In this document: piece after piece, positions 1-64,000 of the stretch
How positions within the stretch are numbered: the stretch's first letter is position 1
How the letters are laid out: every line of letters starts with the position of its first letter
DNA from: Thermoplasmata archaeon
Lineage (GTDB): Archaea; Thermoplasmatota; Thermoplasmata; Thermoplasmatales; Thermoplasmataceae
DNA length: 64,000 nucleotides
Reading direction: 5' to 3'
Assembly (NCBI GenBank): GCA_021802055.1
Contig: JAKAAY010000001.1
Span: 1-64,000, forward strand
The notes under the pieces: model-generated
Databases searched by the model: none
Seen by the model: only the letters and a program-made list of their open reading frames with translations
Told to the model about the DNA's origin: nothing
Translations under genes and position numbers: made by a program

Positions 1-138
1 TCGGAAACCATAACGGTGGATGGAAGTGCGGTCAGCGAGCCGGTTAAATTCGTTGCTGTTACTTACACAGTGACGTTTGTGGAGAAGGGTCTTTCGCCTG
101 GCACCAACTGGACCCTGACCATTGACCTTTATTCATGA
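1..138 (+). CDS. C-terminal tail of a secreted/surface beta-domain protein (5' end outside window)
   Basis: Frame 1 is open from the first base to TGA at 136-138 and gives 45 residues that include TVTFVEKGLSPGTNW. That pattern is the start of a repeated Ig-like beta domain common in large extracellular proteins of Thermoplasmata and Sulfolobales. It is seen only as a fragment; the protein must begin left of the window. No membrane anchor is visible in this tail. The family assignment rests on this short motif alone, so the function (protease, adhesin, S-layer-like) is unknown. Confidence 0.55.
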   Translation, partial: SETITVDGSAVSEPVKFVAVTYTVTFVEKGLSPGTNWTLTIDLYS

Positions 139-607
139 GCCAATAGATTATGGATAAATCAGAAATTAATGGTGGTAAAAATTCGGGAGTTCAGGGTATA
201 TATGTCCCTATTTACTGGAAACTTGAGCCCGCCCCCTATTTCAACATCTGGTGAGATATAGCATTCATTGCTTTCCTTCTCTCCCGGATCTATGCCAACG
301 ACGAAACTGTTCATGCGATCATTACTTCTTTTCCCTTATTCATTTTATCCTCCACGGGAGCTCTTATGGCCAGCTAAGAGCCACTTACGGAAAATTTACT
401 GCCTGGATAATTCAGTATTCAATCAGTATTCCGATCCAAGAAAATCATCTCATACCCTGACATTGCGTGAGGCGAATTCCTCTGCAGGATCTGTTGCGCA
501 GAATTCCAACAGCGATAAAGGTAAGGCTTTCAGTAGCGTACTGCTATTCCACCGCACCTGCAATCCCTGACTTTTATATTCAAAGTAATCCTATCTTTGG
601 TCATCTA
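139..607. other. Gene-free stretch upstream of the first AAA ATPase
   Basis: Only short overlapping frames of low coding character lie here, and none has a recognisable product or a ribosome-binding site. The frame of the downstream ATPase is open from 467, but the part before 608 does not look like protein from this family. The stretch ends with the TATA box of the ATPase gene. Confidence 0.5.
571..581 (+). promoter_or_regulatory. TATA-box promoter of the 608-1747 ATPase
   Basis: The T/A-rich run TTTTATATTC is centred about 30 bases before ATG 608. This is the spacing expected if transcription starts at or just before the start codon (leaderless mRNA). It supports 608 rather than 467 as the start. 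Confidence 0.5.
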
Positions 608-1747
608 ATGGATCCTAAGTCATTGCTGGATGAAGCGTACGCCCACGTACAGAGTGCAGAAGCCTGCAGTCAAAGCGGGGATTTTCATGGAGCTTACGTT
701 GAATACACCAAGGCTGCGAATCTTCTCATGGAACTTGCAGGTCAAAGCGCCGGAGAAATAAAAGTTTCCAGGTTGGAGAAAGTGGAGCAACTTGTTGCGC
801 TGGCAGAAAGGATGAAGTATAAATCAAAGGAGCAGAGATTGCAGGATTCACGGAAGCGGGTAAACGCAAATGAGAGAAATATACCCGATTCTCCAAGTAC
901 CTTTGAGGAACTCGGCGTAACAGTTTCGGAAAAGTCTGATGTATCATTCAATGAAGTGGCTGGCCTTGATGACGTGAAGGAGGAGATTTATAACAAGGTG
1001 ATCCTGCCCATGAAGGAAAGGAACCTTGCTAAGGAATACAGGATTTCCCCGGGCGGAGGAATATTGTTGTTCGGCCCACCAGGCTCGGGCAAGACACATG
1101 TTGCCAGAGCTATATCACACGAAGTGAGTGCAAAGTTTGTCATCATCAATCCCTCTGCACTCCTGAGCCAGTGGTTTGGAATGTTTGAAAAGCGCATATC
1201 TCAGCTGTTCGAGATCGCTCGTTCAAATTCTCCTGTGGTTCTGTTCTTTGATGAGATAGATGCTATTGCCCCAAGGCGTAGTAAGACAAATTCATCGGTG
1301 ATGAAAAGGGCAGTTCCGCAACTCCTGGCCGAGATGGATGGTTTTCGAAGGGATACAGGCAGCATGGTCCTCGTCATAGGAGCGACAAATAATCCCTGGG
1401 ATATTGACGAAGCACTCCTGCGCCCTGGCAGATTTGACGAAAAAATTTATGTCAGGCTGCCAGAGGAGAGCGCTAGAAGGAGGATGTTTGAACTTTCCCT
1501 GAGCGGCAGGAAGCTATCGCCTGACATGGATTACGGCAGACTTGCTTCCATATCTGACGGATTCAGCGGCGCTGAAATAGACTATATTTGCAGAAAAGTC
1601 GCCGAAGAAGTGTTCAGGCAATCTGTGGAGACGGGGGTAGCCAGAGATATAGACGAAGCAAAAGTGGAGGAGATCATTGGCAGAACCAGGAAGACAGTCA
1701 ATGATAGTATGCTGAAGAGATATGATGAGTTCATCAAGAGTGGTTAA
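608..1747 (+). CDS. MIT-like domain plus AAA ATPase, Vps4/CdvC-like (paralogue 1)
   Basis: This 379-residue ATPase has an N-terminal helical hairpin (about 1-75) with the pattern of MIT domains, which bind ESCRT-III tails, followed by one AAA module. Walker A is GPPGSGKT at 156-163, Walker B ends in D215-E216, and the sensor region ATNNPW and RPGRFD follow. The C-terminus (DSMLKRYDEF) resembles the closing helix of Vps4/CdvC/katanin proteins. Pore loop 1 is QWFGMFEK, where Vps4 has KWxGESEK. The family unfolds or extracts subunits from polymers by threading. The start at 608 is chosen because a TATA box lies at 571-581 and because the MIT-like sequence begins there. The ESCRT-type role is inferred from the domain order and from the small helical genes nearby. 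A generic proteasome-type AAA remains possible. Confidence 0.75.
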   Translation: MDPKSLLDEAYAHVQSAEACSQSGDFHGAYVEYTKAANLLMELAGQSAGEIKVSRLEKVEQLVALAERMKYKSKEQRLQDSRKRVNANERNIPDSPSTFEELGVTVSEKSDVSFNEVAGLDDVKEEIYNKVILPMKERNLAKEYRISPGGGILLFGPPGSGKTHVARAISHEVSAKFVIINPSALLSQWFGMFEKRISQLFEIARSNSPVVLFFDEIDAIAPRRSKTNSSVMKRAVPQLLAEMDGFRRDTGSMVLVIGATNNPWDIDEALLRPGRFDEKIYVRLPEESARRRMFELSLSGRKLSPDMDYGRLASISDGFSGAEIDYICRKVAEEVFRQSVETGVARDIDEAKVEEIIGRTRKTVNDSMLKRYDEFIKSG

Positions 1748-1908
1748 AATTTGCTGTGCTTTGACCATTATGACATCAAGGTGAACGGTGTGGTGAAAGG
1801 AACGGCGTCCACCGGTTCATGTTGTGGTAAGTCGGATTATGACGCAAAAGGTATCGTTGCGCTTCACGCTGGAAACTAATATATATGTAAGTGAAAGTAA
1901 CCTCCTGT

Positions 1909-2229
1909 ATGTCTTCACTGTCATTTCTAAGCAGCCCTGAAGTCGAACTGGTTCTGATCCTGGTCGATGGCATACTCTTTGGGCTTGGCCTCAAGAAGGC
2001 TTCATGGGCCCTCATATTCATTGTTCTTGCATTTCTGCTGGCCGAGTACATCAATGAGTCCAGCGTCCCGAACCTCACTCTTAGCTCATTTGAAACCATA
2101 CTTTACGATCATTTCTTAAATATCATCAACAGCATAGGGAGCCTGCTTCACATAGGAGGGATCGGGGGGTTAAGCCTCTTTCTTGTAGTATTCATAGTGG
2201 GACTTGCCATTGGTTACCTGAAGGGCTGA
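1909..2229 (+). CDS. Small membrane protein of unknown function
   Basis: A 106-residue protein with a hydrophobic segment at about 10-45 and a glycine-rich one at the C-terminus (about 82-104, ending AIGYLKG), so two or three membrane passes. The start ATG 1909 is preferred over GTG 1891 because a TATA-like run (1878-1886) lies about 27 bases upstream, which fits a leaderless transcript; no Shine-Dalgarno is present. It sits between two Vps4-like ATPase genes and converges on the second. It might be the membrane partner of the system, but that is only positional inference. I do not recognise the family. Confidence 0.6.
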   Translation: MSSLSFLSSPEVELVLILVDGILFGLGLKKASWALIFIVLAFLLAEYINESSVPNLTLSSFETILYDHFLNIINSIGSLLHIGGIGGLSLFLVVFIVGLAIGYLKG

Positions 2230-2282
2230 TTTCCGCGCTCATGTGCCGCGGGCTAAATGCAGCCCGATAACATGCCTAGTGG

Positions 2283-3392
2283 CTATTGAGATGGAACGGA
2301 GCCCCTCAGTTTCCCGTATTGCACATACCTTTCCATAAGACCGGATGATACCGAGGGCTTTATGGTCTTGAGTGAGTCCATTAGTTCCGCCGTGGTGATC
2401 CGCGATTTTTCATCACCATTCACAGCCTTGAGAAATGCATTCTGGGCAGAATACCTGCATATATATTCAACATCAGCTGCACTGTAACCCTCCGTAGAGG
2501 TGGCTATCTGTCCATAATCAATTTCTCCCTTCCTGCTCACTGCCTCCATCTGATGCCGGATTATGGTTTCTCTCGCCGCCATGTCAGGAGGTGGTATGTA
2601 TACCATTCGGTCAAATCGCCCCGGTCTTGTAACTGCAGGGTCCAGAACCCACGGCACATTGGTTGCGCCCAGAATTAGCAGTTCACTGCTGCCATTGGAC
2701 TGAAATCCCCCGATCTCGTTGAGGAATTGAGATACGCCACGTCTGGACGCTTCACTGGAACGCTCATCCCTGACAGGGAACAGGCTCTCAATCTCATCGA
2801 AAAACAATATACACGGAGTAAGTCCCCTGGCTGCAGTAAACAGGGAATTGATATTCTTCTCAAAACTTCCAAACCACTTGCTGTACAGGGTCGATGGATT
2901 GACATAAATGAAATTCATGGAAGTTTCCCCAGCAAGAGCCTTCGCCAGGAAAGTTTTTCCATTTCCAGGCGGACCGTAGAATAACACCCCGCCACCCACG
3001 AACACGTTGAAATCCTTGGCAAGTTCCGGAAATCTAAGGGGATAGATCACCTTGGTGAAGAGCTCGCGCTTTACATCCTCAAGGCCAGCGACATCCTTGA
3101 ATTTTACCTGGTGGCTTGAAATTACGCTGAGTCCCAGTTCTTCTATGGTCTTTAAAGCACCCTCATCAAGCCCTGTGGACTGAGGGGTGTGGCCCTCCAG
3201 GCCTGTTATCACGCTCTGGAGAGATGCCATTCTTCTCCTGATCTTCTCCTTTTCAACCGCATCAGCCCTTGCGAAGTCACGTTGCAGGATCTCTATAGCC
3301 TTTCTGTATAGTTCAACGGCCTGCTTCTTGTTCCCAGAGGATTCAGTTTCCAGACCTTTCTCAAGGAGGTTACGCATCATTTCATTATTCAA
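2283..3392 (-). CDS. MIT-like domain plus AAA ATPase, Vps4/CdvC-like (paralogue 2)
   Basis: This 369-residue ATPase has an N-terminal MIT-like hairpin (about 5-65, with AVELYRKAIEIL typical of MIT helix 2). Its AAA module has Walker A GPPGNGKT at 140-147, Walker B LFFDE at 196-200, ATNVPW and RPGRF. The C-terminal IKPSVSSGLMERYVQY matches the end of Vps4/CdvC. Pore loop 1 is SKWFGSFEK, close to paralogue 1 and unlike paralogue 3. The reading frame begins at TTG 3392; ATG 3380, five codons in, is an equally good start. It is transcribed toward the small membrane protein gene. The likely substrate is an ESCRT-III-like polymer, inferred from the four helical genes 7-11 kb away. Confidence 0.75.
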   Translation of the reverse strand: MNNEMMRNLLEKGLETESSGNKKQAVELYRKAIEILQRDFARADAVEKEKIRRRMASLQSVITGLEGHTPQSTGLDEGALKTIEELGLSVISSHQVKFKDVAGLEDVKRELFTKVIYPLRFPELAKDFNVFVGGGVLFYGPPGNGKTFLAKALAGETSMNFIYVNPSTLYSKWFGSFEKNINSLFTAARGLTPCILFFDEIESLFPVRDERSSEASRRGVSQFLNEIGGFQSNGSSELLILGATNVPWVLDPAVTRPGRFDRMVYIPPPDMAARETIIRHQMEAVSRKGEIDYGQIATSTEGYSAADVEYICRYSAQNAFLKAVNGDEKSRITTAELMDSLKTIKPSVSSGLMERYVQYGKLRGSVPSQ

Positions 3393-3773
3393 TTTAACAA
3401 CATCTCCGGAAATTCTGTCAAGCCCAGAGCATGAAACCTTAAAGTAAGGTCATTACTGAACGTTCCATCATCAAGTCCTAAGTTTGATCCATTAATTGCG
3501 GTTTTTTTGAACATCGACAGTAATTGGAACCACTACGGTTTTATTAACCCTTTTGACCACTGAAGTTTAAAGTCTATTTCTGCCATAGGCAATTCATCTG
3601 CTTGGTGAATAATGAGAACCTATCTGCCCAGAACACCATAAATCACATCCACTTCAGCTTATCCTAGTGCAGGACTGAAGGCATCCCTGAATTGTACTTA
3701 CATTCCCGGTTGATGCCGGAAATATTTTAATTCTACACGAAAGAGATTTAAAGAGACACCATATATAACTCGC
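3393..3773. promoter_or_regulatory. Divergent intergenic region between ATPase 2 and the GTPase operon
   Basis: No gene is supported in these 381 bases. The right end holds a clear plus-strand promoter: TTTAAA at about 3747-3753, some 22-27 bases before ATG 3774. The left end must hold the promoter for the minus-strand ATPase. The two operons therefore diverge from here and could be co-regulated. A T run lies at about 3500-3507. Confidence 0.5.
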
Positions 3774-5648
3774 ATGGGCGAGGAGACCGAATGCGTTTCG
3801 CTTCTCAGAAGGTCATATCAGGAGTCGGCCAGAAACTTTACTGAACTGACCAAGATGAACCTTTTGGAAAAGAAGAGAGTCACAAGGGACCTGGATCTTC
3901 TTTACGCAAACGTGGAGAAGAGTTGTTCCGAGGGTCTTTCGACCAAGGATCTTTCTAGGGCGCTTTCTAACCTAAGGCTCGCACAGTTAAGAACTGCTCT
4001 GTCCATCAGGAATGATCCGGCCGCTAGAGGAATAAATGATCCTGATCTGAATAAAGCCTTAGATCGTTTCACAGCCGATGAATATGCAATGGTGGAAAAG
4101 CTGGAGCGCTTTTCCAACATAGATTCCCTGAACAGCCAGTCAATAACTACTCTGCTGGTTAACAAGGATGATCAAATATATCGACTAATAAAGGAGTGGT
4201 ATGAGGATAATATGGAGGATTTTCTGGGCGCCATCGATCTGCTTTCTGGGCGCAATGTCAGGGGTGAGGTGGCTTCAGCACTGGAAGAACGATACAGAAA
4301 CAGGTTCCAGAAACTTGTTGAGGGCATTGTGGACTACATCCAGCAGGACCCTGGCCAGATAAGAAAACTGTTCATCAACTATGAAAACTCCATGAAGAAC
4401 GCACTGCGGATAGAGTCTAAAAGGCTCGAAGCCAGGAAGAAGATCGTAGACCTGGTTTCAAGTGAAGAGTTTGAGGATGCCCATGATAGGGCTTCTTCCA
4501 TCATTATGCTGGGAAAGGCGAAGAATATTGATGCGCTTGCCAAATCTGATGCGGACGGAGTGATAAGGTCCCTCAAGCTCATAGAAGCGAAAATGAGGGA
4601 GGCCATAGCAGATTTGGAGGATGAAAGGGGAAAGCTGGAGAACGATCCGGAGATGAAAATCAACCCGGTTCTCAAGGAAATAGAGAAAAACAGGCTTGTG
4701 GAACTCGTAGAAGAGGCGAGCATCAAGAGAGAGACCATAGTTGGTGACATCGAGCAGCTGGAGAACCTGAAATCGCTCGCCATAATGAGCAGCAGCGGGG
4801 CGCATAAATCATATGGATCCACTTATTCATGCACATATGATGAGGTTTCACTCAGGAAACACCTGTTCTTTGAGTCAACCACAAATTTTCTACGCAACGG
4901 CGATAACGTCCCGTTATATGTGGCAAGATATAGATATAGCGGGAATATCAGGAATAAGGTTCTTGTAAACGCGATGGAACGCCTCTCTGATGAACCGCTC
5001 TTTTCAGACAGGGGGAGGGAAATTTCAAAGTCGTGGTCGACGGAGTTCATACTGAGAAAGTTCATGTCGGATGTCAGGGTTGGCCTGAATCTCACGTACA
5101 TTGCACATGACGCCCTGTTTTTAGGCGGGAAGGATTCTAAAGGGTCTGGAATCGATGAGACACCCTGCGATGTGGAGGATTTTACAGAGGTATACAGTTC
5201 TCTGGTGCAGTATACCAGAGACAGGGACTGCTATTTCATCAGCATTATAGGATCTCCCAATGGATACTCGAAGGATCTCATTGATATGGTGACCAGACAG
5301 GACGGAAAAGGGCTTTCCGGTACAAACGTCCTGATTTTGCTCAGGGACATGAAGTCCGGCGAAGTTTTCTACAATGCTTCCGATCCCTGCGGAAAGTATC
5401 TCGGATCGCTTCTCTCGTCAGGAAAGGACCTGGAAACCGTAAACTATGAGACAGTCAGAAATGAGACTCTCTCTGAGAGCGGAGTGACTGGAGTGGCGCG
5501 GATGAAGACCATCTGCAAGCTGAGCTCCCTCAGTGAGGCTGAAGTAACAAGGGCCTGGAAGAGGCTTGAGAGTGAGCGTACCGGTAAGATTGACCAGATC
5601 AACGGAGAGTTTGTATTCAGGCTGGCAGCCAAGAATGGAGGCACTTGA
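3774..5648 (+). CDS. 624-residue helical plus alpha/beta protein, first gene of GTPase operon, family unknown
   Basis: I do not recognise this protein. Residues 1 to about 335 are almost entirely charged helix with coiled-coil stretches. Residues about 350-545 look like a mixed alpha/beta domain (strands such as CYFISIIG and NVLILLRD). The last 60 residues (GVARMKTICKLSSLSE onward) look like a winged-helix domain. No signal peptide or membrane segment is seen. ATG 3774 follows a TATA box by about 25 bases, so the mRNA is probably leaderless. The stop is 4 bases before the start of the membrane GTPase, whose Shine-Dalgarno lies inside this gene's end, so the two are coupled. A regulatory or scaffold role for the GTPase is inferred from position only. 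Confidence 0.7.
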   Translation: MGEETECVSLLRRSYQESARNFTELTKMNLLEKKRVTRDLDLLYANVEKSCSEGLSTKDLSRALSNLRLAQLRTALSIRNDPAARGINDPDLNKALDRFTADEYAMVEKLERFSNIDSLNSQSITTLLVNKDDQIYRLIKEWYEDNMEDFLGAIDLLSGRNVRGEVASALEERYRNRFQKLVEGIVDYIQQDPGQIRKLFINYENSMKNALRIESKRLEARKKIVDLVSSEEFEDAHDRASSIIMLGKAKNIDALAKSDADGVIRSLKLIEAKMREAIADLEDERGKLENDPEMKINPVLKEIEKNRLVELVEEASIKRETIVGDIEQLENLKSLAIMSSSGAHKSYGSTYSCTYDEVSLRKHLFFESTTNFLRNGDNVPLYVARYRYSGNIRNKVLVNAMERLSDEPLFSDRGREISKSWSTEFILRKFMSDVRVGLNLTYIAHDALFLGGKDSKGSGIDETPCDVEDFTEVYSSLVQYTRDRDCYFISIIGSPNGYSKDLIDMVTRQDGKGLSGTNVLILLRDMKSGEVFYNASDPCGKYLGSLLSSGKDLETVNYETVRNETLSESGVTGVARMKTICKLSSLSEAEVTRAWKRLESERTGKIDQINGEFVFRLAAKNGGT

Positions 5649-5652
5649 TATT

Positions 5653-7287
5653 ATGATAGGATCTTCAGGCATAACGTTTTTTCCAATTATAAATGTCATC
5701 TCAACCTTCTTTACCCTCATACTGATCTTGGTTGTCTTTCTATGGTTTCTGGCAAGACAAAAACTCATTGTGACCGCACACGGGGTGCTCATAGAGTCCA
5801 GAGACGACTTTTTTTATAAAGTTGTCAGGGGAAGCGCTTATTCTGGAATTTTTCTGGCCCTTTCACTCATTCCGCTGTTCGGATTCATTTTTCTTTTCAC
5901 TTCCGCAGGTTTTGTTTCGAGTTACTCCAAAAGGGTTGGGATTATATCACATAAGCTCAAGACGGGACCGAATTCATATGTCTTTGTGGCTGCCATAGCC
6001 GGGTTTGTGGAGATGATAGCGGGTTTTGCTGATTTCCAACCGTTTTACACTGATCCCGTAATCGGCACACTTGTTGACCTGGCTCTGCCTTTCTTCATTG
6101 CAGCTGCAGCTGCTGCCATTCTTCCCTTCGCGGGGAGATATATGGGGTACTTCACTGTGCTTGTCGCCATTGTACTTATGCTGTTTAATCTACAGGGTGC
6201 AACCACAGTGAGTGATGTTGTCACTGTGATGACGTTTTCATTGCTGTTCCTGCTCGTTGCAGGCATTTTGTACAGCGAGAGACAGAGCTACATCCGCAAG
6301 GGTGGGATGTCAAAGGACATATACGGAACCAAGAAGTTCAACCCGGCTATCCCTCCAGGCACTGCAACTGCAGGTGCACAGCAGCAGGGCACCGTGCCAC
6401 CCAGAAATGTAGATACTGCGTCCGCAACGGCATACCAGCAGACCGTTACCATGCAGAGCCCGTCAATGGGACCCCCGGTGCCAATGACGTCCGCTGACCG
6501 CAAGCTGGCAGCCAGGGATCTCATAGCCATGGTTGGCCCCCCGCTCAGCGGTAAGACCACGTTTCTGGCATATTTCTTCCAGTTCATTGCTGAGATTGAG
6601 ACAAAGACTGGGGTCTCCATAGAGGTGAATCCGGGTATAGAACTCATGGAACAATACCTGAAGAGGATCATATCGGAACACAAGTTTCCGGAGCTTACCG
6701 GAATGGATAAGGTAGGCGAGGTTGTTTTCACCTTTACAAGGAAAAAGAAGATCGGAAAGAGCAGCACGCACCTAAGGGTGAGTGACATTGCTGGGGAGAG
6801 ATTCAGCCAGCTGCAGGGGGCAAAGGAAAGCGTCAGAAGGCAACTCACCAATACAAGGTTTGAGTATCTCCTGAGGGCGAGAGGATACCTCATAATGGTC
6901 GACTGTTCCTCTTACACAGAATGGGCAACAAAGGATCTGGAGTACTGGAGGATACTGAACTCCCTGCTTTCCGCGAGACTGGAAAAAGAACCTCCGAGAA
7001 TAGCCTTCGTTTTCACAAAAACAGACACACTGCCATCCGCCGTTGCATCATACGACGCAATACAGCTCCTGGAAATACTGAAGAACACAAACCTTTATAT
7101 CAAGAAATATGTGAGAAACCCTTCTGCATTCAAGATTTTCATCAAGACAGAGCGATCCTCTGACGGCCAGATTGTGCCAAAACTGGATGTGGATGTTGGA
7201 GGGAGGCTCGACATCAAATATGATTCTGAGTACAATGACGGATTTCTGTACGTGGCCCAGTGGATTGCTGACGCTGGAGGACTATGA
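5653..7287 (+). CDS. Polytopic membrane protein with C-terminal GTPase domain
   Basis: A 544-residue protein. About six or seven hydrophobic helices fill residues 5-215. A Pro/Ala/Gln-rich linker follows, then a P-loop GTPase domain from about 285. G1 is GPPLSGKTT (295-303), G3 is DIAGERF (D378) and G4 is TKTD (455-458), so GTP rather than ATP specificity is expected. The layout resembles the GTPases encoded beside GAP1-N proteins in bacterial predicted conflict systems (DO-GTPase group). ATG 5653 is chosen because GGAGG at 5637-5641 precedes it; ATG 5635 is possible. The stop overlaps the next start in ATGA. The inferred role is nucleotide-switched recruitment of the neighbouring proteins to the membrane. 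Confidence 0.75.
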   Translation: MIGSSGITFFPIINVISTFFTLILILVVFLWFLARQKLIVTAHGVLIESRDDFFYKVVRGSAYSGIFLALSLIPLFGFIFLFTSAGFVSSYSKRVGIISHKLKTGPNSYVFVAAIAGFVEMIAGFADFQPFYTDPVIGTLVDLALPFFIAAAAAAILPFAGRYMGYFTVLVAIVLMLFNLQGATTVSDVVTVMTFSLLFLLVAGILYSERQSYIRKGGMSKDIYGTKKFNPAIPPGTATAGAQQQGTVPPRNVDTASATAYQQTVTMQSPSMGPPVPMTSADRKLAARDLIAMVGPPLSGKTTFLAYFFQFIAEIETKTGVSIEVNPGIELMEQYLKRIISEHKFPELTGMDKVGEVVFTFTRKKKIGKSSTHLRVSDIAGERFSQLQGAKESVRRQLTNTRFEYLLRARGYLIMVDCSSYTEWATKDLEYWRILNSLLSARLEKEPPRIAFVFTKTDTLPSAVASYDAIQLLEILKNTNLYIKKYVRNPSAFKIFIKTERSSDGQIVPKLDVDVGGRLDIKYDSEYNDGFLYVAQWIADAGGL

Positions 7288-8960
7288 GCAATCAGGTTTC
7301 TGCGGAGCAGCTAATTTTCGGGTGGGTTGACAGAGGCAGTTCCAGGGGGTACCAGCTCGTTACCAAATCGAATGGAACCAGGCAGGATGATCTGGACTAT
7401 CTGCAGAAACACAGCCTTCCCTCATCCCTTGACAATCTCACTTTCAGGGAATGCAGGAGGTTGTTTTCGCTCCCCAGCGGAAATCTGGCCTTCAACTATG
7501 TAAAGGGTATAGGCAAGGACGCCTATGGAAGGGAAGGGGCCATTTACAGTCATTTCATAGTCATTTCCCCGCAGGACTTCAGGAGGCTCAACAAGAATTT
7601 CGAAATGGTCGACGCCCACCACCTGAAGGGGATCGCGTCTGTGAAGGACCTTCAGCGTTTCGTCTCTGGTGGAAATTCTGTCCCCCTCCCCGCAATATAC
7701 ATGGAGGCTGAAATAAGCCCACATAAAGGGCTTAACAGCCAGGCAGTTGACTCCCTGGTGTTTCCATTGCTGCAGCACCTTTACGACCGCAGAATCACGA
7801 TAATGTGCAGAATCTCCTCGTACTGGGGATCTCATTCGCTGATCTGGCAACTTGAAAGGATGTTTCCACCCGATCTCCTTGTGTCATATTCAACATATCA
7901 GCGAGACCCTGCATTGGACAGTTTCATAACCATAGGAGTGACGGATTTGCCCTTGGCGCTTCCTCCATATTCCTTCTACATTGATCTTGACTCGGATAAA
8001 CCGGATCTGCTATTCACCCCGGACGGTGTGGCCTGGAGTAATTCGTTTGCTATTCCTCCAGGCTCGATTCTTTACCAGTTATCAGCCTCTATTTCCAGGA
8101 ATCCTGAACTTTACTCCCTTACGGGGAATGTTACACCGGAATCCTATCTTAGGTCTGTTATGGGAACTTTCCTGAAGAGGGCGATCGCTTCCGGGGAGGA
8201 CATGGGCATGCTCATAGGGTCTGTATTCCTGGCAATGGAGGATGGCACGGTGCTCTCCAGGGATGAATTCTATGGGTTTATACGTGAATTCGCAGCCTCC
8301 AGTGTCAACAACAGAAACACGGTCCTTGATCTTTACATGAAATCCATAGATGAAGATCCAGACACCGCGTCCCAGTTCAGGAAAATTAAGGAAATATTCA
8401 ATATAGTCCTTTCCGCTGGAAATGATGAGGAATTCATCGAAAGGTTTGCCCGTGAGTTCTCCAGCAACAGGAAGCTCAACCGAAACAGCATAGCTTGTGA
8501 ATGGGTTGCCAGGCAATTGCTGAATGCCCGTTCAATGCAGCGTTTGAATTCCGCTCTTCTCAGGAGTTCCATATCAGTGTATGAGCAGTGGGTAAAACTT
8601 GCACACAAGGAACAACCTGGCGTTGAAAGTCTCTCCAAAACGCTGGCTATTCTCAGAACGGTCCCTGGAAGCCAGAAAGACGGCAGCAGGCTGATATATG
8701 AGGCCATACACAGCGCAATCAGGATGCAGTCCCCAGACATTCCGGCCTTTGCGGAGCTCCTGATCCATAATGCCTCCAGTATGGAGTTCGATGATTTCGT
8801 TGATGTCGGAATAGAGATGGCAAAGACCCTTGGGATGATCAATGCGCCTGGGAAAGAAGGACTTCTCGAGAACCTTCTTGATATGCTTCAGGAATGTTCT
8901 GGTGAGAGCCGTAAGGCGGATGCTTTTATCAGAAAGTTGAGAGGAGAGGTAGAAAAATGA
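7284..8960 (+). CDS. GAP1-N-like GTPase-associated protein
   Basis: A soluble protein of 558 residues. The first about 200 match the pattern I know for the GAP1-N domain: QLIFGWVDRG at 9-18, a middle stretch with SLPSG, then GREGAIYSHFIVI at 82-94. In bacteria such proteins are encoded next to membrane or soluble GTPases and are thought to be their effectors or adaptors. The rest (about 250-558) is helical and unassigned. It starts at ATG 7284 inside ATGA shared with the GTPase stop, with GGAGG just upstream, and it ends in another ATGA with the next gene, so translation of the three is coupled. The domain call is from memory of the family pattern; a profile search is needed to confirm it. 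Confidence 0.7.
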   Translation: MSNQVSAEQLIFGWVDRGSSRGYQLVTKSNGTRQDDLDYLQKHSLPSSLDNLTFRECRRLFSLPSGNLAFNYVKGIGKDAYGREGAIYSHFIVISPQDFRRLNKNFEMVDAHHLKGIASVKDLQRFVSGGNSVPLPAIYMEAEISPHKGLNSQAVDSLVFPLLQHLYDRRITIMCRISSYWGSHSLIWQLERMFPPDLLVSYSTYQRDPALDSFITIGVTDLPLALPPYSFYIDLDSDKPDLLFTPDGVAWSNSFAIPPGSILYQLSASISRNPELYSLTGNVTPESYLRSVMGTFLKRAIASGEDMGMLIGSVFLAMEDGTVLSRDEFYGFIREFAASSVNNRNTVLDLYMKSIDEDPDTASQFRKIKEIFNIVLSAGNDEEFIERFAREFSSNRKLNRNSIACEWVARQLLNARSMQRLNSALLRSSISVYEQWVKLAHKEQPGVESLSKTLAILRTVPGSQKDGSRLIYEAIHSAIRMQSPDIPAFAELLIHNASSMEFDDFVDVGIEMAKTLGMINAPGKEGLLENLLDMLQECSGESRKADAFIRKLRGEVEK

Positions 8961-10408
8961 GAAGCAAAAATGAGAAGAATAAGGAGGCGGCAAAAACTTC
9001 CGCCGGTGCATTTGACGAGGACTTGGACAGATTCAGCCTTTATCTCATGAGACTGCTGAAGGACCTTGCAAGGGATAAGAAAGTCCCCCGCATCAGAAAG
9101 GAGACCCTGAGGTTCAACATGCCTCTCATCGACTCCATCCTGTCGGGCAGGCTGGACAGGCAACAGTCCATGCAGAGCGCTGTGACTATCATCAGTTCCA
9201 TTCTCTCGGCTGACAGGCTGGAAGCAGAGGACAGGGATTATCTTGTAGCTGCCCAGAGCAAGATGAAAGCAGATCTGAGAGAGATGAACAGGGACAAGCC
9301 GCTTGAGCAGATCACGGCCCTGGTTATGTCTGATTCCCCGGAAGATGTTAAGCGTGGGTTGATGAGACTCGGCGATGAGGTTAAGAACGGGTACAGGGAC
9401 GGAATGGACGGCATGGTTGAAAAGGCGACTAACGCACTGATGGACTCTGATCCAGAGATGGCCATGCTTGCCTCGAAGTTCATCTATTATGCTTCCTCCT
9501 TCAGGAGCAGCGTGTTCCAGTACCACAGGGATGGCATAATGAAGGCCATGAAGAGTCAATCCGCCAGCGTCAGGGCCAGTGTCGTGATGGCGTGTGCCGC
9601 TGCCAGAGACATGACTTCGCTGGATTCCCTCGCCTCCCTGGCTTCCGATCACAGCACTGCAGATATCGGGGCCCTTGGACTTTCCGATTACAAGATAAAG
9701 TTTCCTCATGAGGGGCCTAGGGCCAGGGTCTCTGACGTTGTCCGGGACGCTGTTTATGAGATCATTGAAGCGAGGAACGATAACTCACTCTATATACGGA
9801 AGAGCATCAAAACCTCAGTGAATGAGAACATGGTTACAGGGAAGGAGTATTCCCTGGACATGGAGATAACCCCTCTGGTTGACCTGAAGGGGCTGGAGAT
9901 AGACCTTACGGGAATGCTGGGGGAGTTCGACGTCGTGGGCAACCGTGTGATAGGTTTTGATCTGCTGAAAGCCGGGGAAATGAAATTTGTCGACCCCATA
10001 AAGATCATACCGGAAACGCCAGGACACCGCAAGGGGAAAATCAGGTGCAAGACCTCTAACGGTTGGGAGGCCGTCCTTGAGATTGAGGCTGTGGTGAGCG
10101 AACCAATCAAGAATAACGTGAAATCTGACAACCAGTCTGATCAGCCCCATGTTTCAGGCGTTATCATTGCCGGTCAGTCTTCCCCCATCGACCTGCTGGG
10201 CAAGGATATACAGTCGATGGAGATTACAAGGGCCGTGAATGCACTGGATGAACTCATACGGTTTGCAGGGGATGACACGGGTCTAAAGAACAGGATTGAA
10301 TCGCTCAAACTGATGCTGACCTATAAGGGAACCACTATGATGACCAAGTCTGAGATGGACTCAGCTATGGAGCTTGTGGAGAACGTCAAGAGACGGATGT
10401 ACACCTGA
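8957..10408 (+). CDS. Helical-repeat protein with a beta domain, last gene of GTPase operon
   Basis: The protein has 483 residues and an unknown family. Residues about 20-265 are amphipathic helices in pairs, as in HEAT or ARM repeats. About 280-375 are predicted mainly beta (alternating hydrophobic pattern around EYSLDMEITPLVDLKG). The last 75 are helical. No membrane segment or enzyme motif is visible. It starts within ATGA shared with the GAP1-N gene, with GGAGAGG before it. Its stop codon directly abuts the stop of the convergent ESCRT-III-like gene at 10409. It is probably a scaffold or adaptor of the GTPase complex, by inference from the operon. Confidence 0.65.
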   Translation: MRSKNEKNKEAAKTSAGAFDEDLDRFSLYLMRLLKDLARDKKVPRIRKETLRFNMPLIDSILSGRLDRQQSMQSAVTIISSILSADRLEAEDRDYLVAAQSKMKADLREMNRDKPLEQITALVMSDSPEDVKRGLMRLGDEVKNGYRDGMDGMVEKATNALMDSDPEMAMLASKFIYYASSFRSSVFQYHRDGIMKAMKSQSASVRASVVMACAAARDMTSLDSLASLASDHSTADIGALGLSDYKIKFPHEGPRARVSDVVRDAVYEIIEARNDNSLYIRKSIKTSVNENMVTGKEYSLDMEITPLVDLKGLEIDLTGMLGEFDVVGNRVIGFDLLKAGEMKFVDPIKIIPETPGHRKGKIRCKTSNGWEAVLEIEAVVSEPIKNNVKSDNQSDQPHVSGVIIAGQSSPIDLLGKDIQSMEITRAVNALDELIRFAGDDTGLKNRIESLKLMLTYKGTTMMTKSEMDSAMELVENVKRRMYT

Positions 10409-11026
10409 TCAGGATTTCTGCTTCTCACCCGTTATTTTCTTGATCAGGTCGTCGATCTCCTTGTCACCCGCGGCTTCGGATGACTTCTGGGAAGATTCCA
10501 TTGCCTGAACAGATTGGCCCGTGACTTCCTTCACTATGTCCTCGGCTGAAACACCACCACGGGACGCAAATTCCTGGAGTGATTCGCCAAGTGTGCTGAA
10601 CTGTTCCTCCAGCCTGGTTTCTAGGTTTTCCGTGCTTTCGTTAATGGAGCGCAGGTTGTTCTCTATCTCCCTTGCCTGTTCATCGGTGAGCATGCGCTTG
10701 CCGAGGTCAGTGTGTGCCTCAGACAGGGTCCTGTTGATCTCCCTCTCATTGTACACAAATTCAAACGTGATTTCAAGGTTGTCAAGGTAAAGCGAAAAAC
10801 TCCTGAGGTAATCAATTGCGCTTTTGATCCTTTTGGCGTTCTGTGCTGCGTTGAGCACACCCCTGTTGTCCTTGATGGCGGCGGCGGACTTCAGGTTGTT
10901 TATTGCCTGGTTCAGAAGCTGCTGCTGCTTCTTCAGGTTTCTGTCCACCTGGGCCTTATATCCCCTGATCTTGCTTCTAGTCTCGAACCTCTTGTCATCT
11001 TCCGACTTTCGTAGCTTGATACTCAT
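10409..11026 (-). CDS. ESCRT-III/Snf7-like helical protein with C-terminal MIM-like tail
   Basis: A 205-residue protein. A basic N-terminus is followed by a long helical hairpin (about 20-95), then shorter acidic helices (about 98-150), a flexible stretch and a final short helix DDLIKKITGEK (192-202). Basic hairpin first, acidic helices second and a tail helix last is the layout of Snf7/CHMP and CdvB subunits, which form membrane-bending filaments. The tail matches the MIM1 pattern only in part (L194, K197, I198). It has its own promoter (11055-11067) and lies 127 bases after the previous gene of the cluster. Assignment rests on layout and neighbours, not on a recognised signature. Confidence 0.6.
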   Translation of the reverse strand: MSIKLRKSEDDKRFETRSKIRGYKAQVDRNLKKQQQLLNQAINNLKSAAAIKDNRGVLNAAQNAKRIKSAIDYLRSFSLYLDNLEITFEFVYNEREINRTLSEAHTDLGKRMLTDEQAREIENNLRSINESTENLETRLEEQFSTLGESLQEFASRGGVSAEDIVKEVTGQSVQAMESSQKSSEAAGDKEIDDLIKKITGEKQKS

Positions 11027-11054
11027 TTTACCGCAGTTGTAGCAACCGTTATTC

Positions 11055-11067
11055 CTTAATTAAATAT
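11055..11067 (-). promoter_or_regulatory. TATA-box promoter of the 10409-11026 gene
   Basis: On the minus strand the run ATATTTAATTAAG is centred about 35 bases before ATG 11026. Transcription would begin about 10 bases before the start codon. It separates this gene from the operon that ends at 11153. Confidence 0.45.
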
Positions 11068-11152
11068 TCCTCATGTTTACCTGACATGCCTGATACTGCC
11101 TGGGCTGAAAGCCTGCAGAAGGTCCGTTAGCACATATCAGTGCACGTTTTCA

Positions 11153-11731
11153 TCACTCTTTCTCGTCAGTCTCGCCAAGTTTGCGGAGCCTCTCCTTGAG
11201 TTTATCTTCCAGGTCGCTGAGGTCTTTCCCGGTCTTTGATGGATCTGATACCTGCGTCTTGCTGGTTTCCTGGTGTTCGGGAAATGTTGTTCCCACGTCC
11301 TCAAGAAAACCACTGAAGAGATCCCCGATTCGCTCGCTCTGGTTCTTCGCCTTTTCGAGCTCCCCCTCAACTGTGGACATCCACGAAGGTCTTATCTTGC
11401 TTCCAGAGAAAGTCCTGACAAACGTTTCCATGGCATCGGAAAAGCTCGACAGGACTGAGGACTGATCCTTCATCATTTCCATGTCGGATACAATGAGGAG
11501 AAACGACCTGATCTTCTGGGCCTCCGTCTTCAGGGAATTGGATTTCTCCTGGAAGACTTTGAAAAGCGGCTCGTTGTGTATCTGGGCTGCGTCAGCCGCT
11601 TTTTTGTCGTATGTTGCAGCAATGGCGTCACATTTGGAGGCGTATTGCTGAGCTTTGTTCTTGAGCATCTGTATGCGAATCCCTGACTCGGCTTCCGCTT
11701 CCTCCCTTGATCTCTTGTCAAAGAGCTTCAT
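11153..11731 (-). CDS. ESCRT-III-like helical protein with near-consensus MIM1 tail
   Basis: A 192-residue protein beginning MKLFDKR, similar to the short amphipathic start of CHMP proteins. Helices span about 10-45, 50-90 and 95-140, then comes a disordered linker (about 145-170). The last helix contains EDKLKERLRKLG at 175-186. This fits the eukaryotic MIM1 consensus (D/E)xxLxxRLxxL(K/R) at E175, L178, R181, L182 and L185; only the final K/R is Gly. MIM1 is the peptide that Vps4-type MIT domains bind, and an MIT-like ATPase is encoded in the same operon. The start overlaps the stop of the upstream gene (ATGA at 11731-11728). The ESCRT-III call is an inference, strengthened by this motif. 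Confidence 0.65.
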   Translation of the reverse strand: MKLFDKRSREEAEAESGIRIQMLKNKAQQYASKCDAIAATYDKKAADAAQIHNEPLFKVFQEKSNSLKTEAQKIRSFLLIVSDMEMMKDQSSVLSSFSDAMETFVRTFSGSKIRPSWMSTVEGELEKAKNQSERIGDLFSGFLEDVGTTFPEHQETSKTQVSDPSKTGKDLSDLEDKLKERLRKLGETDEKE

Positions 11732-12372
11732 GATAGTATCACCCCCTCATCGTCTTCCTCCTCTTCCTTGCGGTTTCCGTCTACTGCTTTAATCCCGGCT
11801 TCATTTGAAGCATGAGAAGCTTCGGAATAGCGTACCGAACCCGGTGATCTTCTAGCTTCAACATAGACCTCCAGAGTCTCCAGGGACCGCTTCATCCTGA
11901 GCTCAGATTCCATACTCTCCCTTGTGGACTCCTTGAACTGATCAAGATTTTTCTTCTTGAGGACCCTGTCAATGTTTTTCAGCAGCTTCTGGCCATTCAC
12001 CATTTCCTGCAGGGATACCAGAGTGGAAAGGAACCTGTACCTGAGCTGGAGTTCGTCCATGCCTTTCTTCTTTGCTTCTATCATATCCATTGCACTCTGG
12101 AGCTTGACCTTTGCCAGAGTGTCTTCCTGGCCGCTGTACCTTTTCGATTCGCCCTCCAGTCGCTCAATTTCATCCTTAGCCATTTCCAGCATTACGTAGG
12201 TGTCCTGCATGGATTTTCTCAGGATCCTGGCGCCCCGCTTCCCCAAGTACTTCTTGCTGCCGAACGACTTCCACATGGACATCAGTGTCTCTATCCATTC
12301 CGTCTTGAAGTCTGAGGACGGAGAATTTGCCATGAGCTTATCCATCACGCTACTACGTGAAATATTCCACAC
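11728..12372 (-). CDS. Coiled-coil protein of the ESCRT-like operon, family unknown
   Basis: This is a 214-residue, strongly charged, mostly helical protein. Helices at about 22-75 and 80-125 could form the long hairpin of an ESCRT-III subunit. The end (EEEEDDEGVILS) is acidic and probably disordered, with no MIM pattern that I can see. The frame starts at GTG 12372, 11 bases after the ATPase stop; ATG 12345 is an alternative and would remove nine residues. It is translationally coupled to the MIM1 protein downstream. Function is inferred only from operon position between the Vps4-like ATPase and an ESCRT-III-like protein. Confidence 0.6.
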   Translation of the reverse strand: MWNISRSSVMDKLMANSPSSDFKTEWIETLMSMWKSFGSKKYLGKRGARILRKSMQDTYVMLEMAKDEIERLEGESKRYSGQEDTLAKVKLQSAMDMIEAKKKGMDELQLRYRFLSTLVSLQEMVNGQKLLKNIDRVLKKKNLDQFKESTRESMESELRMKRSLETLEVYVEARRSPGSVRYSEASHASNEAGIKAVDGNRKEEEEDDEGVILS

Positions 12373-12383
12373 CCCCGGTGATT

Positions 12384-13568
12384 TCAGTTGCCTGCATATT
12401 GCTCCTTCCAGTCCTGATATCTTTCCAGCATGCCCCTGTCGGCAACAGGCTTTACCTTTTCAAGAGCCGCATCAAAGTCAGCCTGCGTGATCTTGCCCAC
12501 CTGATACTTCAGCTCTCCGGATCCGGGAGGTGTGACTGAATCACTCCTGTCAATGGCATCCCTGTTCGTTCTTCTCAGCATGTGCCATATTGCTTCCGAA
12601 CAGAGGAATGCAAGGTCCCTTCCTGAAAAATTCACTGTGGACTCGGAAAGCACGGACAGATCCAACCCGACCTCAAAGCCCTTATCGACCGTGTTTATCC
12701 TCAGGATCTTCTCCCTGGTCTTAGCATCCGGAAGGCCTACGTATATCTTCTTTTCGAACCTTGAGAGTATTGCTGTGTCCAGCTTCCACGGGACATTGGT
12801 GGCTGCAACGGTCATCACGAAATTGTCACCAGTGCCAAAGCCGTCAAGCTGGCTCAGGAATTGCTGTACAACGGAGGAGGAAGTTGAGTTCCCGTTGTCC
12901 CTGCTCAGAACCAGGTTCTCAACCTCGTCCAGGAATATGATGGAGGGCGATCTCGCTCTGGCCGTTTCGTAAAGGGCCCCCACAAGTCTTTCAGAGTCTC
13001 CCACGTATCTGGAAACAAGTTCTTTTCCATTAGCATTGAAAAAGGTGGCATCTATGTTTGCCGACATGGCCTTGGCAAGAGAGGTTTTACCTGTTCCGGG
13101 CGGTCCAAACAGCAGCATGTTCCTCAGTTTTGGCACCTTGACGTTAGCTGATGGTGTCGCCCGGGCAAAGAAGAATGCTTCCCTTATGAGTGCCTTTTCC
13201 TCATCGAGTCCCCCTATTTCCGACCATTTTGTGTCTGCAGTTGAGATCAGAGATTCAATCCTGGACCTGAACTCATTTTCCATCTTGTCTATGAGGCCGC
13301 TGTCGTTCTTTGTCTTCTGGGTTGACCGGGACATTCTCTCATTACTCCCGAGAGAAGCTTTTTTCTTCACCCATTCCTCCTTTATCTCGAGATATCTTTC
13401 CCTGTCGGATGCGTCCAGATCTGCCAGAAGCTTGAGTTCACCTATTATGGTGTCGCACAGGGCCGATGCCTTTTTCATATCACCGCCTGATTCAGCGTCT
13501 GATACTTTCTTAATATTTTCGCCTATGAGCTTTCTGAGGTTGTCGATGGTAAGGTAGTCTGCGCTCAA
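12384..13568 (-). CDS. MIT-like domain plus AAA ATPase, closest of the three to Vps4/CdvC
   Basis: A 394-residue ATPase with a helical MIT-like N-terminus (about 5-70), a linker, then an AAA domain introduced by KWSEIGGLDEEK. Walker A is GPPGTGKT at 155-162 and Walker B is IFLDE at 211-215. Pore loop 1 SRYVGDSERLV is close to the Vps4 KWxGESEKLV, and SRFEKKIYVGLP (269-280) corresponds to Vps4 RRFEKRIYIPLP. The C-terminal VKPVADRGMLERYQDW matches the terminal helix of Vps4. These are hallmarks of the ATPase that disassembles ESCRT-III filaments. It starts at TTG 13568, six bases after the stop of the upstream coiled-coil gene. No CdvA-type gene is nearby. Confidence 0.82.
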   Translation of the reverse strand: MSADYLTIDNLRKLIGENIKKVSDAESGGDMKKASALCDTIIGELKLLADLDASDRERYLEIKEEWVKKKASLGSNERMSRSTQKTKNDSGLIDKMENEFRSRIESLISTADTKWSEIGGLDEEKALIREAFFFARATPSANVKVPKLRNMLLFGPPGTGKTSLAKAMSANIDATFFNANGKELVSRYVGDSERLVGALYETARARSPSIIFLDEVENLVLSRDNGNSTSSSVVQQFLSQLDGFGTGDNFVMTVAATNVPWKLDTAILSRFEKKIYVGLPDAKTREKILRINTVDKGFEVGLDLSVLSESTVNFSGRDLAFLCSEAIWHMLRRTNRDAIDRSDSVTPPGSGELKYQVGKITQADFDAALEKVKPVADRGMLERYQDWKEQYAGN

Positions 13569-13574
13569 CAGGAT

Positions 13575-14156
13575 TCACTCTTCTTTTTCCTGGCTCTTTT
13601 CACTTTCTTCTGACTGGGTGCTCTTCTCCTTTGAACCGGGGAGCAGATTTTCCTTGTTCTTGTCCATTTCACTGAAGAGCTTCATGAACTTGTTTTCGCT
13701 CTCTGAGGTTGACTCCTCTTCTGTAGATTTTACGTCCGAAATCCCCTGAAGAAGTTCGCCTCTCTTCCTGTCATTAACCTTCTCCCTGGACCTGTTCTTG
13801 ATCATTATGTCCTTGATATCTTCAGGATTTGCGTTCATGATGATGTCGCTGCCGGCCTCCTTGGTCTGGGATTTGGCAAGTTTGACCTCCTCGATGATGT
13901 CTATGTTGTCCCTGTAAATTTTCATCCTCTTGTCCAGGTCCTTGATGCTCCTTTCAAGCCTGCTCAGTTCATGGGCGATGTCTGCTCTTCTTGTGCCTGA
14001 GGCACTTGCCCCTTCCTTGAACAGTTTGTCAAATTCAGCCTTCTTCCTGTCTCTTTCCTTGCCGAGGAGACTTACCTGTGTCTCTATCTGCACAATCCTC
14101 TCGTCCGCCTGCTCGGGGGAGAGGTCTGTCACATCCTTCTTACGGAAAAATTTCAT
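13575..14156 (-). CDS. Coiled-coil protein, first gene of ESCRT-like operon
   Basis: A 193-residue protein starting MKFFRKK, a short basic amphipathic start like that of CHMP2/3. Two antiparallel-looking helices follow (about 18-48 and 58-100), then an acidic, Ser/Glu-rich, probably disordered tail (about 130-193). This fits an ESCRT-III-like core, but no MIM motif is clear. ATG 14156 lies about 27 bases after a strong TATA box, so the operon mRNA is probably leaderless. The next gene, the Vps4-like ATPase, follows six bases after the stop. The family is not recognised with certainty. Confidence 0.6.
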   Translation of the reverse strand: MKFFRKKDVTDLSPEQADERIVQIETQVSLLGKERDRKKAEFDKLFKEGASASGTRRADIAHELSRLERSIKDLDKRMKIYRDNIDIIEEVKLAKSQTKEAGSDIIMNANPEDIKDIMIKNRSREKVNDRKRGELLQGISDVKSTEEESTSESENKFMKLFSEMDKNKENLLPGSKEKSTQSEESEKSQEKEE

Positions 14157-14177
14157 GTGCCCCAGTATTTAAGATAT

Positions 14178-14190
14178 GGATTTATATAAG
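14178..14190 (-). promoter_or_regulatory. TATA-box promoter of the ESCRT-like operon
   Basis: The minus strand reads ACTTATATAAATC, centred about 27 bases before ATG 14156. It should drive 13575-14156, 12384-13568, 11728-12372 and 11153-11731 as one leaderless transcript. Confidence 0.6.
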
Positions 14191-14837
14191 TTTTGGCTGG
14201 GTATCGACCGGTACGATTGTGGACCTTGACAGTGACCGACTTCAATCCCAGAAGAGGTCATTCCTGAGGGATTTTAAGGGTTAATTCAGGTGCCTCGTCT
14301 TTATGCAGGAATCGTCTTATCATTAGGGTCCGGACAGATTTATGATCTTTTCAGTGGCATGTTGAGGGCCTTCTTCAATTGATGGAAATAGGATTTGGGC
14401 AAATTATGCCCTCGCAAACTCCTTGCGGGATTTCATTTCTGATGCCTCGAACTTTGACTTTACATCATAATTCGTGGTACTGCTCAAGGAAAACATGCTT
14501 GACCGGCATCCTCATAGTTTCCACTGTTTTCCGTCTGCCATATCATTCTTCTGAAGAGAGAATTGGTTGGTCCCGGGATGCAGCCAACTGCTATGGTCTC
14601 TTTTAACGCCCCGTATTTTCAATGAGTTGTCCACTCTCCGTAGTGAATGAGGTGGTACTCAAAATAGCCCCCTGAAAGTCAACCGTCTTTCAGCAGATAC
14701 TCCCTTAAATCCCATGCTTCGATCCCGTTCACTGTTACTCATAACAGCAGAATGACCCATGCTGCGTGAGTTCAAATATATCCTACAAGTAAATCAGATT
14801 CCTGATACAGGGTCAGTGGCAACGTTGCAGCTGATCA
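14191..14837. other. Gene-free stretch right of the ESCRT-like operon
   Basis: About 650 bases with no supported gene. The longest plus-strand frame (14379-14606) has an odd amino-acid mix and no ribosome-binding site. The minus strand has only short frames, such as one of about 30 codons near 14410-14500. No tRNA, CRISPR repeat or clean inverted repeat was seen. It could be a decayed mobile element or gene, since it marks the edge of the module. Confidence 0.4.
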
Positions 14838-15332
14838 TCACACTCTGAGAAGGGCAAAACCAAACCCAGTTGCGGCCATGGCACCGTTGAAAATGAGGAT
14901 CTTGACTATATACGGTGAGACCTCACCCGCTGAAGGATTTGAGAGTTTCATCTGCCTGACTGCGCTGCTGTTCAGCATAAGTGTAAGGCTTATGAGCGTC
15001 CCGTTTGAAACGCTTGTTTTTATGTAGTTATGGGGGTAAACGCTGCTGTTGAAACATGTTAGGTTCTGCCATACTGCACTGGTGTTATTGATGGGCGAGA
15101 TATCATATATATAGAGGGTTGGGGATGACGTATATATGGTGAAATTTATCACTAGCTGGCTGGTATTGTCGGTAACGGCATAATACTGTTCAGTGTGGTT
15201 ATCCACATCCAGATATCCATTGGTGCTAAGTGAAATGCTGGGGTGCGTTTCGTATAGCGTGCCCACTGTGAGGAATGTCATTAATACCACAGACAAAACT
15301 GTTATGAAAGCGGTAACCTTTTTGGATATCAT
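14838..15332 (-). CDS. Small secreted or membrane-anchored protein
   Basis: A 164-residue protein. Residues about 8-26 are a hydrophobic signal or anchor. The middle (about 30-140) is rich in Ser, Thr and Asn with many N-x-S/T sites, as expected of an exported glycosylated domain. A second hydrophobic stretch lies at the end (about 140-164, ATGFGFALLRV). It is divergent from the MFS exporter, with a palindrome between the two promoters, so it may share control by the MarR regulator. I do not recognise the family. Confidence 0.6.
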   Translation of the reverse strand: MISKKVTAFITVLSVVLMTFLTVGTLYETHPSISLSTNGYLDVDNHTEQYYAVTDNTSQLVINFTIYTSSPTLYIYDISPINNTSAVWQNLTCFNSSVYPHNYIKTSVSNGTLISLTLMLNSSAVRQMKLSNPSAGEVSPYIVKILIFNGAMAATGFGFALLRV

Positions 15333-15375
15333 ATAACGGGGTTCGGTATCCTGCCTCGATATAAAACGGTTTTTA

Positions 15376-15395
15376 ATTACTAATTAACTAGTAAT
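15376..15395. promoter_or_regulatory. Palindromic operator, probable MarR site
   Basis: The bases read ATTACTA, a six-base spacer, then TAGTAAT: a perfect 7-bp inverted repeat. It lies between the minus-strand TATA (about 15355-15367) and the plus-strand TATA (15404-15413). A MarR gene is encoded at the end of the plus-strand unit, and MarR dimers bind such sites, so this is the likely autoregulatory operator. Confidence 0.6.
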
Positions 15396-15423
15396 CAATT
15401 AGCTATTTATAAATTGAAGAGAT

Positions 15424-17187
15424 GTGGGGCAGATATTCTTGGTTCAGTATAAGTGGGTGGCTCTATCCAACACCACTATTGGTGTGTTGATGGCAACAAT
15501 AAACGGAACCATCATGCTGATCTCTCTGCCTGCAATTTTCCGGGGAATAGGTATCAACCCGTTTCTCCCAAGTTCCTTCGAGTACCTCCTGTGGATCCTC
15601 ATGGGTTATAACATCATCACCGCTGCTCTTCTGGTCACGGTTGGAAGGCTCTCAGACATATTCGGGCGAGTCAGGCTGTTCAATTTCGGGTTCCTCATAT
15701 TCACAATCGGATCTGTGATGCTTTACTTTACTCCTGGCACTGGAAATACGGGAGCCCTTGAGCTGATTTTTTTCAGAATGATTCAGGCAGTCGGCGCTTC
15801 ATTCCTGTTCGCAAATTCAGCGGCCATTATCACTGACAGTTTCCCGGCGAACGAACGCGGAAAGGCTATGGGAATAAACCAGATTTCTGCATTGGCTGGT
15901 TCGCTTGTGGGTCTGATACTGGGCGGGATCCTGTCATCAATCAACTGGAGATACATATTCCTCGTGAGTGTACCCGTTGGGATACTGGGTACCGCCTGGT
16001 CTTACCTTAAGCTCAAGGATACTGCAGTTAGACATAAGGATCAGAAGATAGACTTGGTGGGGAACGCCACCTTTGGGGGTGGACTTTCCCTGATCCTCAT
16101 TGCCATAACGTATGGGCTCATGCCCTATGGAGGTTCCAGCATGGGCTGGGGAAACCCATGGGTAGTCTGGTCCATGATTGGAGGGGCGGCCCTTCTTGCC
16201 CTCTTTGTGGTAGTTGAACTCTACGTGGAGCAACCGATGTTCAACATGAAGCTCTTCAAGAACAGAGCTTTCTCAACTGGAAGTTTTGCAGGCCTCCTGC
16301 AGAGCATGGGCATGGGAGGAGTGATGCTGATGCTCATAATACTGTTGCAGGGCATCTGGTTGCCTCTCAACAACTATTCCTATTCCTCCGTTCCTTTCTG
16401 GGCAGGCATTTACATGACTCCAATGATGCTGGGATTTGTGGCAATGGGTCCAATAAGTGGAGCTATTTCTGACAGAATTGGCGCAAGATTTCTCAGCACC
16501 GCCGGGATGATTATTGGAGCAGTTGCAATGATAGCAATGAGCTTCCTCCCGTACAACTTCTATTATCCCGAATTTGCCATAATGCTCTTTGTATTTGGCT
16601 GTGGAATGGGTACATTTGCTGCGCCGAATATCACCGCGGTTATGAACTCTGTGCCGGCTCAGGCCAGAGGTACTGCGTCAGGCATGCGTACTACCCTTCA
16701 GAACACTGGACAGACCATGAGCATGGGCATATTCTTCACCGTCGTCCTGGTTGGCATGACAGCATTGATTCCGGTCTATTTCAGCAAGAATCTTGCAATT
16801 GCAGGAGCACAGGTATTGATACCTATTTTCGACAGGATTCCGCCAACGTCTGCTCTGTTTTCGGCATTCCTTGGCTATAATCCCATGGGGCAGATAATGT
16901 CCCAGCTGCCGGCATCTTTCACTGCAAACCTTAGTGCGTCTACTCTTAGCACTCTCACGGGAAAAACCTGGTTTCCTGAGAGCCTCGCTCCTGCCTTTAT
17001 GAACTCTCTTGTCATATCCTTCAGGATAGGGGCGCTTCTGTTCATATTTGCAGCCATTCTTTCCTCACTCAGGGGAAAGAAATTTATTCATGAGGAAGCA
17101 ACTTATTACGGGGGGGATTCAAGCGAAGCCGCAAATAATGCAGGAATGGGAGCTGGGACGGATTTCCGCCCGGAAACCAGCGAGTAA
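15424..17187 (+). CDS. MFS drug exporter, DHA2 (14-TM, EmrB/QacA-like)
   Basis: A 587-residue polytopic protein with about 14 hydrophobic helices. Early residues include the motif-A type sequence [11 protein letters not shown] after the second helix and a motif-C-like region in the fifth ([12 protein letters not shown]). This length and pattern fit the 14-helix drug:H+ antiporters. The substrate cannot be read from sequence. The frame begins at GTG 15424, but the TATA box at 15404-15413 would put a leaderless start nearer 15435-15457, so TTG 15439 or GTG 15457 are real alternatives. It is followed by a MarR-family gene 40 bases downstream. Confidence 0.85.
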
Positions 17188-17227
17188 GCAGGAGTAAAGG
17201 AACGCATCAGCAAAGTGAGCGATTACC

Positions 17228-17656
17228 ATGGAAGTTGAAGAGGATATGCTTACGGAAATTTGGAACAGATTTTCCAGTACTGCACGCACTTTTAAGCGGA
17301 GGCTTGAAATAGATTTGGGCCAGTGGAACCTGAAACCCATAGAACTTAAGGTCCTGAAGCTGCTTTCTGAAATGCATGAGATGCCAGTTAACCTTATAGC
17401 CGATAAAACTGAGGTTACTGGGCCCTGGATCACAGAGATCGTCAATGATCTTGAGAGGAAGAGATATGCAAAGAAGACGAGGAACCCTGCCGACAAGAGA
17501 ATGATATGGGTGTCCATCACAACGGAGGGCCAAAATGCGCTTGAGAACGGAATGCAGATTTTTGGCTCGGATGTCAGAAGAGCTCTGCGAAGACTAAGCC
17601 CTTCAGACATCAAGGAATTCGGTCGAGTCCTGCAGGAGATCGAGTCTTCGCTTTAA
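17228..17656 (+). CDS. MarR-family transcriptional regulator
   Basis: A 142-residue winged-helix protein. The N-terminal helix leads to a helix-turn-helix (about 37-75: LKVLKLLSEM to VTGPWITEIVNDLERK), then the wing with NPADKRMIWVSITTEG, the classic MarR DxR wing signature, and a C-terminal dimer helix. It lies 40 bases after the MFS exporter, same strand. MarR proteins usually repress an efflux operon until a small phenolic or drug-like ligand releases them. The palindrome at 15376-15395 is the likely target. Confidence 0.9.
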   Translation: MEVEEDMLTEIWNRFSSTARTFKRRLEIDLGQWNLKPIELKVLKLLSEMHEMPVNLIADKTEVTGPWITEIVNDLERKRYAKKTRNPADKRMIWVSITTEGQNALENGMQIFGSDVRRALRRLSPSDIKEFGRVLQEIESSL

Positions 17657-17771
17657 GGCTCTGGGATCCAAAGCAAGTCCCCATATCAAACAGGGTATCA
17701 CGGGCGCTTTGAGGTAGGGATCAAGTTATTATTTCAGTAAAAGTTAATCAAGGAATCCGAGGTGTTGTTGC

Positions 17772-17912
17772 CTGAAGGAACTCACAAAGAAGGAGATCAA
17801 GCAGATCCGCAAACTGTTGAAGCGAGGGATTGACGTCCCGGAGATTTGCCGGAAGTTTGGAATACCGCCAGAGGAGTGGAGAAACCAGGCCATAATGCAC
17901 GATTTCTTCTGA
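17772..17912 (+). CDS. 46-codon helix-turn-helix ORF with apparent CTG start
   Basis: An open frame from 17748 to TGA 17910-17912 contains no ATG, GTG or TTG near its start. From CTG 17772 it reads LKELTKKEIKQIRKLL, then a helix-turn-helix-like GIDVPEICRKFGIPPEEWRN. GAGGTG at 17759-17764 lies seven bases before the CTG, which is ideal Shine-Dalgarno spacing. The peptide composition is clearly protein-like. It is either a real small DNA-binding protein started at CTG or the 3' remnant of a lost gene. It follows the MarR gene by about 115 bases. Confidence 0.4.
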   Translation: MKELTKKEIKQIRKLLKRGIDVPEICRKFGIPPEEWRNQAIMHDFF

Positions 17913-18003
17913 TAGATTGAACCACCGAGCCGTCCGCTAAAGGACCTGGCATAACTTGCCCGGGTATGCCAACAAGAGTTTTAAAAGGTGTTTCGATAAG
18001 GAG

Positions 18004-18441
18004 TTGTTGAACAAGTTCCTTACATTTCTTGGTATAGCCGCCCTGGCACTATCTTCCCTGTCATTTGTTTATTCTCTATATTTTCCAGGGGTAATTATGC
18101 TTATCATCGGAGCGGTACTCCTGGCCAGGGAGATAAGGCCCCTCATGGCATCCAGAAGGATATCTGACATCACCTACAATAGCATAATAGAATCTGGCCT
18201 TGCGAGGATACAGAATGGTAATACTTCCATACAGAAAGAGCAGTTTGAGAAAGTTATGTCGATGATCAGGGATGTTCTATCCGCCCAGCAATACGTGCCA
18301 GAAATAGGATTTGATTCAGTTTATCTCCAGTACAACAGCGAGGTGCCTGCCTCTGGTGCCCTTAAGATCATCCAGTCTAGGGGAATAAAAGCTGATCTCA
18401 TGCAGGATAAATCCACCTGGAGGATCAGGATTCAGTTTTAG
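18004..18441 (+). CDS. Membrane-anchored protein of unknown function
   Basis: A 145-residue protein with a hydrophobic region at about 5-42 (two close helices) and a soluble charged C-terminal domain (about 55-145). The frame extends back to TTG 17956, but a TATA run TTTTAAAA at 17979-17986 lies about 22-25 bases before TTG 18004 and TTG 18007, so one of these is the likely leaderless start. No conserved motif is recognised. It stands alone between the MarR unit and the pirin gene. Confidence 0.55.
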   Translation: MLNKFLTFLGIAALALSSLSFVYSLYFPGVIMLIIGAVLLAREIRPLMASRRISDITYNSIIESGLARIQNGNTSIQKEQFEKVMSMIRDVLSAQQYVPEIGFDSVYLQYNSEVPASGALKIIQSRGIKADLMQDKSTWRIRIQF

Positions 18442-18530
18442 CATGGGGTTAGAGTTCACCGAGATCCCGGCGTAGTTCCTGATCCGTGCTGACAAACTAG
18501 AAATGCAAGAGGGACCTTATAAATCGGGGA

Positions 18531-19454
18531 GTGGAGACAATAAAACAGAAAGAAGTGAAGTCCGTTCTGGTTGGCAGGTGGACCATGGATGGGGCTGGCG
18601 TCAGGCTGAAAAGAATGTTCGGTTCCCCGGCAACGGTCCAGGCAACAGATCCATTCCTGCTCCTTGACAATTTCGGGTCTGACACACCCAAAGATTACGA
18701 AGCTGGCTTTCCCTGGCATCCCCATCGCGGGATAGAGACTGTAACCTATCTCCTGGAAGGGAAGGTGAAACATGAGGACAGCGTAGGAAACAGCGGCTAT
18801 ATCTATCCTGGCTACGCGCAGTGGATGACCTCCGGAAGCGGTATTTTTCACCAGGAGATGCCACAGGGGATCAGGGCAAATGATCCTGAAGATATACTCA
18901 AATCGACCGGATTTCCAGACCTGGTTTCCGGCCTCCAGCTATGGATAAACATCCCTGCAGAAGAGAAGATGAAAAATCCCATCTACAGGGACATCAAGAA
19001 GAACCAGATCCCCATCACCGGTGATCAGAGTGGAAACAGGATACGTGTCATAGCTGGAACGTTTGAGGATACCACCGGAGAGCACCAGTTTTCGGCCAAG
19101 GTAGCTCCCAGGTACCTGGACGTCTCCATGGCTAGGGAAGCAACGCTCCATATACCGGAGTCTGCTGGGAGGACGTCCATGGTTTTTGTTATTGGGGGGA
19201 GCGTGAAAGTCGGCAGTCATGAACAGGCCATCGGCACAGGTTCACTGTGTATACTATCTGATGCAGGAGACCAGATACAGCTAGAATCCAGTACAGAGGG
19301 GGCAAGGATTATCATGTTCAGCGGAAAAAAACTTGGCGAAAGTGTGGCATGGCATGGCCCTATTGTCATGAACACACAGGAGCAGTTGGTGGAAGCCATT
19401 CAGGATCTAAGGAATGGAACATTTGTAAGAAGCAGGGAACCTGTCTTTCTTTGA
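18531..19454 (+). CDS. Pirin family cupin protein
   Basis: A 307-residue protein with two cupin domains. The signature HPHRGIETVTYLLEG carries the metal-binding His residues, and GAGVRLKRMFG near residue 22 is the usual pirin start. Bacterial and archaeal pirins include quercetin 2,3-dioxygenases and redox regulators; which applies here cannot be told. GTG 18531 is taken as start because it gives the normal family length; a TATA-like CTTATAAAT lies only about 12 bases before it, so a slightly later start is possible. Confidence 0.88.
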   Translation: METIKQKEVKSVLVGRWTMDGAGVRLKRMFGSPATVQATDPFLLLDNFGSDTPKDYEAGFPWHPHRGIETVTYLLEGKVKHEDSVGNSGYIYPGYAQWMTSGSGIFHQEMPQGIRANDPEDILKSTGFPDLVSGLQLWINIPAEEKMKNPIYRDIKKNQIPITGDQSGNRIRVIAGTFEDTTGEHQFSAKVAPRYLDVSMAREATLHIPESAGRTSMVFVIGGSVKVGSHEQAIGTGSLCILSDAGDQIQLESSTEGARIIMFSGKKLGESVAWHGPIVMNTQEQLVEAIQDLRNGTFVRSREPVFL

Positions 19455-19527
19455 TCCGACCCACGTCGGTCCACTCCTGATGTAAACGACAAAAAGCTAT
19501 CTATTGGCATACGCAATCAACAACCGG

Positions 19528-20196
19528 ATGATCAATCTCATAATTGCAGATTCAGAACTTGAGACCGTACCGCCAGAGATGCTTGATGACTATGCTATCA
19601 GAAAGATGGCAAAGCAATCCGGGAAAAGAGCAGGTGAAATGCTGCTGGATTCCAATTTCATGCATGCGGCCATAGAGAGGCATTTTCCGGGAAAATCTAC
19701 GAGATTCGGAAGACCCGATATTTTCTACCTGTTACTCAACGTGGCAATGGATTCAATTACAAACAGGAGAGGGCATCTCAGGGTGTACATTCATACAAAG
19801 CATGATGAGATTATTAGTGTCGATCGGGGAGTGCGCCTCCCGAAATCGTACAACAGGTTTGCCGGCTTGATGGAAGACCTGTTCAGAAAGAGAAAAATAG
19901 AAAGCGGTGGGAAAGAGCTCCTATCCATACGCAAGGGGACGCTCAAGGACGCCGTCATTTCCACGGGAGCAGATGCCAATATAATACTCGCCCCAGGCCC
20001 CGGCAGATCAAGACCCATGGAATTTCTTTCCCGCAAGGGGACGTTAAATGTCATAATCGGCGGTTTTACTGAAGGGGATTACGCCTCAGATATCAGCGAA
20101 ATGGGGGAGAAATTTTCAATCTTTGAGGATGAACTCACTATATGGACTGTAGCCTCCGAGATACTGGTTTCCTATGAGATCTTAAATGATCTTTGA
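19528..20196 (+). CDS. nep1: Nep1/Emg1 rRNA pseudouridine N1-methyltransferase
   Basis: A SPOUT-class methyltransferase of 222 residues that methylates N1 of a pseudouridine in 16S rRNA during small-subunit assembly. Family marks are INLIIADSELETVP at the start, RPDIFYLLLNVAMDS, GHLRVYIHTKHDEII, the RLPKSYNRFAGLMEDL segment, and the knot region with GGFTEGDY. The frame opens at TTG 19504, but ATG 19528 gives the standard N-terminus of the family and is used here. It converges on the aldo/keto reductase gene. Confidence 0.93.
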   Translation: MINLIIADSELETVPPEMLDDYAIRKMAKQSGKRAGEMLLDSNFMHAAIERHFPGKSTRFGRPDIFYLLLNVAMDSITNRRGHLRVYIHTKHDEIISVDRGVRLPKSYNRFAGLMEDLFRKRKIESGGKELLSIRKGTLKDAVISTGADANIILAPGPGRSRPMEFLSRKGTLNVIIGGFTEGDYASDISEMGEKFSIFEDELTIWTVASEILVSYEILNDL

Positions 20197-20264
20197 TCAA
20201 TTCGGGCACTCCCAAAGGGAAATGGCGTACATGGGATCCTGTGATCCAGCGCCAACAGGAACTT

Positions 20265-21278
20265 TCATGATAGTTCCCTTTCCCTCATCTGCTGCTCTTC
20301 AGATGCGGCGTCGTACGGGTATGTTACATCCATGGCGCTCGCCTCGTCAATTTCCCTCAAATGGCTGCGGCTCAGACTCCATCCTGCGGAACCAATGTTC
20401 TCTGCAAGCTGTACTTTGTCCCTTGCGCCTGTGATAGGGCTGGTTATTGACCTGTTCCCCATGACCCAGTTCAGTGCGATCTGAGCCCTTGTTTTGCCGA
20501 TCTCCTGAGAGATTCTGGACAATACGGCCAAAATCCTCCTGGTTCTGTCATTTTCGAATTTCATGTACATTGTAGGATTCCTGGAGTCTCCTGCCCTAGT
20601 TCCCTTTGGTGCCTTAGAGATTCCATCAACATATTTTCCAGAGAGAATACCTCCAGCTATGGGGCTCCACGGAAGCACCGCTATTCCTTCGCTGGAAGCC
20701 ATGGGAAGTATCTCAAATTCAGTGGCACGGACCACCAGGCTGTACTGCGGTTGAATGCTCACAGGCTCATGCCATCCCCTTAGCCTGCACATCTGAAGGG
20801 CTTTCTCGAACTGCCAGGCCCGGAAGTTGCTTACCCCCATGTATCTAATCTTTCCATCCTCTATGAGCGAGTTCAGGGTTGAAAGGGTCTCCTCCATTGG
20901 GGTAAGTGGATCCCACGCATGAAGCTGGAACAGGTCAATATAGTCCGTGCCGAGGCGGTTCAAACTCTCGCTGACAGAATGCATCAGGTGCTTGCGGGAT
21001 AACCCAACACTGTTGGCATGTGGACCTGTCCGGAACCTGCCCTTTGTGGCTATTACCAGACTTTCCCTGTCCTGCCTCGACAGCCACTTTCCTATTATCT
21101 TCTCGGAGTTTCCCTGCGAGTAGACATCGGCTGTGTCAATAAAATTCCCATCCTCGGCAGTAAACTGATCGAGCATTGAGTGACTTTCCTCCTCTGGCGT
21201 AGTCCAACCGAATGTCATTGTCCCAAGACAGAGTTCGCTAACCAGTACTCCGGTGCTGCCCAGCCTCTTCATTTTCAT
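20265..21278 (-). CDS. Aldo/keto reductase
   Basis: A 337-residue NADPH-dependent oxidoreductase of the AKR superfamily. The catalytic tetrad is visible: Asp and Tyr in FIDTADVYSQG, Lys in VIATKGRF, His in LFQLHAWD. The cofactor-binding end has SPITGARDKVQLAEN. Length and the opening RLGSTGVLVSELCLGTMTFG are typical of the tyrosine-auxotrophy-suppressor/YajO type. The substrate is unknown. It is a single gene, transcribed away from S15, with a 134-base divergent intergenic region. Confidence 0.93.
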   Translation of the reverse strand: MKMKRLGSTGVLVSELCLGTMTFGWTTPEEESHSMLDQFTAEDGNFIDTADVYSQGNSEKIIGKWLSRQDRESLVIATKGRFRTGPHANSVGLSRKHLMHSVSESLNRLGTDYIDLFQLHAWDPLTPMEETLSTLNSLIEDGKIRYMGVSNFRAWQFEKALQMCRLRGWHEPVSIQPQYSLVVRATEFEILPMASSEGIAVLPWSPIAGGILSGKYVDGISKAPKGTRAGDSRNPTMYMKFENDRTRRILAVLSRISQEIGKTRAQIALNWVMGNRSITSPITGARDKVQLAENIGSAGWSLSRSHLREIDEASAMDVTYPYDAASEEQQMRERELS

Positions 21279-21412
21279 AAGTTATCATTGCAAATTCGCA
21301 TATACTCTTTTTTGCATTTAGCATAACCTCCCTTAATCATCACCTTCCATTGATCTTTTCCGCAAAAGTTAAATTAATGGAAAAGCAATCAGCCCTGAAC
21401 GGTAGGTAGCAA

Positions 21413-21853
21413 ATGGCAAGAATGCATTCCAGAAAGAGAGGCAAATCAGGTTCGCATAAAGATTATACTGAGGATCCAAGGAAGTTCGTTACACATTCAG
21501 ACACCGAAATAGTCGATACTTTGGTTGCGCTTAAGAAGGACGGATTGACCAAATCGCAGATCGGCATAAAGCTCAGAGATCAGTACGGTGTAGCCAGCAC
21601 CAAGGCAATCCTGGGAAAGAAGGTGGGTGAGATACTTAAGGAAAATGGGCTCCAGGACCAGGTACCTGAGGACCTTATGCACCTTATTAAAAAATACCAG
21701 AATGCAAGCAGGCACAACGCAATAAATACAAAGGACAGGGCAAGCATAAGGAGTGCCGCTCTCATCATGAGTAAAATACTCAGGCTGGTTAGGTACTATA
21801 AATCCAATGGATACATTCCCAGAGAATGGAACCTTGACAAAGTAATAAGATAG
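21413..21853 (+). CDS. rps15: Ribosomal protein uS15
   Basis: A 146-residue small-subunit protein. It opens MARMHSRKRGKSGS as archaeal and eukaryotic S15 does, with the extra N-terminal domain, and has the core SRHNAINTKDRASIRSA and the ending IPREWNLDKVIR region. It binds 16S rRNA in the central domain. Its stop codon directly touches the start of the RecJ-like gene, so the two are one operon. Confidence 0.97.
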   Translation: MARMHSRKRGKSGSHKDYTEDPRKFVTHSDTEIVDTLVALKKDGLTKSQIGIKLRDQYGVASTKAILGKKVGEILKENGLQDQVPEDLMHLIKKYQNASRHNAINTKDRASIRSAALIMSKILRLVRYYKSNGYIPREWNLDKVIR

Positions 21854-23206
21854 ATGCTGGCTGAAATCCTTGATCCTGCTTTCCTGGATGCCCTGCATTC
21901 TGCGGCTGAAAAGATCAGGGGAGAGAGCGAATTCAGAATTATAGCGCACTATGATGGCGACGGTACCAGCGCAGGAATCATACTGGCCAGGGCTCTTCTG
22001 AAGTTATCAAAGAGATTTCATCTCGGATACATCAAGAATCTTGGAGCGGATTCCTTCAGGGACAGGATACAGGAAGAGAAGGACCTCCCTACCATCATTG
22101 TGGATGCTGGTTCCGATCAGTTAAGATTCGTTCCCGATGTTCAGGACATCATTGTGCTTGACCATCATTTTTACCAGAAGTCCAGTTCAAAGGCACTCAA
22201 CATAAATGCCAGAGATTATGATATTGACGGCACCAGAGAAGCCTGTGGATCCACTATGGCTTACTTAATGGCTCTAACGCTAGATGACCATAACAGCGAT
22301 CTCTTTCCGTTCTTCCTTGCCGGAGTCATAGCAGATAAGCAGGATATAGGGGGGCTGAGAGGCCTCAACGGAAAACTTGAGGAAGCTTATGGTTCGAAGT
22401 ACCAGAAGGTGCACTCACTGAACCTTGAGGGAGAGAATCTCCTGGACGCACTATCATATTCAACTGACCCATTCTTTAATAACATCTCCGGAAACAGTGA
22501 AAACAGTAAAAAGCTGCTGAGGGAGACCGGTATTGAGATTTCCAAGCCACCACTTGATCTTACAGAAGATGAGAAGAGAATCCTTGCCAGAAAGCTTTCC
22601 TTCAGCATGGTGAGCCAGGGCGTAAGCAGCGAGGCGTTGAAATATCTGGAGTCTGATGTTTACAGGTTCCCGACATATGGGTTTTCGTCCAAGGAGATCA
22701 GTTCTATTATTGACGGAAACGCGAAGATTGACAAAAACTCAGTTGCCGTGCAGTACTTCCTGGGGGACCGGAGGGTAAAGAAGGAATGCATGGACAATTG
22801 GAAGATCTTCAAGAGCAAACTCATTGACTACTCCTACAGATCCCTCAAAGAGATGTTTCAGGAGACAAACCTGAGGTACTTTTATGCCCCTGAGTCAGAG
22901 ATGGCAGGTGCTATCAGCGGGCTTCTCATGCTTTACCTTCTTCCCCAGGATAAGCCAGTCATAGGATTCAGCGTAAGTGATGGCACTGCAAAGGTTTCAG
23001 GGAGAGGTACCAGAAAACAGGTTGAGAAAGGCTTGAATCTATCCGTTGTTCTCAAGAATGCTGCCCAATCCGTTGGCGGAGAAGGCGGAGGGCATGATAT
23101 TGCTGCAGGAGCCAGTATACCATCTGAAAAGGTGAAGCAGTTCCTTGAGGTTGCAAATTCAATTGTCCGAGAGCAGCTTCCCTCTTCTGGATCACGCACG
23201 GACTGA
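21854..23206 (+). CDS. DHH-family RecJ-like single-strand exonuclease
   Basis: A 450-residue protein of the archaeal RecJ/GAN group. Motif I is HYDGDGTSAG (32-41, with D34 and D36) and motif III is LDHH near residue 100. The DHHA1 part ends with VGGEGGGHDIAAGASIP. Members degrade single-stranded DNA or RNA, and some bind the replicative helicase as Cdc45-like partners (GAN with GINS). It begins immediately after the S15 stop. Confidence 0.92.
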   Translation: MLAEILDPAFLDALHSAAEKIRGESEFRIIAHYDGDGTSAGIILARALLKLSKRFHLGYIKNLGADSFRDRIQEEKDLPTIIVDAGSDQLRFVPDVQDIIVLDHHFYQKSSSKALNINARDYDIDGTREACGSTMAYLMALTLDDHNSDLFPFFLAGVIADKQDIGGLRGLNGKLEEAYGSKYQKVHSLNLEGENLLDALSYSTDPFFNNISGNSENSKKLLRETGIEISKPPLDLTEDEKRILARKLSFSMVSQGVSSEALKYLESDVYRFPTYGFSSKEISSIIDGNAKIDKNSVAVQYFLGDRRVKKECMDNWKIFKSKLIDYSYRSLKEMFQETNLRYFYAPESEMAGAISGLLMLYLLPQDKPVIGFSVSDGTAKVSGRGTRKQVEKGLNLSVVLKNAAQSVGGEGGGHDIAAGASIPSEKVKQFLEVANSIVREQLPSSGSRTD

Positions 23207-23221
23207 AATTTCTGGCTCATT

Positions 23222-23899
23222 ATGAAAAAGATTATGCATAATGCAGCCATTATAGAATGGATGCATCGGTTGGGAATCTTTACCTCCGACTTCAGGTTCT
23301 ACCATGATGCCGTCAAATTGTTGAAGGAATGGTCTCTGCCTTTTGAAAGCCTGGAGTCAAGGGAGTCGGTCCCCGGTGATGTTCTTGCGGTTCTGACCTC
23401 TGAAAGGGATGAGTTCGAGGTTGAGAAGCAGGTCAGGGGGGCCAATGCTCTTCAGGCACTGCGCAGGTCTTTACCCAGACTGGTTGGAAAAACAGTCTTT
23501 GCAAGAATAGTCATAGGCATAGATCCTGGACCGAAGCCTGGTGTCGCGGTTGTATGCGACGGTGTTGTATCAGAAGCCCTGGAGATCTCAGCTCTGAGCG
23601 TTCTTCCTGATTACATCTCTGGCGTTCTGGCAGATTATCCTTACATTGACCTTTTTGCAATGGTGGGCAATGGTGACAAGCCAAACCGTGACGTGATTGT
23701 TGAATCTATGCGCAAGCTGGGGGTTAGAGTGATCATTGTGGATGAAAGGAGCACCACCATTCCCCACAAGAGAGAGAATAACGCCCTTTCTGCAGCAATA
23801 ATAGCCATGGCCCAGGACAGGAAATATGACCCCAGAGCGAGGGGGAGAGAACTTTCCAACGTAGAAAAGAAGTTCGTGACCTTCAGGGCCGTTCTTTAG
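23222..23899 (+). CDS. RuvC/YqgF-like RNase H-fold protein, predicted nuclease
   Basis: The protein has 225 residues. The N-terminal 90 form an unassigned domain. From 96 comes an RNase H-like core: IVIGIDPGPKPGVAVV (D101 in the first strand), a later VDERSTT (acidic residue of the second motif), and ENNALSAAIIAM in the final helix, where RuvC-type enzymes usually have Asp. The last acid appears replaced by Asn, so activity is uncertain. It follows the RecJ-like gene by 15 bases and is probably co-transcribed, which suggests nucleic-acid repair or processing. Confidence 0.7.
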   Translation: MKKIMHNAAIIEWMHRLGIFTSDFRFYHDAVKLLKEWSLPFESLESRESVPGDVLAVLTSERDEFEVEKQVRGANALQALRRSLPRLVGKTVFARIVIGIDPGPKPGVAVVCDGVVSEALEISALSVLPDYISGVLADYPYIDLFAMVGNGDKPNRDVIVESMRKLGVRVIIVDERSTTIPHKRENNALSAAIIAMAQDRKYDPRARGRELSNVEKKFVTFRAVL

Positions 23900-23908
23900 A
23901 CCACAATA

Positions 23909-24724
23909 CTACTTTTTCCACTTTGGTTTCCGTGGAAGATTTCTTGGCCTGGAGCCCGCAATAAGTACCATGAACGCCATGAAGGCAACCACGGCGGCAG
24001 CCACGTAATAAATCCATGTGAAGTCCGGAGGAGTACCATAATAGAACTGAGAACTGTAGGATGTCTGCCCGTCAACCTTAGCAGAGGGGTTGTTCACAAG
24101 TATGCTGAGGGTATGCGTTCCAGTGGAAAGCTGGGGAGGAATGACTTCTATGCTCACCTGTGTGCTCGAATAAGGAGCGATCTTCGCCACCACTTTGGTG
24201 CCGAGAGAGACACCGTCGATCTCAAAATTGACCGTGGTATTCCTTATGGGAATTCCAGAGGGGTTTGATATAAGTGCATTGAGAGTCATGGGGTACATAA
24301 CCTGAATGCTCACGCTGGCCGTTGCGTTAACATAGCCATTGGTGCCAGATGCCTGGGCCTCAGCAAAAATGGTTACTGTGCCATTGGAGTTTGGCATTAC
24401 GATTGACTGATTGAAATTACCCGCTGTTGCATTATAAAAATGATAATACGGCTGCGGTCCTAGCCCTGAAAGATTGTAACCAGAAATGAATATTGTCAGA
24501 CTGTAGTTGGTGAATCCATATGTCAGATTTGCGAATAATGTGATGTTCTGGCCAAAATACGCTCTAGTAGGGCTCGAAAGGTGGAGATTAAATATATTTG
24601 GGGTAAGTGCTGCGGGCTGCGAAGCTGTTGAATCGGCGTGATTATAATCCACAACTGGCGTGGAATATGTAACCAGAAGCATTGCGGCGATGAGTAGCAG
24701 AATAAATCCTGCAATCCACTTCAA
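23909..24724 (-). CDS. Membrane-anchored extracellular beta protein coupled to AglB
   Basis: A 271-residue protein. A hydrophobic signal/anchor (about 5-20) is followed by an exported beta-rich region (about 45-235) with many N-x-S/T sites and Ig-like strands, then a transmembrane helix (about 240-260) and a basic cytoplasmic tail RPRNLPRKPKWKK. Its ATG overlaps the AglB stop (ATGA, 24724-24721), so it is translated with AglB. It may assist or be a product of the glycosylation machinery. No family is recognised. Confidence 0.65.
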   Translation of the reverse strand: MKWIAGFILLLIAAMLLVTYSTPVVDYNHADSTASQPAALTPNIFNLHLSSPTRAYFGQNITLFANLTYGFTNYSLTIFISGYNLSGLGPQPYYHFYNATAGNFNQSIVMPNSNGTVTIFAEAQASGTNGYVNATASVSIQVMYPMTLNALISNPSGIPIRNTTVNFEIDGVSLGTKVVAKIAPYSSTQVSIEVIPPQLSTGTHTLSILVNNPSAKVDGQTSYSSQFYYGTPPDFTWIYYVAAAVVAFMAFMVLIAGSRPRNLPRKPKWKK

Positions 24725-27700
24725 CGGTTCCTCCTCCCCCTAATTGAAGCGGCAATAAGACCAGCTATCACCGCTGCAGCGATTATCACAACGCCTATGA
24801 TAAGCGAATCGTATGGGTTACCAGTATAGTTTGCAAGTACTGAACTGCCGCCAGGATAGGGTTTTATCACTGGAGGAGGCGCATAGCTCGGCGTAAGTGT
24901 GAGATGTATCCAACCGCCCTTGTAATAGCCTGAGATTGCGATCGAGGGGATATTTTGAGGCTTGGAGGTGTTCGGATACATCTGTAGATACAGGTCCAAT
25001 GAGGAGTTTCCATTCACGGAAACGTTTGTCACTTTTGAGCCCAGGTAGTAGAAGCTGAAGGACCAGGACTCGTTATCCACAACTGAAGTGTTGGCAAAAA
25101 GGCTTACGTTGACCAGAGAATTGCCGCTGTTCTTGATGGTGAAAGGTACCAGGATGCTCTCGTTTGTGGGAACACCATATGTGTTGATCGAGGTCAACGA
25201 GGCAGAATAGAATGGATTAACCGTAATGTTAAGCACCTCCTTGACCGAGCCCTGTGAATAGTTCATGAAGAATGGTACTGCGTTGAGGCCCGATGGGGCG
25301 CCGTGTGGGACATTCAGAGTAACGTTGACATTCTTCCAAACCCCCGGTTGGATGTACACACTGCCTGGATCAAAACTCATGGCCCAGGAAGAATTAGCCG
25401 TGCCAAACGTGAGGTTCACGGGACTCAGCCCCCTATTCGTCACATTGAAGGTATAATTCACCTGGGAGGTAACATTAGCAGTTGCAACCTTACTCAACTG
25501 CTTGAAGTTCAGGTTGTACTGGTTTGAAAGGGTCAGTGAAATGACAATGGATCCGTTCTTTCCTACGTAAGTATAGTAGGTCGAGTTATAATAGGCTGTT
25601 TTATTGCCGCCGGGATAAGGCATACTACTCTTGACCGAGCTCGTAAAATTGTACGTCCCAGATGGCAGCAACAGGGAACTCTGCGTCGTGTTAAACTGGT
25701 ACTTGGTGGTATTGGTACTGATTATCACGTCAGTATTCAGGATGGTCATATTCTTTACTACAGACAGATCTACAGTGTATGCCCGGACAAGTTGCACGTT
25801 GTAATTGTATTTGCCTGTGACAGGCACGCTAACGTTGACGAAGTCTCCGACTCCTGTAAGGTTGTTAAACGCATACAGGATATTGTTTCCAGGCGATACA
25901 TAGACCGTGTAGTTTCCTGCCGAATTAGAATTTGAATAGTTCAGAACATTGCCTGTCTGACCTATCACCTCAACCTTTGTGAATCCCTGAGGGCTGTTCA
26001 GGAAACTGGTACTGCCATATAGTTCCACATACACGTTGGTGAGGGTGCTGCTCACCTTGACAGAAAGACTGCTGGATGAAATGTTGAAATGCTGTGAGCC
26101 GGAAGCGACAAAGGTTCCGGAGGAATTGCTCAAGAGATAGTTGTAAACTACAGCGTAGGATCCAACGGGGAGATTGTAACTGCCCTGAGTCAAGTTGATT
26201 GATATTGAACCGGAAGTTAGCCTGTATGTTCCCTCAGATAATCCAAGAGAATTGCTGAATTTCACGAAATAGGAGGTCTGGAAGTTTACTGTGAAAGACG
26301 CGTTCTCAAAAATATAAATCTCAGTAAGGTTTGAACCGCCGCTGCCGGATGCGTACAGATAGTAATTGCCCGTAGGCACTGAGTTATAGTTTTGAACCAT
26401 TGTCCCGTTGGTGTAAAAGAGTTTGGAGTTGAGACTTCCGATAACGTTAATGGAAGAATAGGTTATCACATTGAGATAAGCAGTTCCATTACTAGCTGTA
26501 GGTATTGTAAGTATGCTGTAAGTCGGTTTGACTTTGGCCGAAGGGCTTGTGATATTTACCCAATAGGAACCGGGCATTATTGAGCCTCTTGCAACACCAC
26601 TTGATATGGTCAGATTGTAATGAATGCTGCCTGACAGTTCCAGTTCTCCATTCAGTGGAATTGCGTTTCCATTTGATTCCAGGTTAAATGTCACGTTTTT
26701 TACCTTTGGTTGGACAGGAATATCCTGCACGAAACTGCTGAGGCTGGAATATTGTACACCGACCGTGGTTTTATCATAGGCAGTAGATATTGTAGTTGCT
26801 GAAGTAGAGCCGTTTGCGAAGTCCGGGTAGAAGAGTGTTGCCGTACCGTTCACGTTTGTAACGCTATAATAGAGAGGGATGCTGTAACTTGAAGCCTCCA
26901 CTATTGCCCCCACGACGGCAGACTTCGAATTTAACCCCTGATACACGTTGGGGTTGTAGAGCCCTACAGTCGTAGCTTCTTGAACACCCATCAAGAGTTT
27001 CAGTGTCCTTTCGCTTACAAGGGTAAGCTGGGTGAAATTATAGTACAACTTGCCAACGGATATTCCACTTGCAGAAATGTAATATGTTCCACTTGGCAGT
27101 GAAATATTCCATGTTCCATTTGTCCCAAACCCGTAGCTCAAAAGTGTGTTGGAGGATATGATTTCATAGGTTCCAGAGAAAGTGATGTTGGTCGAAATCG
27201 CACCGCTTATGCTCAGATTGTAGCTGGGTGAAGGAGTTATGGAAAGAGTTGTGTCGTTCGTAAGCTGTATAGTGCTTGCATATGCCATATCACCTTGACT
27301 GAAATAGATCGTGTAAACGCCCACAGGTACCACTGTATTGAAATTACCACTGGGGGAGATTGCGGCCGTCAGTTGATAGTTGACATTTCCATTGCTGTAC
27401 AGATACAGTGTTCCCGGCGCATTAACACCAAGAACATGCCCCGTGAGCTTAACGGACATTTCAGGGGTCAGATTCAAGCTGTTGTTGAGGTTCCAGGTTG
27501 GAAAATCAACGGTTATAAATTGAGTGGAGGTGTTTGACCCAATTCCCTGCACTGTGTACTTCCCGGGCGTCACCCAGATGCTGGATGATCCGTTGAAGTT
27601 GGTTAAATTTGAGAACACCTGTCCGTGGCCGCTTGCAGTGATCTTGTAGCCTTGAAGCCTGTTTCCATTGTATGATACATTCATGTATAATGAGTCAAAC

Positions 27701-30700
27701 TCTATGTTAAGGTCCTGAGTAATTGCACCCCCTGTACTCATGTCTACCGTTGAGATATCTTTGTAGTAGGTGCCGTTAACCAAAACACTCGCGTTGAAGA
27801 CAGTAGGCGGAACATTACTCAGTTGATAGACTCCGTTAACAAGCTGTGCAGATATGTTAAGTCCCGTAGAGGAGTTGGTAAAGAATATCTGGGCATTTTC
27901 TATTCTCTTGTCAAAAACTGGAACTGCTCCTTTTGCGTTGGGAACCTTTGAAAGCTGGTACTGGTAGCTGAGAGTCCCCTTGAGCAGGTCAGGCTTCAAA
28001 ACGTAATTCTGGACAATGTAATAGCTGGGGAGACCGGTGGTTGAGTTGTAAGAAGTGGCAATCCGCTCAGCCTGCTGATTGGAAACTTTAACTTTCAGGT
28101 ACTGAATGGAAGTGCTTCCGCTAAGGAATATCTTGTTAAATGCCCCATGACTGATCAGAATCGTATCGTTGCCAGGGACCGCAGTCAGGTTGTAGTATCC
28201 CTGGGCATTGGTTGTGGTAAAATCATGGGGTATGCCATACTGATCCAGCAGCGTAACATATAAACCAGGAGCCGGGTTATTGGGGCCCTGGGTAACCCTT
28301 CCAGTTATTGTCGCTCCAGGATAATAGGAGATTATAGTGTCTTCCCCGTTAACCACCTGTGAAGTTGGCGGGAAAATCTCCGTTGTGCCGATGTTATTTT
28401 TCTGGTAATAATATGCCTGTTGAAGAGAAATCACTTTCCAGGCATTGGGATATTTTGTGTAATTGTGATGAGGGTTCCATGGTACGCCTATGTACGAGAG
28501 CTCGAAGTGACTGAGATTCCACGCTGGCATGATGGTATATTTTGAGGCGCCAAAAGTCAGTCCCGGAATTCCACTGGTATTACCGGTTGCCTGCGGAGGA
28601 TAGCCCACCATCATCCTGTATATGGTCGTGTTGTAGAATGCGGGGTTGTACTGTATAGTATACCCTAGTGGCTGGGCAGCGGAAGGGGTCTGATTCAGCG
28701 GAAACGTTCCGTTGGCCGTCTGAGCAAATATCTGGTAATACTGGTATGGAACAACCTCTCCGTTGGCCGTATATGAAGGCTTGTCGGTCAGATAAGTTGG
28801 AGCATAAAAGATGCCAGGATTATCACCCGAACTCGGGAAAAGGGCATGATCTATGCCTATATATTTGATGGAATAACCTGTTTCTATTCCAAACTGTAAA
28901 TATGCATTGACAAGGGTAGAAATTGGGAAGTTGGATGACAGGATGCCAGAATAGAGAGCAAAATAGGCGTTGGTTGGAGTGATCCCCTTTATAAACGTTC
29001 CGAAGACGCCGGGGTTGCTGAAAATCATATACTGGTAACTTGAAGGATTCTTAAGAATGGCCAAAAGAAGGGCCGCATAATGAGGGCCAAAATACTGATA
29101 CATGGTAGCATTTACGCTTGCAGGCAATTGGCCTCCATTGTTGACATATGCTCCCTGGATTACCCTTGCCATAAACAGAGATATGATCTGGCTCTGATTC
29201 TGCGCAAGTAATACCTGCCCTGCCACCTCGTATCCTTGCTGGAAGTCATCTGCTACTGTCGGGTGCTGTCCCTGAGAAATTTCCTGAAATCCGTAGTCCC
29301 ACCAAGAGACAAACGCTGGTCGCTGATCTATGGGGAGATTTGTGTCCTGTGTCGAAAGCCATGAGAAAGCGGCTGCGCTTGGCTGTGAAGCATTGGATAT
29401 CCCGAATCCGTAGGACCCGACGAACTGACCGCTGGATGATGAATAATTATACGGGCGAAGGAAACTTGGAAGACTGTTATATATCTGATCATTTACAGAA
29501 TTTGCATTATTGTTAGGAACAGCTGCCGCAATTGTTGTGAATGCTGAAGGGATTATCAGAAGGACTACAACGATTGCGACCAGAAGCGCCTGAACCCCTT
29601 TCGCGCTGCCTTTGATGGCGCCTTTTATTCCAGACGTGGGAATGTGTTTTCTGTTCTTGATCTCGCTTATTTTGAGGAGTCTTCCAAAGTATCCGAGCAA
29701 CGCTGCCCCTAGAACGGCATACGCGGGGGCCGCTGTCACGTTGAACCTTGCGGCTGCAAAGCTCATGTATATGGATACAAGACTGAAAAGCAGGATGAAC
29801 AGTATGCCATCCTTTTTCTCCTTGAAATAAAGATAGATAACATAAGCAAGTCCAGATAGCCCCAGAAGAAACTGGGCCGGCCCGAAACCAGATATGTACT
29901 GGCCAAGGGGAGGAGAAGCGGCTTCCGCTATTGTCGCGTAAACTCTTGTCTTGATGAAATATCCCTCTCCACTGATTATTGAATTGAGAAGACCGGGGTC
30001 AAGCAATTTGAGCCCCCCCACAAGAATTAAAACCAGAACGGCGAGTGAGGGAATTGATATTATCCATGGGAAGTCCTCAGCAAATGCCATAAGGATTCCA
30101 AAAGCCACGATACCAAGCGCGAGATAAATGGCCGGATATAGCCAAGCCGAGGCGTTGCCTAGGCCCACATAATAATACGAGCCCAGCAGAAATCCCATGC
30201 CTGCGAACGCAATATAGTGATAAGTTACATATTGTGTGGACTTCTTGGTAAAAATATTTACTATGAACTGGACAAAAGCGTATATAACAATGATTGCGAG
30301 GATGTAAGCGTATCCCTGCCACGAAAGCATAAGCGCGCCGAAACTTGCGCCCGCCAGCAAGCTGTAAACAGTAGAACTCCGGTTCTGGTAAAAATAGTTC
30401 ATAACGTAGGACGGGTACATCCGAAATGCGAATTTTTTCAGTATAATTTTCTTCTTCTGGGTCGTGTTTATTGCTTTTAGGAAAAAGTAGATTGTTAGGA
30501 AAGCAAAGAAGAGTTCAGGGGTATGCATTCTCCCATCCGAAAGAATTCCTGATGACAGGTTGCTAGGCATCAGAGTGTATAAAATTGCAGTAAGCAACCC
30601 TACCTTCGTTCCGAACACTTCCTTTCCAAGAAGATAAACAGGAATTATCAGAAGAGCGCCGAAAACCGCGTCAAACTCTAGGAATGCGTAAGTCGCCCCA

Positions 30701-31035
30701 CTTAACGGGTTCATGAAAGGTGAGAGTATTACAGCTACCAGGACGATAAGCACATGGAAAAATGGTGGTCTAGGGTTCGTCGCTCCAAGCGGATAGTTCA
30801 GCGCCGCGTCATGGGTCATCCAGTGGCCAGTGGTAAGCATATACTGGATAACCCTGAAGTTGTAGTAGGGATCGCTTCCCCCTGAAACGTTGAGGGTTCC
30901 GTTTGTGAAAGTCACACTGTATGCAAAATAGTTGCCGAGGAATAGATAAATTATCACCAAAAGGGTGATGACGATTATCTCCGGGTTAATCCTAAGAAAA
31001 TCAAGTAGCCTGTTTGCACTGTCGAATCTGCTCAT
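24721..31035 (-). CDS. aglB: AglB/STT3 oligosaccharyltransferase with very large extracellular C-terminus
   Basis: This 2104-residue protein is the catalytic enzyme for N-glycosylation. Residues about 18-500 contain the multi-pass STT3 membrane core, with the acidic motif DPYYNFR at 55-61. The hallmark WWDYG is at 578-582. After the usual catalytic domain (to about 900) comes a chain of beta domains: a carboxypeptidase-regulatory-like domain near 915-970 (ITGRVTQG to YYNLTAVPG), many similar repeats, CARDB-like domains near 1830-2060, and a final transmembrane helix (about 2077-2097) ending GRRNR. Archaeal AglB proteins are normally about 600-1000 residues, so about 1100 are extra. A TATA-like TTTTTTATAG lies about 40 bases upstream. 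Confidence 0.93.
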   Translation of the reverse strand: MSRFDSANRLLDFLRINPEIIVITLLVIIYLFLGNYFAYSVTFTNGTLNVSGGSDPYYNFRVIQYMLTTGHWMTHDAALNYPLGATNPRPPFFHVLIVLVAVILSPFMNPLSGATYAFLEFDAVFGALLIIPVYLLGKEVFGTKVGLLTAILYTLMPSNLSSGILSDGRMHTPELFFAFLTIYFFLKAINTTQKKKIILKKFAFRMYPSYVMNYFYQNRSSTVYSLLAGASFGALMLSWQGYAYILAIIVIYAFVQFIVNIFTKKSTQYVTYHYIAFAGMGFLLGSYYYVGLGNASAWLYPAIYLALGIVAFGILMAFAEDFPWIISIPSLAVLVLILVGGLKLLDPGLLNSIISGEGYFIKTRVYATIAEAASPPLGQYISGFGPAQFLLGLSGLAYVIYLYFKEKKDGILFILLFSLVSIYMSFAAARFNVTAAPAYAVLGAALLGYFGRLLKISEIKNRKHIPTSGIKGAIKGSAKGVQALLVAIVVVLLIIPSAFTTIAAAVPNNNANSVNDQIYNSLPSFLRPYNYSSSSGQFVGSYGFGISNASQPSAAAFSWLSTQDTNLPIDQRPAFVSWWDYGFQEISQGQHPTVADDFQQGYEVAGQVLLAQNQSQIISLFMARVIQGAYVNNGGQLPASVNATMYQYFGPHYAALLLAILKNPSSYQYMIFSNPGVFGTFIKGITPTNAYFALYSGILSSNFPISTLVNAYLQFGIETGYSIKYIGIDHALFPSSGDNPGIFYAPTYLTDKPSYTANGEVVPYQYYQIFAQTANGTFPLNQTPSAAQPLGYTIQYNPAFYNTTIYRMMVGYPPQATGNTSGIPGLTFGASKYTIMPAWNLSHFELSYIGVPWNPHHNYTKYPNAWKVISLQQAYYYQKNNIGTTEIFPPTSQVVNGEDTIISYYPGATITGRVTQGPNNPAPGLYVTLLDQYGIPHDFTTTNAQGYYNLTAVPGNDTILISHGAFNKIFLSGSTSIQYLKVKVSNQQAERIATSYNSTTGLPSYYIVQNYVLKPDLLKGTLSYQYQLSKVPNAKGAVPVFDKRIENAQIFFTNSSTGLNISAQLVNGVYQLSNVPPTVFNASVLVNGTYYKDISTVDMSTGGAITQDLNIEFDSLYMNVSYNGNRLQGYKITASGHGQVFSNLTNFNGSSSIWVTPGKYTVQGIGSNTSTQFITVDFPTWNLNNSLNLTPEMSVKLTGHVLGVNAPGTLYLYSNGNVNYQLTAAISPSGNFNTVVPVGVYTIYFSQGDMAYASTIQLTNDTTLSITPSPSYNLSISGAISTNITFSGTYEIISSNTLLSYGFGTNGTWNISLPSGTYYISASGISVGKLYYNFTQLTLVSERTLKLLMGVQEATTVGLYNPNVYQGLNSKSAVVGAIVEASSYSIPLYYSVTNVNGTATLFYPDFANGSTSATTISTAYDKTTVGVQYSSLSSFVQDIPVQPKVKNVTFNLESNGNAIPLNGELELSGSIHYNLTISSGVARGSIMPGSYWVNITSPSAKVKPTYSILTIPTASNGTAYLNVITYSSINVIGSLNSKLFYTNGTMVQNYNSVPTGNYYLYASGSGGSNLTEIYIFENASFTVNFQTSYFVKFSNSLGLSEGTYRLTSGSISINLTQGSYNLPVGSYAVVYNYLLSNSSGTFVASGSQHFNISSSSLSVKVSSTLTNVYVELYGSTSFLNSPQGFTKVEVIGQTGNVLNYSNSNSAGNYTVYVSPGNNILYAFNNLTGVGDFVNVSVPVTGKYNYNVQLVRAYTVDLSVVKNMTILNTDVIISTNTTKYQFNTTQSSLLLPSGTYNFTSSVKSSMPYPGGNKTAYYNSTYYTYVGKNGSIVISLTLSNQYNLNFKQLSKVATANVTSQVNYTFNVTNRGLSPVNLTFGTANSSWAMSFDPGSVYIQPGVWKNVNVTLNVPHGAPSGLNAVPFFMNYSQGSVKEVLNITVNPFYSASLTSINTYGVPTNESILVPFTIKNSGNSLVNVSLFANTSVVDNESWSFSFYYLGSKVTNVSVNGNSSLDLYLQMYPNTSKPQNIPSIAISGYYKGGWIHLTLTPSYAPPPVIKPYPGGSSVLANYTGNPYDSLIIGVVIIAAAVIAGLIAASIRGRRNR

Positions 31036-31263
31036 CAGCCGTTTACCTGAGGTGCCTAATGTAATCTCTCTATAAAAAACTACTATGGTTTGTTAATCCC
31101 ATCTCTGGGCAAACTCAGAATTACTCAGGTTCAAATGTAAACGAAATGGTTACACTGTTTTCCATTAACTGACAAAAGGAGACATGTAGCCAATAACTGA
31201 CGAGGGGGTTTAACCATCATGAATCTATAATGATATTAGGCTGTTAGTCGATAGACCCGGGTC

Positions 31264-32637
31264 ATGACATCATTCAAAACAGTATGGGAAGGTCTAGCCA
31301 CATCCGAAGAAAACGAACTAAAATCCATTTCAGACGGATACCTTAGATTTCTAGGACTTGCCAAAACAGAGTCTGAAGCCGTGGACTTCTTTGTGAATGA
31401 ACTCACGGATAGAGGTTTTTTCGATCTTGAATCAGCCGACAGACTTGTGCCCGGAAGCAAGTTTTATCTGAATCATATTGGCAGGACACTCGCTGCTGGA
31501 ATAATAGGGAAAAATGGCGTTAAAAATGGGTTGTATATTATAGCTTCACATATAGACTCGCCCAGACTTGACCTTAAACCAAAGCCACTTTATGATGACT
31601 CGGAAACCAACACCTCACTGCTGAAAACCAATTACTACGGCGGAGTCAAGAAGTACCAGTGGGTAAACCATCCTCTGGCACTCCACGGAAAGATATTCAC
31701 AAAAGAAGGTAATTGCATCAAATTGAGCATAGGCGAGAGTGATTCTGATCCCATCTTCATTATCCCTGACCTTCTGCCTCATCTTGCTAAAATGCAGACA
31801 GACAGGAAGCTGTTTGACGGGATCAATGCCGAGGAATTAAATCCAATATTCAGCAGCATGCCTGGCGATACCAAAGAGGACAAGTTCAAGAACCATGTCC
31901 TGAAAATACTCAAAGAACGCTACGGCATCGAAGAAGAAGACCTGGCATCAGCCGATCTATGCCTCGTCCCAGCTGGTAAGGCCAGGGAATCAGGGATCGA
32001 CAGTTCTATGATTGCCGGGTATGGGCATGATGATAAAGCCTCTGCGTACACATCCTTCAGAGCATTCATTGACTTGAATGATCCTGAGGACACGGTTCTT
32101 GTGCTCTTTTTTGATAAGGAAGAGATAGGGAGTCAGGGAACTAGTGGATCTCAGTCCAATTTCCTTGAGTTCGTAACCTCTCTGATATTGCATAAGCTGC
32201 AGGGCAGGTATGATCACTTTGAACTTACCTCACTACTCCGAAGAAGCAACGTTATAAGCTCAGATGTCAACGCAGCAATGGATCCTAGCTTCAAAGGGGC
32301 GCATGATACTTACAATGCTGGCAGGCTTGGTTCTGGCATCATAGTAACCAAATACACGGGTAGCGGAGGGAAATACGGAGGCTCAGAGGCCCCAGCTGAA
32401 TTTGTCGCGTTCCTGAGGGTGATTTTCCAGAAATACAACGTGAGATACCAGTTTGGAACACTGGGGAAGGTTGATGAGGGAGGAGGCGGAACCATTGCAC
32501 AGGATTTCGCGAGATTTGGTATGAATGTCATTGACGCGGGATCGCCCGTCCTTGGCATGCATGCGCCGTTTGAGCTGGTGAGCAAGGCAGATCTGTGGAG
32601 TTGTTATAGGGCCTATCTTGCGTTCATGAAACACTAA
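31264..32637 (+). CDS. M18 family aspartyl aminopeptidase
   Basis: A 457-residue metallo-aminopeptidase. Metal-site and family motifs are SHIDSPRLDLKP (first His), GYGHDDKASAY (bridging Asp), FFDKEEIGSQG (catalytic and ligand Glu), SSDVNAAMDP (Asp) and LGMHAPFE near the end (His). It removes N-terminal acidic or other residues from peptides in the cytoplasm and forms dodecamers in known relatives. It is a single gene, divergent from aglB. Confidence 0.92.
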   Translation: MTSFKTVWEGLATSEENELKSISDGYLRFLGLAKTESEAVDFFVNELTDRGFFDLESADRLVPGSKFYLNHIGRTLAAGIIGKNGVKNGLYIIASHIDSPRLDLKPKPLYDDSETNTSLLKTNYYGGVKKYQWVNHPLALHGKIFTKEGNCIKLSIGESDSDPIFIIPDLLPHLAKMQTDRKLFDGINAEELNPIFSSMPGDTKEDKFKNHVLKILKERYGIEEEDLASADLCLVPAGKARESGIDSSMIAGYGHDDKASAYTSFRAFIDLNDPEDTVLVLFFDKEEIGSQGTSGSQSNFLEFVTSLILHKLQGRYDHFELTSLLRRSNVISSDVNAAMDPSFKGAHDTYNAGRLGSGIIVTKYTGSGGKYGGSEAPAEFVAFLRVIFQKYNVRYQFGTLGKVDEGGGGTIAQDFARFGMNVIDAGSPVLGMHAPFELVSKADLWSCYRAYLAFMKH

Positions 32638-32817
32638 GATACGGGAAATGTTTAGGCCAACGGCCTATATCTGCCATAACAGGGCAACTTGTTCATTTCA
32701 CGGGAGGGATTCTTGCCTCTGCAATAACTAACAGAGGTTTTCGTCTTCTGCCATTGGTTCCTTTGAGGTATATGTTACATCACAATTTTTTTCTAATGGA
32801 ATCCATTCGATCTTACG

Positions 32818-33303
32818 ATGAATGCAGAAGCTGGCATCCAAGATTCCATAAGGGGGTCCAGAAAAATGTCAGAGGATGGTAAGAAAGTGGTCTATAATTT
32901 GAGCAAAAACATAGATTTTTCCGATATCAAGAGTATTGCGAAGGTACTCTCAACGATATTTTTTCAGGAGGATGTCAGTAAATGGTATGTCGAGGAAAAA
33001 GGAGATATGGTTTTCAAACCCCGTTATGCAGCAGAGATAATTCTCCCTAAGGACCAGGCTAGAAAAGCAGAAAAGACCATGGTACAGTTTCTCAAGGACC
33101 TCAGGGATGGTGATATTGCACAAAATTTTAAAAAATACATCGAGAAATATCAGGATTACAAAGCCGGTATAACCTCGACCATTATGCTGGGATTTCTTGG
33201 AGCATTGGCATGGGAAAAGATGGCAAATAAGGGAGTAAAGAAAGACTATTTAGCCGATATCGTCGATGAAATTATTGGAAATATTAAGATTGTTGAAGTG
33301 TAG
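32818..33303 (+). CDS. Soluble hypothetical protein
   Basis: A 161-residue charged protein with mixed helix and strand and no membrane segment or recognised motif. The codon use and amino-acid mix look real. ATG 32818 or ATG 32866 (MSEDGKK) could be the start; the second removes a poorly structured leader. It stands alone between the M18 peptidase and a gene-free stretch. Function is unknown. Confidence 0.5.
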   Translation: MNAEAGIQDSIRGSRKMSEDGKKVVYNLSKNIDFSDIKSIAKVLSTIFFQEDVSKWYVEEKGDMVFKPRYAAEIILPKDQARKAEKTMVQFLKDLRDGDIAQNFKKYIEKYQDYKAGITSTIMLGFLGALAWEKMANKGVKKDYLADIVDEIIGNIKIVEV

Positions 33304-33756
33304 TTGTTTCTGGGCACCAATTAACTGGCTGATCAGGATAAGATTTGGCGGGATGCGGAGTTTGATCCTCTGCACTGTAAACCGAAACGTTTTTTCTCAG
33401 TGTTCACCACCATACGGTTTAAGCCCGGGTCATGCGCTTGAGTTTGGAGCGGGGCTCTGAATCAACAGTATATGCTCTTAGGGACAGACTATCATGGACG
33501 TTTGCCGGGAATGCGAAATGTAACCAATCACTACAGGCTACCCCTTACAGATTAAATGACCCTCCTTGTCTGATTGATATAGGAACCGGGTTCATCGCAA
33601 TAGCCCTTATTCCATTGGTCTCCTTTACTGTCCCGCAAGATGCAGAACTCGATCTAGGAAATTCGACTAGCTTATTTTGCGGTTTTCTTGAAGGCCATAT
33701 TCCTCAAAATTAGGGAATGTTCTCACCGGCAGCATCGATTATTCCAGAACATTGGG
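33304..33756. other. Gene-free stretch
   Basis: About 450 bases with no supported gene. The longest plus-strand frame (33432-33713) lacks a ribosome-binding site and has a protein-unlike composition. No RNA gene or repeat was identified. Confidence 0.4.
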
Positions 33757-34188
33757 TTAGAGGTTCATATCCGCGTTTGTTCTTGATTTCCTCATCGCCG
33801 CAAGAAGGAGTGCAGTATACAAAAATGCTACAGTTGAGAATTCAAAGAGAGTCTCTATCAGCAGCCCTGTAATGTTCAAGTAATACTCTCCATTATATTT
33901 GTACTGGGTTCCGGGAACAGTCATTATGACAAGGATTGTGGTCGCAACCATAAACAAGCCCAAGCCAATGAGTTTTTCCTTTACCAGTTGATTGGCGATA
34001 TTTTGCAATCCATTAGAAAACAGGATGCCAGATCCAACAGAAGTCCCCGCCACGAGTGCCGAGAGAATTCCATAGTTTAACGTGAATTTGACAGCTGCAA
34101 ATGCAAGGCTGATTGAGATGACCCCAAGGATCGCTGACGCTGAAAACCATACGGTTGCCCTGTGATTACCCTTTCCTGGAGTATGCAC
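33757..34188 (-). CDS. Four-helix membrane protein
   Basis: A 143-residue protein with hydrophobic segments at about 14-34, 40-57, 71-90 and 108-130, and a short basic tail. No motif is recognised. On the minus strand a TATA-like GATTTATTATC lies roughly 27-35 bases before ATG 34188. It is a single gene beside tRNA-Leu. Confidence 0.6.
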   Translation of the reverse strand: MHTPGKGNHRATVWFSASAILGVISISLAFAAVKFTLNYGILSALVAGTSVGSGILFSNGLQNIANQLVKEKLIGLGLFMVATTILVIMTVPGTQYKYNGEYYLNITGLLIETLFEFSTVAFLYTALLLAAMRKSRTNADMNL

Positions 34189-34316
34189 GTCGACTCGATC
34201 ATTATTGTGATAATAAATCTATATCGGATCTTATGAAACGGACCCTGGTGTATACTCCTCTATAAAATGCAATGAGGATCTCGCGGAACGCATACTTCCA
34301 TTGCTAATGAGCAAAA

Positions 34317-34401
34317 TGCGGAGGGCCGGATTTGAACCGGCGAATCCCTACGGAAATGGACTCTGAATCCATCGCCTTTAGCCAAGCTCGACAACCTCCG
34401 C
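34317..34401 (-). tRNA. tRNA-Leu (anticodon CAG)
   Basis: On the minus strand the acceptor stem GCGGAGG pairs with CCTCCGC, with discriminator A at 34317. The anticodon arm ATGGA-TTCAGAG-TCCAT gives anticodon CAG, the T arm is GCCGGTTCAAATCCGGC, and the variable arm is long, as required for tRNA-Leu. The CCA end is not encoded and no intron is seen. Confidence 0.93.
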
Positions 34402-34706
34402 AAGGCTTCCTGTGATGTTTCCCGTTTATATTAAAAATGACGATCAATGATTACAAGCTAAGGTCACTTTTCCACTCTTCCATTTCCTGCCGCAATTTGT
34501 CGTTATGTCTGCTTTGAATTGCCCGGACCGACTAGTACGCAGAGAATCCATCACACCCCGGCATTCAAGGCGAACATAATTCCAGTTCATTGCCTGTAGC
34601 CCCCAGTACTTTGTATTTGGTTTCTCAGCAAAGGTTGCTAGGAAATGGTAAATTTTTTCATGCCAAATATTCATAAATTGTCCGGTTATCAGGCGAGCGT
34701 AAACCG
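34402..34706. other. Gene-free stretch with promoter of the MMPL gene
   Basis: No gene is supported. A minus-strand frame (34444-34731) runs into the MMPL gene and has no family resemblance. At the right end, ATATTCATAAATT (34668-34680) lies about 30 bases before ATG 34707 and fits a TATA box for a leaderless transcript. Confidence 0.4.
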
Positions 34707-37700
34707 ATGTTCGAGAATAACTTCCTTTCAATTGGCAGATTTGCAGAAAGAAATCGAAAAAAGATTGTGATCTTCTGGATTGCCCTATTTCTTTTAATGG
34801 TCCCCTTTGCAGGCAGCTTTTTTAACAATGTAAGTTACGATCTTGCATCGGGAATAGTTCCCGCAAATTCTCAGTCAAATATTGCGCAGAATTATGTGAA
34901 TAAATATTTTCCTTCAACCAATGGCAGTTCCGGAAATAGCTCACTTGTGATCGTAACCAGCGGCACCAGCATAATAAACAACACCCCCCAACTCGTTCAG
35001 CTTCAGGACTCACTTGTAAAGGGTCTACAGGGCAGCAATTATGATTACATTTCTGTTGAAAGTATTTTCACTGTTGAAAAGGGCATACTAAGGCAATTTT
35101 CCCTTGTGCTCTACAATGAGACTAATGGTACCGATGCTGCCCTGGGATCAATAAACAGCCAAATCTATCTTCTTAACGCTTCCCTCAACCAGACCTCATC
35201 AATAGTCTTTGGTTTACCATTATTTTACTTATCCAATTTTTCAAAGGAATTTCAGATCACTGGTAATTTCAATCAGAGCCGTAATTCAGCATACAATACT
35301 ACTATTGTACCTGCCTCTGCCATTCCCGCCGTTGGAACGTTTCAACTCGGCTCCAGTTATGTGAACAATTTCTCAAAGATTTGGAATACAACGTTCAACC
35401 AGACAGACTTCAGCGCCAGCCCCACCGGTTACATGAATTCCATTGTCAATTCAACTGTCACGGGTCCGTGGATGACGAGCCTTGCTGCCGCCAGTTCAAA
35501 CGTTGCAGGTATTTTCTCCCTGCTGGACACCCACATATATCTGGTAAATTATACCAAACAACCGGTTTTTGCCTCCAACCTGTACTCCCTCTCGGTCTCT
35601 CATATCTCTTCTTTCATTGCTTCTAATGCAACGCTGAACAGTTTTATCACGAAATTTCTATTCGTGACGCCAGTTCAGTTTGTTACCACTTCTTATTCGC
35701 TGGGCAAGGATCCAACTAGTCTGTCTGTCGCACTGCAATCACTCACAATGGTCGTCAGTTCCATTTACACATTGCTGGATAGGAATCCACTGGTTCAGCC
35801 AAATCCCAACAGTGCCATCATATACACTTATGCCGAATCCACCTATCTTTCAGGTCAGCCATTGGGTATGGAGATCGACCAGGAACTCAACAGCAGCAAC
35901 ATCTGGAATTATCCCTTCATGCCGACACCCTACGTGATCCATCAGTTCGTGGGCTATGATAATAAAACCACAATCACCGTTCTCCAGTTTGGTAAACCTT
36001 TTGGCATCGACTTTGTGAATCAGGCGGCAAGCATTGCAGACAACTACACTGGCGTCATCCCGGGCAGCAATTATTATGTGGCGGGCTCATCGGCTTTCAG
36101 TTCACAGTTGGGGCAGGAATCCCTTGGAGGTTTGATCACCGCCCTGGGTATTGGTATTTTCCTTTCTGTAATAATAGTCGGTGTGTTCTTCAGGTCACCT
36201 GTTTCTGCGTTTGTGCCGCTGATGATCTTTGGTATGGTCGCAGTCATAGCAATGGGGGCGAACGGCCTTCTTTACACGTACGTGTTCCACTCTGAGGCTT
36301 CGTTCATAACGCCCACTCTGTTGCTCATCCTGCTGTTGGGACTGACAACAGACTATGTTGTTTACATGATGTCCAGGTTCAGAAGAGAGCTCAGAAACGG
36401 GAACGGGGATGCTGTGGCAGAGGCAACTCACTGGTCTGGGCATGCTGTATTCACTTCTGGAATAACAGTGGCCATGTCCTATCTCATCCTCTGGATTGCA
36501 AATGTGCCTTTATTCAGTGATGCTGGAATTACCAACGCTCTTGGAATCACTGTGTCAATACTGGCTGCACAGACATTCCTCGTGGCCCTCTTTGCAATCT
36601 TCAGGGAGAGGCTTTTCTGGCCGTCCAAACCGGCAGAGAGAACCCATGCCCCTTTCGAGAGGGGCATGAAGCGTGTTGGAGAGGCCGTAGTACATAACAA
36701 GGGGAAAATTATCGTTGTCTTCATCGTGGCAACTTTTCTTGCAACCTACGTCTACGCCATCACTCCTGTGGGAATGGATGTATTCAGCCTCCTGCCCAAG
36801 AGCAGCGGCATAGAGGCTATTTCGGTGGTCAATTCTTCCTTCCACGGCGACTTCTTTGAAAGGAATTTCATGGTCGTTAAGCTCCCGTCACCTATTTCTT
36901 CAGGATCTGGGGCAAACATAACTTACAACATGAGCGAGGTGAGTACAGTTACTTCCATAGAAAATGCCCTCCTGCAGAACCATGGGATTTCACAGGTATA
37001 CGGACCAACGCTTCCGTTTGGTTACTATGTGCCCATAAGTCTTGCTGGCATTCCTGCATTGCAGCGTTCCACCTATGAATCTCAGATTGCATCCTACATA
37101 GGCACCAATACCAGCTATGTGGTAATTTATTTCCAGATGGCGAGTCTAGCCTATTCTGGGAATGCGACAGTTTCTGACCTCAATATCCCCTCTGAACTGT
37201 CGTCGGTAAGCACCCCCACTACATATTCATACTATATAGGCGGGCTCACCCAGGGACTTTCAGATTCGAATATCTATGTGCATTCTACATTCTCACTCAT
37301 TGTACCGCTCCTAGCCATTTCCATATTCATAATTCTGCTGATCCAGTTGAGTTCTGTCCTCACGCCCGTGAGACTTATTCTCATGGTGATAGCCACTGTG
37401 GTCATGTCACTGGTCTTCACCTATGCCTTCTTCTATTACCTCCAGCATCTGCCGCTGCTCGTCTTTGTGCCGCTGTTTACCTTTATCACACTGCTGGCCG
37501 TGGGCCTGGATTACGATATCTTCATGATCACAAGGGCCAGGGAAGAGGTCATGAAGGGGAAGGACTCCAGAGAGGCTATAAAGACAAGCATATCTGAGAA
37601 TGGAGGGGTGATTATCACACTCGGTACAATCCTGTTCGTAACCTTCTTTGCTCTTAATTTCAGCGGCATTGCCATCATTCAGGAAATTGGCCTTGGTGTC

Positions 37701-37820
37701 GCAATGGGAGTGCTGTTTGACACCTTGATAAGCTGGCCGTTTTTTGTGCCTGCAGTGATGCTGTACCTGGAAAGGTTCAACTGGTGGCCGTCCAAAATGT
37801 CGAAGAAGCGGATAAACTAG
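34707..37820 (+). CDS. MMPL/RND superfamily membrane transporter
   Basis: A 1037-residue transporter built of two similar halves, each with one leading membrane helix, a large extracellular domain and a five-helix bundle. The membrane helix 4 motifs are LLGLTTDYVVYMMSRFRREL in the first half and LLAVGLDYDIFMITRAREE in the second, with the proton-relay Asp of the MMPL family. Relatives move lipids or hydrophobic compounds out of the membrane. Substrate unknown; archaeal homologues are often annotated as predicted exporters. It is a single gene. Confidence 0.92.
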   Translation: MFENNFLSIGRFAERNRKKIVIFWIALFLLMVPFAGSFFNNVSYDLASGIVPANSQSNIAQNYVNKYFPSTNGSSGNSSLVIVTSGTSIINNTPQLVQLQDSLVKGLQGSNYDYISVESIFTVEKGILRQFSLVLYNETNGTDAALGSINSQIYLLNASLNQTSSIVFGLPLFYLSNFSKEFQITGNFNQSRNSAYNTTIVPASAIPAVGTFQLGSSYVNNFSKIWNTTFNQTDFSASPTGYMNSIVNSTVTGPWMTSLAAASSNVAGIFSLLDTHIYLVNYTKQPVFASNLYSLSVSHISSFIASNATLNSFITKFLFVTPVQFVTTSYSLGKDPTSLSVALQSLTMVVSSIYTLLDRNPLVQPNPNSAIIYTYAESTYLSGQPLGMEIDQELNSSNIWNYPFMPTPYVIHQFVGYDNKTTITVLQFGKPFGIDFVNQAASIADNYTGVIPGSNYYVAGSSAFSSQLGQESLGGLITALGIGIFLSVIIVGVFFRSPVSAFVPLMIFGMVAVIAMGANGLLYTYVFHSEASFITPTLLLILLLGLTTDYVVYMMSRFRRELRNGNGDAVAEATHWSGHAVFTSGITVAMSYLILWIANVPLFSDAGITNALGITVSILAAQTFLVALFAIFRERLFWPSKPAERTHAPFERGMKRVGEAVVHNKGKIIVVFIVATFLATYVYAITPVGMDVFSLLPKSSGIEAISVVNSSFHGDFFERNFMVVKLPSPISSGSGANITYNMSEVSTVTSIENALLQNHGISQVYGPTLPFGYYVPISLAGIPALQRSTYESQIASYIGTNTSYVVIYFQMASLAYSGNATVSDLNIPSELSSVSTPTTYSYYIGGLTQGLSDSNIYVHSTFSLIVPLLAISIFIILLIQLSSVLTPVRLILMVIATVVMSLVFTYAFFYYLQHLPLLVFVPLFTFITLLAVGLDYDIFMITRAREEVMKGKDSREAIKTSISENGGVIITLGTILFVTFFALNFSGIAIIQEIGLGVAMGVLFDTLISWPFFVPAVMLYLERFNWWPSKMSKKRIN

Positions 37821-37896
37821 GGAAGCAATGAGTGCCCTGAGCCATTATCGTGTGGCGAAAGGATAAATAGCTTCCAGAGATTTCCGCTCAGTTTCC

Positions 37897-38124
37897 ATGA
37901 AGACTTACCTTGACGTTACGTTTTCCAGCGAAGGTGCCAAGCCAAGCGAAGTCATAAACAGACTCAGGTCACTGGGATTTAAGCCAATGATAGGGGAGCA
38001 CGACATGGTTTATGAGTGGGGCAAGAATGCCACTGCAGAAGATTCTGTGTGGTTTGCAGACAAAATTCAGGCCACCATGGAAGGGTTCAAGGTAATGTTT
38101 CACATCGAGACTGTCAGTGACTAG
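37897..38124 (+). CDS. Small conserved-looking alpha/beta protein
   Basis: A 75-residue protein with a ferredoxin-like pattern of strands and helices (TYLDVTFS, then SEVINRLRSLGF, MVYEWG, FADKIQATMEGF, KVMFHIETV). A TATA-like GGATAAATAG (about 37860-37869) lies some 28-35 bases before ATG 37897. It converges with, and overlaps by 11 bases, the RNase P protein gene. Function unknown. Confidence 0.6.
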   Translation: MKTYLDVTFSSEGAKPSEVINRLRSLGFKPMIGEHDMVYEWGKNATAEDSVWFADKIQATMEGFKVMFHIETVSD

Positions 38125-38410
38125 GCTTGTAAGGTATCCTGCGTATATCTCCACAGTTTAAACATTTCACTGTAACCAGACCGTTTTTGAGCCTTACCTG
38201 AGAACCATGACTGTAAGGTGTGTTGCAGTTTTTACAGTATCTTCTCTTAAGGTGGGCAGGTATGGTTATGTCCATTCTCTCTGCGATCTTCCTGGATATC
38301 CTTATGTATCTTCTTGACAGGTCCCCAAGCGATGCATCTTGAGCCAGCACAATGAGTGACTCAATCTGACCTAGTGCCCTCTGTTTCAACGCAGGGCTAT
38401 TCCGTTTCAT
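38114..38410 (-). CDS. rnp4: RNase P protein component 4 (Rpp21/Rpr2)
   Basis: A 98-residue protein that aids tRNA 5' processing as part of RNase P. Helices rich in Arg (RRYIRISRKIAERMDI) precede a zinc ribbon with two Cys pairs, YCKNCNTPY and VKCLNCGDIRR. ATG 38410 is chosen as start because MKRNSPALKQRA is the usual beginning and GGAAGAAGG precedes it; the frame extends to 38458. It overlaps the dihydroorotase end by 14 bases and is its operon partner. Confidence 0.88.
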   Translation of the reverse strand: MKRNSPALKQRALGQIESLIVLAQDASLGDLSRRYIRISRKIAERMDITIPAHLKRRYCKNCNTPYSHGSQVRLKNGLVTVKCLNCGDIRRIPYKPSH

Positions 38411-39668
38411 CCTTCTTCCTTTTGTTTGCGAACGGAATGTACTTTCCGAAGTGGTCATCTATCATCTCCCCATTCTCAATCACCTGGTTACCGCCTAAAA
38501 CGACATGCTGCGGAAAAACGGCTTCAAACCCATCAAAAGGAGTGAAAGTGACCTTTGAATGAAGGCGATTCTGGTTTATCCTCCTGACCTGCTTCAGATC
38601 CACCGCATAGAAATCAGCGTCATAACCCGTATCTATCCTTCCCTTGTTGAGCTCAAAGAGCCTGGCAGGGTTCTGGCAGGTCATCCTGACATATACCTCG
38701 ACAGGGAGTATTCCCTTTGACAGTAGCCCCAGCATAATAGGGAGCCTGGTTTCAACGCCTATTATCCCGGACTTCCCATGTTCAAAGTCCTGTTTATCCC
38801 CCTCCGTATGGGGAGCATGATCCGAAGAAATCATGTAAAACCTGCCGTCCAGGAATGACGAGAGCAGACTCTCCTGTGTTGTTCTGTCTCTAAGAGGCGG
38901 GTTAACCTTTCCCCACGGCCCCAGTTCCATTGAGTCGTTTAGAAGAAGGTGGTGAGGCGTAACCTCCTGGACGATGTTACCGAACTGGAAATCGGGCGGT
39001 GTTGAACTCACATGGGCAGCCACGGGTTTATTTATGGCAAGATCCCTGACGGTTTCCAGGGCCTTCCACTCACATCTTTCAGGCCTTGATAAATTGTGTT
39101 CCCTGAGATTCCGTGGCTCAGAGGCAGATGACCTCAGGCATTCCTCGTCCTCGGCGTGAAATACAACAGGCTTTGAAAACTCATTGAGAAAGATTCTGTC
39201 CTTATGGCCCAGATCCTTTACCCCCACTGTGTTTGTGCTGCCTCCCAGAAAAATCTTCAGGGATGAGGATTCCTCATGTATCAGCGGGCCGTTGCCTGGC
39301 ATATAAAGCGAATAAAGGCCGAAGTCTGCATATGACTTGCCCCTCACTATGCTCAATTTTCTCTCATATGCCTCATAGTCCCTTATTGGAACCAGGTTGT
39401 TTGGCATGTCAAAAACAGTTGTAGTTCCGCCATAAATGGCTGAAGCAGTACCGGTGGAGAAATCCTCCTTTTCTGTCTCGCCTGGATCACGGAAATGGAC
39501 GTGGCTGTCTATTCCGCCCGGAAATACCGCTCCTGACAGCTCAACGGTACGCTCCCCTGTGAAGCTTCTGGCAATCCTTGCAATCTTCCCATCCCTTATA
39601 CCCAGGGATAATCTTTCATACTTCCCGTCACGGTAAAAGTTTCCGGTGTATACAGTGTCGTACTGCAC
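38397..39668 (-). CDS. pyrC: Dihydroorotase
   Basis: A 423-residue amidohydrolase of pyrimidine synthesis that interconverts carbamoyl-aspartate and dihydroorotate. The metal motif HVHFRDPG has H56 and H58; VVFHAEDEE and HVSSTPPDF carry further ligands, and SSDHAPHTEGDK contains the catalytic Asp region. The start is GTG 39668, three bases after the QueE stop. The operon order is queE, pyrC, rnp4. Confidence 0.93.
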   Translation of the reverse strand: MQYDTVYTGNFYRDGKYERLSLGIRDGKIARIARSFTGERTVELSGAVFPGGIDSHVHFRDPGETEKEDFSTGTASAIYGGTTTVFDMPNNLVPIRDYEAYERKLSIVRGKSYADFGLYSLYMPGNGPLIHEESSSLKIFLGGSTNTVGVKDLGHKDRIFLNEFSKPVVFHAEDEECLRSSASEPRNLREHNLSRPERCEWKALETVRDLAINKPVAAHVSSTPPDFQFGNIVQEVTPHHLLLNDSMELGPWGKVNPPLRDRTTQESLLSSFLDGRFYMISSDHAPHTEGDKQDFEHGKSGIIGVETRLPIMLGLLSKGILPVEVYVRMTCQNPARLFELNKGRIDTGYDADFYAVDLKQVRRINQNRLHSKVTFTPFDGFEAVFPQHVVLGGNQVIENGEMIDDHFGKYIPFANKRKKDETE

Positions 39669-39671
39669 CCT

Positions 39672-40307
39672 TCAGACCCCCCTGATTTCTCCCCATATCT
39701 GCTTGTGAAGCTGAGTCATTACACGTGCCTGTACCCTGTCATGGATCACGCTCTCCACAAGCCATTTGGGGTCAGTACCCCAGCATGGCTGAAACACTGC
39801 GGGAATACCTGCGGGAACTAACTTAAGAAATTTTCTGGAAAAATCGTAGTCTGACTGATCCGATATTACGAACTTCAGGTAGTCACCATGCCTGAGAAAC
39901 TTCAGGTTGTCGATTATGAATGAGCCGCTTTCTCCTGATGATGGCGTCTTCACGTCCATGTCAAAATTTACAAGGTCTGAGAATGTAAATTTCTCTATAT
40001 TTACGGCCCCGCTGGTCTCGACTAATACTCTTCTCCCTGCTTCTGTAACAGCCTTCAGGAAGTCGGCAGCATCTCTCTGAATCAGTGGTTCTCCGCCAGT
40101 GAAGCATATCCAATTTTCCCAGCTTTCAGTTGCCTGTGCTGCCACTTCTTCCGTACTGAGTTCTTCTCCCCCTGTGAAAGTGTATTTTGAATCACACCAC
40201 GTGCACCTCAGGTTACATCTATTGGTCCTGACGAACAGCATTGGAATTCCTGTGTATAGTCCCTCGCCCTGTATGCTGTGGAATATCTCTGTTATTCTCA
40301 CTGCCAA
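39672..40307 (-). CDS. queE: 7-carboxy-7-deazaguanine synthase (radical SAM)
   Basis: A 211-residue radical-SAM enzyme that forms CDG from 6-carboxytetrahydropterin, leading to preQ0 and archaeosine in tRNA. The cluster motif is CNLRCTWC (C31, C35, C38), with the opening EIFHSIQGEGLYTG and FTGGEPLIQ typical of QueE. The start is TTG 40307, or GTG 40301 two codons later. No other deazaguanine gene is in the window. Confidence 0.92.
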   Translation of the reverse strand: MAVRITEIFHSIQGEGLYTGIPMLFVRTNRCNLRCTWCDSKYTFTGGEELSTEEVAAQATESWENWICFTGGEPLIQRDAADFLKAVTEAGRRVLVETSGAVNIEKFTFSDLVNFDMDVKTPSSGESGSFIIDNLKFLRHGDYLKFVISDQSDYDFSRKFLKLVPAGIPAVFQPCWGTDPKWLVESVIHDRVQARVMTQLHKQIWGEIRGV

Positions 40308-40440
40308 CTCATTGTCCTTGCCATTATTACACTTTTGGCTCAGTGAAGAGCGTGGTTCGGAAGGCTAAATCAGAGCCGTTCTATGAACCGTCATGTCTGC
40401 CCAGAAAAAAAGATTATAACTCGCTTACACTATCGAAGCT

Positions 40441-41517
40441 ATGGAATACCAGCATATTTTTGACTTTGCAAGAGAGGCTGAAACCATTCTCATTCTAAAT
40501 GATGGTGAGGGTTCAATCGACAAGACGTTCTTTTACCTTACGGAGGCTTCCAGCGGTATTTTTGAGGGATCTGCTCTTATAGTGGAGCCAAAGACCCTAA
40601 AGATAGTGACGGGAAAGCTTGAGGAAGAATCTGCCAGAAACACGGGTCACGAAGTCATTACATTCAACACGATGTCTGAATTTCATGATATCATAAGGGA
40701 GCAACTCAAGAATGTTGAAACGGTTGGTCTCAACTATTCCTCACTCACTCTGAAGATGTACATGGATCTCCTGAAAATGGTTCCTGAAAAGAGGTTTGTG
40801 GACGTGTCAGGCTCAATTTCAGAATCCAGGAAGTTCAAGGCTCCTGAGGAACTGAAAAAGATTAAGGAAGCTGCTAGAATTGCTGGGGCAGCCTTTGAGA
40901 ATGTCCTTGAAAAGATACACGAGGGAATGACCGAGAAAGAACTATCTGCCGAGATCGGGTACCAGATGATGAGAGAGGGTGCCATTGAGCCGTCCTTCAG
41001 TACCATAGTGGCATTTGGCGCAAACAGCTCGATGCCACATTATTCACCCGGTGACAAAAAGCTCAGGAAGGGGGAATTTGTCCTGATGGATTTTGGTGCA
41101 CTCTATGACAGGTACTGCTCGGATATGACCAGGACCGTTGTCTTTGGAAAGGCTACTGAAGAACAGAAGGAGATGTACACGACCGTAATGGAAGCGCAGT
41201 CTAGGAGCATGAATGCCATAAGGGAAAACGCAAACGGAAAGGACGTGGACAAGGTAGCGAGAGATATCATCAATGCGTCAAAATACAAAGGCAGGTTCAT
41301 TCATTCCCTGGGACATGGGTTGGGAATGGACGTGCACGATCATCCTGCCCTCTCCCCCAGTTATGATTTTCCCCTTAAGGCTACGATGGTGGTGACCGTT
41401 GAGCCTGGCGTGTACGTTCCCAAGGTGGGCGGGGTAAGAATCGAGGATGATGTCATTGTCACTAAGGATGGCTTCCAGCAGATTACAAAACCGCAAAACG
41501 GTCTGGTTGAGCTTTAG
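40441..41517 (+). CDS. pepQ: Xaa-Pro dipeptidase, M24 family
   Basis: A 358-residue pita-bread metallopeptidase that cleaves Xaa-Pro dipeptides. The five metal ligands are visible: Asp in LMDFGALYD and CSDMTRT, His in HSLGHGLG, Glu in TVEPGVYV and in RIEDDVIV. A TATA-like GATTATAACT at about 40411-40420 lies 21-30 bases before ATG 40441, so the transcript is probably leaderless. The primase gene follows nine bases later. Confidence 0.93.
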   Translation: MEYQHIFDFAREAETILILNDGEGSIDKTFFYLTEASSGIFEGSALIVEPKTLKIVTGKLEEESARNTGHEVITFNTMSEFHDIIREQLKNVETVGLNYSSLTLKMYMDLLKMVPEKRFVDVSGSISESRKFKAPEELKKIKEAARIAGAAFENVLEKIHEGMTEKELSAEIGYQMMREGAIEPSFSTIVAFGANSSMPHYSPGDKKLRKGEFVLMDFGALYDRYCSDMTRTVVFGKATEEQKEMYTTVMEAQSRSMNAIRENANGKDVDKVARDIINASKYKGRFIHSLGHGLGMDVHDHPALSPSYDFPLKATMVVTVEPGVYVPKVGGVRIEDDVIVTKDGFQQITKPQNGLVEL

Positions 41518-41526
41518 AAAGTAAAG

Positions 41527-42549
41527 ATGCCCATAATTCTGAACAATACCAGGTACAGTGAACCCGATTGGGCGAACTCCGTGCTTACGGGATACTCTGA
41601 GGATCTGTATAAGACCCATAAATATGCCACTGACCTCATCAGCGATGTCTCTGAGGGCTCGAGACTGGATGTAAAGGAAGAGCATGTTGAGGAGGCATTC
41701 TTCTTTTGCCTGTGGATACTTAAATGCATTGATGAGAGCACTCTCTCCTCAAGATTCATAAATGAGATGCGAGACTACGTTGTCAGGGAGGCGGAATCAA
41801 ATAAGGATCCGGATGTCCTCGAATCCATCGCCCAGGGAACTGGCCTGGATGCCACAAGACTGGATGAAACATTCTCGGTTCACTTTGTGGATTTCATAAG
41901 ATACAGCAAGAAGCTCACAGGAAATGCATACAGACTGGTGTTTCAACCCCTCTCAGGAGGCAAGGTGGAGGTAGAGCCCAGGATACTGGTGAATCTTTAC
42001 AGGGAAAAATTTGTAGAATCCTCCTTCAAATTCCTGGCATCGATTAAGAAAACCGAAGCACTGGCAGCACTTTCCCCGATGGAGGAGTTTATCTCTAGCG
42101 TGAAACAGGAATACCTGTCCCGCAGAAAGAAGGAGAAAGTAGATCTGGGAAATGTGGACTCTTCAAAGTTCCCACCGTGTATAAACGAGTACCTGAAGTT
42201 GATGCGCGAGGGTGTAAACCTGCCGCAGATGGCAAGATTTACGCTCGTTAGTTTCCTGCATAAGGTAGGTATGAACTCTTCAGACATAATTGCACTTTTC
42301 CGTTCTGCTCCTGATTTCAATGAGAAGATTACCACTTATCAGGTCAACCATATCACGGGAGAGATCTCCGGCACGGTGTATTCTCCCCCCAAGTGTTCTG
42401 TACTACTTTCAAACCATATCTGCTTCAAGGGAGAAGACCCTCTATGCAATCAGGAATGGCTCAAACATCCCTTGCGCTATTACCAGATCAAGAAGATGAG
42501 GGACATGGGGAAGCCCCAGACGCAGAAAACGGAAAAAAAAGTAAATTGA
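41527..42549 (+). CDS. priL: DNA primase large subunit
   Basis: A 340-residue protein that pairs with the catalytic small subunit (not in this window) to make RNA/DNA primers. The C-terminal iron-sulfur domain has the four expected Cys: C218 in FPPCINEYL, C290 in PPKCSVLL, C299 in HICFKG and C307 in PLCNQEWL, followed by HPLRYY. These bind a 4Fe-4S cluster in the family. It is co-transcribed with pepQ. Confidence 0.94.
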   Translation: MPIILNNTRYSEPDWANSVLTGYSEDLYKTHKYATDLISDVSEGSRLDVKEEHVEEAFFFCLWILKCIDESTLSSRFINEMRDYVVREAESNKDPDVLESIAQGTGLDATRLDETFSVHFVDFIRYSKKLTGNAYRLVFQPLSGGKVEVEPRILVNLYREKFVESSFKFLASIKKTEALAALSPMEEFISSVKQEYLSRRKKEKVDLGNVDSSKFPPCINEYLKLMREGVNLPQMARFTLVSFLHKVGMNSSDIIALFRSAPDFNEKITTYQVNHITGEISGTVYSPPKCSVLLSNHICFKGEDPLCNQEWLKHPLRYYQIKKMRDMGKPQTQKTEKKVN

Positions 42550-42553
42550 AGGT

Positions 42554-42814
42554 TCAGTATTTTTCAAGTCTTCGTTCAATCATCTTGAGCACCGTGCTCT
42601 TTCGCACCTCAGACTCAAGATCGTAAATGAAGCCTCTGCTCCATGGAAGCCGGGGATACGCACCCTCCCTTCTTTCATACTTGATGTTCATAGATTTGAG
42701 GATCTCTGTAAGTCTTTCTTCTGAAAATTTGAGCGCGGTCGCCCTGGGAATTCTTCTACCCAGGCGCCTTGTTATCCTTGGATTAAAATAATCGGAGTAA
42801 AGAGTAATCTTCAT
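42554..42814 (-). CDS. srp19: Signal recognition particle 19 kDa protein
   Basis: An 86-residue protein that binds SRP RNA and allows SRP54 to dock. The opening LYSDYFNPRITRRLGRRIPR and the later YPRLPWSRGFIYD are family marks. Its ATG overlaps the S8e stop (ATGA, 42814-42811), so the two are translationally coupled. Confidence 0.92.
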   Translation of the reverse strand: MKITLYSDYFNPRITRRLGRRIPRATALKFSEERLTEILKSMNIKYERREGAYPRLPWSRGFIYDLESEVRKSTVLKMIERRLEKY

Positions 42815-43188
42815 ACAAGAACGGCGTTGATAACCCCGTCTTGTCCAGGTCTTGAAGTAACCCTTGCATTTCCGGCTTCGGTACTGATTATTGTCCCCTT
42901 GTTTACTATATTTCGCTGGACATAGTGGGGGTTAGCTGGATTTTCCTTGACCGTGATAATCTTGGTTCTGATCATCTTCTTTTCCTTGGGATCATACACG
43001 TTCGCAATGTTAGACTCCATCAGAACAACCTTAGTGTTACTTCCAAAGCCTCTCTGGACTTTTCTCCTGATCTCGCCTACTCTAGTGAGGGTTGGTTCCC
43101 TACCCAGTTCATATCTCTTCTTGATTCTGGACTGCCTTCTCTTTCCCCCGGTATATTTCCTAGAGGCTTTGCCCATGAACGTTGTCAT
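42811..43188 (-). CDS. rps8e: Ribosomal protein eS8
   Basis: A 125-residue archaeal/eukaryotic small-subunit protein. The opening GKASRKYTGGKRRQSRIKK and the ending ARVTSRPGQDGVINAVLV are diagnostic. A TATA box TTTTATATAG centred near 43215 is about 27 bases from ATG 43188, which supports this start over the internal ATG four codons later. Confidence 0.96.
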   Translation of the reverse strand: MTTFMGKASRKYTGGKRRQSRIKKRYELGREPTLTRVGEIRRKVQRGFGSNTKVVLMESNIANVYDPKEKKMIRTKIITVKENPANPHYVQRNIVNKGTIISTEAGNARVTSRPGQDGVINAVLV

Positions 43189-43293
43189 TCCTGTCTCGTA
43201 TCATTAAGTGCTATATAAAAAAAATCGTGCAGAAGGAGGCTAAGGCATACCTGTCCTGGTTAAATGTCACGCCCCCTTCAGAAAGGCTGTGAA

Positions 43294-43854
43294 TCAACCT
43301 AATGATTCGAGTTTCTCCTTGATGTAATAACGGCGTTCCGGTTCCACCAGAATTGCAAGAGTCTCGCTGGCTGGTAACTTGCCGAGACTGTTTATGATAG
43401 CGTTATTTGGGCCTATCCACGATACTTTCTCATACTCATAAATGAGATCGGAGATGAGGGCGTGTTTAGCCTTGAATATGGAATCAGTAAGATCGGAATT
43501 AACCCGTTCCGGGTAATCCCAGAGTTCTTCCAGATAACGGTTTATGGAATCCTCGATCACCTCCACAAGTTTTACTTTTACACTTAGATCGGCAGAATTC
43601 ATGGCCCTCTCAAGAAAATTAAGCTTTTCTCTGTTGTAGCCAGAGAGGTCGACCGTTAGGTGGACTATTCCGATACCGTCCATGGATTCGCCGCTGAATT
43701 CCCTGAAGATATTTTCTTCGGACGATTTCTGCTCCAATGTGTTGACCAAGATGATTTTCTCTACGCCCAGAAGCTTAAGGTACCTCTTAAGACGCTCCGC
43801 ATAGACCTTCTCTCCCTTGGGATCACGCTTCAGCGCTGCACCTATTACCCTCAT
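43294..43854 (-). CDS. Conserved-looking cytoplasmic protein, unknown
   Basis: A 186-residue soluble protein with alternating strands and helices (VEKIILVNTL, GIVHLTVDL, KVKLVEVIEDSI) and no known motif. It follows the 43877-44206 gene by 22 bases on the same strand and they are likely one unit. Function is not recognised. Confidence 0.6.
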   Translation of the reverse strand: MRVIGAALKRDPKGEKVYAERLKRYLKLLGVEKIILVNTLEQKSSEENIFREFSGESMDGIGIVHLTVDLSGYNREKLNFLERAMNSADLSVKVKLVEVIEDSINRYLEELWDYPERVNSDLTDSIFKAKHALISDLIYEYEKVSWIGPNNAIINSLGKLPASETLAILVEPERRYYIKEKLESLG

Positions 43855-43876
43855 TCAAACCATCGTATGATAGGAA

Positions 43877-44206
43877 TCACCTGTACTTGCTATAATCATA
43901 GACCAGGTCCAAAAGTTTCCTTTCCATTGAATTGTCGATTATGCCTTCGGAGTGTTTCTTAACTATGTAATCCTTGGCTTCCTTCACTCCCTTCTTTGAA
44001 GCTATGGCATAGACGCTGCCCTTTATCTGTCCCCTGATGCTGTCAGGCAGAGATTCAAGTGTCCGGGATAGGATGAAACTAAACTCATCAATTCTACCCA
44101 TGTCCAACTTCTTAATCTTGGCCTCTGGTTTCTTCCTGTCATTGTTCTGCATTCCAGGACGGTATGGCTTATAGGGACCGCGTTTTCTGTATTTTCCACT
44201 GTTCAT
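43877..44206 (-). CDS. Small basic protein, unknown
   Basis: A 109-residue protein. The first 30 residues are basic and probably disordered (KYRKRGPYKPYRPG), followed by a helical domain. A TATA-like ATATATAAATAG lies about 31 bases before ATG 44206. The basic tail suggests RNA or DNA binding, but the family is not recognised. Confidence 0.6.
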   Translation of the reverse strand: MNSGKYRKRGPYKPYRPGMQNNDRKKPEAKIKKLDMGRIDEFSFILSRTLESLPDSIRGQIKGSVYAIASKKGVKEAKDYIVKKHSEGIIDNSMERKLLDLVYDYSKYR

Positions 44207-44458
44207 ATCTTTAGCAGAGTAGTGGTTGATACTATTTATATATTCTACAAACGAATAATTGCCTGTATCAGTCAGAAATCAATGGAAATAAATTATTTGA
44301 AATACGCCGTGATTCTGTTGGGATCTAGCCTAGAATCTTGGATTCATGTTGCCACTCCTTACAGCCGTGCGGTTCATCAGCAGCTGATGCTGGAAAGACC
44401 CACTGGTTTGTATGAAAAACATATGCGCGGTTTATTTGCCATCTCTTGATCCGCCTTT

Positions 44459-44752
44459 ATGAAAGCAAATGAACTGAAGGAAATTGTTGAGAAATATCTG
44501 GGCATTCAGGAGGAGGCTATGGACAAAATTAAAATTTCAGTGCCAGACAACTCATTCCTGGAAACGGCAGCTAAGGATTACCTATCGATGATACGGAATT
44601 ATTTCTCAGATTCAAAGCACTTCTATGAGAAAGGAGACTACGCAAGGGCCCTTGCCTCAATAAATTATGCTTACGGATGGCTTGATTCTGCAGTCCGATT
44701 TGGACTGTTAAATGGAGATTCAGATAACAGGCTGTTCACGCTTTATAAATGA
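44459..44752 (+). CDS. DUF357 family protein
   Basis: A 97-residue all-helical archaeal protein of unknown function. The segment YFSDSKHFYEKGDYARALAS followed by INYAYGWLDSAVRFGLL is the signature I associate with DUF357. It stands before the ribosomal operon, on the same strand, with a 200-base gap. Confidence 0.85.
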   Translation: MKANELKEIVEKYLGIQEEAMDKIKISVPDNSFLETAAKDYLSMIRNYFSDSKHFYEKGDYARALASINYAYGWLDSAVRFGLLNGDSDNRLFTLYK

Positions 44753-44871
44753 GGCATGCGTATTCTCGGACGGTTCGTTAATCATGCAGGCTAGTTTTGG
44801 TCATTATTTAGTTGAATCACACACATTGTCGGGAAACGCTTAAAAAAGTGGCTCCGCTGTACAATTACATA

Positions 44872-44885
44872 GCTCGCCAGCGAGC
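44872..44885 (+). repeat. Inverted repeat upstream of the S13 operon
   Basis: GCTCGC-CA-GCGAGC, a perfect 6-bp GC-rich inverted repeat with a two-base loop, 69 bases before ATG 44955. A TATA-like TTAAAAAA (44840-44847) lies upstream and another (ATATATCTTTTA, about 44887-44898) downstream. It may be a DNA operator near the promoter or a leader element for feedback by a ribosomal protein. Confidence 0.5.
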
Positions 44886-44954
44886 GATATATCTTTTAAC
44901 CTGAAGGGTATTCCCTCTACTACTCGTTGAAAAAGCTAGGTGGGATTAAGTTTA

Positions 44955-45548
44955 ATGGCAAAGGAAGAAGAGAACAAGGCTGAGACGGAAGTCAAAAAGC
45001 CAGTTAAAAAGACTAAGGTTGCAAAGACAACGGATGAGCCGAAGAAGGCGGAGCCTAAGGAAAAACCCAAACCAAAGGAGAAGGCTGACTTCCTTTACAT
45101 AGTGAGGATAGGGAGCAAAGATCTTAGTGGTGAGAGACCCGTTATCCTTGCTCTTGCTGATCTGAAAGGCATCGGAATAAGGCTTGCTCAGATCATAGTG
45201 AGGAAACTCAAGCTTGACGGGAAGGCACGGCTTGGTGACCTCGGCGAGGAGACCATAGAAAAAATAAGAAACTTTGTTGAGAGCAAGGAATATGAGGGGA
45301 TTCCAGACTGGACTGTCAACCATAGAGATGATGTCACGACAGGGGCAGATCTGAATCTGGTATCAAACGATCTTGAGATTCAGCTTCAGGATGATCTCAA
45401 TCTCATGAAGAAGGCTCGCTCCTACAAAGGAATAAGACATGAGACTGGACACAAGGTAAGGGGACAGAGAACTCGATCCAATGGACGAAAAGGGCTTGCC
45501 ATTGGAGTGATAAAGAAAAAGGAAGGACCCGGCCAGAAGCCGTCGTGA
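44955..45548 (+). CDS. rps13: Ribosomal protein uS13 with Lys-rich N-terminal extension
   Basis: A 197-residue protein. Residues 1 to about 45 are a Lys/Glu/Pro-rich, probably disordered extension; the S13 core follows (FLYIVRIGSKDL, LKGIGIRLAQIIV, then ARSYKGIRHETGHKVRGQRT). ATG 44955 is preferred over GTG 44940 because GGTGGG lies about 11 bases upstream. It is the first gene of the S13-S4-S11-RpoD operon. Confidence 0.95.
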   Translation: MAKEEENKAETEVKKPVKKTKVAKTTDEPKKAEPKEKPKPKEKADFLYIVRIGSKDLSGERPVILALADLKGIGIRLAQIIVRKLKLDGKARLGDLGEETIEKIRNFVESKEYEGIPDWTVNHRDDVTTGADLNLVSNDLEIQLQDDLNLMKKARSYKGIRHETGHKVRGQRTRSNGRKGLAIGVIKKKEGPGQKPS

Positions 45549-45558
45549 GGGATAGAAA

Positions 45559-46182
45559 ATGGGAGATCCTAAATTTCAGAGAAAAACGTATTCAACACCA
45601 AGACACCCATGGGAAAAGACAAGAATTGACGAGGAGAGAATTATTCTCTCAAAGTATGGTCTAAAGAATAAGAGAGAGTTGTGGAAAGCGCAGTCTTTGC
45701 TTGACTCTTACAGGACTCAGGCAAGATTTCTGCAGGCACAGCTAAGGACTGGAAATCAGGTGTCAGTAGCTCAGTTTCAGATGATGATCAGAAAGCTCAA
45801 CAGATATAAAATTCTGGGAGAAAACGCCACTCTGGATGATGTTCTGTCACTCTCGCTTGAAAGCATCCTTGAAAGGAGGTTTCAGAACCTGGTATATCGC
45901 AAACATCTGGCCTCAACCCAGAAACAGGCAAGACAACTCATAACACATGGCCACATCCTTCTCAATGGAAGAAGGGTGAGTATCCCCGGACTCATGGTGG
46001 AGGCGACCGTGGAGGATTCCATATCCTATGATCCCAGATCTGTCCTCGTGGATGAGGATCATCCTCTTAGGAGAGTCATCGCCGGCGAAACTGGACCCTC
46101 GGAGGAAGAGGCTTCAGCAGAGCCGGAGGGCGAAGTAGAGGAGAAAGAGGAAGCAAAGGGGGCTGAGTCTAAAGATGAATAA
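45559..46182 (+). CDS. rps4: Ribosomal protein uS4
   Basis: A 207-residue protein with the S4-type RNA-binding domain ([20 protein letters not shown]) and the archaeal opening [17 protein letters not shown]. The C-terminal 35 residues are an acidic Glu/Ala-rich tail. It starts 10 bases after S13 and overlaps S11 by 8 bases. Confidence 0.96.
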
Positions 46183-46558
46183 GACGGGCATTGCACATAT
46201 TTTTGCATCCCAGAATAACACCCTGATCCTCGTTACGGATGTTACCGGTGCAGAGACCATAGCGAAAGCAACGGGAGGCATGGTTGTAAAGAACGATAGA
46301 GACGAGGCAAGTCCATATGCGGCAATGAAGGCTGCAGACTTGGTGTCGGAGAAGTTGAAAGAGAGGGAGATCACCGACCTGATCATCAAAGTGAGGGCAC
46401 CAGGAGGGAACAAGTCTAAGATTCCCGGGCCAGGTGCACAATCTGCCATAAGAGCACTGTCAAGAGCAGGTTTTAAGATTGTGAGGATTGAGGAGGTCAC
46501 ACCCATACCCCATGATGGAACCAAAAAGAAAGGCGGAAAACGAGGAAGGAGAGTCTAG
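46175..46558 (+). CDS. rps11: Ribosomal protein uS11
   Basis: A 127-residue protein of the small-subunit platform. The marks are [34 protein letters not shown] and the ending [20 protein letters not shown]. The start ATG lies inside the S4 end; RpoD begins three bases after its stop. Confidence 0.97.
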
Positions 46559-46561
46559 GGA

Positions 46562-47383
46562 ATGAATTTGAAGGTTCTGGAATACTCTCCACGCTTCATC
46601 AGGTTTTCAGTAAGTGGGATAACTCCAGCAATTGCAAATTCTGTCAGGAGAACGCTTATATCCGATATACCTAAACTTGCGATCGATAAAGTTGTCATCC
46701 ACCATGGTCAGATACGGGACAAGGAGGGCAACGTATACGATTCCTCTCTGGCGCTGTTCGACGAGATGATCGCATTGAGACTGTCCCTGGTGCCCATTGT
46801 CACAGATATGAAGATGAATTTCAGGGAACAGTGTACTTGCGAAGGGAAAGGGTGCCCTCTATGCACTGTCAGTTATTCTGTCAATAAACTTGGGCCTGCA
46901 TTAGTCACTTCCGGTGATATCCAGGCCGTTTCCAACCCAGATCTCAAGCCCTCAGACCCTGACATCCCTATTGTAAAGCTGGGCCCGAAACAGGCAATGC
47001 TTGTTAGCGCTGAGGCCGTTCTCGGGAGAGGGAAACAACATGCAAAGTGGCAGGCAACCTCTGGAGTTGCCTATAAGTATCACAGGGAGTTCGAAGTGGA
47101 TAAACAGGCATTTCCAGACTGGACTTCCATCAAGGAGAAGTGCCATAACTCTGTTTTGAAGGAGACCAGCAAAACCATAACTTTCACCGACGACTTTCCA
47201 TGCAGGCTCTTTAACAGACTTTTTGAATCTGACGGAGTCAAAATTACAGAGGATGATACAAATTTTGTCTTCAAGTTCGAAACGGATGGCTCGCTTGATC
47301 CACTTGAGATACTCGACTTTACATTCAAGAGGCTATCGCAGAGGCTCAATTTACTACACGAGAGCCTTGTTGGAAACGACTGA
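46562..47383 (+). CDS. rpoD: RNA polymerase subunit D
   Basis: A 273-residue assembly subunit (RpoA/Rpb3 homologue) that dimerises with subunit [20 protein letters not shown] is the dimer domain. C91, C93, C98 and C101 form a CxCx4CxxC loop like the zinc loop of Rpb3. Domain 3 (about 130-200) has one Cys only, so the 4Fe-4S cluster of some archaeal D subunits is absent. The usual downstream L18e-L13-S9 genes are missing; an IMPase follows after 68 bases with its own TATA-like sequence. Confidence 0.95.
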
Positions 47384-47451
47384 TTGAGACTGAAACTTTT
47401 ATACAATCTCCTGAAAATTATAAAACCATTGTTGACATTATACGTCGCGGC

Positions 47452-48222
47452 ATGAACGATCTTACAGACCTTATGGTTGAAATGGGGAAGAGCATCCAGG
47501 AAGAGTTCAATTCGCGAAGAATGGAGCTTTCCCTAGGGTCCAATGCCGGCATGGGGGCTGATGGAACTCCTACCAAAGAGGCAGATAAAGTGGCTGAGGA
47601 TATCTTCATTGAGACCGTGAGATCTAATGATCTCCCATTCAACATAATAAGCGAGGAGATCGGTTATATTGACAGAGGATACAGCAAAAATCTGGTTGTT
47701 GATCCCGTGGATGGAACAACAAACCTCATTGCAGGCATCCCGTTATATGCCATTTCTGTCGCGGTAATGAAAGAAGACCTGAGATCAGCGGAATATGGCT
47801 TCATAATGAACCTATCCAATGGAAATTACTATGCATCTTCACGGGGACATGGGGTGAGCATCAATGGGGTCCCAGTATCCTCGAAAGGCCGCAGAACCGG
47901 TATTTGCATGCTTTCATCTGCAGGATATCTTGATCCGGCAAGTTCCAAGATTGTTGCCAGATGTAGCAAGGTCAGGGATCTGGGCTGTACCTCCCTGGAA
48001 ATGGCTCTGGTTGCCACCGGTGCTGCAGACGTGGTTTGCCATACAGGCAGGACCAAAGGGGTTCGCAATGTGGATATAGCAGCAGGGGCACTCATGATCT
48101 GGGAATCCGGGGGAGAAGTCCTGGACCACGCAGGTAGTAAATTGAACATGGGTCCCAGCCCTTCTGAGCGCAAACACATGATCGCGTTCCGTGATCATGA
48201 AATACTGGAGGGGTTATTCTGA
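47452..48222 (+). CDS. Inositol monophosphatase/fructose-1,6-bisphosphatase family
   Basis: A 256-residue metal-dependent sugar phosphatase. Motif 1 is DPVDGTTN at 84-91, with metal-binding E68-E69 in ISEEIG before it, and the last motif is NVDIAAGALMIWESGG. Archaeal members often hydrolyse both inositol-1-phosphate and fructose-1,6-bisphosphate. Its stop overlaps the NAD kinase start proposed here. Confidence 0.92.
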   Translation: MNDLTDLMVEMGKSIQEEFNSRRMELSLGSNAGMGADGTPTKEADKVAEDIFIETVRSNDLPFNIISEEIGYIDRGYSKNLVVDPVDGTTNLIAGIPLYAISVAVMKEDLRSAEYGFIMNLSNGNYYASSRGHGVSINGVPVSSKGRRTGICMLSSAGYLDPASSKIVARCSKVRDLGCTSLEMALVATGAADVVCHTGRTKGVRNVDIAAGALMIWESGGEVLDHAGSKLNMGPSPSERKHMIAFRDHEILEGLF

Positions 48223-49037
48223 AACTGGGTTTTGTCATCAGGAGAGGATGCGATCGTTGCGCACGCATCGTAACAAGAATTATGGAGATACTGCCGGATG
48301 ACTGGCAGGTAACAATGGATCCGGAAACTGCAAGGTTTCTTAACTGCAAGGGAAAGCCCGTTGAAAAGATGGATGTTGACATGATCATCACAATCGGTGG
48401 TGACGGCACTGTTCTGAGAACTTTGCAGGCCGCACGCTGTCCTATTCTTGGAATCAACATGGGTGGTCTCGGGTTCCTGTCAGAGGTTGAAATTGGAGAA
48501 GTGGAGAGCACCATTTACAAGCTCATCAGGGGAGATTACAGAATCGAGCGTAGCCTCAAGATGAAGGTTATGGTGAATGGGATGCGGCTTCCCGACAGCG
48601 TCAACGAAGTGCTTGTCCATTCTAACAGAATTTCGAAAATCAGGAGATTCAGCATCTCCACCAAGAACAACTTCATAGACCTTACTGCAGCAGATGGGGT
48701 GATAGTCTCAACGCCAGTGGGATCTACCTCTTATTCGTTCAGCGCAGGTGGCCCAATAATTTATCCCACCTTGAAGGCCATGGTGATCTCATACCTCGCC
48801 CCCTTCATATCAAGGTCTCGCTCAATAGTAGTTCCACCGGATGAAATCATACAGATAAAGATCATTGGAAAAGGGCAGAACTGCCTGCTTGTCATTGATG
48901 GACAGTATCAGCAGGAAGTGACCTACAGGGATGAGATACTGGTGACAATCTCAGAAAATAGTGCAGAATTTGTCACCGTTGGTAATTCATTCTTCGACAG
49001 AGTCAGGGAGAAGTTGATCAAGAATGTGGTTGATTAG
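48219..49037 (+). CDS. nadK: NAD kinase, probable CTG start codon
   Basis: A 272-residue enzyme making NADP from NAD. GGDGT is at 60-64, followed by LGINMGGLGFL, SVNEVLVHS and TPVGSTSYSFSAGGP, all family marks. The first ATG in frame (48282) would cut off the first strand; codons before it read LKLGFVIRRG, which matches the normal family start. The frame contains no ATG, GTG or TTG between the stop at 48198 and 48282. CTG 48219 lies seven bases after GGAGG (48207-48211). I therefore place the start at CTG, overlapping the IMPase stop by four bases. Confidence 0.85.
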   Translation: MKLGFVIRRGCDRCARIVTRIMEILPDDWQVTMDPETARFLNCKGKPVEKMDVDMIITIGGDGTVLRTLQAARCPILGINMGGLGFLSEVEIGEVESTIYKLIRGDYRIERSLKMKVMVNGMRLPDSVNEVLVHSNRISKIRRFSISTKNNFIDLTAADGVIVSTPVGSTSYSFSAGGPIIYPTLKAMVISYLAPFISRSRSIVVPPDEIIQIKIIGKGQNCLLVIDGQYQQEVTYRDEILVTISENSAEFVTVGNSFFDRVREKLIKNVVD

Positions 49038-49386
49038 GGAAAAGATCCTGAGAATGATAATGGAAGCATCCAAAGATACTTACCCCAGGGAGTTCGGCGC
49101 GTTGCTCAAGGCCGAAGGGGGGGTGATCTACGAGATCGCAATAATTCCCGGAACCATACAGGGAGACAGGCATACCATGTTCTGGATGTACATGAAGCCC
49201 GTAGATTTTTCCATAGTAGGAAGCGTTCATTCGCATCCCAACGGCGTAACGCTCCCTTCGGACCAGGACCTCCAGATGTTTTCAAACAATGGGCCGATCC
49301 ACATAATCGTGGGACATCCATATAACCTGCACAACTTTAACGCGTATGACCGGGCGGGGAATCCTGTGGAGATTAAGGTTGTCTGA
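49024..49386 (+). CDS. JAMM/MPN metalloprotease
   Basis: A 120-residue stand-alone JAMM domain. The zinc motif is H69-x-H71 in VHSHPNG, with S79 and D82 in PSDQD, and E23 as the probable catalytic Glu. Archaeal members cleave ubiquitin-like SAMP modifiers from proteins. It overlaps the NAD kinase by 14 bases and converges with the methylcitrate operon at adjacent stops. Confidence 0.9.
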   Translation: MWLIREKILRMIMEASKDTYPREFGALLKAEGGVIYEIAIIPGTIQGDRHTMFWMYMKPVDFSIVGSVHSHPNGVTLPSDQDLQMFSNNGPIHIIVGHPYNLHNFNAYDRAGNPVEIKVV

Positions 49387-50457
49387 TCATGGGACTTCCA
49401 GACCGACCGGACCTGTGTATTCGGACTGTGGCCTTATGATCTTGTTGTCCGAGACCTGCTCCATATAGTGTGCAGACCAACCAAAGACCCTGGAAGCGGC
49501 AAAAATGGGCAGATAGAACTTCTCCTCGATTCCCAGTGTATGCATCAGCAGAGCCCCGTAGAAGTCCAGGTTGGCAGGTATGTGCTTTTCCTCCCACATG
49601 TAGTTCTCCATTGCTTCTGCATAACTCAGGAATTTTTCCGCCTCTCGTAGGGTTCTGAGCTTTGATTTGACATACTGGGCCCTTGGATCCTTTATCTTGT
49701 ATACCCTGTGCCCGAATCCCATGATTTTCTCTTTCCTGGCGAGTTTGTCCATGACAAAGCTTACGGCTTCATCGTCGGATCTGAATTTCAGCAGGTACTG
49801 CAAAATTTCGGAGTTGGCCCCGCCATGCAGGGGCCCCTTGAGCGTTGAAATTGCAGCTGTAACCGCGCTTACGGGGTCTGCAAGCGTGGACGCTGCAACT
49901 CTGAGTGCGAAGGTTGAGGCGTTAAACTCGTGTTCCATGTACATTATCATGAGTTTTTCCAGATATCCCGCCTTCTTCCTGTCAGCATTGCCTGTAAGGA
50001 GTGAAAAAAACCGTTCTGCGTAGGTGGTATTTGGGACCTGAATCTCTTTGCGTCCCGTGATTGCAGCGTCAGAGTGAAAGATTATTGATGGCATCTTAGC
50101 GGCTATCTCCATCAGCAACTCCCCGTTTGTCTTGTGGGAATATGGAGATAATGATACCACGGACCTGAGGTCATTCATTATGTTTGGCTCCTTCATGAGT
50201 TTCATGACTTCCAGCACTCTGGCGTCCAGTCTTGAATTCTTTACAAGGAACTCTGAGAATTGCACCTTCTCGTCCATGGAAGGCAGCTTTCCGTGGAAAA
50301 CAAGATAAGCCACGGATTCAAAATCCTTTTTCTCGGCCAGATCCACAACCCTGTATCCCCGGTAAAGAAGGTTTCCTTCCCTGTCTGTGGTGGCGATGGC
50401 AGTCCTGTCAACGATAACACCCTCAAGCCCTTTTGCGACTCTTATCTCTTCAACCAT
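49387..50457 (-). CDS. prpC: Citrate/2-methylcitrate synthase
   Basis: A 356-residue enzyme condensing an acyl-CoA with oxaloacetate. GPLHGGANSEILQYL carries the first catalytic His and GFGHRVYK the second. The position directly after PrpB, two bases downstream, argues for 2-methylcitrate synthase, but such enzymes often accept acetyl-CoA too. It is the third gene of the prp operon. Confidence 0.92.
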   Translation of the reverse strand: MVEEIRVAKGLEGVIVDRTAIATTDREGNLLYRGYRVVDLAEKKDFESVAYLVFHGKLPSMDEKVQFSEFLVKNSRLDARVLEVMKLMKEPNIMNDLRSVVSLSPYSHKTNGELLMEIAAKMPSIIFHSDAAITGRKEIQVPNTTYAERFFSLLTGNADRKKAGYLEKLMIMYMEHEFNASTFALRVAASTLADPVSAVTAAISTLKGPLHGGANSEILQYLLKFRSDDEAVSFVMDKLARKEKIMGFGHRVYKIKDPRAQYVKSKLRTLREAEKFLSYAEAMENYMWEEKHIPANLDFYGALLMHTLGIEEKFYLPIFAASRVFGWSAHYMEQVSDNKIIRPQSEYTGPVGLEVP

Positions 50458-50459
50458 TC

Positions 50460-51347
50460 CTATCTATCTCCTTCTGACAATTCCTGGTCTTCCTTGGCAT
50501 AATCCGAATATCCGATTACGTCGTAATATTCCTTCCTGTCCATCAAGTTTGAAATGAATCCTGACTGCGTTCCATGGAGTTTCAGTTCCCTGTAGGTAAC
50601 GTCTATGGTCTTGAGCGCTGCCCTGAATGCCGTGAGTGGAAATATCACCATTTTGTATCCAAGCGTTCTGATCTCGTCTACAGACAGAAGTGGACTCTTG
50701 CCGAACTCTGTCATGTTGGCGAGAAGGGGTGCCTTGACTTCCCTTGCAAACCTGGCGAATTCCTCCCTGGATTCCAGCGCTTCTGTAAAGATAATGTCCG
50801 CGCCGGAGTCAAGATAGATCTTGGCCCGTTCAATGGCATCCTCCATGCCGTTTACAGATCTCGCATCCGTCCTTGCAATGATCTGGAAGTCGCTGTTTTT
50901 CCTTGCCTGGACAGCCGCAACAATCTTCCGGGCCATGTCCTCCGGTCCAACCAGGGTCTTTCCATCAAGATGCCCGCATCTCTTGGGCAATACCTGATCC
51001 TCTATGTGAATTCCTGCGGCCCCGGCAGACTCCAGCAGTCGGACAGTCCTTGTGACGTTGACCGCTTCCCCGAAGCCGGTATCTGCATCCACTATGAGCG
51101 GAGCCCTTGTAACAGAGGTGATACGCCTCACTTCCTCTGCAACCTCGGAAAGAGTGGTCACAGAAATATCAGGCATACCCATGGCGCCTGCGATGCCGGA
51201 TCCGGAAAGATAAAGGGCGTTGAAACCTGCTCTTTCGGCAAGCACTGCAGATATGCCGTTGAATACTCCCGCACAGGCGACAAATGACTTCAGCTGCTCA
51301 TAAAGGGCTCGCGGACCTCCGTTCACATTATCTCTTAACAGAGACAT
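50460..51347 (-). CDS. prpB: 2-methylisocitrate lyase
   Basis: A 295-residue member of the ICL/PEP mutase family that splits 2-methylisocitrate into pyruvate and succinate. The signature is KRCGHLDGK (122-130, catalytic C125) with IVDADTGFG (85-93) before it. The KRCGH form and length fit PrpB rather than the longer isocitrate lyase. It overlaps prpD by 20 bases. Confidence 0.93.
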   Translation of the reverse strand: MSLLRDNVNGGPRALYEQLKSFVACAGVFNGISAVLAERAGFNALYLSGSGIAGAMGMPDISVTTLSEVAEEVRRITSVTRAPLIVDADTGFGEAVNVTRTVRLLESAGAAGIHIEDQVLPKRCGHLDGKTLVGPEDMARKIVAAVQARKNSDFQIIARTDARSVNGMEDAIERAKIYLDSGADIIFTEALESREEFARFAREVKAPLLANMTEFGKSPLLSVDEIRTLGYKMVIFPLTAFRAALKTIDVTYRELKLHGTQSGFISNLMDRKEYYDVIGYSDYAKEDQELSEGDR

Positions 51348-52722
51348 TGGAAACTACCTCCATAAGCTCCCGAGCATCTCGCTTCTCGAAGTCTTTCACC
51401 ACTTCGAGAACCGCGTTTGCCGAATCTTCTCCCATCATTTTTACCCCTTTGTTCTTCAGATCCTCCCATGTATATGGGTTTTTGAAATGGCCCCTGGGTA
51501 CGTTCAGATCGGATCTGAACTCACCGGAGTCCGTAATAACATGTATGGAGAATGGCAGGTAGTCTGGGTACATGGAATTATACTTGTCCGTAACGGTGAA
51601 CGTAATCTTGTCCATAAGATCCAGAATCTTGGGATCAGAGAGATAACTGTTACTATAAGACCCTGGCTCAGGGTCTCCGTAAAGAAGTGAATAGGCGATG
51701 ATGAATGGCATGCTGTGATCTGCAGTTTCCTTGGTCTTTGGCCGCAATTTTTCCGGGTCCTTTATGATTATTCTGTGTGCAACAGAGAATGTTTCTACAA
51801 AGATCTTCTGGATCTTACCCTTAATCCTATCTCTGAGCCCGCATGACACTTCAGCGGCGCTCATTGCGTGGTACTCCACCGGGTAGTTCTTGATCATGGT
51901 CTTCCTTACCCTGGTATTGTCGAGTTCGAGGTTGAAGCCGCCAGTGACCTGCTGGAAGAATCCCATTTCACCTGTGAAAATTGGGGAAGGTCCGGTGAAA
52001 CCCTCATCTGCAAGCAGCAGGGCAAAGACACTGTTCCTGCTTGCGTCAGCTGCCGTGGCCCCTTTCCACATACTGAGTTCTCCTGCCCTTGTCTGCCTCA
52101 TGCTGATGTTATTGTTCAGGCCTAGGCTGACTGCATTCTCGAATTTCTTCTCTTCCAGCTGGAGCAGTGAAGCAAGTCCCGCAGCCGAGGATATGCTGAT
52201 GTATGTGACGTGATCCCATCCAAGATCGCGTATGCATATAGCGTCAGAAAGTGCGCCCACCACTTCGTATGCCACGTCTATGGCCCTTATTGCCCGTTCA
52301 CCTTTTATGTCCATGGCCTCTGAAACGGCAAGTATGGGAGGTATGTTATCTGACGGGTGCAGAGCCTCCTTTGAGAGATATGTGTCATTGTAGTCAAGAT
52401 ATCTGGTCATTGTTCCGTTTATGAAGGCTGCTGTATCCACTGTAGCTTTCTCACTGGAGAAGTACACCGAGGCATTGTATCTCCCTGTGGATGGTAGAAG
52501 AGCTCTCCTGATTATATTAACAGGTGTCGCGTCTTTTGCACCATAGGAAACAAAGATGGAGTCGCCTATTCGCTTCTTTATCTCGTCCCTGTCAGTCCTA
52601 TCTATGCCGCCAGCCATTACTTTCTCTGAGAAATTGAACAGTTTGGAGATGATGGAGTCCATTGACAGACGATATTCCGGCGATATATGAAACTGTTCTG
52701 CAGTGAGCATGGTGAGTTGCAC
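51328..52722 (-). CDS. prpD: 2-methylcitrate dehydratase, MmgE/PrpD family
   Basis: A 464-residue dehydratase. Family stretches are YLDYNDTYLSKEALHPSDN and KNYPVEYHAMSAAE, with the ending region PRGHFKNP. It converts 2-methylcitrate toward 2-methyl-cis-aconitate. The start is GTG 52722 or ATG 52710. As first gene of prpD-prpB-prpC it gives all enzymes of a methylcitrate route except the aconitase step and propionyl-CoA synthesis. Confidence 0.92.
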   Translation of the reverse strand: MQLTMLTAEQFHISPEYRLSMDSIISKLFNFSEKVMAGGIDRTDRDEIKKRIGDSIFVSYGAKDATPVNIIRRALLPSTGRYNASVYFSSEKATVDTAAFINGTMTRYLDYNDTYLSKEALHPSDNIPPILAVSEAMDIKGERAIRAIDVAYEVVGALSDAICIRDLGWDHVTYISISSAAGLASLLQLEEKKFENAVSLGLNNNISMRQTRAGELSMWKGATAADASRNSVFALLLADEGFTGPSPIFTGEMGFFQQVTGGFNLELDNTRVRKTMIKNYPVEYHAMSAAEVSCGLRDRIKGKIQKIFVETFSVAHRIIIKDPEKLRPKTKETADHSMPFIIAYSLLYGDPEPGSYSNSYLSDPKILDLMDKITFTVTDKYNSMYPDYLPFSIHVITDSGEFRSDLNVPRGHFKNPYTWEDLKNKGVKMMGEDSANAVLEVVKDFEKRDARELMEVVSNVSVKR

Positions 52723-52790
52723 GATCGTATTGATTTAGCAACTGCCTGTGGTAAAATAGCCCGCTTATGGCAGGAGTCTGCCCGCAGGAT

Positions 52791-53816
52791 TCAGGTATGC
52801 ACATGTTTTTTGACCACAATGGACGCGGACACATGCCACTGGTTTGGGGCATACGACTTTACAATCCGTTTCTCATCCACGGTTATGCTTGCCGGGATAA
52901 ATGAAAGGTTGTCCAGAAGAAACTGGTCTATGGATCTAAGCCTGGAGGTATCAAGCAGGAAGTGAAGGACAATTCTTCCCCCATCCTTGAGACTGTGGAA
53001 AGCGTGTTCCACGTACTCCAGTGATCTGAAGTTACCCATTAAGGCAAGATCGATCTTCTCGTCAGGTTCAAAATCCCTGCAATCTGCATTGATGCCATGG
53101 ATCAGATGGCTTACACCGTTCATCCTTGCCGACTGTTCAAGGAATTTGATTGAATCGGGGTTAATGTCGGTGCAATATATCTTTGCTACCCCGGAATATT
53201 TTGCTATGGGCAGGGAAAAATATCCTATTCCAGAGAACATGTCAAAGATCGTTGAGCCCGGCGAGGCAAGCCCTGCTGCAGCAATCCTCTCGTTTACGTT
53301 GCCGGGAGAGAACATAACTCTCTCTGGGTCAAAGCAATAGTATATCCCATTTTCCTTGTGGATGGTGATGCCTGGTTCCCCATACGCCAGTCTCACCGCA
53401 GGCTGCCTCATTTCACCTGAAATTCTTCCCGTAAGCAGATAGATGCGATCTATGCCCATCACGGTGGCGATAGTTTTCAGCACGCGCTTATCTTCACATC
53501 CTGCGAATGGTTTCAGCATCAGTGACTGCCCATATCTCACGAAGGCGCTGGGAAAATCAGCGGGCAGACCGCTGGCCAGTAGTTCCCTGTTCACGTCCGA
53601 AGAGGGAGACCTTAAAGCGGCACGTGGAGAGAATTCCAATTCCACTGTGTCATAATCACCTGCATGAGAGCCTTCCCTAAGTGGGACAATCACGTAATTC
53701 CCGCTCTTCTCTATCCTGAGATCTTTCCTAACAGCGTTCAGGTTCAGCAGCCTCCTTATGTGGTAATCTGCCTCTTCCCTTGGGATCAGTGCCCCTCTGC
53801 ATCTGGTCATCTCCAT
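52791..53816 (-). CDS. Trm5/TYW2 (Met-10+) family protein, probably Taw2
   Basis: A 341-residue Rossmann-fold SAM-binding protein. The SAM loop is DMFSGIGYFSLPIAK and the acidic strand end is IYCTDINPDS. Where Trm5 methylases have NLP, this has LMGNFRSLEYV, as in Taw2, which transfers an aminocarboxypropyl group in wyosine synthesis at tRNA-Phe G37. Plain Trm5 is the alternative. ATG 53816 is chosen since GAGGTGGAG precedes it; the frame extends to 53882. Confidence 0.8.
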   Translation of the reverse strand: MEMTRCRGALIPREEADYHIRRLLNLNAVRKDLRIEKSGNYVIVPLREGSHAGDYDTVELEFSPRAALRSPSSDVNRELLASGLPADFPSAFVRYGQSLMLKPFAGCEDKRVLKTIATVMGIDRIYLLTGRISGEMRQPAVRLAYGEPGITIHKENGIYYCFDPERVMFSPGNVNERIAAAGLASPGSTIFDMFSGIGYFSLPIAKYSGVAKIYCTDINPDSIKFLEQSARMNGVSHLIHGINADCRDFEPDEKIDLALMGNFRSLEYVEHAFHSLKDGGRIVLHFLLDTSRLRSIDQFLLDNLSFIPASITVDEKRIVKSYAPNQWHVSASIVVKKHVHT

Positions 53817-53897
53817 AGTGGCTCCACCTCTAGCTGGTAATCTGCGTAAATCCTGATGTAATAGCCAACCATAAATCATCATATTACATTACTGGTC

Positions 53898-55163
53898 ATG
53901 CCTTCATCAGAGGAACTATTCCGTGAATCTTCTAGACTTTTTCCTGGAGGGGTAAATTCACCGGTAAGGAGATTTGATCCATATCCCCTGTTCATGAGCC
54001 GTGCCAAAGGTTCAAACCTCATAGACACCGAGGGCAGAGCGTACATAGATTATTGCCTTGGGTTCGGCCCCATGATCCTTGGGCATGGCCATCCTGAGCT
54101 CAGGAAGGCCCTTCAGAAGCAGGTTGATGCCGGGGTACTCTTCGGGACGCCCTCTGAGCTCGAGATCACCCTGGCAAAGAAAATCAGGTCATCGGTTACG
54201 TCCATAGAAGAGATGCGTTTCACAAATTCTGGAACGGAGGCGACTATGCACGCGTTACGCCTAGCCAGGGCATATACGGGGCGGAATTTAATCCTTAAGT
54301 TTGAGGGCGGGTACCATGGCTCGCATGACTATTCCCTTATAAGGTCAGGCAGCGGTGCTCTCAATTTTGGTTCTCCTTCGTCTCCTGGCATACCGTCTCA
54401 GGTATCATCTACAGTTCTGGTCGGAAGATATAACCACCTGGGTACCCTTGAGAGATTATTCCTCAATCACGGCAAGGACATTGCTGCTGTCATCCTTGAG
54501 CCCGTTATGGGAAATGCAGGTTTGATCCTCCCGGATGCGGAATTCCTGAAATATCTCAGGCAGATGGCTTCTGATTATGGAGCCCTGTTGATCTTCGATG
54601 AGGTGATAACAGGCTACAGATTCAGGTATGGCGCATTTCAGGATATGGTCGGAATAAGGCCGGACATAACTGTGCTCGGCAAGATAATAGGAGGAGGTCT
54701 GCCTATAGGCCTTTTCGGAGGGAGAACCGACATAATGGAACTGGTTTCACCTCATGGAGACGTCTATGAAGCGGGTACCTTCAGTGCAAACCCGCTTTCC
54801 ATGACTGCAGGTATAGCTACCCTTTCCACTCTGGAAAAGGCTGATTACGGGAAGCTGTCACATATGCTGGGAGAACTTGTGACCGGCTTTTCAGATGTCA
54901 TGCAGACGACCGGAGTTCCCTTCACCATCAACTCTCTCGTTTCAGCATTCCAGATTTTCTTCGGCACGGATAAGGTCAACACATATGATGATGCAATGAA
55001 GTCCCAGAAGGGGAAATACATGGAAATTTTCCTTGGTTTGCTGAAGAAGGGCATATATATGGCCCCTGGTCAGTACGAAACCAACTTTATCAGCTTTGCA
55101 CATGACGATGAGGATATCGCCAGGACAGTGTATGCTCTCAGGGAAATGATACATGCCGGATAA
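53898..55163 (+). CDS. hemL: Glutamate-1-semialdehyde 2,1-aminomutase
   Basis: A 421-residue PLP enzyme making 5-aminolevulinate. The start FPGGVNSPVRRFDPYP and the middle GTEATMHALRLARAYTGR are diagnostic; the PLP Lys is in VLGKIIGGGLPIG. It is the first gene of hemL-hemC-hemD and overlaps hemC by 11 bases. Confidence 0.95.
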   Translation: MPSSEELFRESSRLFPGGVNSPVRRFDPYPLFMSRAKGSNLIDTEGRAYIDYCLGFGPMILGHGHPELRKALQKQVDAGVLFGTPSELEITLAKKIRSSVTSIEEMRFTNSGTEATMHALRLARAYTGRNLILKFEGGYHGSHDYSLIRSGSGALNFGSPSSPGIPSQVSSTVLVGRYNHLGTLERLFLNHGKDIAAVILEPVMGNAGLILPDAEFLKYLRQMASDYGALLIFDEVITGYRFRYGAFQDMVGIRPDITVLGKIIGGGLPIGLFGGRTDIMELVSPHGDVYEAGTFSANPLSMTAGIATLSTLEKADYGKLSHMLGELVTGFSDVMQTTGVPFTINSLVSAFQIFFGTDKVNTYDDAMKSQKGKYMEIFLGLLKKGIYMAPGQYETNFISFAHDDEDIARTVYALREMIHAG

Positions 55164-56037
55164 AATCAGGTTTGGGGCAAGAGGAAGCACACTTGCGCTG
55201 AAACAGGCGGAGTTAGCAGCATCAGCGCTGATGAGAATCGGCGTGAAAGCAGAGATAGTGCCCATAAACTCACATGGCGATACAAACCTGACCAGTCCAC
55301 TCTACAAAATGGAAAAACCTGGTGTTTTCGTCGATTCCATCAACAGGATGCTTCTTTCCGGGGAAATAGACGCTGCGGTGCATAGCGCTAAGGACATCCC
55401 CAGTTCAATTGATGACGGACTCACTGTCTCAGCTGTCCTAGAAAGAGAGTCTCCTGAAGATTGCTTGGCTTCCAGGAGCGGATTGGGCATCCAGGAACTG
55501 CCTGCCAACGCCATTATTGGAACCTCGAGCCTCAGGAGGAAATACGATGCGCTGGAGGTCAGACCGGACCTCATTGTGAAGGATATAAGGGGCAATGTCG
55601 ATACAAGAATTGGAAAGATGCTTAACGGGGACTATGACGCCGTGATACTGGCTGAGGCCGGAATGAGGAGACTCGGCCTCGGAGTCAGGAGAGTATCTCT
55701 TCCACTGAGGGAGTTTATTCCGTCTCCAAACCAGGGAATCATAGCCATAATGACTGCAATCCGGACTCCACATACCGGCCTGATTGCAAAAATTGATCAT
55801 GGTGACACGAGAGTCGCTTACCGATATGAGCGAAAGGCCTCGGAAACCCTTGTTGTGGGGTGTTCCCGCCCTGCAGGCATACTCTGCATCCCAGGAAAAA
55901 ATGAGTGTTCCATAATGGTCAGGATCAGAAGCGACGATGGATCGAGGAAAGTGGAACTCTTTGAGCATTTCAGCTCGGACAGTGAATTTGACTCCATACT
56001 GGAAAGGCTCAAAAGTGCAGTGAGCGCGCTGAGATGA
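55153..56037 (+). CDS. hemC: Porphobilinogen deaminase
   Basis: A 294-residue enzyme joining four porphobilinogens into hydroxymethylbilane. IRFGARGSTLALKQAE and HSAKDIPSS are conserved active-site parts, and GTSSLRRK follows. The dipyrromethane-attachment Cys is in VVGCSRPAG. It is translationally coupled to hemL. Confidence 0.95.
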   Translation: MPDKIRFGARGSTLALKQAELAASALMRIGVKAEIVPINSHGDTNLTSPLYKMEKPGVFVDSINRMLLSGEIDAAVHSAKDIPSSIDDGLTVSAVLERESPEDCLASRSGLGIQELPANAIIGTSSLRRKYDALEVRPDLIVKDIRGNVDTRIGKMLNGDYDAVILAEAGMRRLGLGVRRVSLPLREFIPSPNQGIIAIMTAIRTPHTGLIAKIDHGDTRVAYRYERKASETLVVGCSRPAGILCIPGKNECSIMVRIRSDDGSRKVELFEHFSSDSEFDSILERLKSAVSALR

Positions 56038-56077
56038 TGGCCATGATAATTCCAGGTACCTCCGGAGGTTACACGAA

Positions 56078-56806
56078 TTGCAAAAGATTCTCATAACTAC
56101 AAGACCCGCTGTGAAGGCTGCGGATGGCGGCATATTTTCGTCCTGTCTCAGGGTGGTGAACTGCCATCTCACCAGGTTCAGATACAGGATGAACGGCGAT
56201 GATCTTCTTGAATCTCTTGATTCCTTCATGCCTTCGACGATTGTCTTTACCAGTTCCATAGCTTCCGTTTTCGCCCTGAAAAAGCTTCCTCCGCGGGCCC
56301 TGTCCGGGAGAGGGATCTATTGCATTGGAGATTCTTCCGCCGCTCCCTTCATTGCTGCAGGGTATTCCCCCCTGGTTCCAGATCACAAAGACTCTGCAGG
56401 CCTGGCGGCTCTGGTTCTATCCCACTCCGTCCTGGGGCAGAAGATAGCAGTTATCAGGAGCACGCTTGGCTCCGATGTGTTCAGGAAGAGGCTTGAAGCC
56501 GTGGGCATGGAAGTGAAGGAGATCAAACTTTACAGCCTGAGCAAAAGCATCGATCCGGCCATATATGAATACCTTTGCAGCAGGGAACTTGCAGGGGTGC
56601 TGGTTACCTCATCCCTTGAAGCGAGAATCCTCAGCGGAATCCTTGATGAGATTGAATGCGGGCTGAACAGGGACAACATCAGATTCTTTGCCATCGGCAG
56701 GCCTACCAGAGACGAGCTTGAAGGTTGCGGGATAAAGGTTTCCCCGCCCTTGGGAAATTCAGATGTCAGAAGGCTTGTTTCCGAGATAGAGAAAATGCTC
56801 TGCTGA
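56078..56806 (+). CDS. hemD: Uroporphyrinogen-III synthase
   Basis: A 242-residue protein closing hydroxymethylbilane to uroporphyrinogen III. The sequence family is weakly conserved; the marks are the opening ILITTRP, TIVFTSSIASVFALKK, YCIGDSSA and FFAIGRPTRDEL. The start is TTG 56078, 40 bases after hemC. The position after hemC supports the call. Confidence 0.85.
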   Translation: MQKILITTRPAVKAADGGIFSSCLRVVNCHLTRFRYRMNGDDLLESLDSFMPSTIVFTSSIASVFALKKLPPRALSGRGIYCIGDSSAAPFIAAGYSPLVPDHKDSAGLAALVLSHSVLGQKIAVIRSTLGSDVFRKRLEAVGMEVKEIKLYSLSKSIDPAIYEYLCSRELAGVLVTSSLEARILSGILDEIECGLNRDNIRFFAIGRPTRDELEGCGIKVSPPLGNSDVRRLVSEIEKMLC

Positions 56807-56831
56807 TTGACCTTGCATCATTTGGGTACAA

Positions 56832-56906
56832 TAGCGGGGAATGGATTTGAACCATTGATCTACGGGTTATGAGCCCGTCGGGATTTCCTAACTACCCTAC
56901 CCCGCT
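56832..56906 (-). tRNA. Initiator tRNA-Met (anticodon CAU)
   Basis: On the minus strand the acceptor AGCGGGG pairs with CCCCGCT, giving the A1-U72 pair of archaeal initiators. The anticodon arm CGGG-CTCATAA-CCCG has the three G-C pairs typical of initiator tRNA. The T loop is GGTTCAAATCC. Discriminator A; CCA not encoded. Confidence 0.92.
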
Positions 56907-56984
56907 CTGGTTTCCTGTGATACTACAAGCGAATATAATGTTTGTTTATGTGCGCTTTTACCTTATACCTGCTGATCCGCTGGT

Positions 56985-57551
56985 TTACTGTCCCGAGCCG
57001 AAAGACTCCTCGAGTTTCTTGTACTTCATGTCCCTGAAACTCTTCTCCAGGAACGAGTAAACGGTCCTGTGCCTCTTCCCGTTGATCAGCATCTGGATTG
57101 CTTCCAGGGAGTACGAGATGGATATGTGATCGGCAATAATGGATACCGTGTCTCCATACACAGAAACATAAGATCCTGATAGGTCTTCCACTATCTGCCT
57201 TGTCTTGCCATTTTTACCAATCAACCTGCCCTTTATTTCTGAGATTCTGTGAGAACCGGGTTTTGCATATTCCCTCAGCGAAACAACGACAAGCTGTATC
57301 TCATCGTTGAACAGGATCATGGCCTTTTCTGGGTTGAATCCCCTCCCTATGGCCTTCACAACGTTTAATGCGGCAAGGGCGGAAACAGGGTCTGATTTCT
57401 GGATTATTGCAACAATACCCGAGTCAGAATCCACTTCCAGTTCGATCTTGCCTGCCTTTTCTATCTTCCTCTTCGTGCTGCCGTGCTTTCCCAACAACAC
57501 GGGAATTCTGTCTGCCGGTATCTTCACTTCAGTCAAGTCAATATTTGTCAT
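56985..57551 (-). CDS. KH-domain rRNA-processing protein, Pno1/Dim2 homologue
   Basis: A 188-residue protein with two KH domains: the first has GKHGSTKRKIE and the second GKNGKTRQIVE, the latter a canonical GxxG loop. Eukaryotic Pno1 binds the 3' end of small-subunit rRNA. Its start overlaps the RIO1 stop (ATGA), a partnership that fits the shared role in 30S assembly. Confidence 0.9.
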   Translation of the reverse strand: MTNIDLTEVKIPADRIPVLLGKHGSTKRKIEKAGKIELEVDSDSGIVAIIQKSDPVSALAALNVVKAIGRGFNPEKAMILFNDEIQLVVVSLREYAKPGSHRISEIKGRLIGKNGKTRQIVEDLSGSYVSVYGDTVSIIADHISISYSLEAIQMLINGKRHRTVYSFLEKSFRDMKYKKLEESFGSGQ

Positions 57552-58315
57552 TTTCCCGTCACGAACTTGTAAAGCTTCACTTCATCCGCCCTGATTCCCT
57601 TCCTCATAAAATAACCGGTAATATTTTTTATGTCCCTTCTCAGAAATACATCTGCCATTGGATGCTTGATGCTCACGCCCTGCGCCAGGTCAATGATATA
57701 GGCCTTCTTCCTGTGATAAAGGATGTTATATTCACTGAGATCGGCATGGACGATTTCCGCCTTCTTGTACATGGCCCTCATCATGGTTCTGACCTGCGCA
57801 TAAACGTCTTCAGGGTTGAATTCTGCCTCTCTCAGCTGTGGTGCCGGACTCCTTGCAGTGCCAATGTAGGACATCAGGATTACATTCTTGTGGAACAGGA
57901 TCGGCTTTGGTGATGGTATGCCGGCGTCTCGGAGAGCTTCAAGGTTTGAGAATTCCTTCTTTGCCCATAGATAGATGAACCGGGACCTCTCCAGCCTCTC
58001 CCTTGCGAATCTGTAGTCCCCCTCTATGTACTGCCGGATGTTCTGAAACTTAAGCGTTGACATCTTGAATATCTTTATGACCAGTGGTTTACCTTCCCTG
58101 AACGCCTTGAATACCACCGATTCCTTGCCACTGGATATGGGGTAATCTATGTGAGATATCCCTGTTTTTTTCAGTACTTCATAGATTGCGGTAAGAGTGC
58201 GGCTGTCGAATACGAGGCTCTGGGTCTTCCTCCCCAATTCCTGGTTCGTCCTGAACTCGTCCTGTGCCAGGAGAGAAGCAAGGGCTGATAACTCCTTTTC
58301 ATTTTCATCCTTCAT
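57548..58315 (-). CDS. rio1: RIO1-type serine/threonine kinase
   Basis: A 255-residue atypical kinase of small-subunit maturation. The nucleotide loop is SSGKESVVFKA (about 61-71), the catalytic loop HADLSEYNIL and the metal motif IIDLAQGV. ATG 58315 is chosen over GTG 58330 since AGGTGA and AGGA precede it. It is coupled to the Pno1 gene. Confidence 0.93.
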   Translation of the reverse strand: MKDENEKELSALASLLAQDEFRTNQELGRKTQSLVFDSRTLTAIYEVLKKTGISHIDYPISSGKESVVFKAFREGKPLVIKIFKMSTLKFQNIRQYIEGDYRFARERLERSRFIYLWAKKEFSNLEALRDAGIPSPKPILFHKNVILMSYIGTARSPAPQLREAEFNPEDVYAQVRTMMRAMYKKAEIVHADLSEYNILYHRKKAYIIDLAQGVSIKHPMADVFLRRDIKNITGYFMRKGIRADEVKLYKFVTGK

Positions 58316-58401
58316 TATTCCTGCTCTCACCTAGAGCCGGGTTGATTAATTCATTTGTTACATTAAGTGGGTTGGTGCAACCGAGCTCTAAAGATTCTGT
58401 T

Positions 58402-58743
58402 TCATGCCTTCTTGAAAATGTCAATTATCTCCGGCAGCATATTGTTTCTGCTCAGGTAATTCGCCTGGGTGTAAGTATACCTGTACTCCACGTCTGCCTT
58501 CTCCTTCTGGAATTCCCACGGTTTGATTATCACCAGGTCTTTCTCTCTGATCCACATACGTTTCTTCATTTTGCCTGGTATCCTTGAGCTTCTTGTATAG
58601 CCGTCTTCACACATTACTGTCAGTCTTGAGGCGCCTGATAGTTTCTCCACTATCCCGAACATCTCTCCTTTCTTCCGGTTGGGCAGGATGACCCTTACCG
58701 CTTCACTTTCCTGGCCCCCGTGGGTACCACTTTCTTGCGCCAT
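58402..58743 (-). CDS. eif1A: Translation initiation factor aIF1A
   Basis: A 113-residue OB-fold protein. GEMFGIVEKLSGASRLTVMC and DGYTRSSRIPGKMKKRMWI are family marks, and ending KADVEYRYT completes the core. It acts with aIF1 in start-site selection. It lies between the NusA-like gene and RIO1, all on the minus strand. Confidence 0.95.
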   Translation of the reverse strand: MAQESGTHGGQESEAVRVILPNRKKGEMFGIVEKLSGASRLTVMCEDGYTRSSRIPGKMKKRMWIREKDLVIIKPWEFQKEKADVEYRYTYTQANYLSRNNMLPEIIDIFKKA

Positions 58744-58836
58744 TAGTTTCTACTCCAGAATATGCACACTGTTATTAATACAGATGCCTGAGGCAGAACT
58801 TTAGGCGTCAAGCTGTATGAGATCATATGAAGAGAC

Positions 58837-59265
58837 TCACTGCTTAACGTTCATGGACTTGATGGGGAAAAATCTGCCCACTGCTTCCCGAAAGAGCTTT
58901 ATGTTTCTTCCTTCCTTTCCTATTAGTTTACCCACTTCCATCGGATCAACAGAAACGAGGATGTCTACCTGCCCGTTCTTCCAGCTAATATTGATCTCCT
59001 TAAGCGAGAACCTGAATAGAAGATTCCTGACCAGGGTGAGCAGGTCGCGTGAAGCCTCGGCTACCAGTACCTGCTTGCTAAGCTTCTCCCTGAGGCTTGT
59101 AATTATGTCCTGGTTCCGTCCAAATACATCCTGAAGCCTTCTCTCCCCAACAACAAAAATTATCATATCCTCGTTTTCCAAGCACTGTTTCAGTTCGACC
59201 CTTGTCAGCTTCTCGAACATGGCGATGTAGCCCATTATTTTGTTGTCGATTGTGACCTCTTTCAT
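58837..59265 (-). CDS. nusA: NusA-like KH-domain protein
   Basis: A 142-residue protein of two KH domains without the S1 part of bacterial NusA. The second KH has VGKLIGKEGRNIKLF. The usual archaeal order is rpoA''-rpl30e-nusA; here it follows RpoA'' by 21 bases and L30e is missing. Confidence 0.9.
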   Translation of the reverse strand: MKEVTIDNKIMGYIAMFEKLTRVELKQCLENEDMIIFVVGERRLQDVFGRNQDIITSLREKLSKQVLVAEASRDLLTLVRNLLFRFSLKEINISWKNGQVDILVSVDPMEVGKLIGKEGRNIKLFREAVGRFFPIKSMNVKQ

Positions 59266-59286
59266 GTCTGTTCCTCGGACACCAGA

Positions 59287-63475
<4,189 letters not shown>

Positions 63476-63479
<4 letters not shown>

Positions 63480-64000
63480 TTTAGATCCCCCAGAACAAGT
63501 CTCATCATTACACCCATCGTGGCTAGTTCATCTCTCATAAGCTTGAATGCATAACTTGTTTCCACGGGATGGATGTTTCCTGTGTTTCCACATACAGGGC
63601 ACCTCAGCGTGCCTTTTCTGCGGTCAAATATGGCAAGGTGACCGCACTGCGGATTTCCGCACACATACAATATCGTGCCGTCGCTCTGATCAAGGAGCCT
63701 GTCCTTGATCACCATAGCAGCGCCGTGCGCAATCAGGGTGTCTCGTTCCATCTCTCCAAACCTCAGACCTCCCTGCCTGGATCTGCCTTCGGTTGGCTGT
63801 CTCGTGAGAATTTGAACGGGTCCCCTCGATCTTGCGTGGAACTTCCCCGCAACCATGTGGTGGAGTTTCTGGTAGTAGACGACTCCGGTAAAGATCTCTG
63901 CCTTGTACTTTACACCAACGATGCCGTCGTACATCACCTCAGTGGAGGTATGTCTGAAACCGTACTTTGTCAGTTGTGCCCTCAGACTCTCCTCTGGTTC
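63476..64000 (-). CDS. rpoB: RNA polymerase subunit B, C-terminal part (5' end outside window)
   Basis: 174 codons are visible; the frame is still open at the right edge ([16 protein letters not shown] continues across 63937). The C-terminal clamp signature [16 protein letters not shown] and the zinc site with C-x4-C and CPVC are present. The order B-A'-A'' is the standard archaeal arrangement. Confidence 0.97.

Follow-up and report, generated by a model that had tools for sequence, protein, structure and literature searches.

A candidate GTPase-gated ESCRT-III/Vps4 machine in Thermoplasmata

Positions 608 to 14156 of the window, the 64,000-nucleotide stretch of Thermoplasmata DNA analysed here, are in our view best read as encoding one machine for membrane remodelling or vesicle formation, in which a GTPase probably gates an ESCRT-III/Vps4 apparatus. 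ESCRT is a membrane-cutting machinery that human cells use too. All listed open reading frames of the region are intact. They fall into two halves, an ESCRT-III/Vps4 set and a GTPase operon whose membrane-bound switch is otherwise known from conflict systems of bacteria. Since the halves co-occur in the same genomes, it is very likely that they function together as a single machine. An earlier note on this DNA had suggested that the two act jointly at the membrane; adjacency and co-occurrence argue well for it.

The GTPase half lies on the forward strand. It comprises g4 (3774..5648), whose 624-aa product has a long helical/coiled-coil region, an alpha/beta domain and a C-terminal winged helix; g5 (5635..7287), a membrane DO-GTPase with 5-6 N-terminal TM segments before its G domain; g6 (7284..8960), a GAP1-N2-type GTPase-associated protein; and g7 (8957..10408), with a HEAT-like alpha-solenoid, an Ig-like beta-sandwich and a C-terminal helical domain. 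Successive genes overlap by 14 nt (g4/g5), 4 nt (g5/g6) and 4 nt (g6/g7), confirming a translationally coupled four-gene operon. The earlier note had described a membrane GTPase coupled to a GAP1-N-like protein, and both the overlaps and the profile matches agree. In Pfam, g5 matched DO-GTPase2 (3e-11) and DO-GTPase1 (4e-9) over the cut-off, and its orthologues matched DO-GTPase1 in 16/16 cases and DO-GTPase2 in 15/16. Walker A (GPPxSGKT), an NDxAGE-like Walker B and TKxD are conserved; D384 is invariant and E388, the conserved Walker B glutamate, nearly so.

The evidence for g6 comes mainly from its N domain. GAP1-N2 was matched at 4.9e-4 by g6 alone, over the cut-off with its frame neighbours, and by 7 of 15 orthologues (best 2.3e-7). 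GAP1-M was found weakly in one orthologue (0.004), and the hhalign comparison of g6 with bona fide GAP1 was not significant. By these profiles g6 is a GAP1-N2 protein downstream of a DO-GTPase. AF2 models of g7 and g4 had mean pLDDT of 85 and 81, respectively, and Foldseek returned no whole-protein match for either. The g7 solenoid matched alphaRep and its single sandwich matched the Ig-like domains of TRAP, transglutaminase and complement proteins. For g4, only the winged helix was matched, with weak E-values, ESCRT-II (3cuq) being among the matches.

The two halves meet at convergent stops that abut at 10408/10409, as the earlier note had read, and the arrangement recurs in the relative L032 (5447/5448). 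Across this junction, on the reverse strand, lie g8 (10409..11026), g9 (11153..11731), g10 (11728..12372, overlapping g9 by 4 nt), g11 (12384..13568) and g12 (13575..14156). Four of these, g8, g9, g10 and g12, had been listed in the earlier note as small coiled-coil genes. Profiles support two of them, g8 and g9, as likely ESCRT-III proteins: Pfam Snf7 was matched in 9/13 g8 orthologues (best 4e-7), g8 is co-linear with CHMP3 (E 0.017), and hhalign against minimal-system ESCRT-III gave 99.8% for g8 and 94.6% for g9. The g9 profile matched the published type of Thermoplasmata minimal-system ESCRT-III at 1e-17 and weaker, to 1e-10, and found nothing meaningful among PDB sequences. The C-terminal tail of g9, the MIM1-like EDKLKERLRKL, fits the pattern (D/E)xxLxxRLxxL, and g8 has a conserved, MIM-like C-terminal DxLIxKI; by these motifs both appear to carry the MIM tails of an ESCRT-III/Vps4 system. 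The conserved coiled-coil partners g10 and g12 were tried as ESCRT-III and were negative by hhalign. Orthologues of g10 are located in the second-locus operons of relatives, where those of g12 come first after c7; g12 aligned with its genus g67 counterpart at 93.7% (hhalign).

Three genes encode Vps4-type or Vps4-like AAA ATPases: g1 (608..1747, forward strand, 379 aa), g3 (2283..3392, reverse strand, divergent from g4) and g11. The AAA domain was matched in Pfam in each (6e-41, 6e-37 and 2e-36, respectively). The earlier note had read all three as MIT-like, which stands for g1, where the domain is N-terminal, and g3; in g11, MIT was not detected, and Vps4_C reached 0.024. Because the full AAA profile searched against the PDB was dominated by Cdc48, MIT was tested separately. 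Its single-sequence Pfam E-values, 1.2e-3 (g1) and 3.9e-4 (g3), are below the curated cut-off; among relatives, MIT was matched in 12/20 and Vps4_C in 14/20. The N-terminal MIT-AAA profile aligns over the full length of the MIT domains in Vps4 and MITD1 structures, and TPR helices match as well. Together these searches support g1 and g3 as Vps4 AAA ATPases with an MIT domain. The NCBIfam CdvC profile also aligned to g1 over the whole length of the profile (1.6e-60, below the equivalog cut-off). The g3 orthologue adjoins the GTPase operon in most loci, and g11 orthologues sit between g12 and g10 in relatives. PADLOC gave the defence label IetA, which we set aside because it reflects AAA similarity of a generic kind; the score for NCBIfam IteA was 120 bits vs a cut-off of 510, and Cdc48/CdvC profiles scored higher. 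The earlier list of eleven proteins missed c7 (1909..2229, forward strand), a multi-spanning membrane protein of ~107 aa with three TM segments in our scan, whose homologues in many genomes adjoin ESCRT loci of the GTPase type as well as minimal ones.

Could two unrelated operons simply be neighbours by chance? In the window they are indeed convergent, separate transcription units. However, the proximity of the two halves is conserved in five genera, and in G181 almost the full gene set makes up a single same-strand run (g4, g12-like, g11, the g10-like c34, g9, GTPase, GAP1, an Ig/TPR protein, g1, g3). GTPase homologues occur in 18/77 genomes of the family. Among 117 genomes of the order, g4 is present in exactly those 18 and in 0/99 others. 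GTPase-type g8 and g9 are each found in 16 genomes, all of them GTPase-positive (16/18), and in 0/59 GTPase-negative genomes. This co-occurrence is significant overall (Fisher p 1e-14) and within the four genera having both states (8e-5). It extends to unlinked loci: in G067, G155, G157, G158, G159 and G163 the g9 operon has a locus of its own, separate from that of the GTPase. MIT-AAA and/or ESCRT-III genes adjoin the GTPase in the retrieved loci of 18/18 carriers, contig ends allowing. Had homologues of the two operons never been found together, the earlier proposal would have fallen; the outcome was the opposite. A chance neighbourhood is refuted at the genomic level, and we give it next to no weight. 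Some loci (L037-L039) contain a second polytopic DO-GTPase.

Each half resembles published systems. Thermoplasmata have been credited only with a "minimal" ESCRT of Vps4, ESCRT-III and the arCOG07400 barrel (PMC10936438). That system has homologous Vps4 and ESCRT-III, is found in the same archaeal family and often has a c7-like protein nearby, but it lacks the GTPase, GAP1, g4, g7 and g9-g12. A companion protein of that system, c6 (~145 aa), which we equate with arCOG07400 from its context, occurs in 24/77 genomes and in 1/18 GTPase carriers; the c6 profile found nothing in the window genome or in 17/18 carriers, so the window system appears to be without arCOG07400. DO-GTPase/GAP1-N2 systems likewise couple a membrane DO-GTPase to a downstream GAP1-N2 gene, and the Ig-like beta-sandwich protein here may replace their FNIII component. 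Their published partners are only of tubulin, HSP70/GrpE or kinase/phosphatase themes (PMC7159879), whereas the GTPase described here is paired with ESCRT-III/Vps4. The published HSP70 theme, without ESCRT, is seen in G264, a genome from a distant member of the Thermoplasmata. In the Meth_adaptin/Halo_adaptin archaeal systems, ESCRT-III and Vps4 come together with coiled-coil/winged-helix proteins and with Ig-like domains of the appendage type, a likeness to g4/g7 in domain type, but no DO-GTPase or GAP1 is described for them (PMC10936438). In Gammaproteobacteria, PspA operons place an ESCRT-III superfamily member near a DO-GTPase gene, with a predicted membrane-stress role; these are bacterial, and no Vps4/MIT ATPase or GAP1-N2 is mentioned (PMC11237479). 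Our literature search found no report of ESCRT-III/Vps4 combined with DO-GTPase/GAP1-N2.

The nearest relatives of the GTPase and GAP1 belong to predicted conflict systems (PMC7159879). Perhaps, then, the region is a GTPase-centred anti-virus system, with GTPase/GAP1 as sensor-switch and ESCRT-III/Vps4 as effector or repair arm (membrane sealing, rupture, or a block to virus budding)? Its evolution would suit such a system: the module is patchy within genera; it diverges fast (33-42% between subclades, with RpoB about 81-85%); its gene tree departs from RpoB; and GAP1 is the fastest evolving component. However, the module is present in 12/12 Cuniculiplasma-type genomes, sits at recurrent chromosomal positions within subclades, and is kept together even when split across two unlinked loci. 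Pfam and PADLOC scans revealed no toxin, nuclease, peptidase or pore effector domain in any component, PADLOC matching only through AAA similarity. A PHROGs search gave no matches, and no relatives of g8 were found in viral contigs. GC of the cluster is close to that of the rest (0.484 vs 0.472), with no sign of recent acquisition by base composition. The module is not clearly a defence system, and we consider a conflict role unlikely.

Vps4 and ESCRT-III act in cell division in TACK archaea (PMC10936438), and one genus has the module as part of its core; its GTPase might position ESCRT-III for cytokinesis or final abscission. Relatives of CdvC/Vps4 and CdvB/ESCRT-III are shared with the Cdv machinery, but we recognised no CdvA in the locus, and it has a GTPase platform. 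Moreover, 18/18 carriers keep FtsZ, mostly in two copies, which disfavours the module as the main divisome. The genera without FtsZ (genus g2, genus g3 and genus g64) also lack the module, as do same-genus sister genomes of carriers. Of the vesicle formation, division or defence offered in the earlier note, division as the main role thus loses ground, and we regard it as improbable.

How might a GTPase-gated ESCRT-III/Vps4 machine operate? g5, with its coupled partners g6, the adaptor-like g7 and the coiled-coil/winged-helix protein g4, would form a GTP-controlled membrane platform that sets the place and time of polymerisation of g8 and g9 on the membrane, assisted by g10 and g12. g1, g3 and g11 would engage the MIM-like tails through physical contact, remodelling the polymers or recycling them. 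The biochemical output would be membrane deformation or scission, by which these wall-less acidophiles might bud off vesicles, repair membranes or carry out sorting.

In the published view, the Thermoplasmata ESCRT shrank to a three-gene core. The set in Cuniculiplasma and its relatives ranks among the more complex in archaea, with two ESCRT-III proteins, as many as three Vps4-like ATPases, a GTPase platform and proteins that resemble adaptors. This joins the literatures on membrane remodelling and on GTPase-centred conflict systems, and makes the role of GAP1-N2 GTPases, and GTP control of ESCRT outside eukaryotes, testable. Members of Cuniculiplasma are in culture, which puts proteomics and localisation within reach. 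Tentatively, and with rather less confidence than in the machine itself, we suggest for GAP1-N2/DO-GTPase modules a general role as GTP-driven controllers of membrane polymers, of tubulin in bacteria and of ESCRT-III in these archaea. If so, the present system would be the first ESCRT machine of prokaryotes with a dedicated GTPase to gate it, a convergent resemblance to Arf/Rab-controlled membrane trafficking. In a scan of named genomes with one degenerate pattern, a DO-GTPase-like gene in Gemmata had scanned neighbours that were not GAP1; the scan gave four loci, Cuniculiplasma sp. KMA_Bin18 among them. The carriers of the module are acid-loving, wall-less archaea.

The window makes up bases 1-64000 of contig C10 (99,657 bp), from a draft genome of 1.48 Mb. 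The contig that bears the module also carries rpoB, which clusters with both other genomes of the genus; hence, C10 is truly part of this genome. Only 607 bases of the contig precede g1, and the genes upstream of g1 lie outside the sequence. Every ORF listed in the earlier note is intact, but that list overlooked a small membrane gene, c7 (1909-2229, +). Homologues of c7 are the first gene of a second-locus operon in relatives and lie near minimal ESCRT genes in others. The coupling described for the g4 to g7 operon was borne out, with overlaps of 14 nt (g4/g5), 4 nt (g5/g6) and 4 nt (g6/g7). The adjacent convergent stops are likewise real: g7 ends at 10408 and g8 at 10409, and zero-gap convergence recurs in a relative (locus L032). 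Genes g12 (13575-14156, -), g11, g10 (11728-12372, -) and g9 are tightly packed, with a 4-nt overlap of g10 and g9.

Three genes had been read as MIT-like plus AAA. We found AAA of the Vps4 type in all three, g1 (608-1747, +), g3 (2283-3392, -) and g11 (12384-13568, -), and support for MIT in g1 and g3, but MIT was not detected in g11. The CdvC profile aligned end to end with g1 and g3. The genome's only strong single-domain matches of Vps4-type AAA are these three; it also encodes one two-domain Cdc48-like protein. Judged by sequence, g8 (10409-11026, -) is a predicted ESCRT-III protein. A Snf7 match was found in 9 of 13 g8 orthologues, g8 is co-linear with CHMP3, and hhalign gave it 99.8% against the minimal-system ESCRT-III of Thermoplasmata. 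Its conserved tail motif is DxLIxKI. The neighboring g9 (11153-11731, -) is a predicted divergent ESCRT-III protein. In a motif comparison, the g9 tail, DLEDKLKERLRKL, matched the MIM1 consensus.

In the facing operon, g5 (5635-7287, +) is a predicted membrane-bound DO-GTPase, in which five to six TM segments precede a G domain whose Walker A, DxxGE and TKxD motifs are conserved. We assign g6 (7284-8960, +) a predicted GAP1-N2 type by its N domain, GAP1-M/C not being secured. In the AF2 model of g4 (3774-5648, +; pLDDT 81), a long region is helical and there is also an alpha/beta domain; the C-terminus forms a winged helix, with many weak structural matches, ESCRT-II among them. The g7 (8957-10408, +) model (pLDDT 85) combines a HEAT-like solenoid with an Ig-like sandwich and is helical at its C-terminus. 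The equivalent slot in genome G181 holds a TPR protein without significant homology to g7, and its beta domain gave a weak TRAP-beta-like match.

Do the two halves belong together, as the earlier note proposed? We compared 77 family genomes, the window genome included, which we take to be the Thermoplasma/Cuniculiplasma group; the relatives retrieved include Cuniculiplasma sp. KMA_Bin18 and Thermoplasmata bins. The GTPase (g5) is carried by 18 of the 77, and a class-wide profile search recovered family members only, plus two marginal matches. Among 117 order genomes examined, g4 occurs in the same 18 and no other. GTPase-type g8 (over 250 bits) and strong g9 (over 150 bits) were each found in 16 genomes, all within the 18; the two carriers without strong g9 are about 71-72% complete. 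Because some non-carriers are incomplete drafts, gaps may explain a few of the absences. In six genomes (G067, G155, G157, G158, G159 and G163), c7-g12-g11-g10-g9 lies away from the GTPase, distant in the genome or on another contig, usually with one further AAA gene after g9. In G181, nearly the whole gene set forms a single same-strand run, with g8 convergent to it. Within the four genera that show both states (genus handles g1, g6, g65 and g67), g9 is present in 6 carriers and lacking in 11 non-carriers (Fisher p 8e-5); across all genomes its association with the GTPase gives p 1e-14, a value that ignores shared descent. Shared presence and absence of unlinked genes is stronger evidence for pairing than neighborhood alone. 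We conclude that the halves do belong together at the genomic level: GTPase, g4, g8 and g9 co-occur, and in the six genomes where the g9 operon is unlinked it is retained with the GTPase.

The ESCRT of Thermoplasmata has been presented as minimal, in a paper that uses "GTPase" solely of FtsZ/tubulin and longin-regulated small GTPases in Asgard (PMC10936438). We found the minimal set, marked by c6, a protein of ~145 aa, in 24 genomes, of which only G156 is a carrier. That genome has both the minimal set (c6, Vps4, ESCRT-III) and the GTPase-linked set (L092, G156:C194, with L044/L045); thus, the sets can coexist. G156 aside, they are nearly mutually exclusive. We infer that c6 is arCOG07400 from its context and its presence in several FtsZ-less genomes without detected ESCRT-III.

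Known GAP1-N2 system themes are tubulin, HSP70 and kinase (PMC7159879). Some Gammaproteobacterial psp operons have a DO-GTPase nearby, and the Vps4 neighborhood survey in the same paper is without an ESCRT/DO-GTPase-GAP1 pairing (PMC11237479). Articles about the Cuniculiplasmataceae and Thermoplasmatales, searched in their open-access main text, do not discuss the pairing; it may have been mentioned earlier in a table. A distant Thermoplasmata genome (G264, L115:8429-16963) encodes DO-GTPase2, GAP1-N2, GAP1-M and HSP70. This is the published DO-GTPase/GAP1-N2 HSP70 type and, unlike the window, it lacks ESCRT.

In the simplest mechanism, GTP control would bring ESCRT-III to a membrane site, and Vps4 would then drive remodeling. 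Here g8 and g9 would form the ESCRT-III polymer and g1, g3 and g11 would remodel it; g5 would be the membrane switch, g6 its cognate partner, and g4 and g7 adaptors. Perhaps the module is instead the main divisome? FtsZ is present in 18/18 carriers and FtsZ-less genera are without the module, which argues against this.

Between Cuniculiplasma-type subclades, module identity is 33-42%, versus about 81-85% for RpoB; GAP1 diverges fastest within the module, and g3 and g8 slowest. A concatenated tree placed the window's module inside Cuniculiplasma-type diversity (support 0.99), but its RpoB does not group there, a conflict that suggests block transfer or differential loss. The same conflict is stronger in G172, whose 19-kb contig could be mis-binned. 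Such fast evolution, together with DO-GTPase ancestry and patchy distribution, would suit a conflict role, and the module may have one. That reading loses weight because the module is found in 12/12 genomes of one genus, is retained across two loci, and contains no effector domain.

Relatives carry further genes. Before g3 many encode a ~275-285-aa protein of no known family, in two divergent forms (L032:12113-12940, +; L037:14178-15038, +), which is absent from the window. The Cuniculiplasma-type operon has a second DO-GTPase-like protein after g7 (L037:4960-7356, -; also L038 and L039), whose 798 aa include at least about 15 TM segments; its G domain is without a clear NKxD, and it may therefore be a pseudo-GTPase partner. 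With no adjoining ESCRT genes, a 572-aa ORF at L049:9610-11328 (-; G178:C67) joins a complete transcription factor B, with its Zn ribbon (7e-17) and TFIIB repeats (4e-22), to a DO-GTPase domain that scored above the cut-off (6e-7). Such a fusion of GTPase and basal transcription factor would be unusual. In one Cuniculiplasma subclade (L032:2109-5447, L033 and L098), the AAA gene is separated from g8 by genes for an ABC-type ATPase and a likely permease, and also for a membrane protein and a small protein resembling a winged helix.

Follow-up and report, generated by a model that had tools for sequence, protein, structure and literature searches.

A giant extracellular rod and a coupled partner gene accompany the oligosaccharyltransferase AglB of Thermoplasmata: a candidate scaffold retained beside a degenerate enzyme in a methanogen family

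Known oligosaccharyltransferases and the AglB core of the window

The archaeal oligosaccharyltransferase (OST) AglB is described in passages of PMC8342417 as a single-subunit enzyme, and OST1 and OST3/6 are reported, in the text available from PMC11417166, from eukaryotes, TACK and Asgard only. A solved representative is the AglB of Archaeoglobus fulgidus (3waj/5gmy), a chain of 875 residues. Two other described systems resemble parts of the locus examined here. NOMO, a 134 kDa protein built of 12 prealbumin/Ig-like domains with a single membrane helix, belongs to the BOS complex of the ER multipass translocon, according to passages of PMC11186639 and PMC11169918. The same sources describe TRAP alpha and TRAP beta, which have Ig-like domains on the outside, with TRAP alpha anchoring on ribosomal RNA through its cytosolic end (PMC11169918, PMC11186639).

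The DNA analyzed here, referred to as the window, is a stretch of 64,000 nucleotides from a Thermoplasmata archaeon (assembly GCA_021802055.1, contig JAKAAY010000001.1, positions 1-64,000, forward strand). It carries an AglB gene with the following features in its frame and core.

24721..31035, minus strand: AglB (oligosaccharyltransferase) with a giant tail, 2104 aa; a single unbroken ATG frame with profile matches
28324..31035, minus strand: membrane and catalytic core, residues 1-904, from profile matches; 909 +/- 5 aa across the order, mean identity 44%
29923..29934, minus strand: TIAE motif, residues 368-371; T and E invariant, I in 26 of 28 rows of alignment A1
29290..29304, minus strand: WWDYG motif, residues 578-582; unchanged in all 28 A1 rows
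29191..29199, minus strand: N613-Q-S of the catalytic ectodomain, conserved as a sequon in all 21 rows from the order

The initial annotation had recognized a normal OST core, and the profile searches agree. The STT3 profile PF02516 matches residues 52-481 at 46.4 bits (cut-off 24.5), both the TIxE and the WWDYG motifs are intact, and the core is like that of the A. fulgidus enzyme, which has the same two motifs, over profile positions 12-635. TIGR04154 gives a partial match over residues 21-618, at 200.9 bits and under its cut-off of 450. A putative DK/MI site, D729-xx-L/M-F-P without the lysine (D in 26 of the 28 A1 rows, L in 25 and M in 3), marks a likely position that was taken from the relatives in A1 rather than from an alignment with a solved AglB in this region. 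Judged by its sequence, the window gene is the AglB of its clade, an ordinary OST core for which catalysis is predicted. It differs from the A. fulgidus type, which has less than half its length, in the 1200 residues that follow the core, in its second anchor and in the partner gene coupled to it. Chance or an assembly artefact was rejected as an explanation, since the same frame and architecture occur in dozens of genomes, single-contig ones among them.

The extracellular tail and its distribution

The tail begins at residue 905 (nt 28323) and continues for 1200 aa to the stop codon at 24721. Both the long extracellular tail and the second anchor that had been proposed are therefore present in the frame, as laid out below.

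25522..28323, minus strand: tail repeats d1 to d11 (residues 905-1838) of the transthyretin/carboxypeptidase-regulatory-like kind, from HMM-HMM comparison, AlphaFold2 and Pfam
24874..25521, minus strand: d12 and d13 of the tail (residues 1839-2054), beta domains of a second type; 98% HMM-HMM probability to one another and at most 63% to d1-d11
24733..24822, minus strand: membrane helix at the C-terminus (residues 2072-2101) with a basic end behind it, from hydropathy and AlphaFold2

These domains were delimited by cutting a 54-row alignment into 13 segments, with boundaries chosen in this analysis, and comparing the segments profile against profile. The self-comparison separated two groups, 11 repeats that are largely alike (d1-d11) and two of another kind. 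Pfam CarboxypepD_reg falls on residues 909-966 at 29.4 bits, slightly under its cut-off of 32.3, and Cep192_D3 on residues 1852-1907, also below cut-off. The chain of beta domains described in the initial annotation thus stands for the carboxypeptidase-regulatory-like repeats, but the CARDB match above cut-off lies in the next gene (23909-24724) and not in the tail. AlphaFold2, run on the window tail together with relatives, returned an all-beta rod with a terminal helix at a mean pLDDT of 85.6 and a pTM of 0.48, a value too low to define how successive domains pack along the rod. In the order sequences d1 is the sole tail domain conserved to the level of the core, which suggests that it packs against the catalytic domain.

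One question is how closely the rod is related to NOMO, given that 11 such repeats, two others and a terminal helix make up a similar plan. The best match of the tail profile to a PDB sequence is indeed NOMO (9c7v_B, 1e-27). The value drops to 1e-12 with another alignment, however, no single stretch exceeds the cut-off, and the matches are scattered and repeat-driven. Pfam NOMO_5th matches 18 of 40 tails, while CarboxypepD_reg matches all 40, and better. A fold search with the whole tail gave very low TM-scores, as expected of a flexible repeat protein; NOMO was absent from its best 50 matches and from the matches listed for a search with a tail segment. Moreover, NOMO is a free-standing polypeptide in complex with nicalin and TMEM147, whereas the window tail is fused to AglB and for this reason was not filed as NOMO. 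The likeness lies at the level of the repeats and may reflect a shared repeat type only, and we treat NOMO as a functional analogy rather than as the family of the tail.

The size of the protein had been taken as far above that of the usual AglB. This is accurate in relation to solved AglB/STT3 chains (705-935 aa as full chains), but the size is normal for the clade. Passages of PMC3750248 and PMC5155288 state that Thermoplasmatales genomes have AglB, and here it was found in 87 of 117 order genomes by PF02516 and in 109 by a profile of the window type. A frame of at least 2000 aa is present in 85 of these 109 genomes (counted by eye), and the other 24 have only shorter frames; within the named loci, which this breakdown covers, the shorter frames are contig ends apart from E-plasma, Acidiplasma, L139 and L155. 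Since most order genomes have the long frame, the tail is a clade trait of the order and not a peculiarity of the window, the very outcome that the initial annotation had named as counting against its finding. Long tails extend over much of the phylum as well. The AglB profile matches 238 of 250 genomes of the class at 1e-20, and at 20 loci outside the class the AglB frame measures 2317-3321 aa in 14 cases, of which four are truncated at a contig end, and 1157-1427 aa in the other six, which have a short tail and no last helix. A core tree, built by a quick method and rooted at its midpoint, tracks taxonomy and requires the tail state to change three times across its 66 rows.

Within the order, the tail changes quickly in sequence and hardly in length. 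The 21 sequences that gave the core figures above have tails of 1188 +/- 17 aa with a mean identity of 26%, and the occupancy of the tail alignment is close to 1 along most of its length. Acidiplasma is the one clear exception, and the shortening there is a true one, seen in all three genomes of the genus (L123-L125, L171-L173). Its AglB has 1433-1454 aa, and tail-profile positions ~370-1050 are gone as one block (~680 positions), with both ends of the tail, the last helix and the partner gene retained. The AglB frame of E-plasma (L121) is split, which may be an assembly error.

The partner gene

The gene that follows AglB overlaps it by four nucleotides.

23909..24724, minus strand: partner protein, 271 aa, with an N-terminal signal-like helix, two Ig-like domains (the second CARDB), a C-terminal membrane helix and a basic end, from profile searches and predicted structure
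24721..24724, minus strand: 4-nt overlap TTGA, partner start TTG on AglB stop TGA; same overlap in 35 of 41 loci with an adjoining partner
24730..24740, minus strand: purine run GGGGGAGGAGG ahead of the partner start, Shine-Dalgarno-like as read from the sequence, with a presumed function
23912..23926, minus strand: PKWKK at the C-terminus of the partner, predicted to lie in the cytosol; 48 of the 53 rows of alignment A5 have PKW among their final 20 residues

A partner homologue lies directly downstream of AglB on the same strand at 21 of 21 order loci, and directly after AglB at all 19 class loci that bear WWD (L051-L069). The same holds for 62 of 64 named loci with an AglB not cut at a contig end (64 uncut frames from 80 named loci, the genomes being partly shared with the two preceding sets); at the other two, E-plasma (L121) and L139, the partner is not immediately behind the frame. 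Outside the class the partner adjoins AglB at one of 20 loci. The partner profile matches 113 of 117 order genomes. Structure prediction gave two Ig-like domains (pLDDT 88.7), the second of which matches CARDB in all 39 members scanned, and a fold search found generic tandem Ig-like folds. A PDB search with the partner profile, which is a weak search, had no OST chain (OST1, OST48 or OST3/6) and no TRAP chain among the best 60 of its 245 matches. In outline the protein, with Ig-like domains on the outside, a single helix and a basic end, resembles TRAP alpha and beta; its topology would be type I with the basic end inside. The gene coupling makes the partner a candidate second OST subunit, adjacency by itself being no proof of contact.

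CARDB followed by a membrane helix is a frequent ending of surface proteins in the phylum, to judge from the many weaker matches of the partner profile. Outside the class, that profile also matches the C-terminus of AglB at six of the 20 loci (L072, L073, L075, L076, L077 and L083; E-values from 7e-6 to 5e-11), and L083 was dropped from the partner seed because its match sits in another gene. Reading these matches as a Rosetta-stone fusion of partner and AglB was set aside, CARDB with a helix being a frequent ending there.

Partner and AglB could also be functionally unconnected neighbours in one operon, the former a common sort of CARDB surface protein, with the tail a remnant that drifts and has persisted by chance. 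The frequency of CARDB with a membrane helix in the phylum and the loss of half the rod in Acidiplasma are in keeping with this idea, but the coupling is unbroken across the class at low sequence identity, and the length of the tail is too constant for drift. Tail and partner also persist beside a degenerate AglB (see below), and we judge the idea very improbable. Surface proteins built of CARDB and carboxypeptidase-regulatory-like repeats do draw on the same domain superfamilies as the tail and the partner. The AglB tail differs from them in being fixed in length across the class, and to our knowledge such surface proteins are not part of an enzyme of the AglB kind.

Sequons and the degenerate AglB of a methanogen family

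The tails of the 21 order sequences hold 1074 N-x-S/T sequons where shuffling predicts 516 (2.08-fold), and N-x-T is more frequent than the reversed T-x-N (667 vs 282). The window tail has 55 sequons in 1104 residues against 27.1 expected. Similar enrichment is seen elsewhere in the order, in the catalytic ectodomain (2.25) and the partner (2.22), and other membrane proteins of the window have 45 sequons against 22.8 expected, whereas window proteins without a membrane helix show no enrichment (61 vs 65.4 expected). Since the enrichment is confined to exported proteins in this comparison, exported proteins appear to be N-glycosylated here, the tail being one among them and not special. This lends indirect support to glycan transfer by the enzyme. 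Across the class, 19 motif-bearing tails have 522 sequons against 246 expected (2.12-fold), although two of them are not enriched (0.85 and 0.92). Fourteen tail columns, from residue 956 onward, have a sequon in at least 10 of the 21 order rows; N956 is the only one with a sequon in all 21, and N613 in the core also has one in every row.

The initial annotation had suggested two roles for the tail, keeping the enzyme within the cell surface layer or offering acceptor sites. The many sequons of the tail would suit the second role, and for the first there is a match of a tail segment to the Sulfolobus S-layer stalk SlaB (8qox_B; Z 9.9 over 222 residues, rmsd 22), which stands among many Ig-like proteins. 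The long tail is, however, present in Thermoplasma and Cuniculiplasma (L102, L104, L135), and passages of PMC5155288 report from electron microscopy that Cuniculiplasma is deficient in an S-layer; in addition, both ends of the tail are tied to the membrane. Anchoring in an S-layer was rejected as the main role on the grounds that wall-less members carry the tail. Display of acceptor sites was rejected because the sequon density, high as it is, does not exceed that of other exported segments; only one of the 14 recurrent columns is filled in every row, and the tail outlasts the loss of the catalytic motifs. We give this pair of suggestions very little credence.

Another possibility is that the rod forms a self-glycosylated canopy, acting through bulk and sugar and binding nothing, that coats the enzyme and the membrane in these archaea, most of which have no S-layer. 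The doubling of sequons in the window tail (55 vs 27.1 expected), a length that is kept as the sequence drifts, the two membrane ties and the missing S-layer of Cuniculiplasma (in passages of PMC5155288) would all fit such a coat. On the other hand, the tail is no more enriched than other exported segments, and a coat leaves a partner coupled by four nucleotides, with a conserved cytosolic end, unexplained.

A family of the same class, f11, bears on these readings. All 16 of its genomes examined for mcrA have the gene, so the family is methanogenic, and we tentatively take it to be Methanomethylophilaceae. The first degenerate case, L070, was excluded from the first class counts as its AglB has no WWD; the core, tail and partner profiles nevertheless all match. 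An AglB homologue is present in 32 of 32 f11 genomes examined in two batches, and WWDYG and TIxE are missing in 31 of them (in G210, where AglB is split by the record end, the loss is read from the WWDYG region). The position of WWDYG is occupied by TWIDY, SWIDY, TWFQD, SWFAY, NWIDY and similar sequences, and the first-loop aspartate is retained in a few homologues. The sole genome with all motifs intact is G226, of genus g84. Because the two motifs are absent in 31 of 32 genomes, we term these proteins AglB homologues and not OSTs.

The second batch was a check of motifs, and the figures for tail and partner come from the first. The degenerate frames of that batch are intact, at 1831-2029 aa, except for the one split by a record end. 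Tails at the 14 degenerate loci read whole measure 1043 +/- 45 aa and all finish in a hydrophobic helix. At each of the 15 degenerate loci whose sequence includes the end of AglB, the start of the partner lies 0-39 nt from the stop codon. Any match of PF02516 in the first 16 genomes falls on one of these same loci. Sequon enrichment has largely gone from the tail (204 vs 163 expected, 1.25-fold; the sum includes L215, the half-gene of G210 left by the record-end split, which is outside the length figures), and a rank test against the motif-bearing class tails gave p ~1e-4 with relatedness ignored. The catalytic ectodomain has 32 sequons where 42 are expected, compared with 1.42-fold enrichment in the 19 class rows and the higher value of the order. 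We read this as a loss of N-glycosylation with the assembly kept, on the assumption that loss of the motifs means loss of catalysis. The retention of a tail with little sequon enrichment where the AglB motifs are gone also counts against a protective sugar coat, which we regard as rather unlikely.

Alternatively, the f11 homologues may still transfer glycans through a rebuilt active site, with tail and partner always serving glycosylation by holding substrates for the enzyme. Their frames are intact in nine genera, the core is 43% identical within the family, and an aspartate is retained in the SWIDY and TWIDY of some members. TIxE is gone, however, WWDYG is broken in several ways (TWFQD, SWFAY, NWIDY), and the sequons of the f11 ectodomain are not enriched. 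Host-associated Methanomassiliicoccales also tend toward fewer glycosyltransferases, according to passages of PMC9723798, in which no mention of AglB decay was found. Altered chemistry in place of lost chemistry thus seems improbable.

A proposed scaffold that may outlast catalysis

Because rod and partner outlive the active-site motifs, their role probably goes beyond glycosylating, being glycosylated or offering acceptor sites. Starting from what was observed directly (the anatomy, the fixed length, the gene coupling, the sequon enrichment and the loss of motifs with tail and partner kept), we infer that the AglB core, the 13-domain rod and the partner are one extracytoplasmic assembly in which rod and partner form a structural scaffold with a non-catalytic role, a proposal that we hold to be evenly poised between right and wrong. 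The rod would begin packed on the catalytic domain through d1, arch over the outer face of the membrane and return to it by the C-terminal helix. The small type I partner, with its two Ig-like domains, single helix and basic cytosolic end, would be made together with AglB and join it in a single assembly. Glycosylation of exported proteins, rod and partner included, would be the task of the core across most of the phylum, and the scaffold would most likely hold or order emerging membrane and secreted proteins. Such work would need no catalysis and so could outlast the loss of the active-site motifs in the methanogen family.

The constant length of the tail despite its fast sequence change, the core-like conservation of d1, the coupling of the partner and the retention of both in f11 speak for a scaffold. 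Against it, the partner adjoins AglB only once in 20 loci outside the class, where six of 20 tails are short and without the last helix. Much of the rod is also dispensable, as Acidiplasma lives with ~680 profile positions gone, and the degenerate AglB could have altered rather than lost its chemistry. A bolder version would make the assembly a scaffold for membrane-protein biogenesis with an OST aboard, in which the rod acts like NOMO, PKWKK docks on the ribosome or the Sec channel as TRAP alpha does, and the f11 form is a catalytically dead scaffold. We consider this version unlikely as a whole.

The open-licence literature searched on AglB, Thermoplasmata, Methanomassiliicoccales and NOMO in archaea yielded, in the portions available, no description of the AglB tail, of the partner or of a degenerate AglB, nor of an AglB assembly encoded by two genes whose conserved rod persists after the motifs are lost. 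Should the partner prove to be a subunit, the single-subunit rule for archaeal OSTs would not hold for an entire class. If the methanogen family does retain a catalytically dead AglB along with its rod and partner, the most thoroughly studied enzyme of N-glycosylation would have a second, non-catalytic role, one that is directly testable there. Furthermore, fusion of a NOMO-like rod to an OST would bear on the way in which glycosylation and membrane-protein biogenesis became joined in the eukaryotic translocon.

Natural variation in AglB

In the oligosaccharyltransferase AglB of the genus Acidiplasma (loci L123–L125 and L171–L173), the central part of the rod, the long outside tail of beta domains, is for the most part missing as one clean piece, while both ends of the rod are kept. 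The Acidiplasma AglB is a natural deletion mutant of the rod. In the methanogen family f11, the AglB homologue of one genome (G398, locus L218) has an open frame of 2555 aa, exceeding the length of its relatives, and despite this lacks both the WWDYG and the TIxE motifs.

Genes neighboring AglB

Two loci, L080 and L081, encode AglB giants of 3188 and 3321 aa, and in both the gene immediately 3' of AglB is a frame of ~405 aa with a single hydrophobic stretch, which by eye reads like a membrane-anchored S8 subtilase. In the window, the AglB gene and that of its 271-aa membrane partner are arranged tail-to-tail with genes at 21413-23899 that by eye resemble those for ribosomal protein S15, a DHH phosphoesterase and a RuvC/RNase-H-like protein. 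Frames comparable in size and strand come after the partner at many loci of the same family.

Other genes in the window

The regions 2283-3392 and 10409-13568 hold two AAA-ATPase-like frames, with small charged frames adjoining one of them; by eye, the group looks like a Cdv/ESCRT cluster. A 1037-aa transporter (34707-37820), RND/MMPL-like by eye, contains 26 N-x-S/T sequons where 11.6 are expected, an excess that fits with exported proteins being heavily N-glycosylated.
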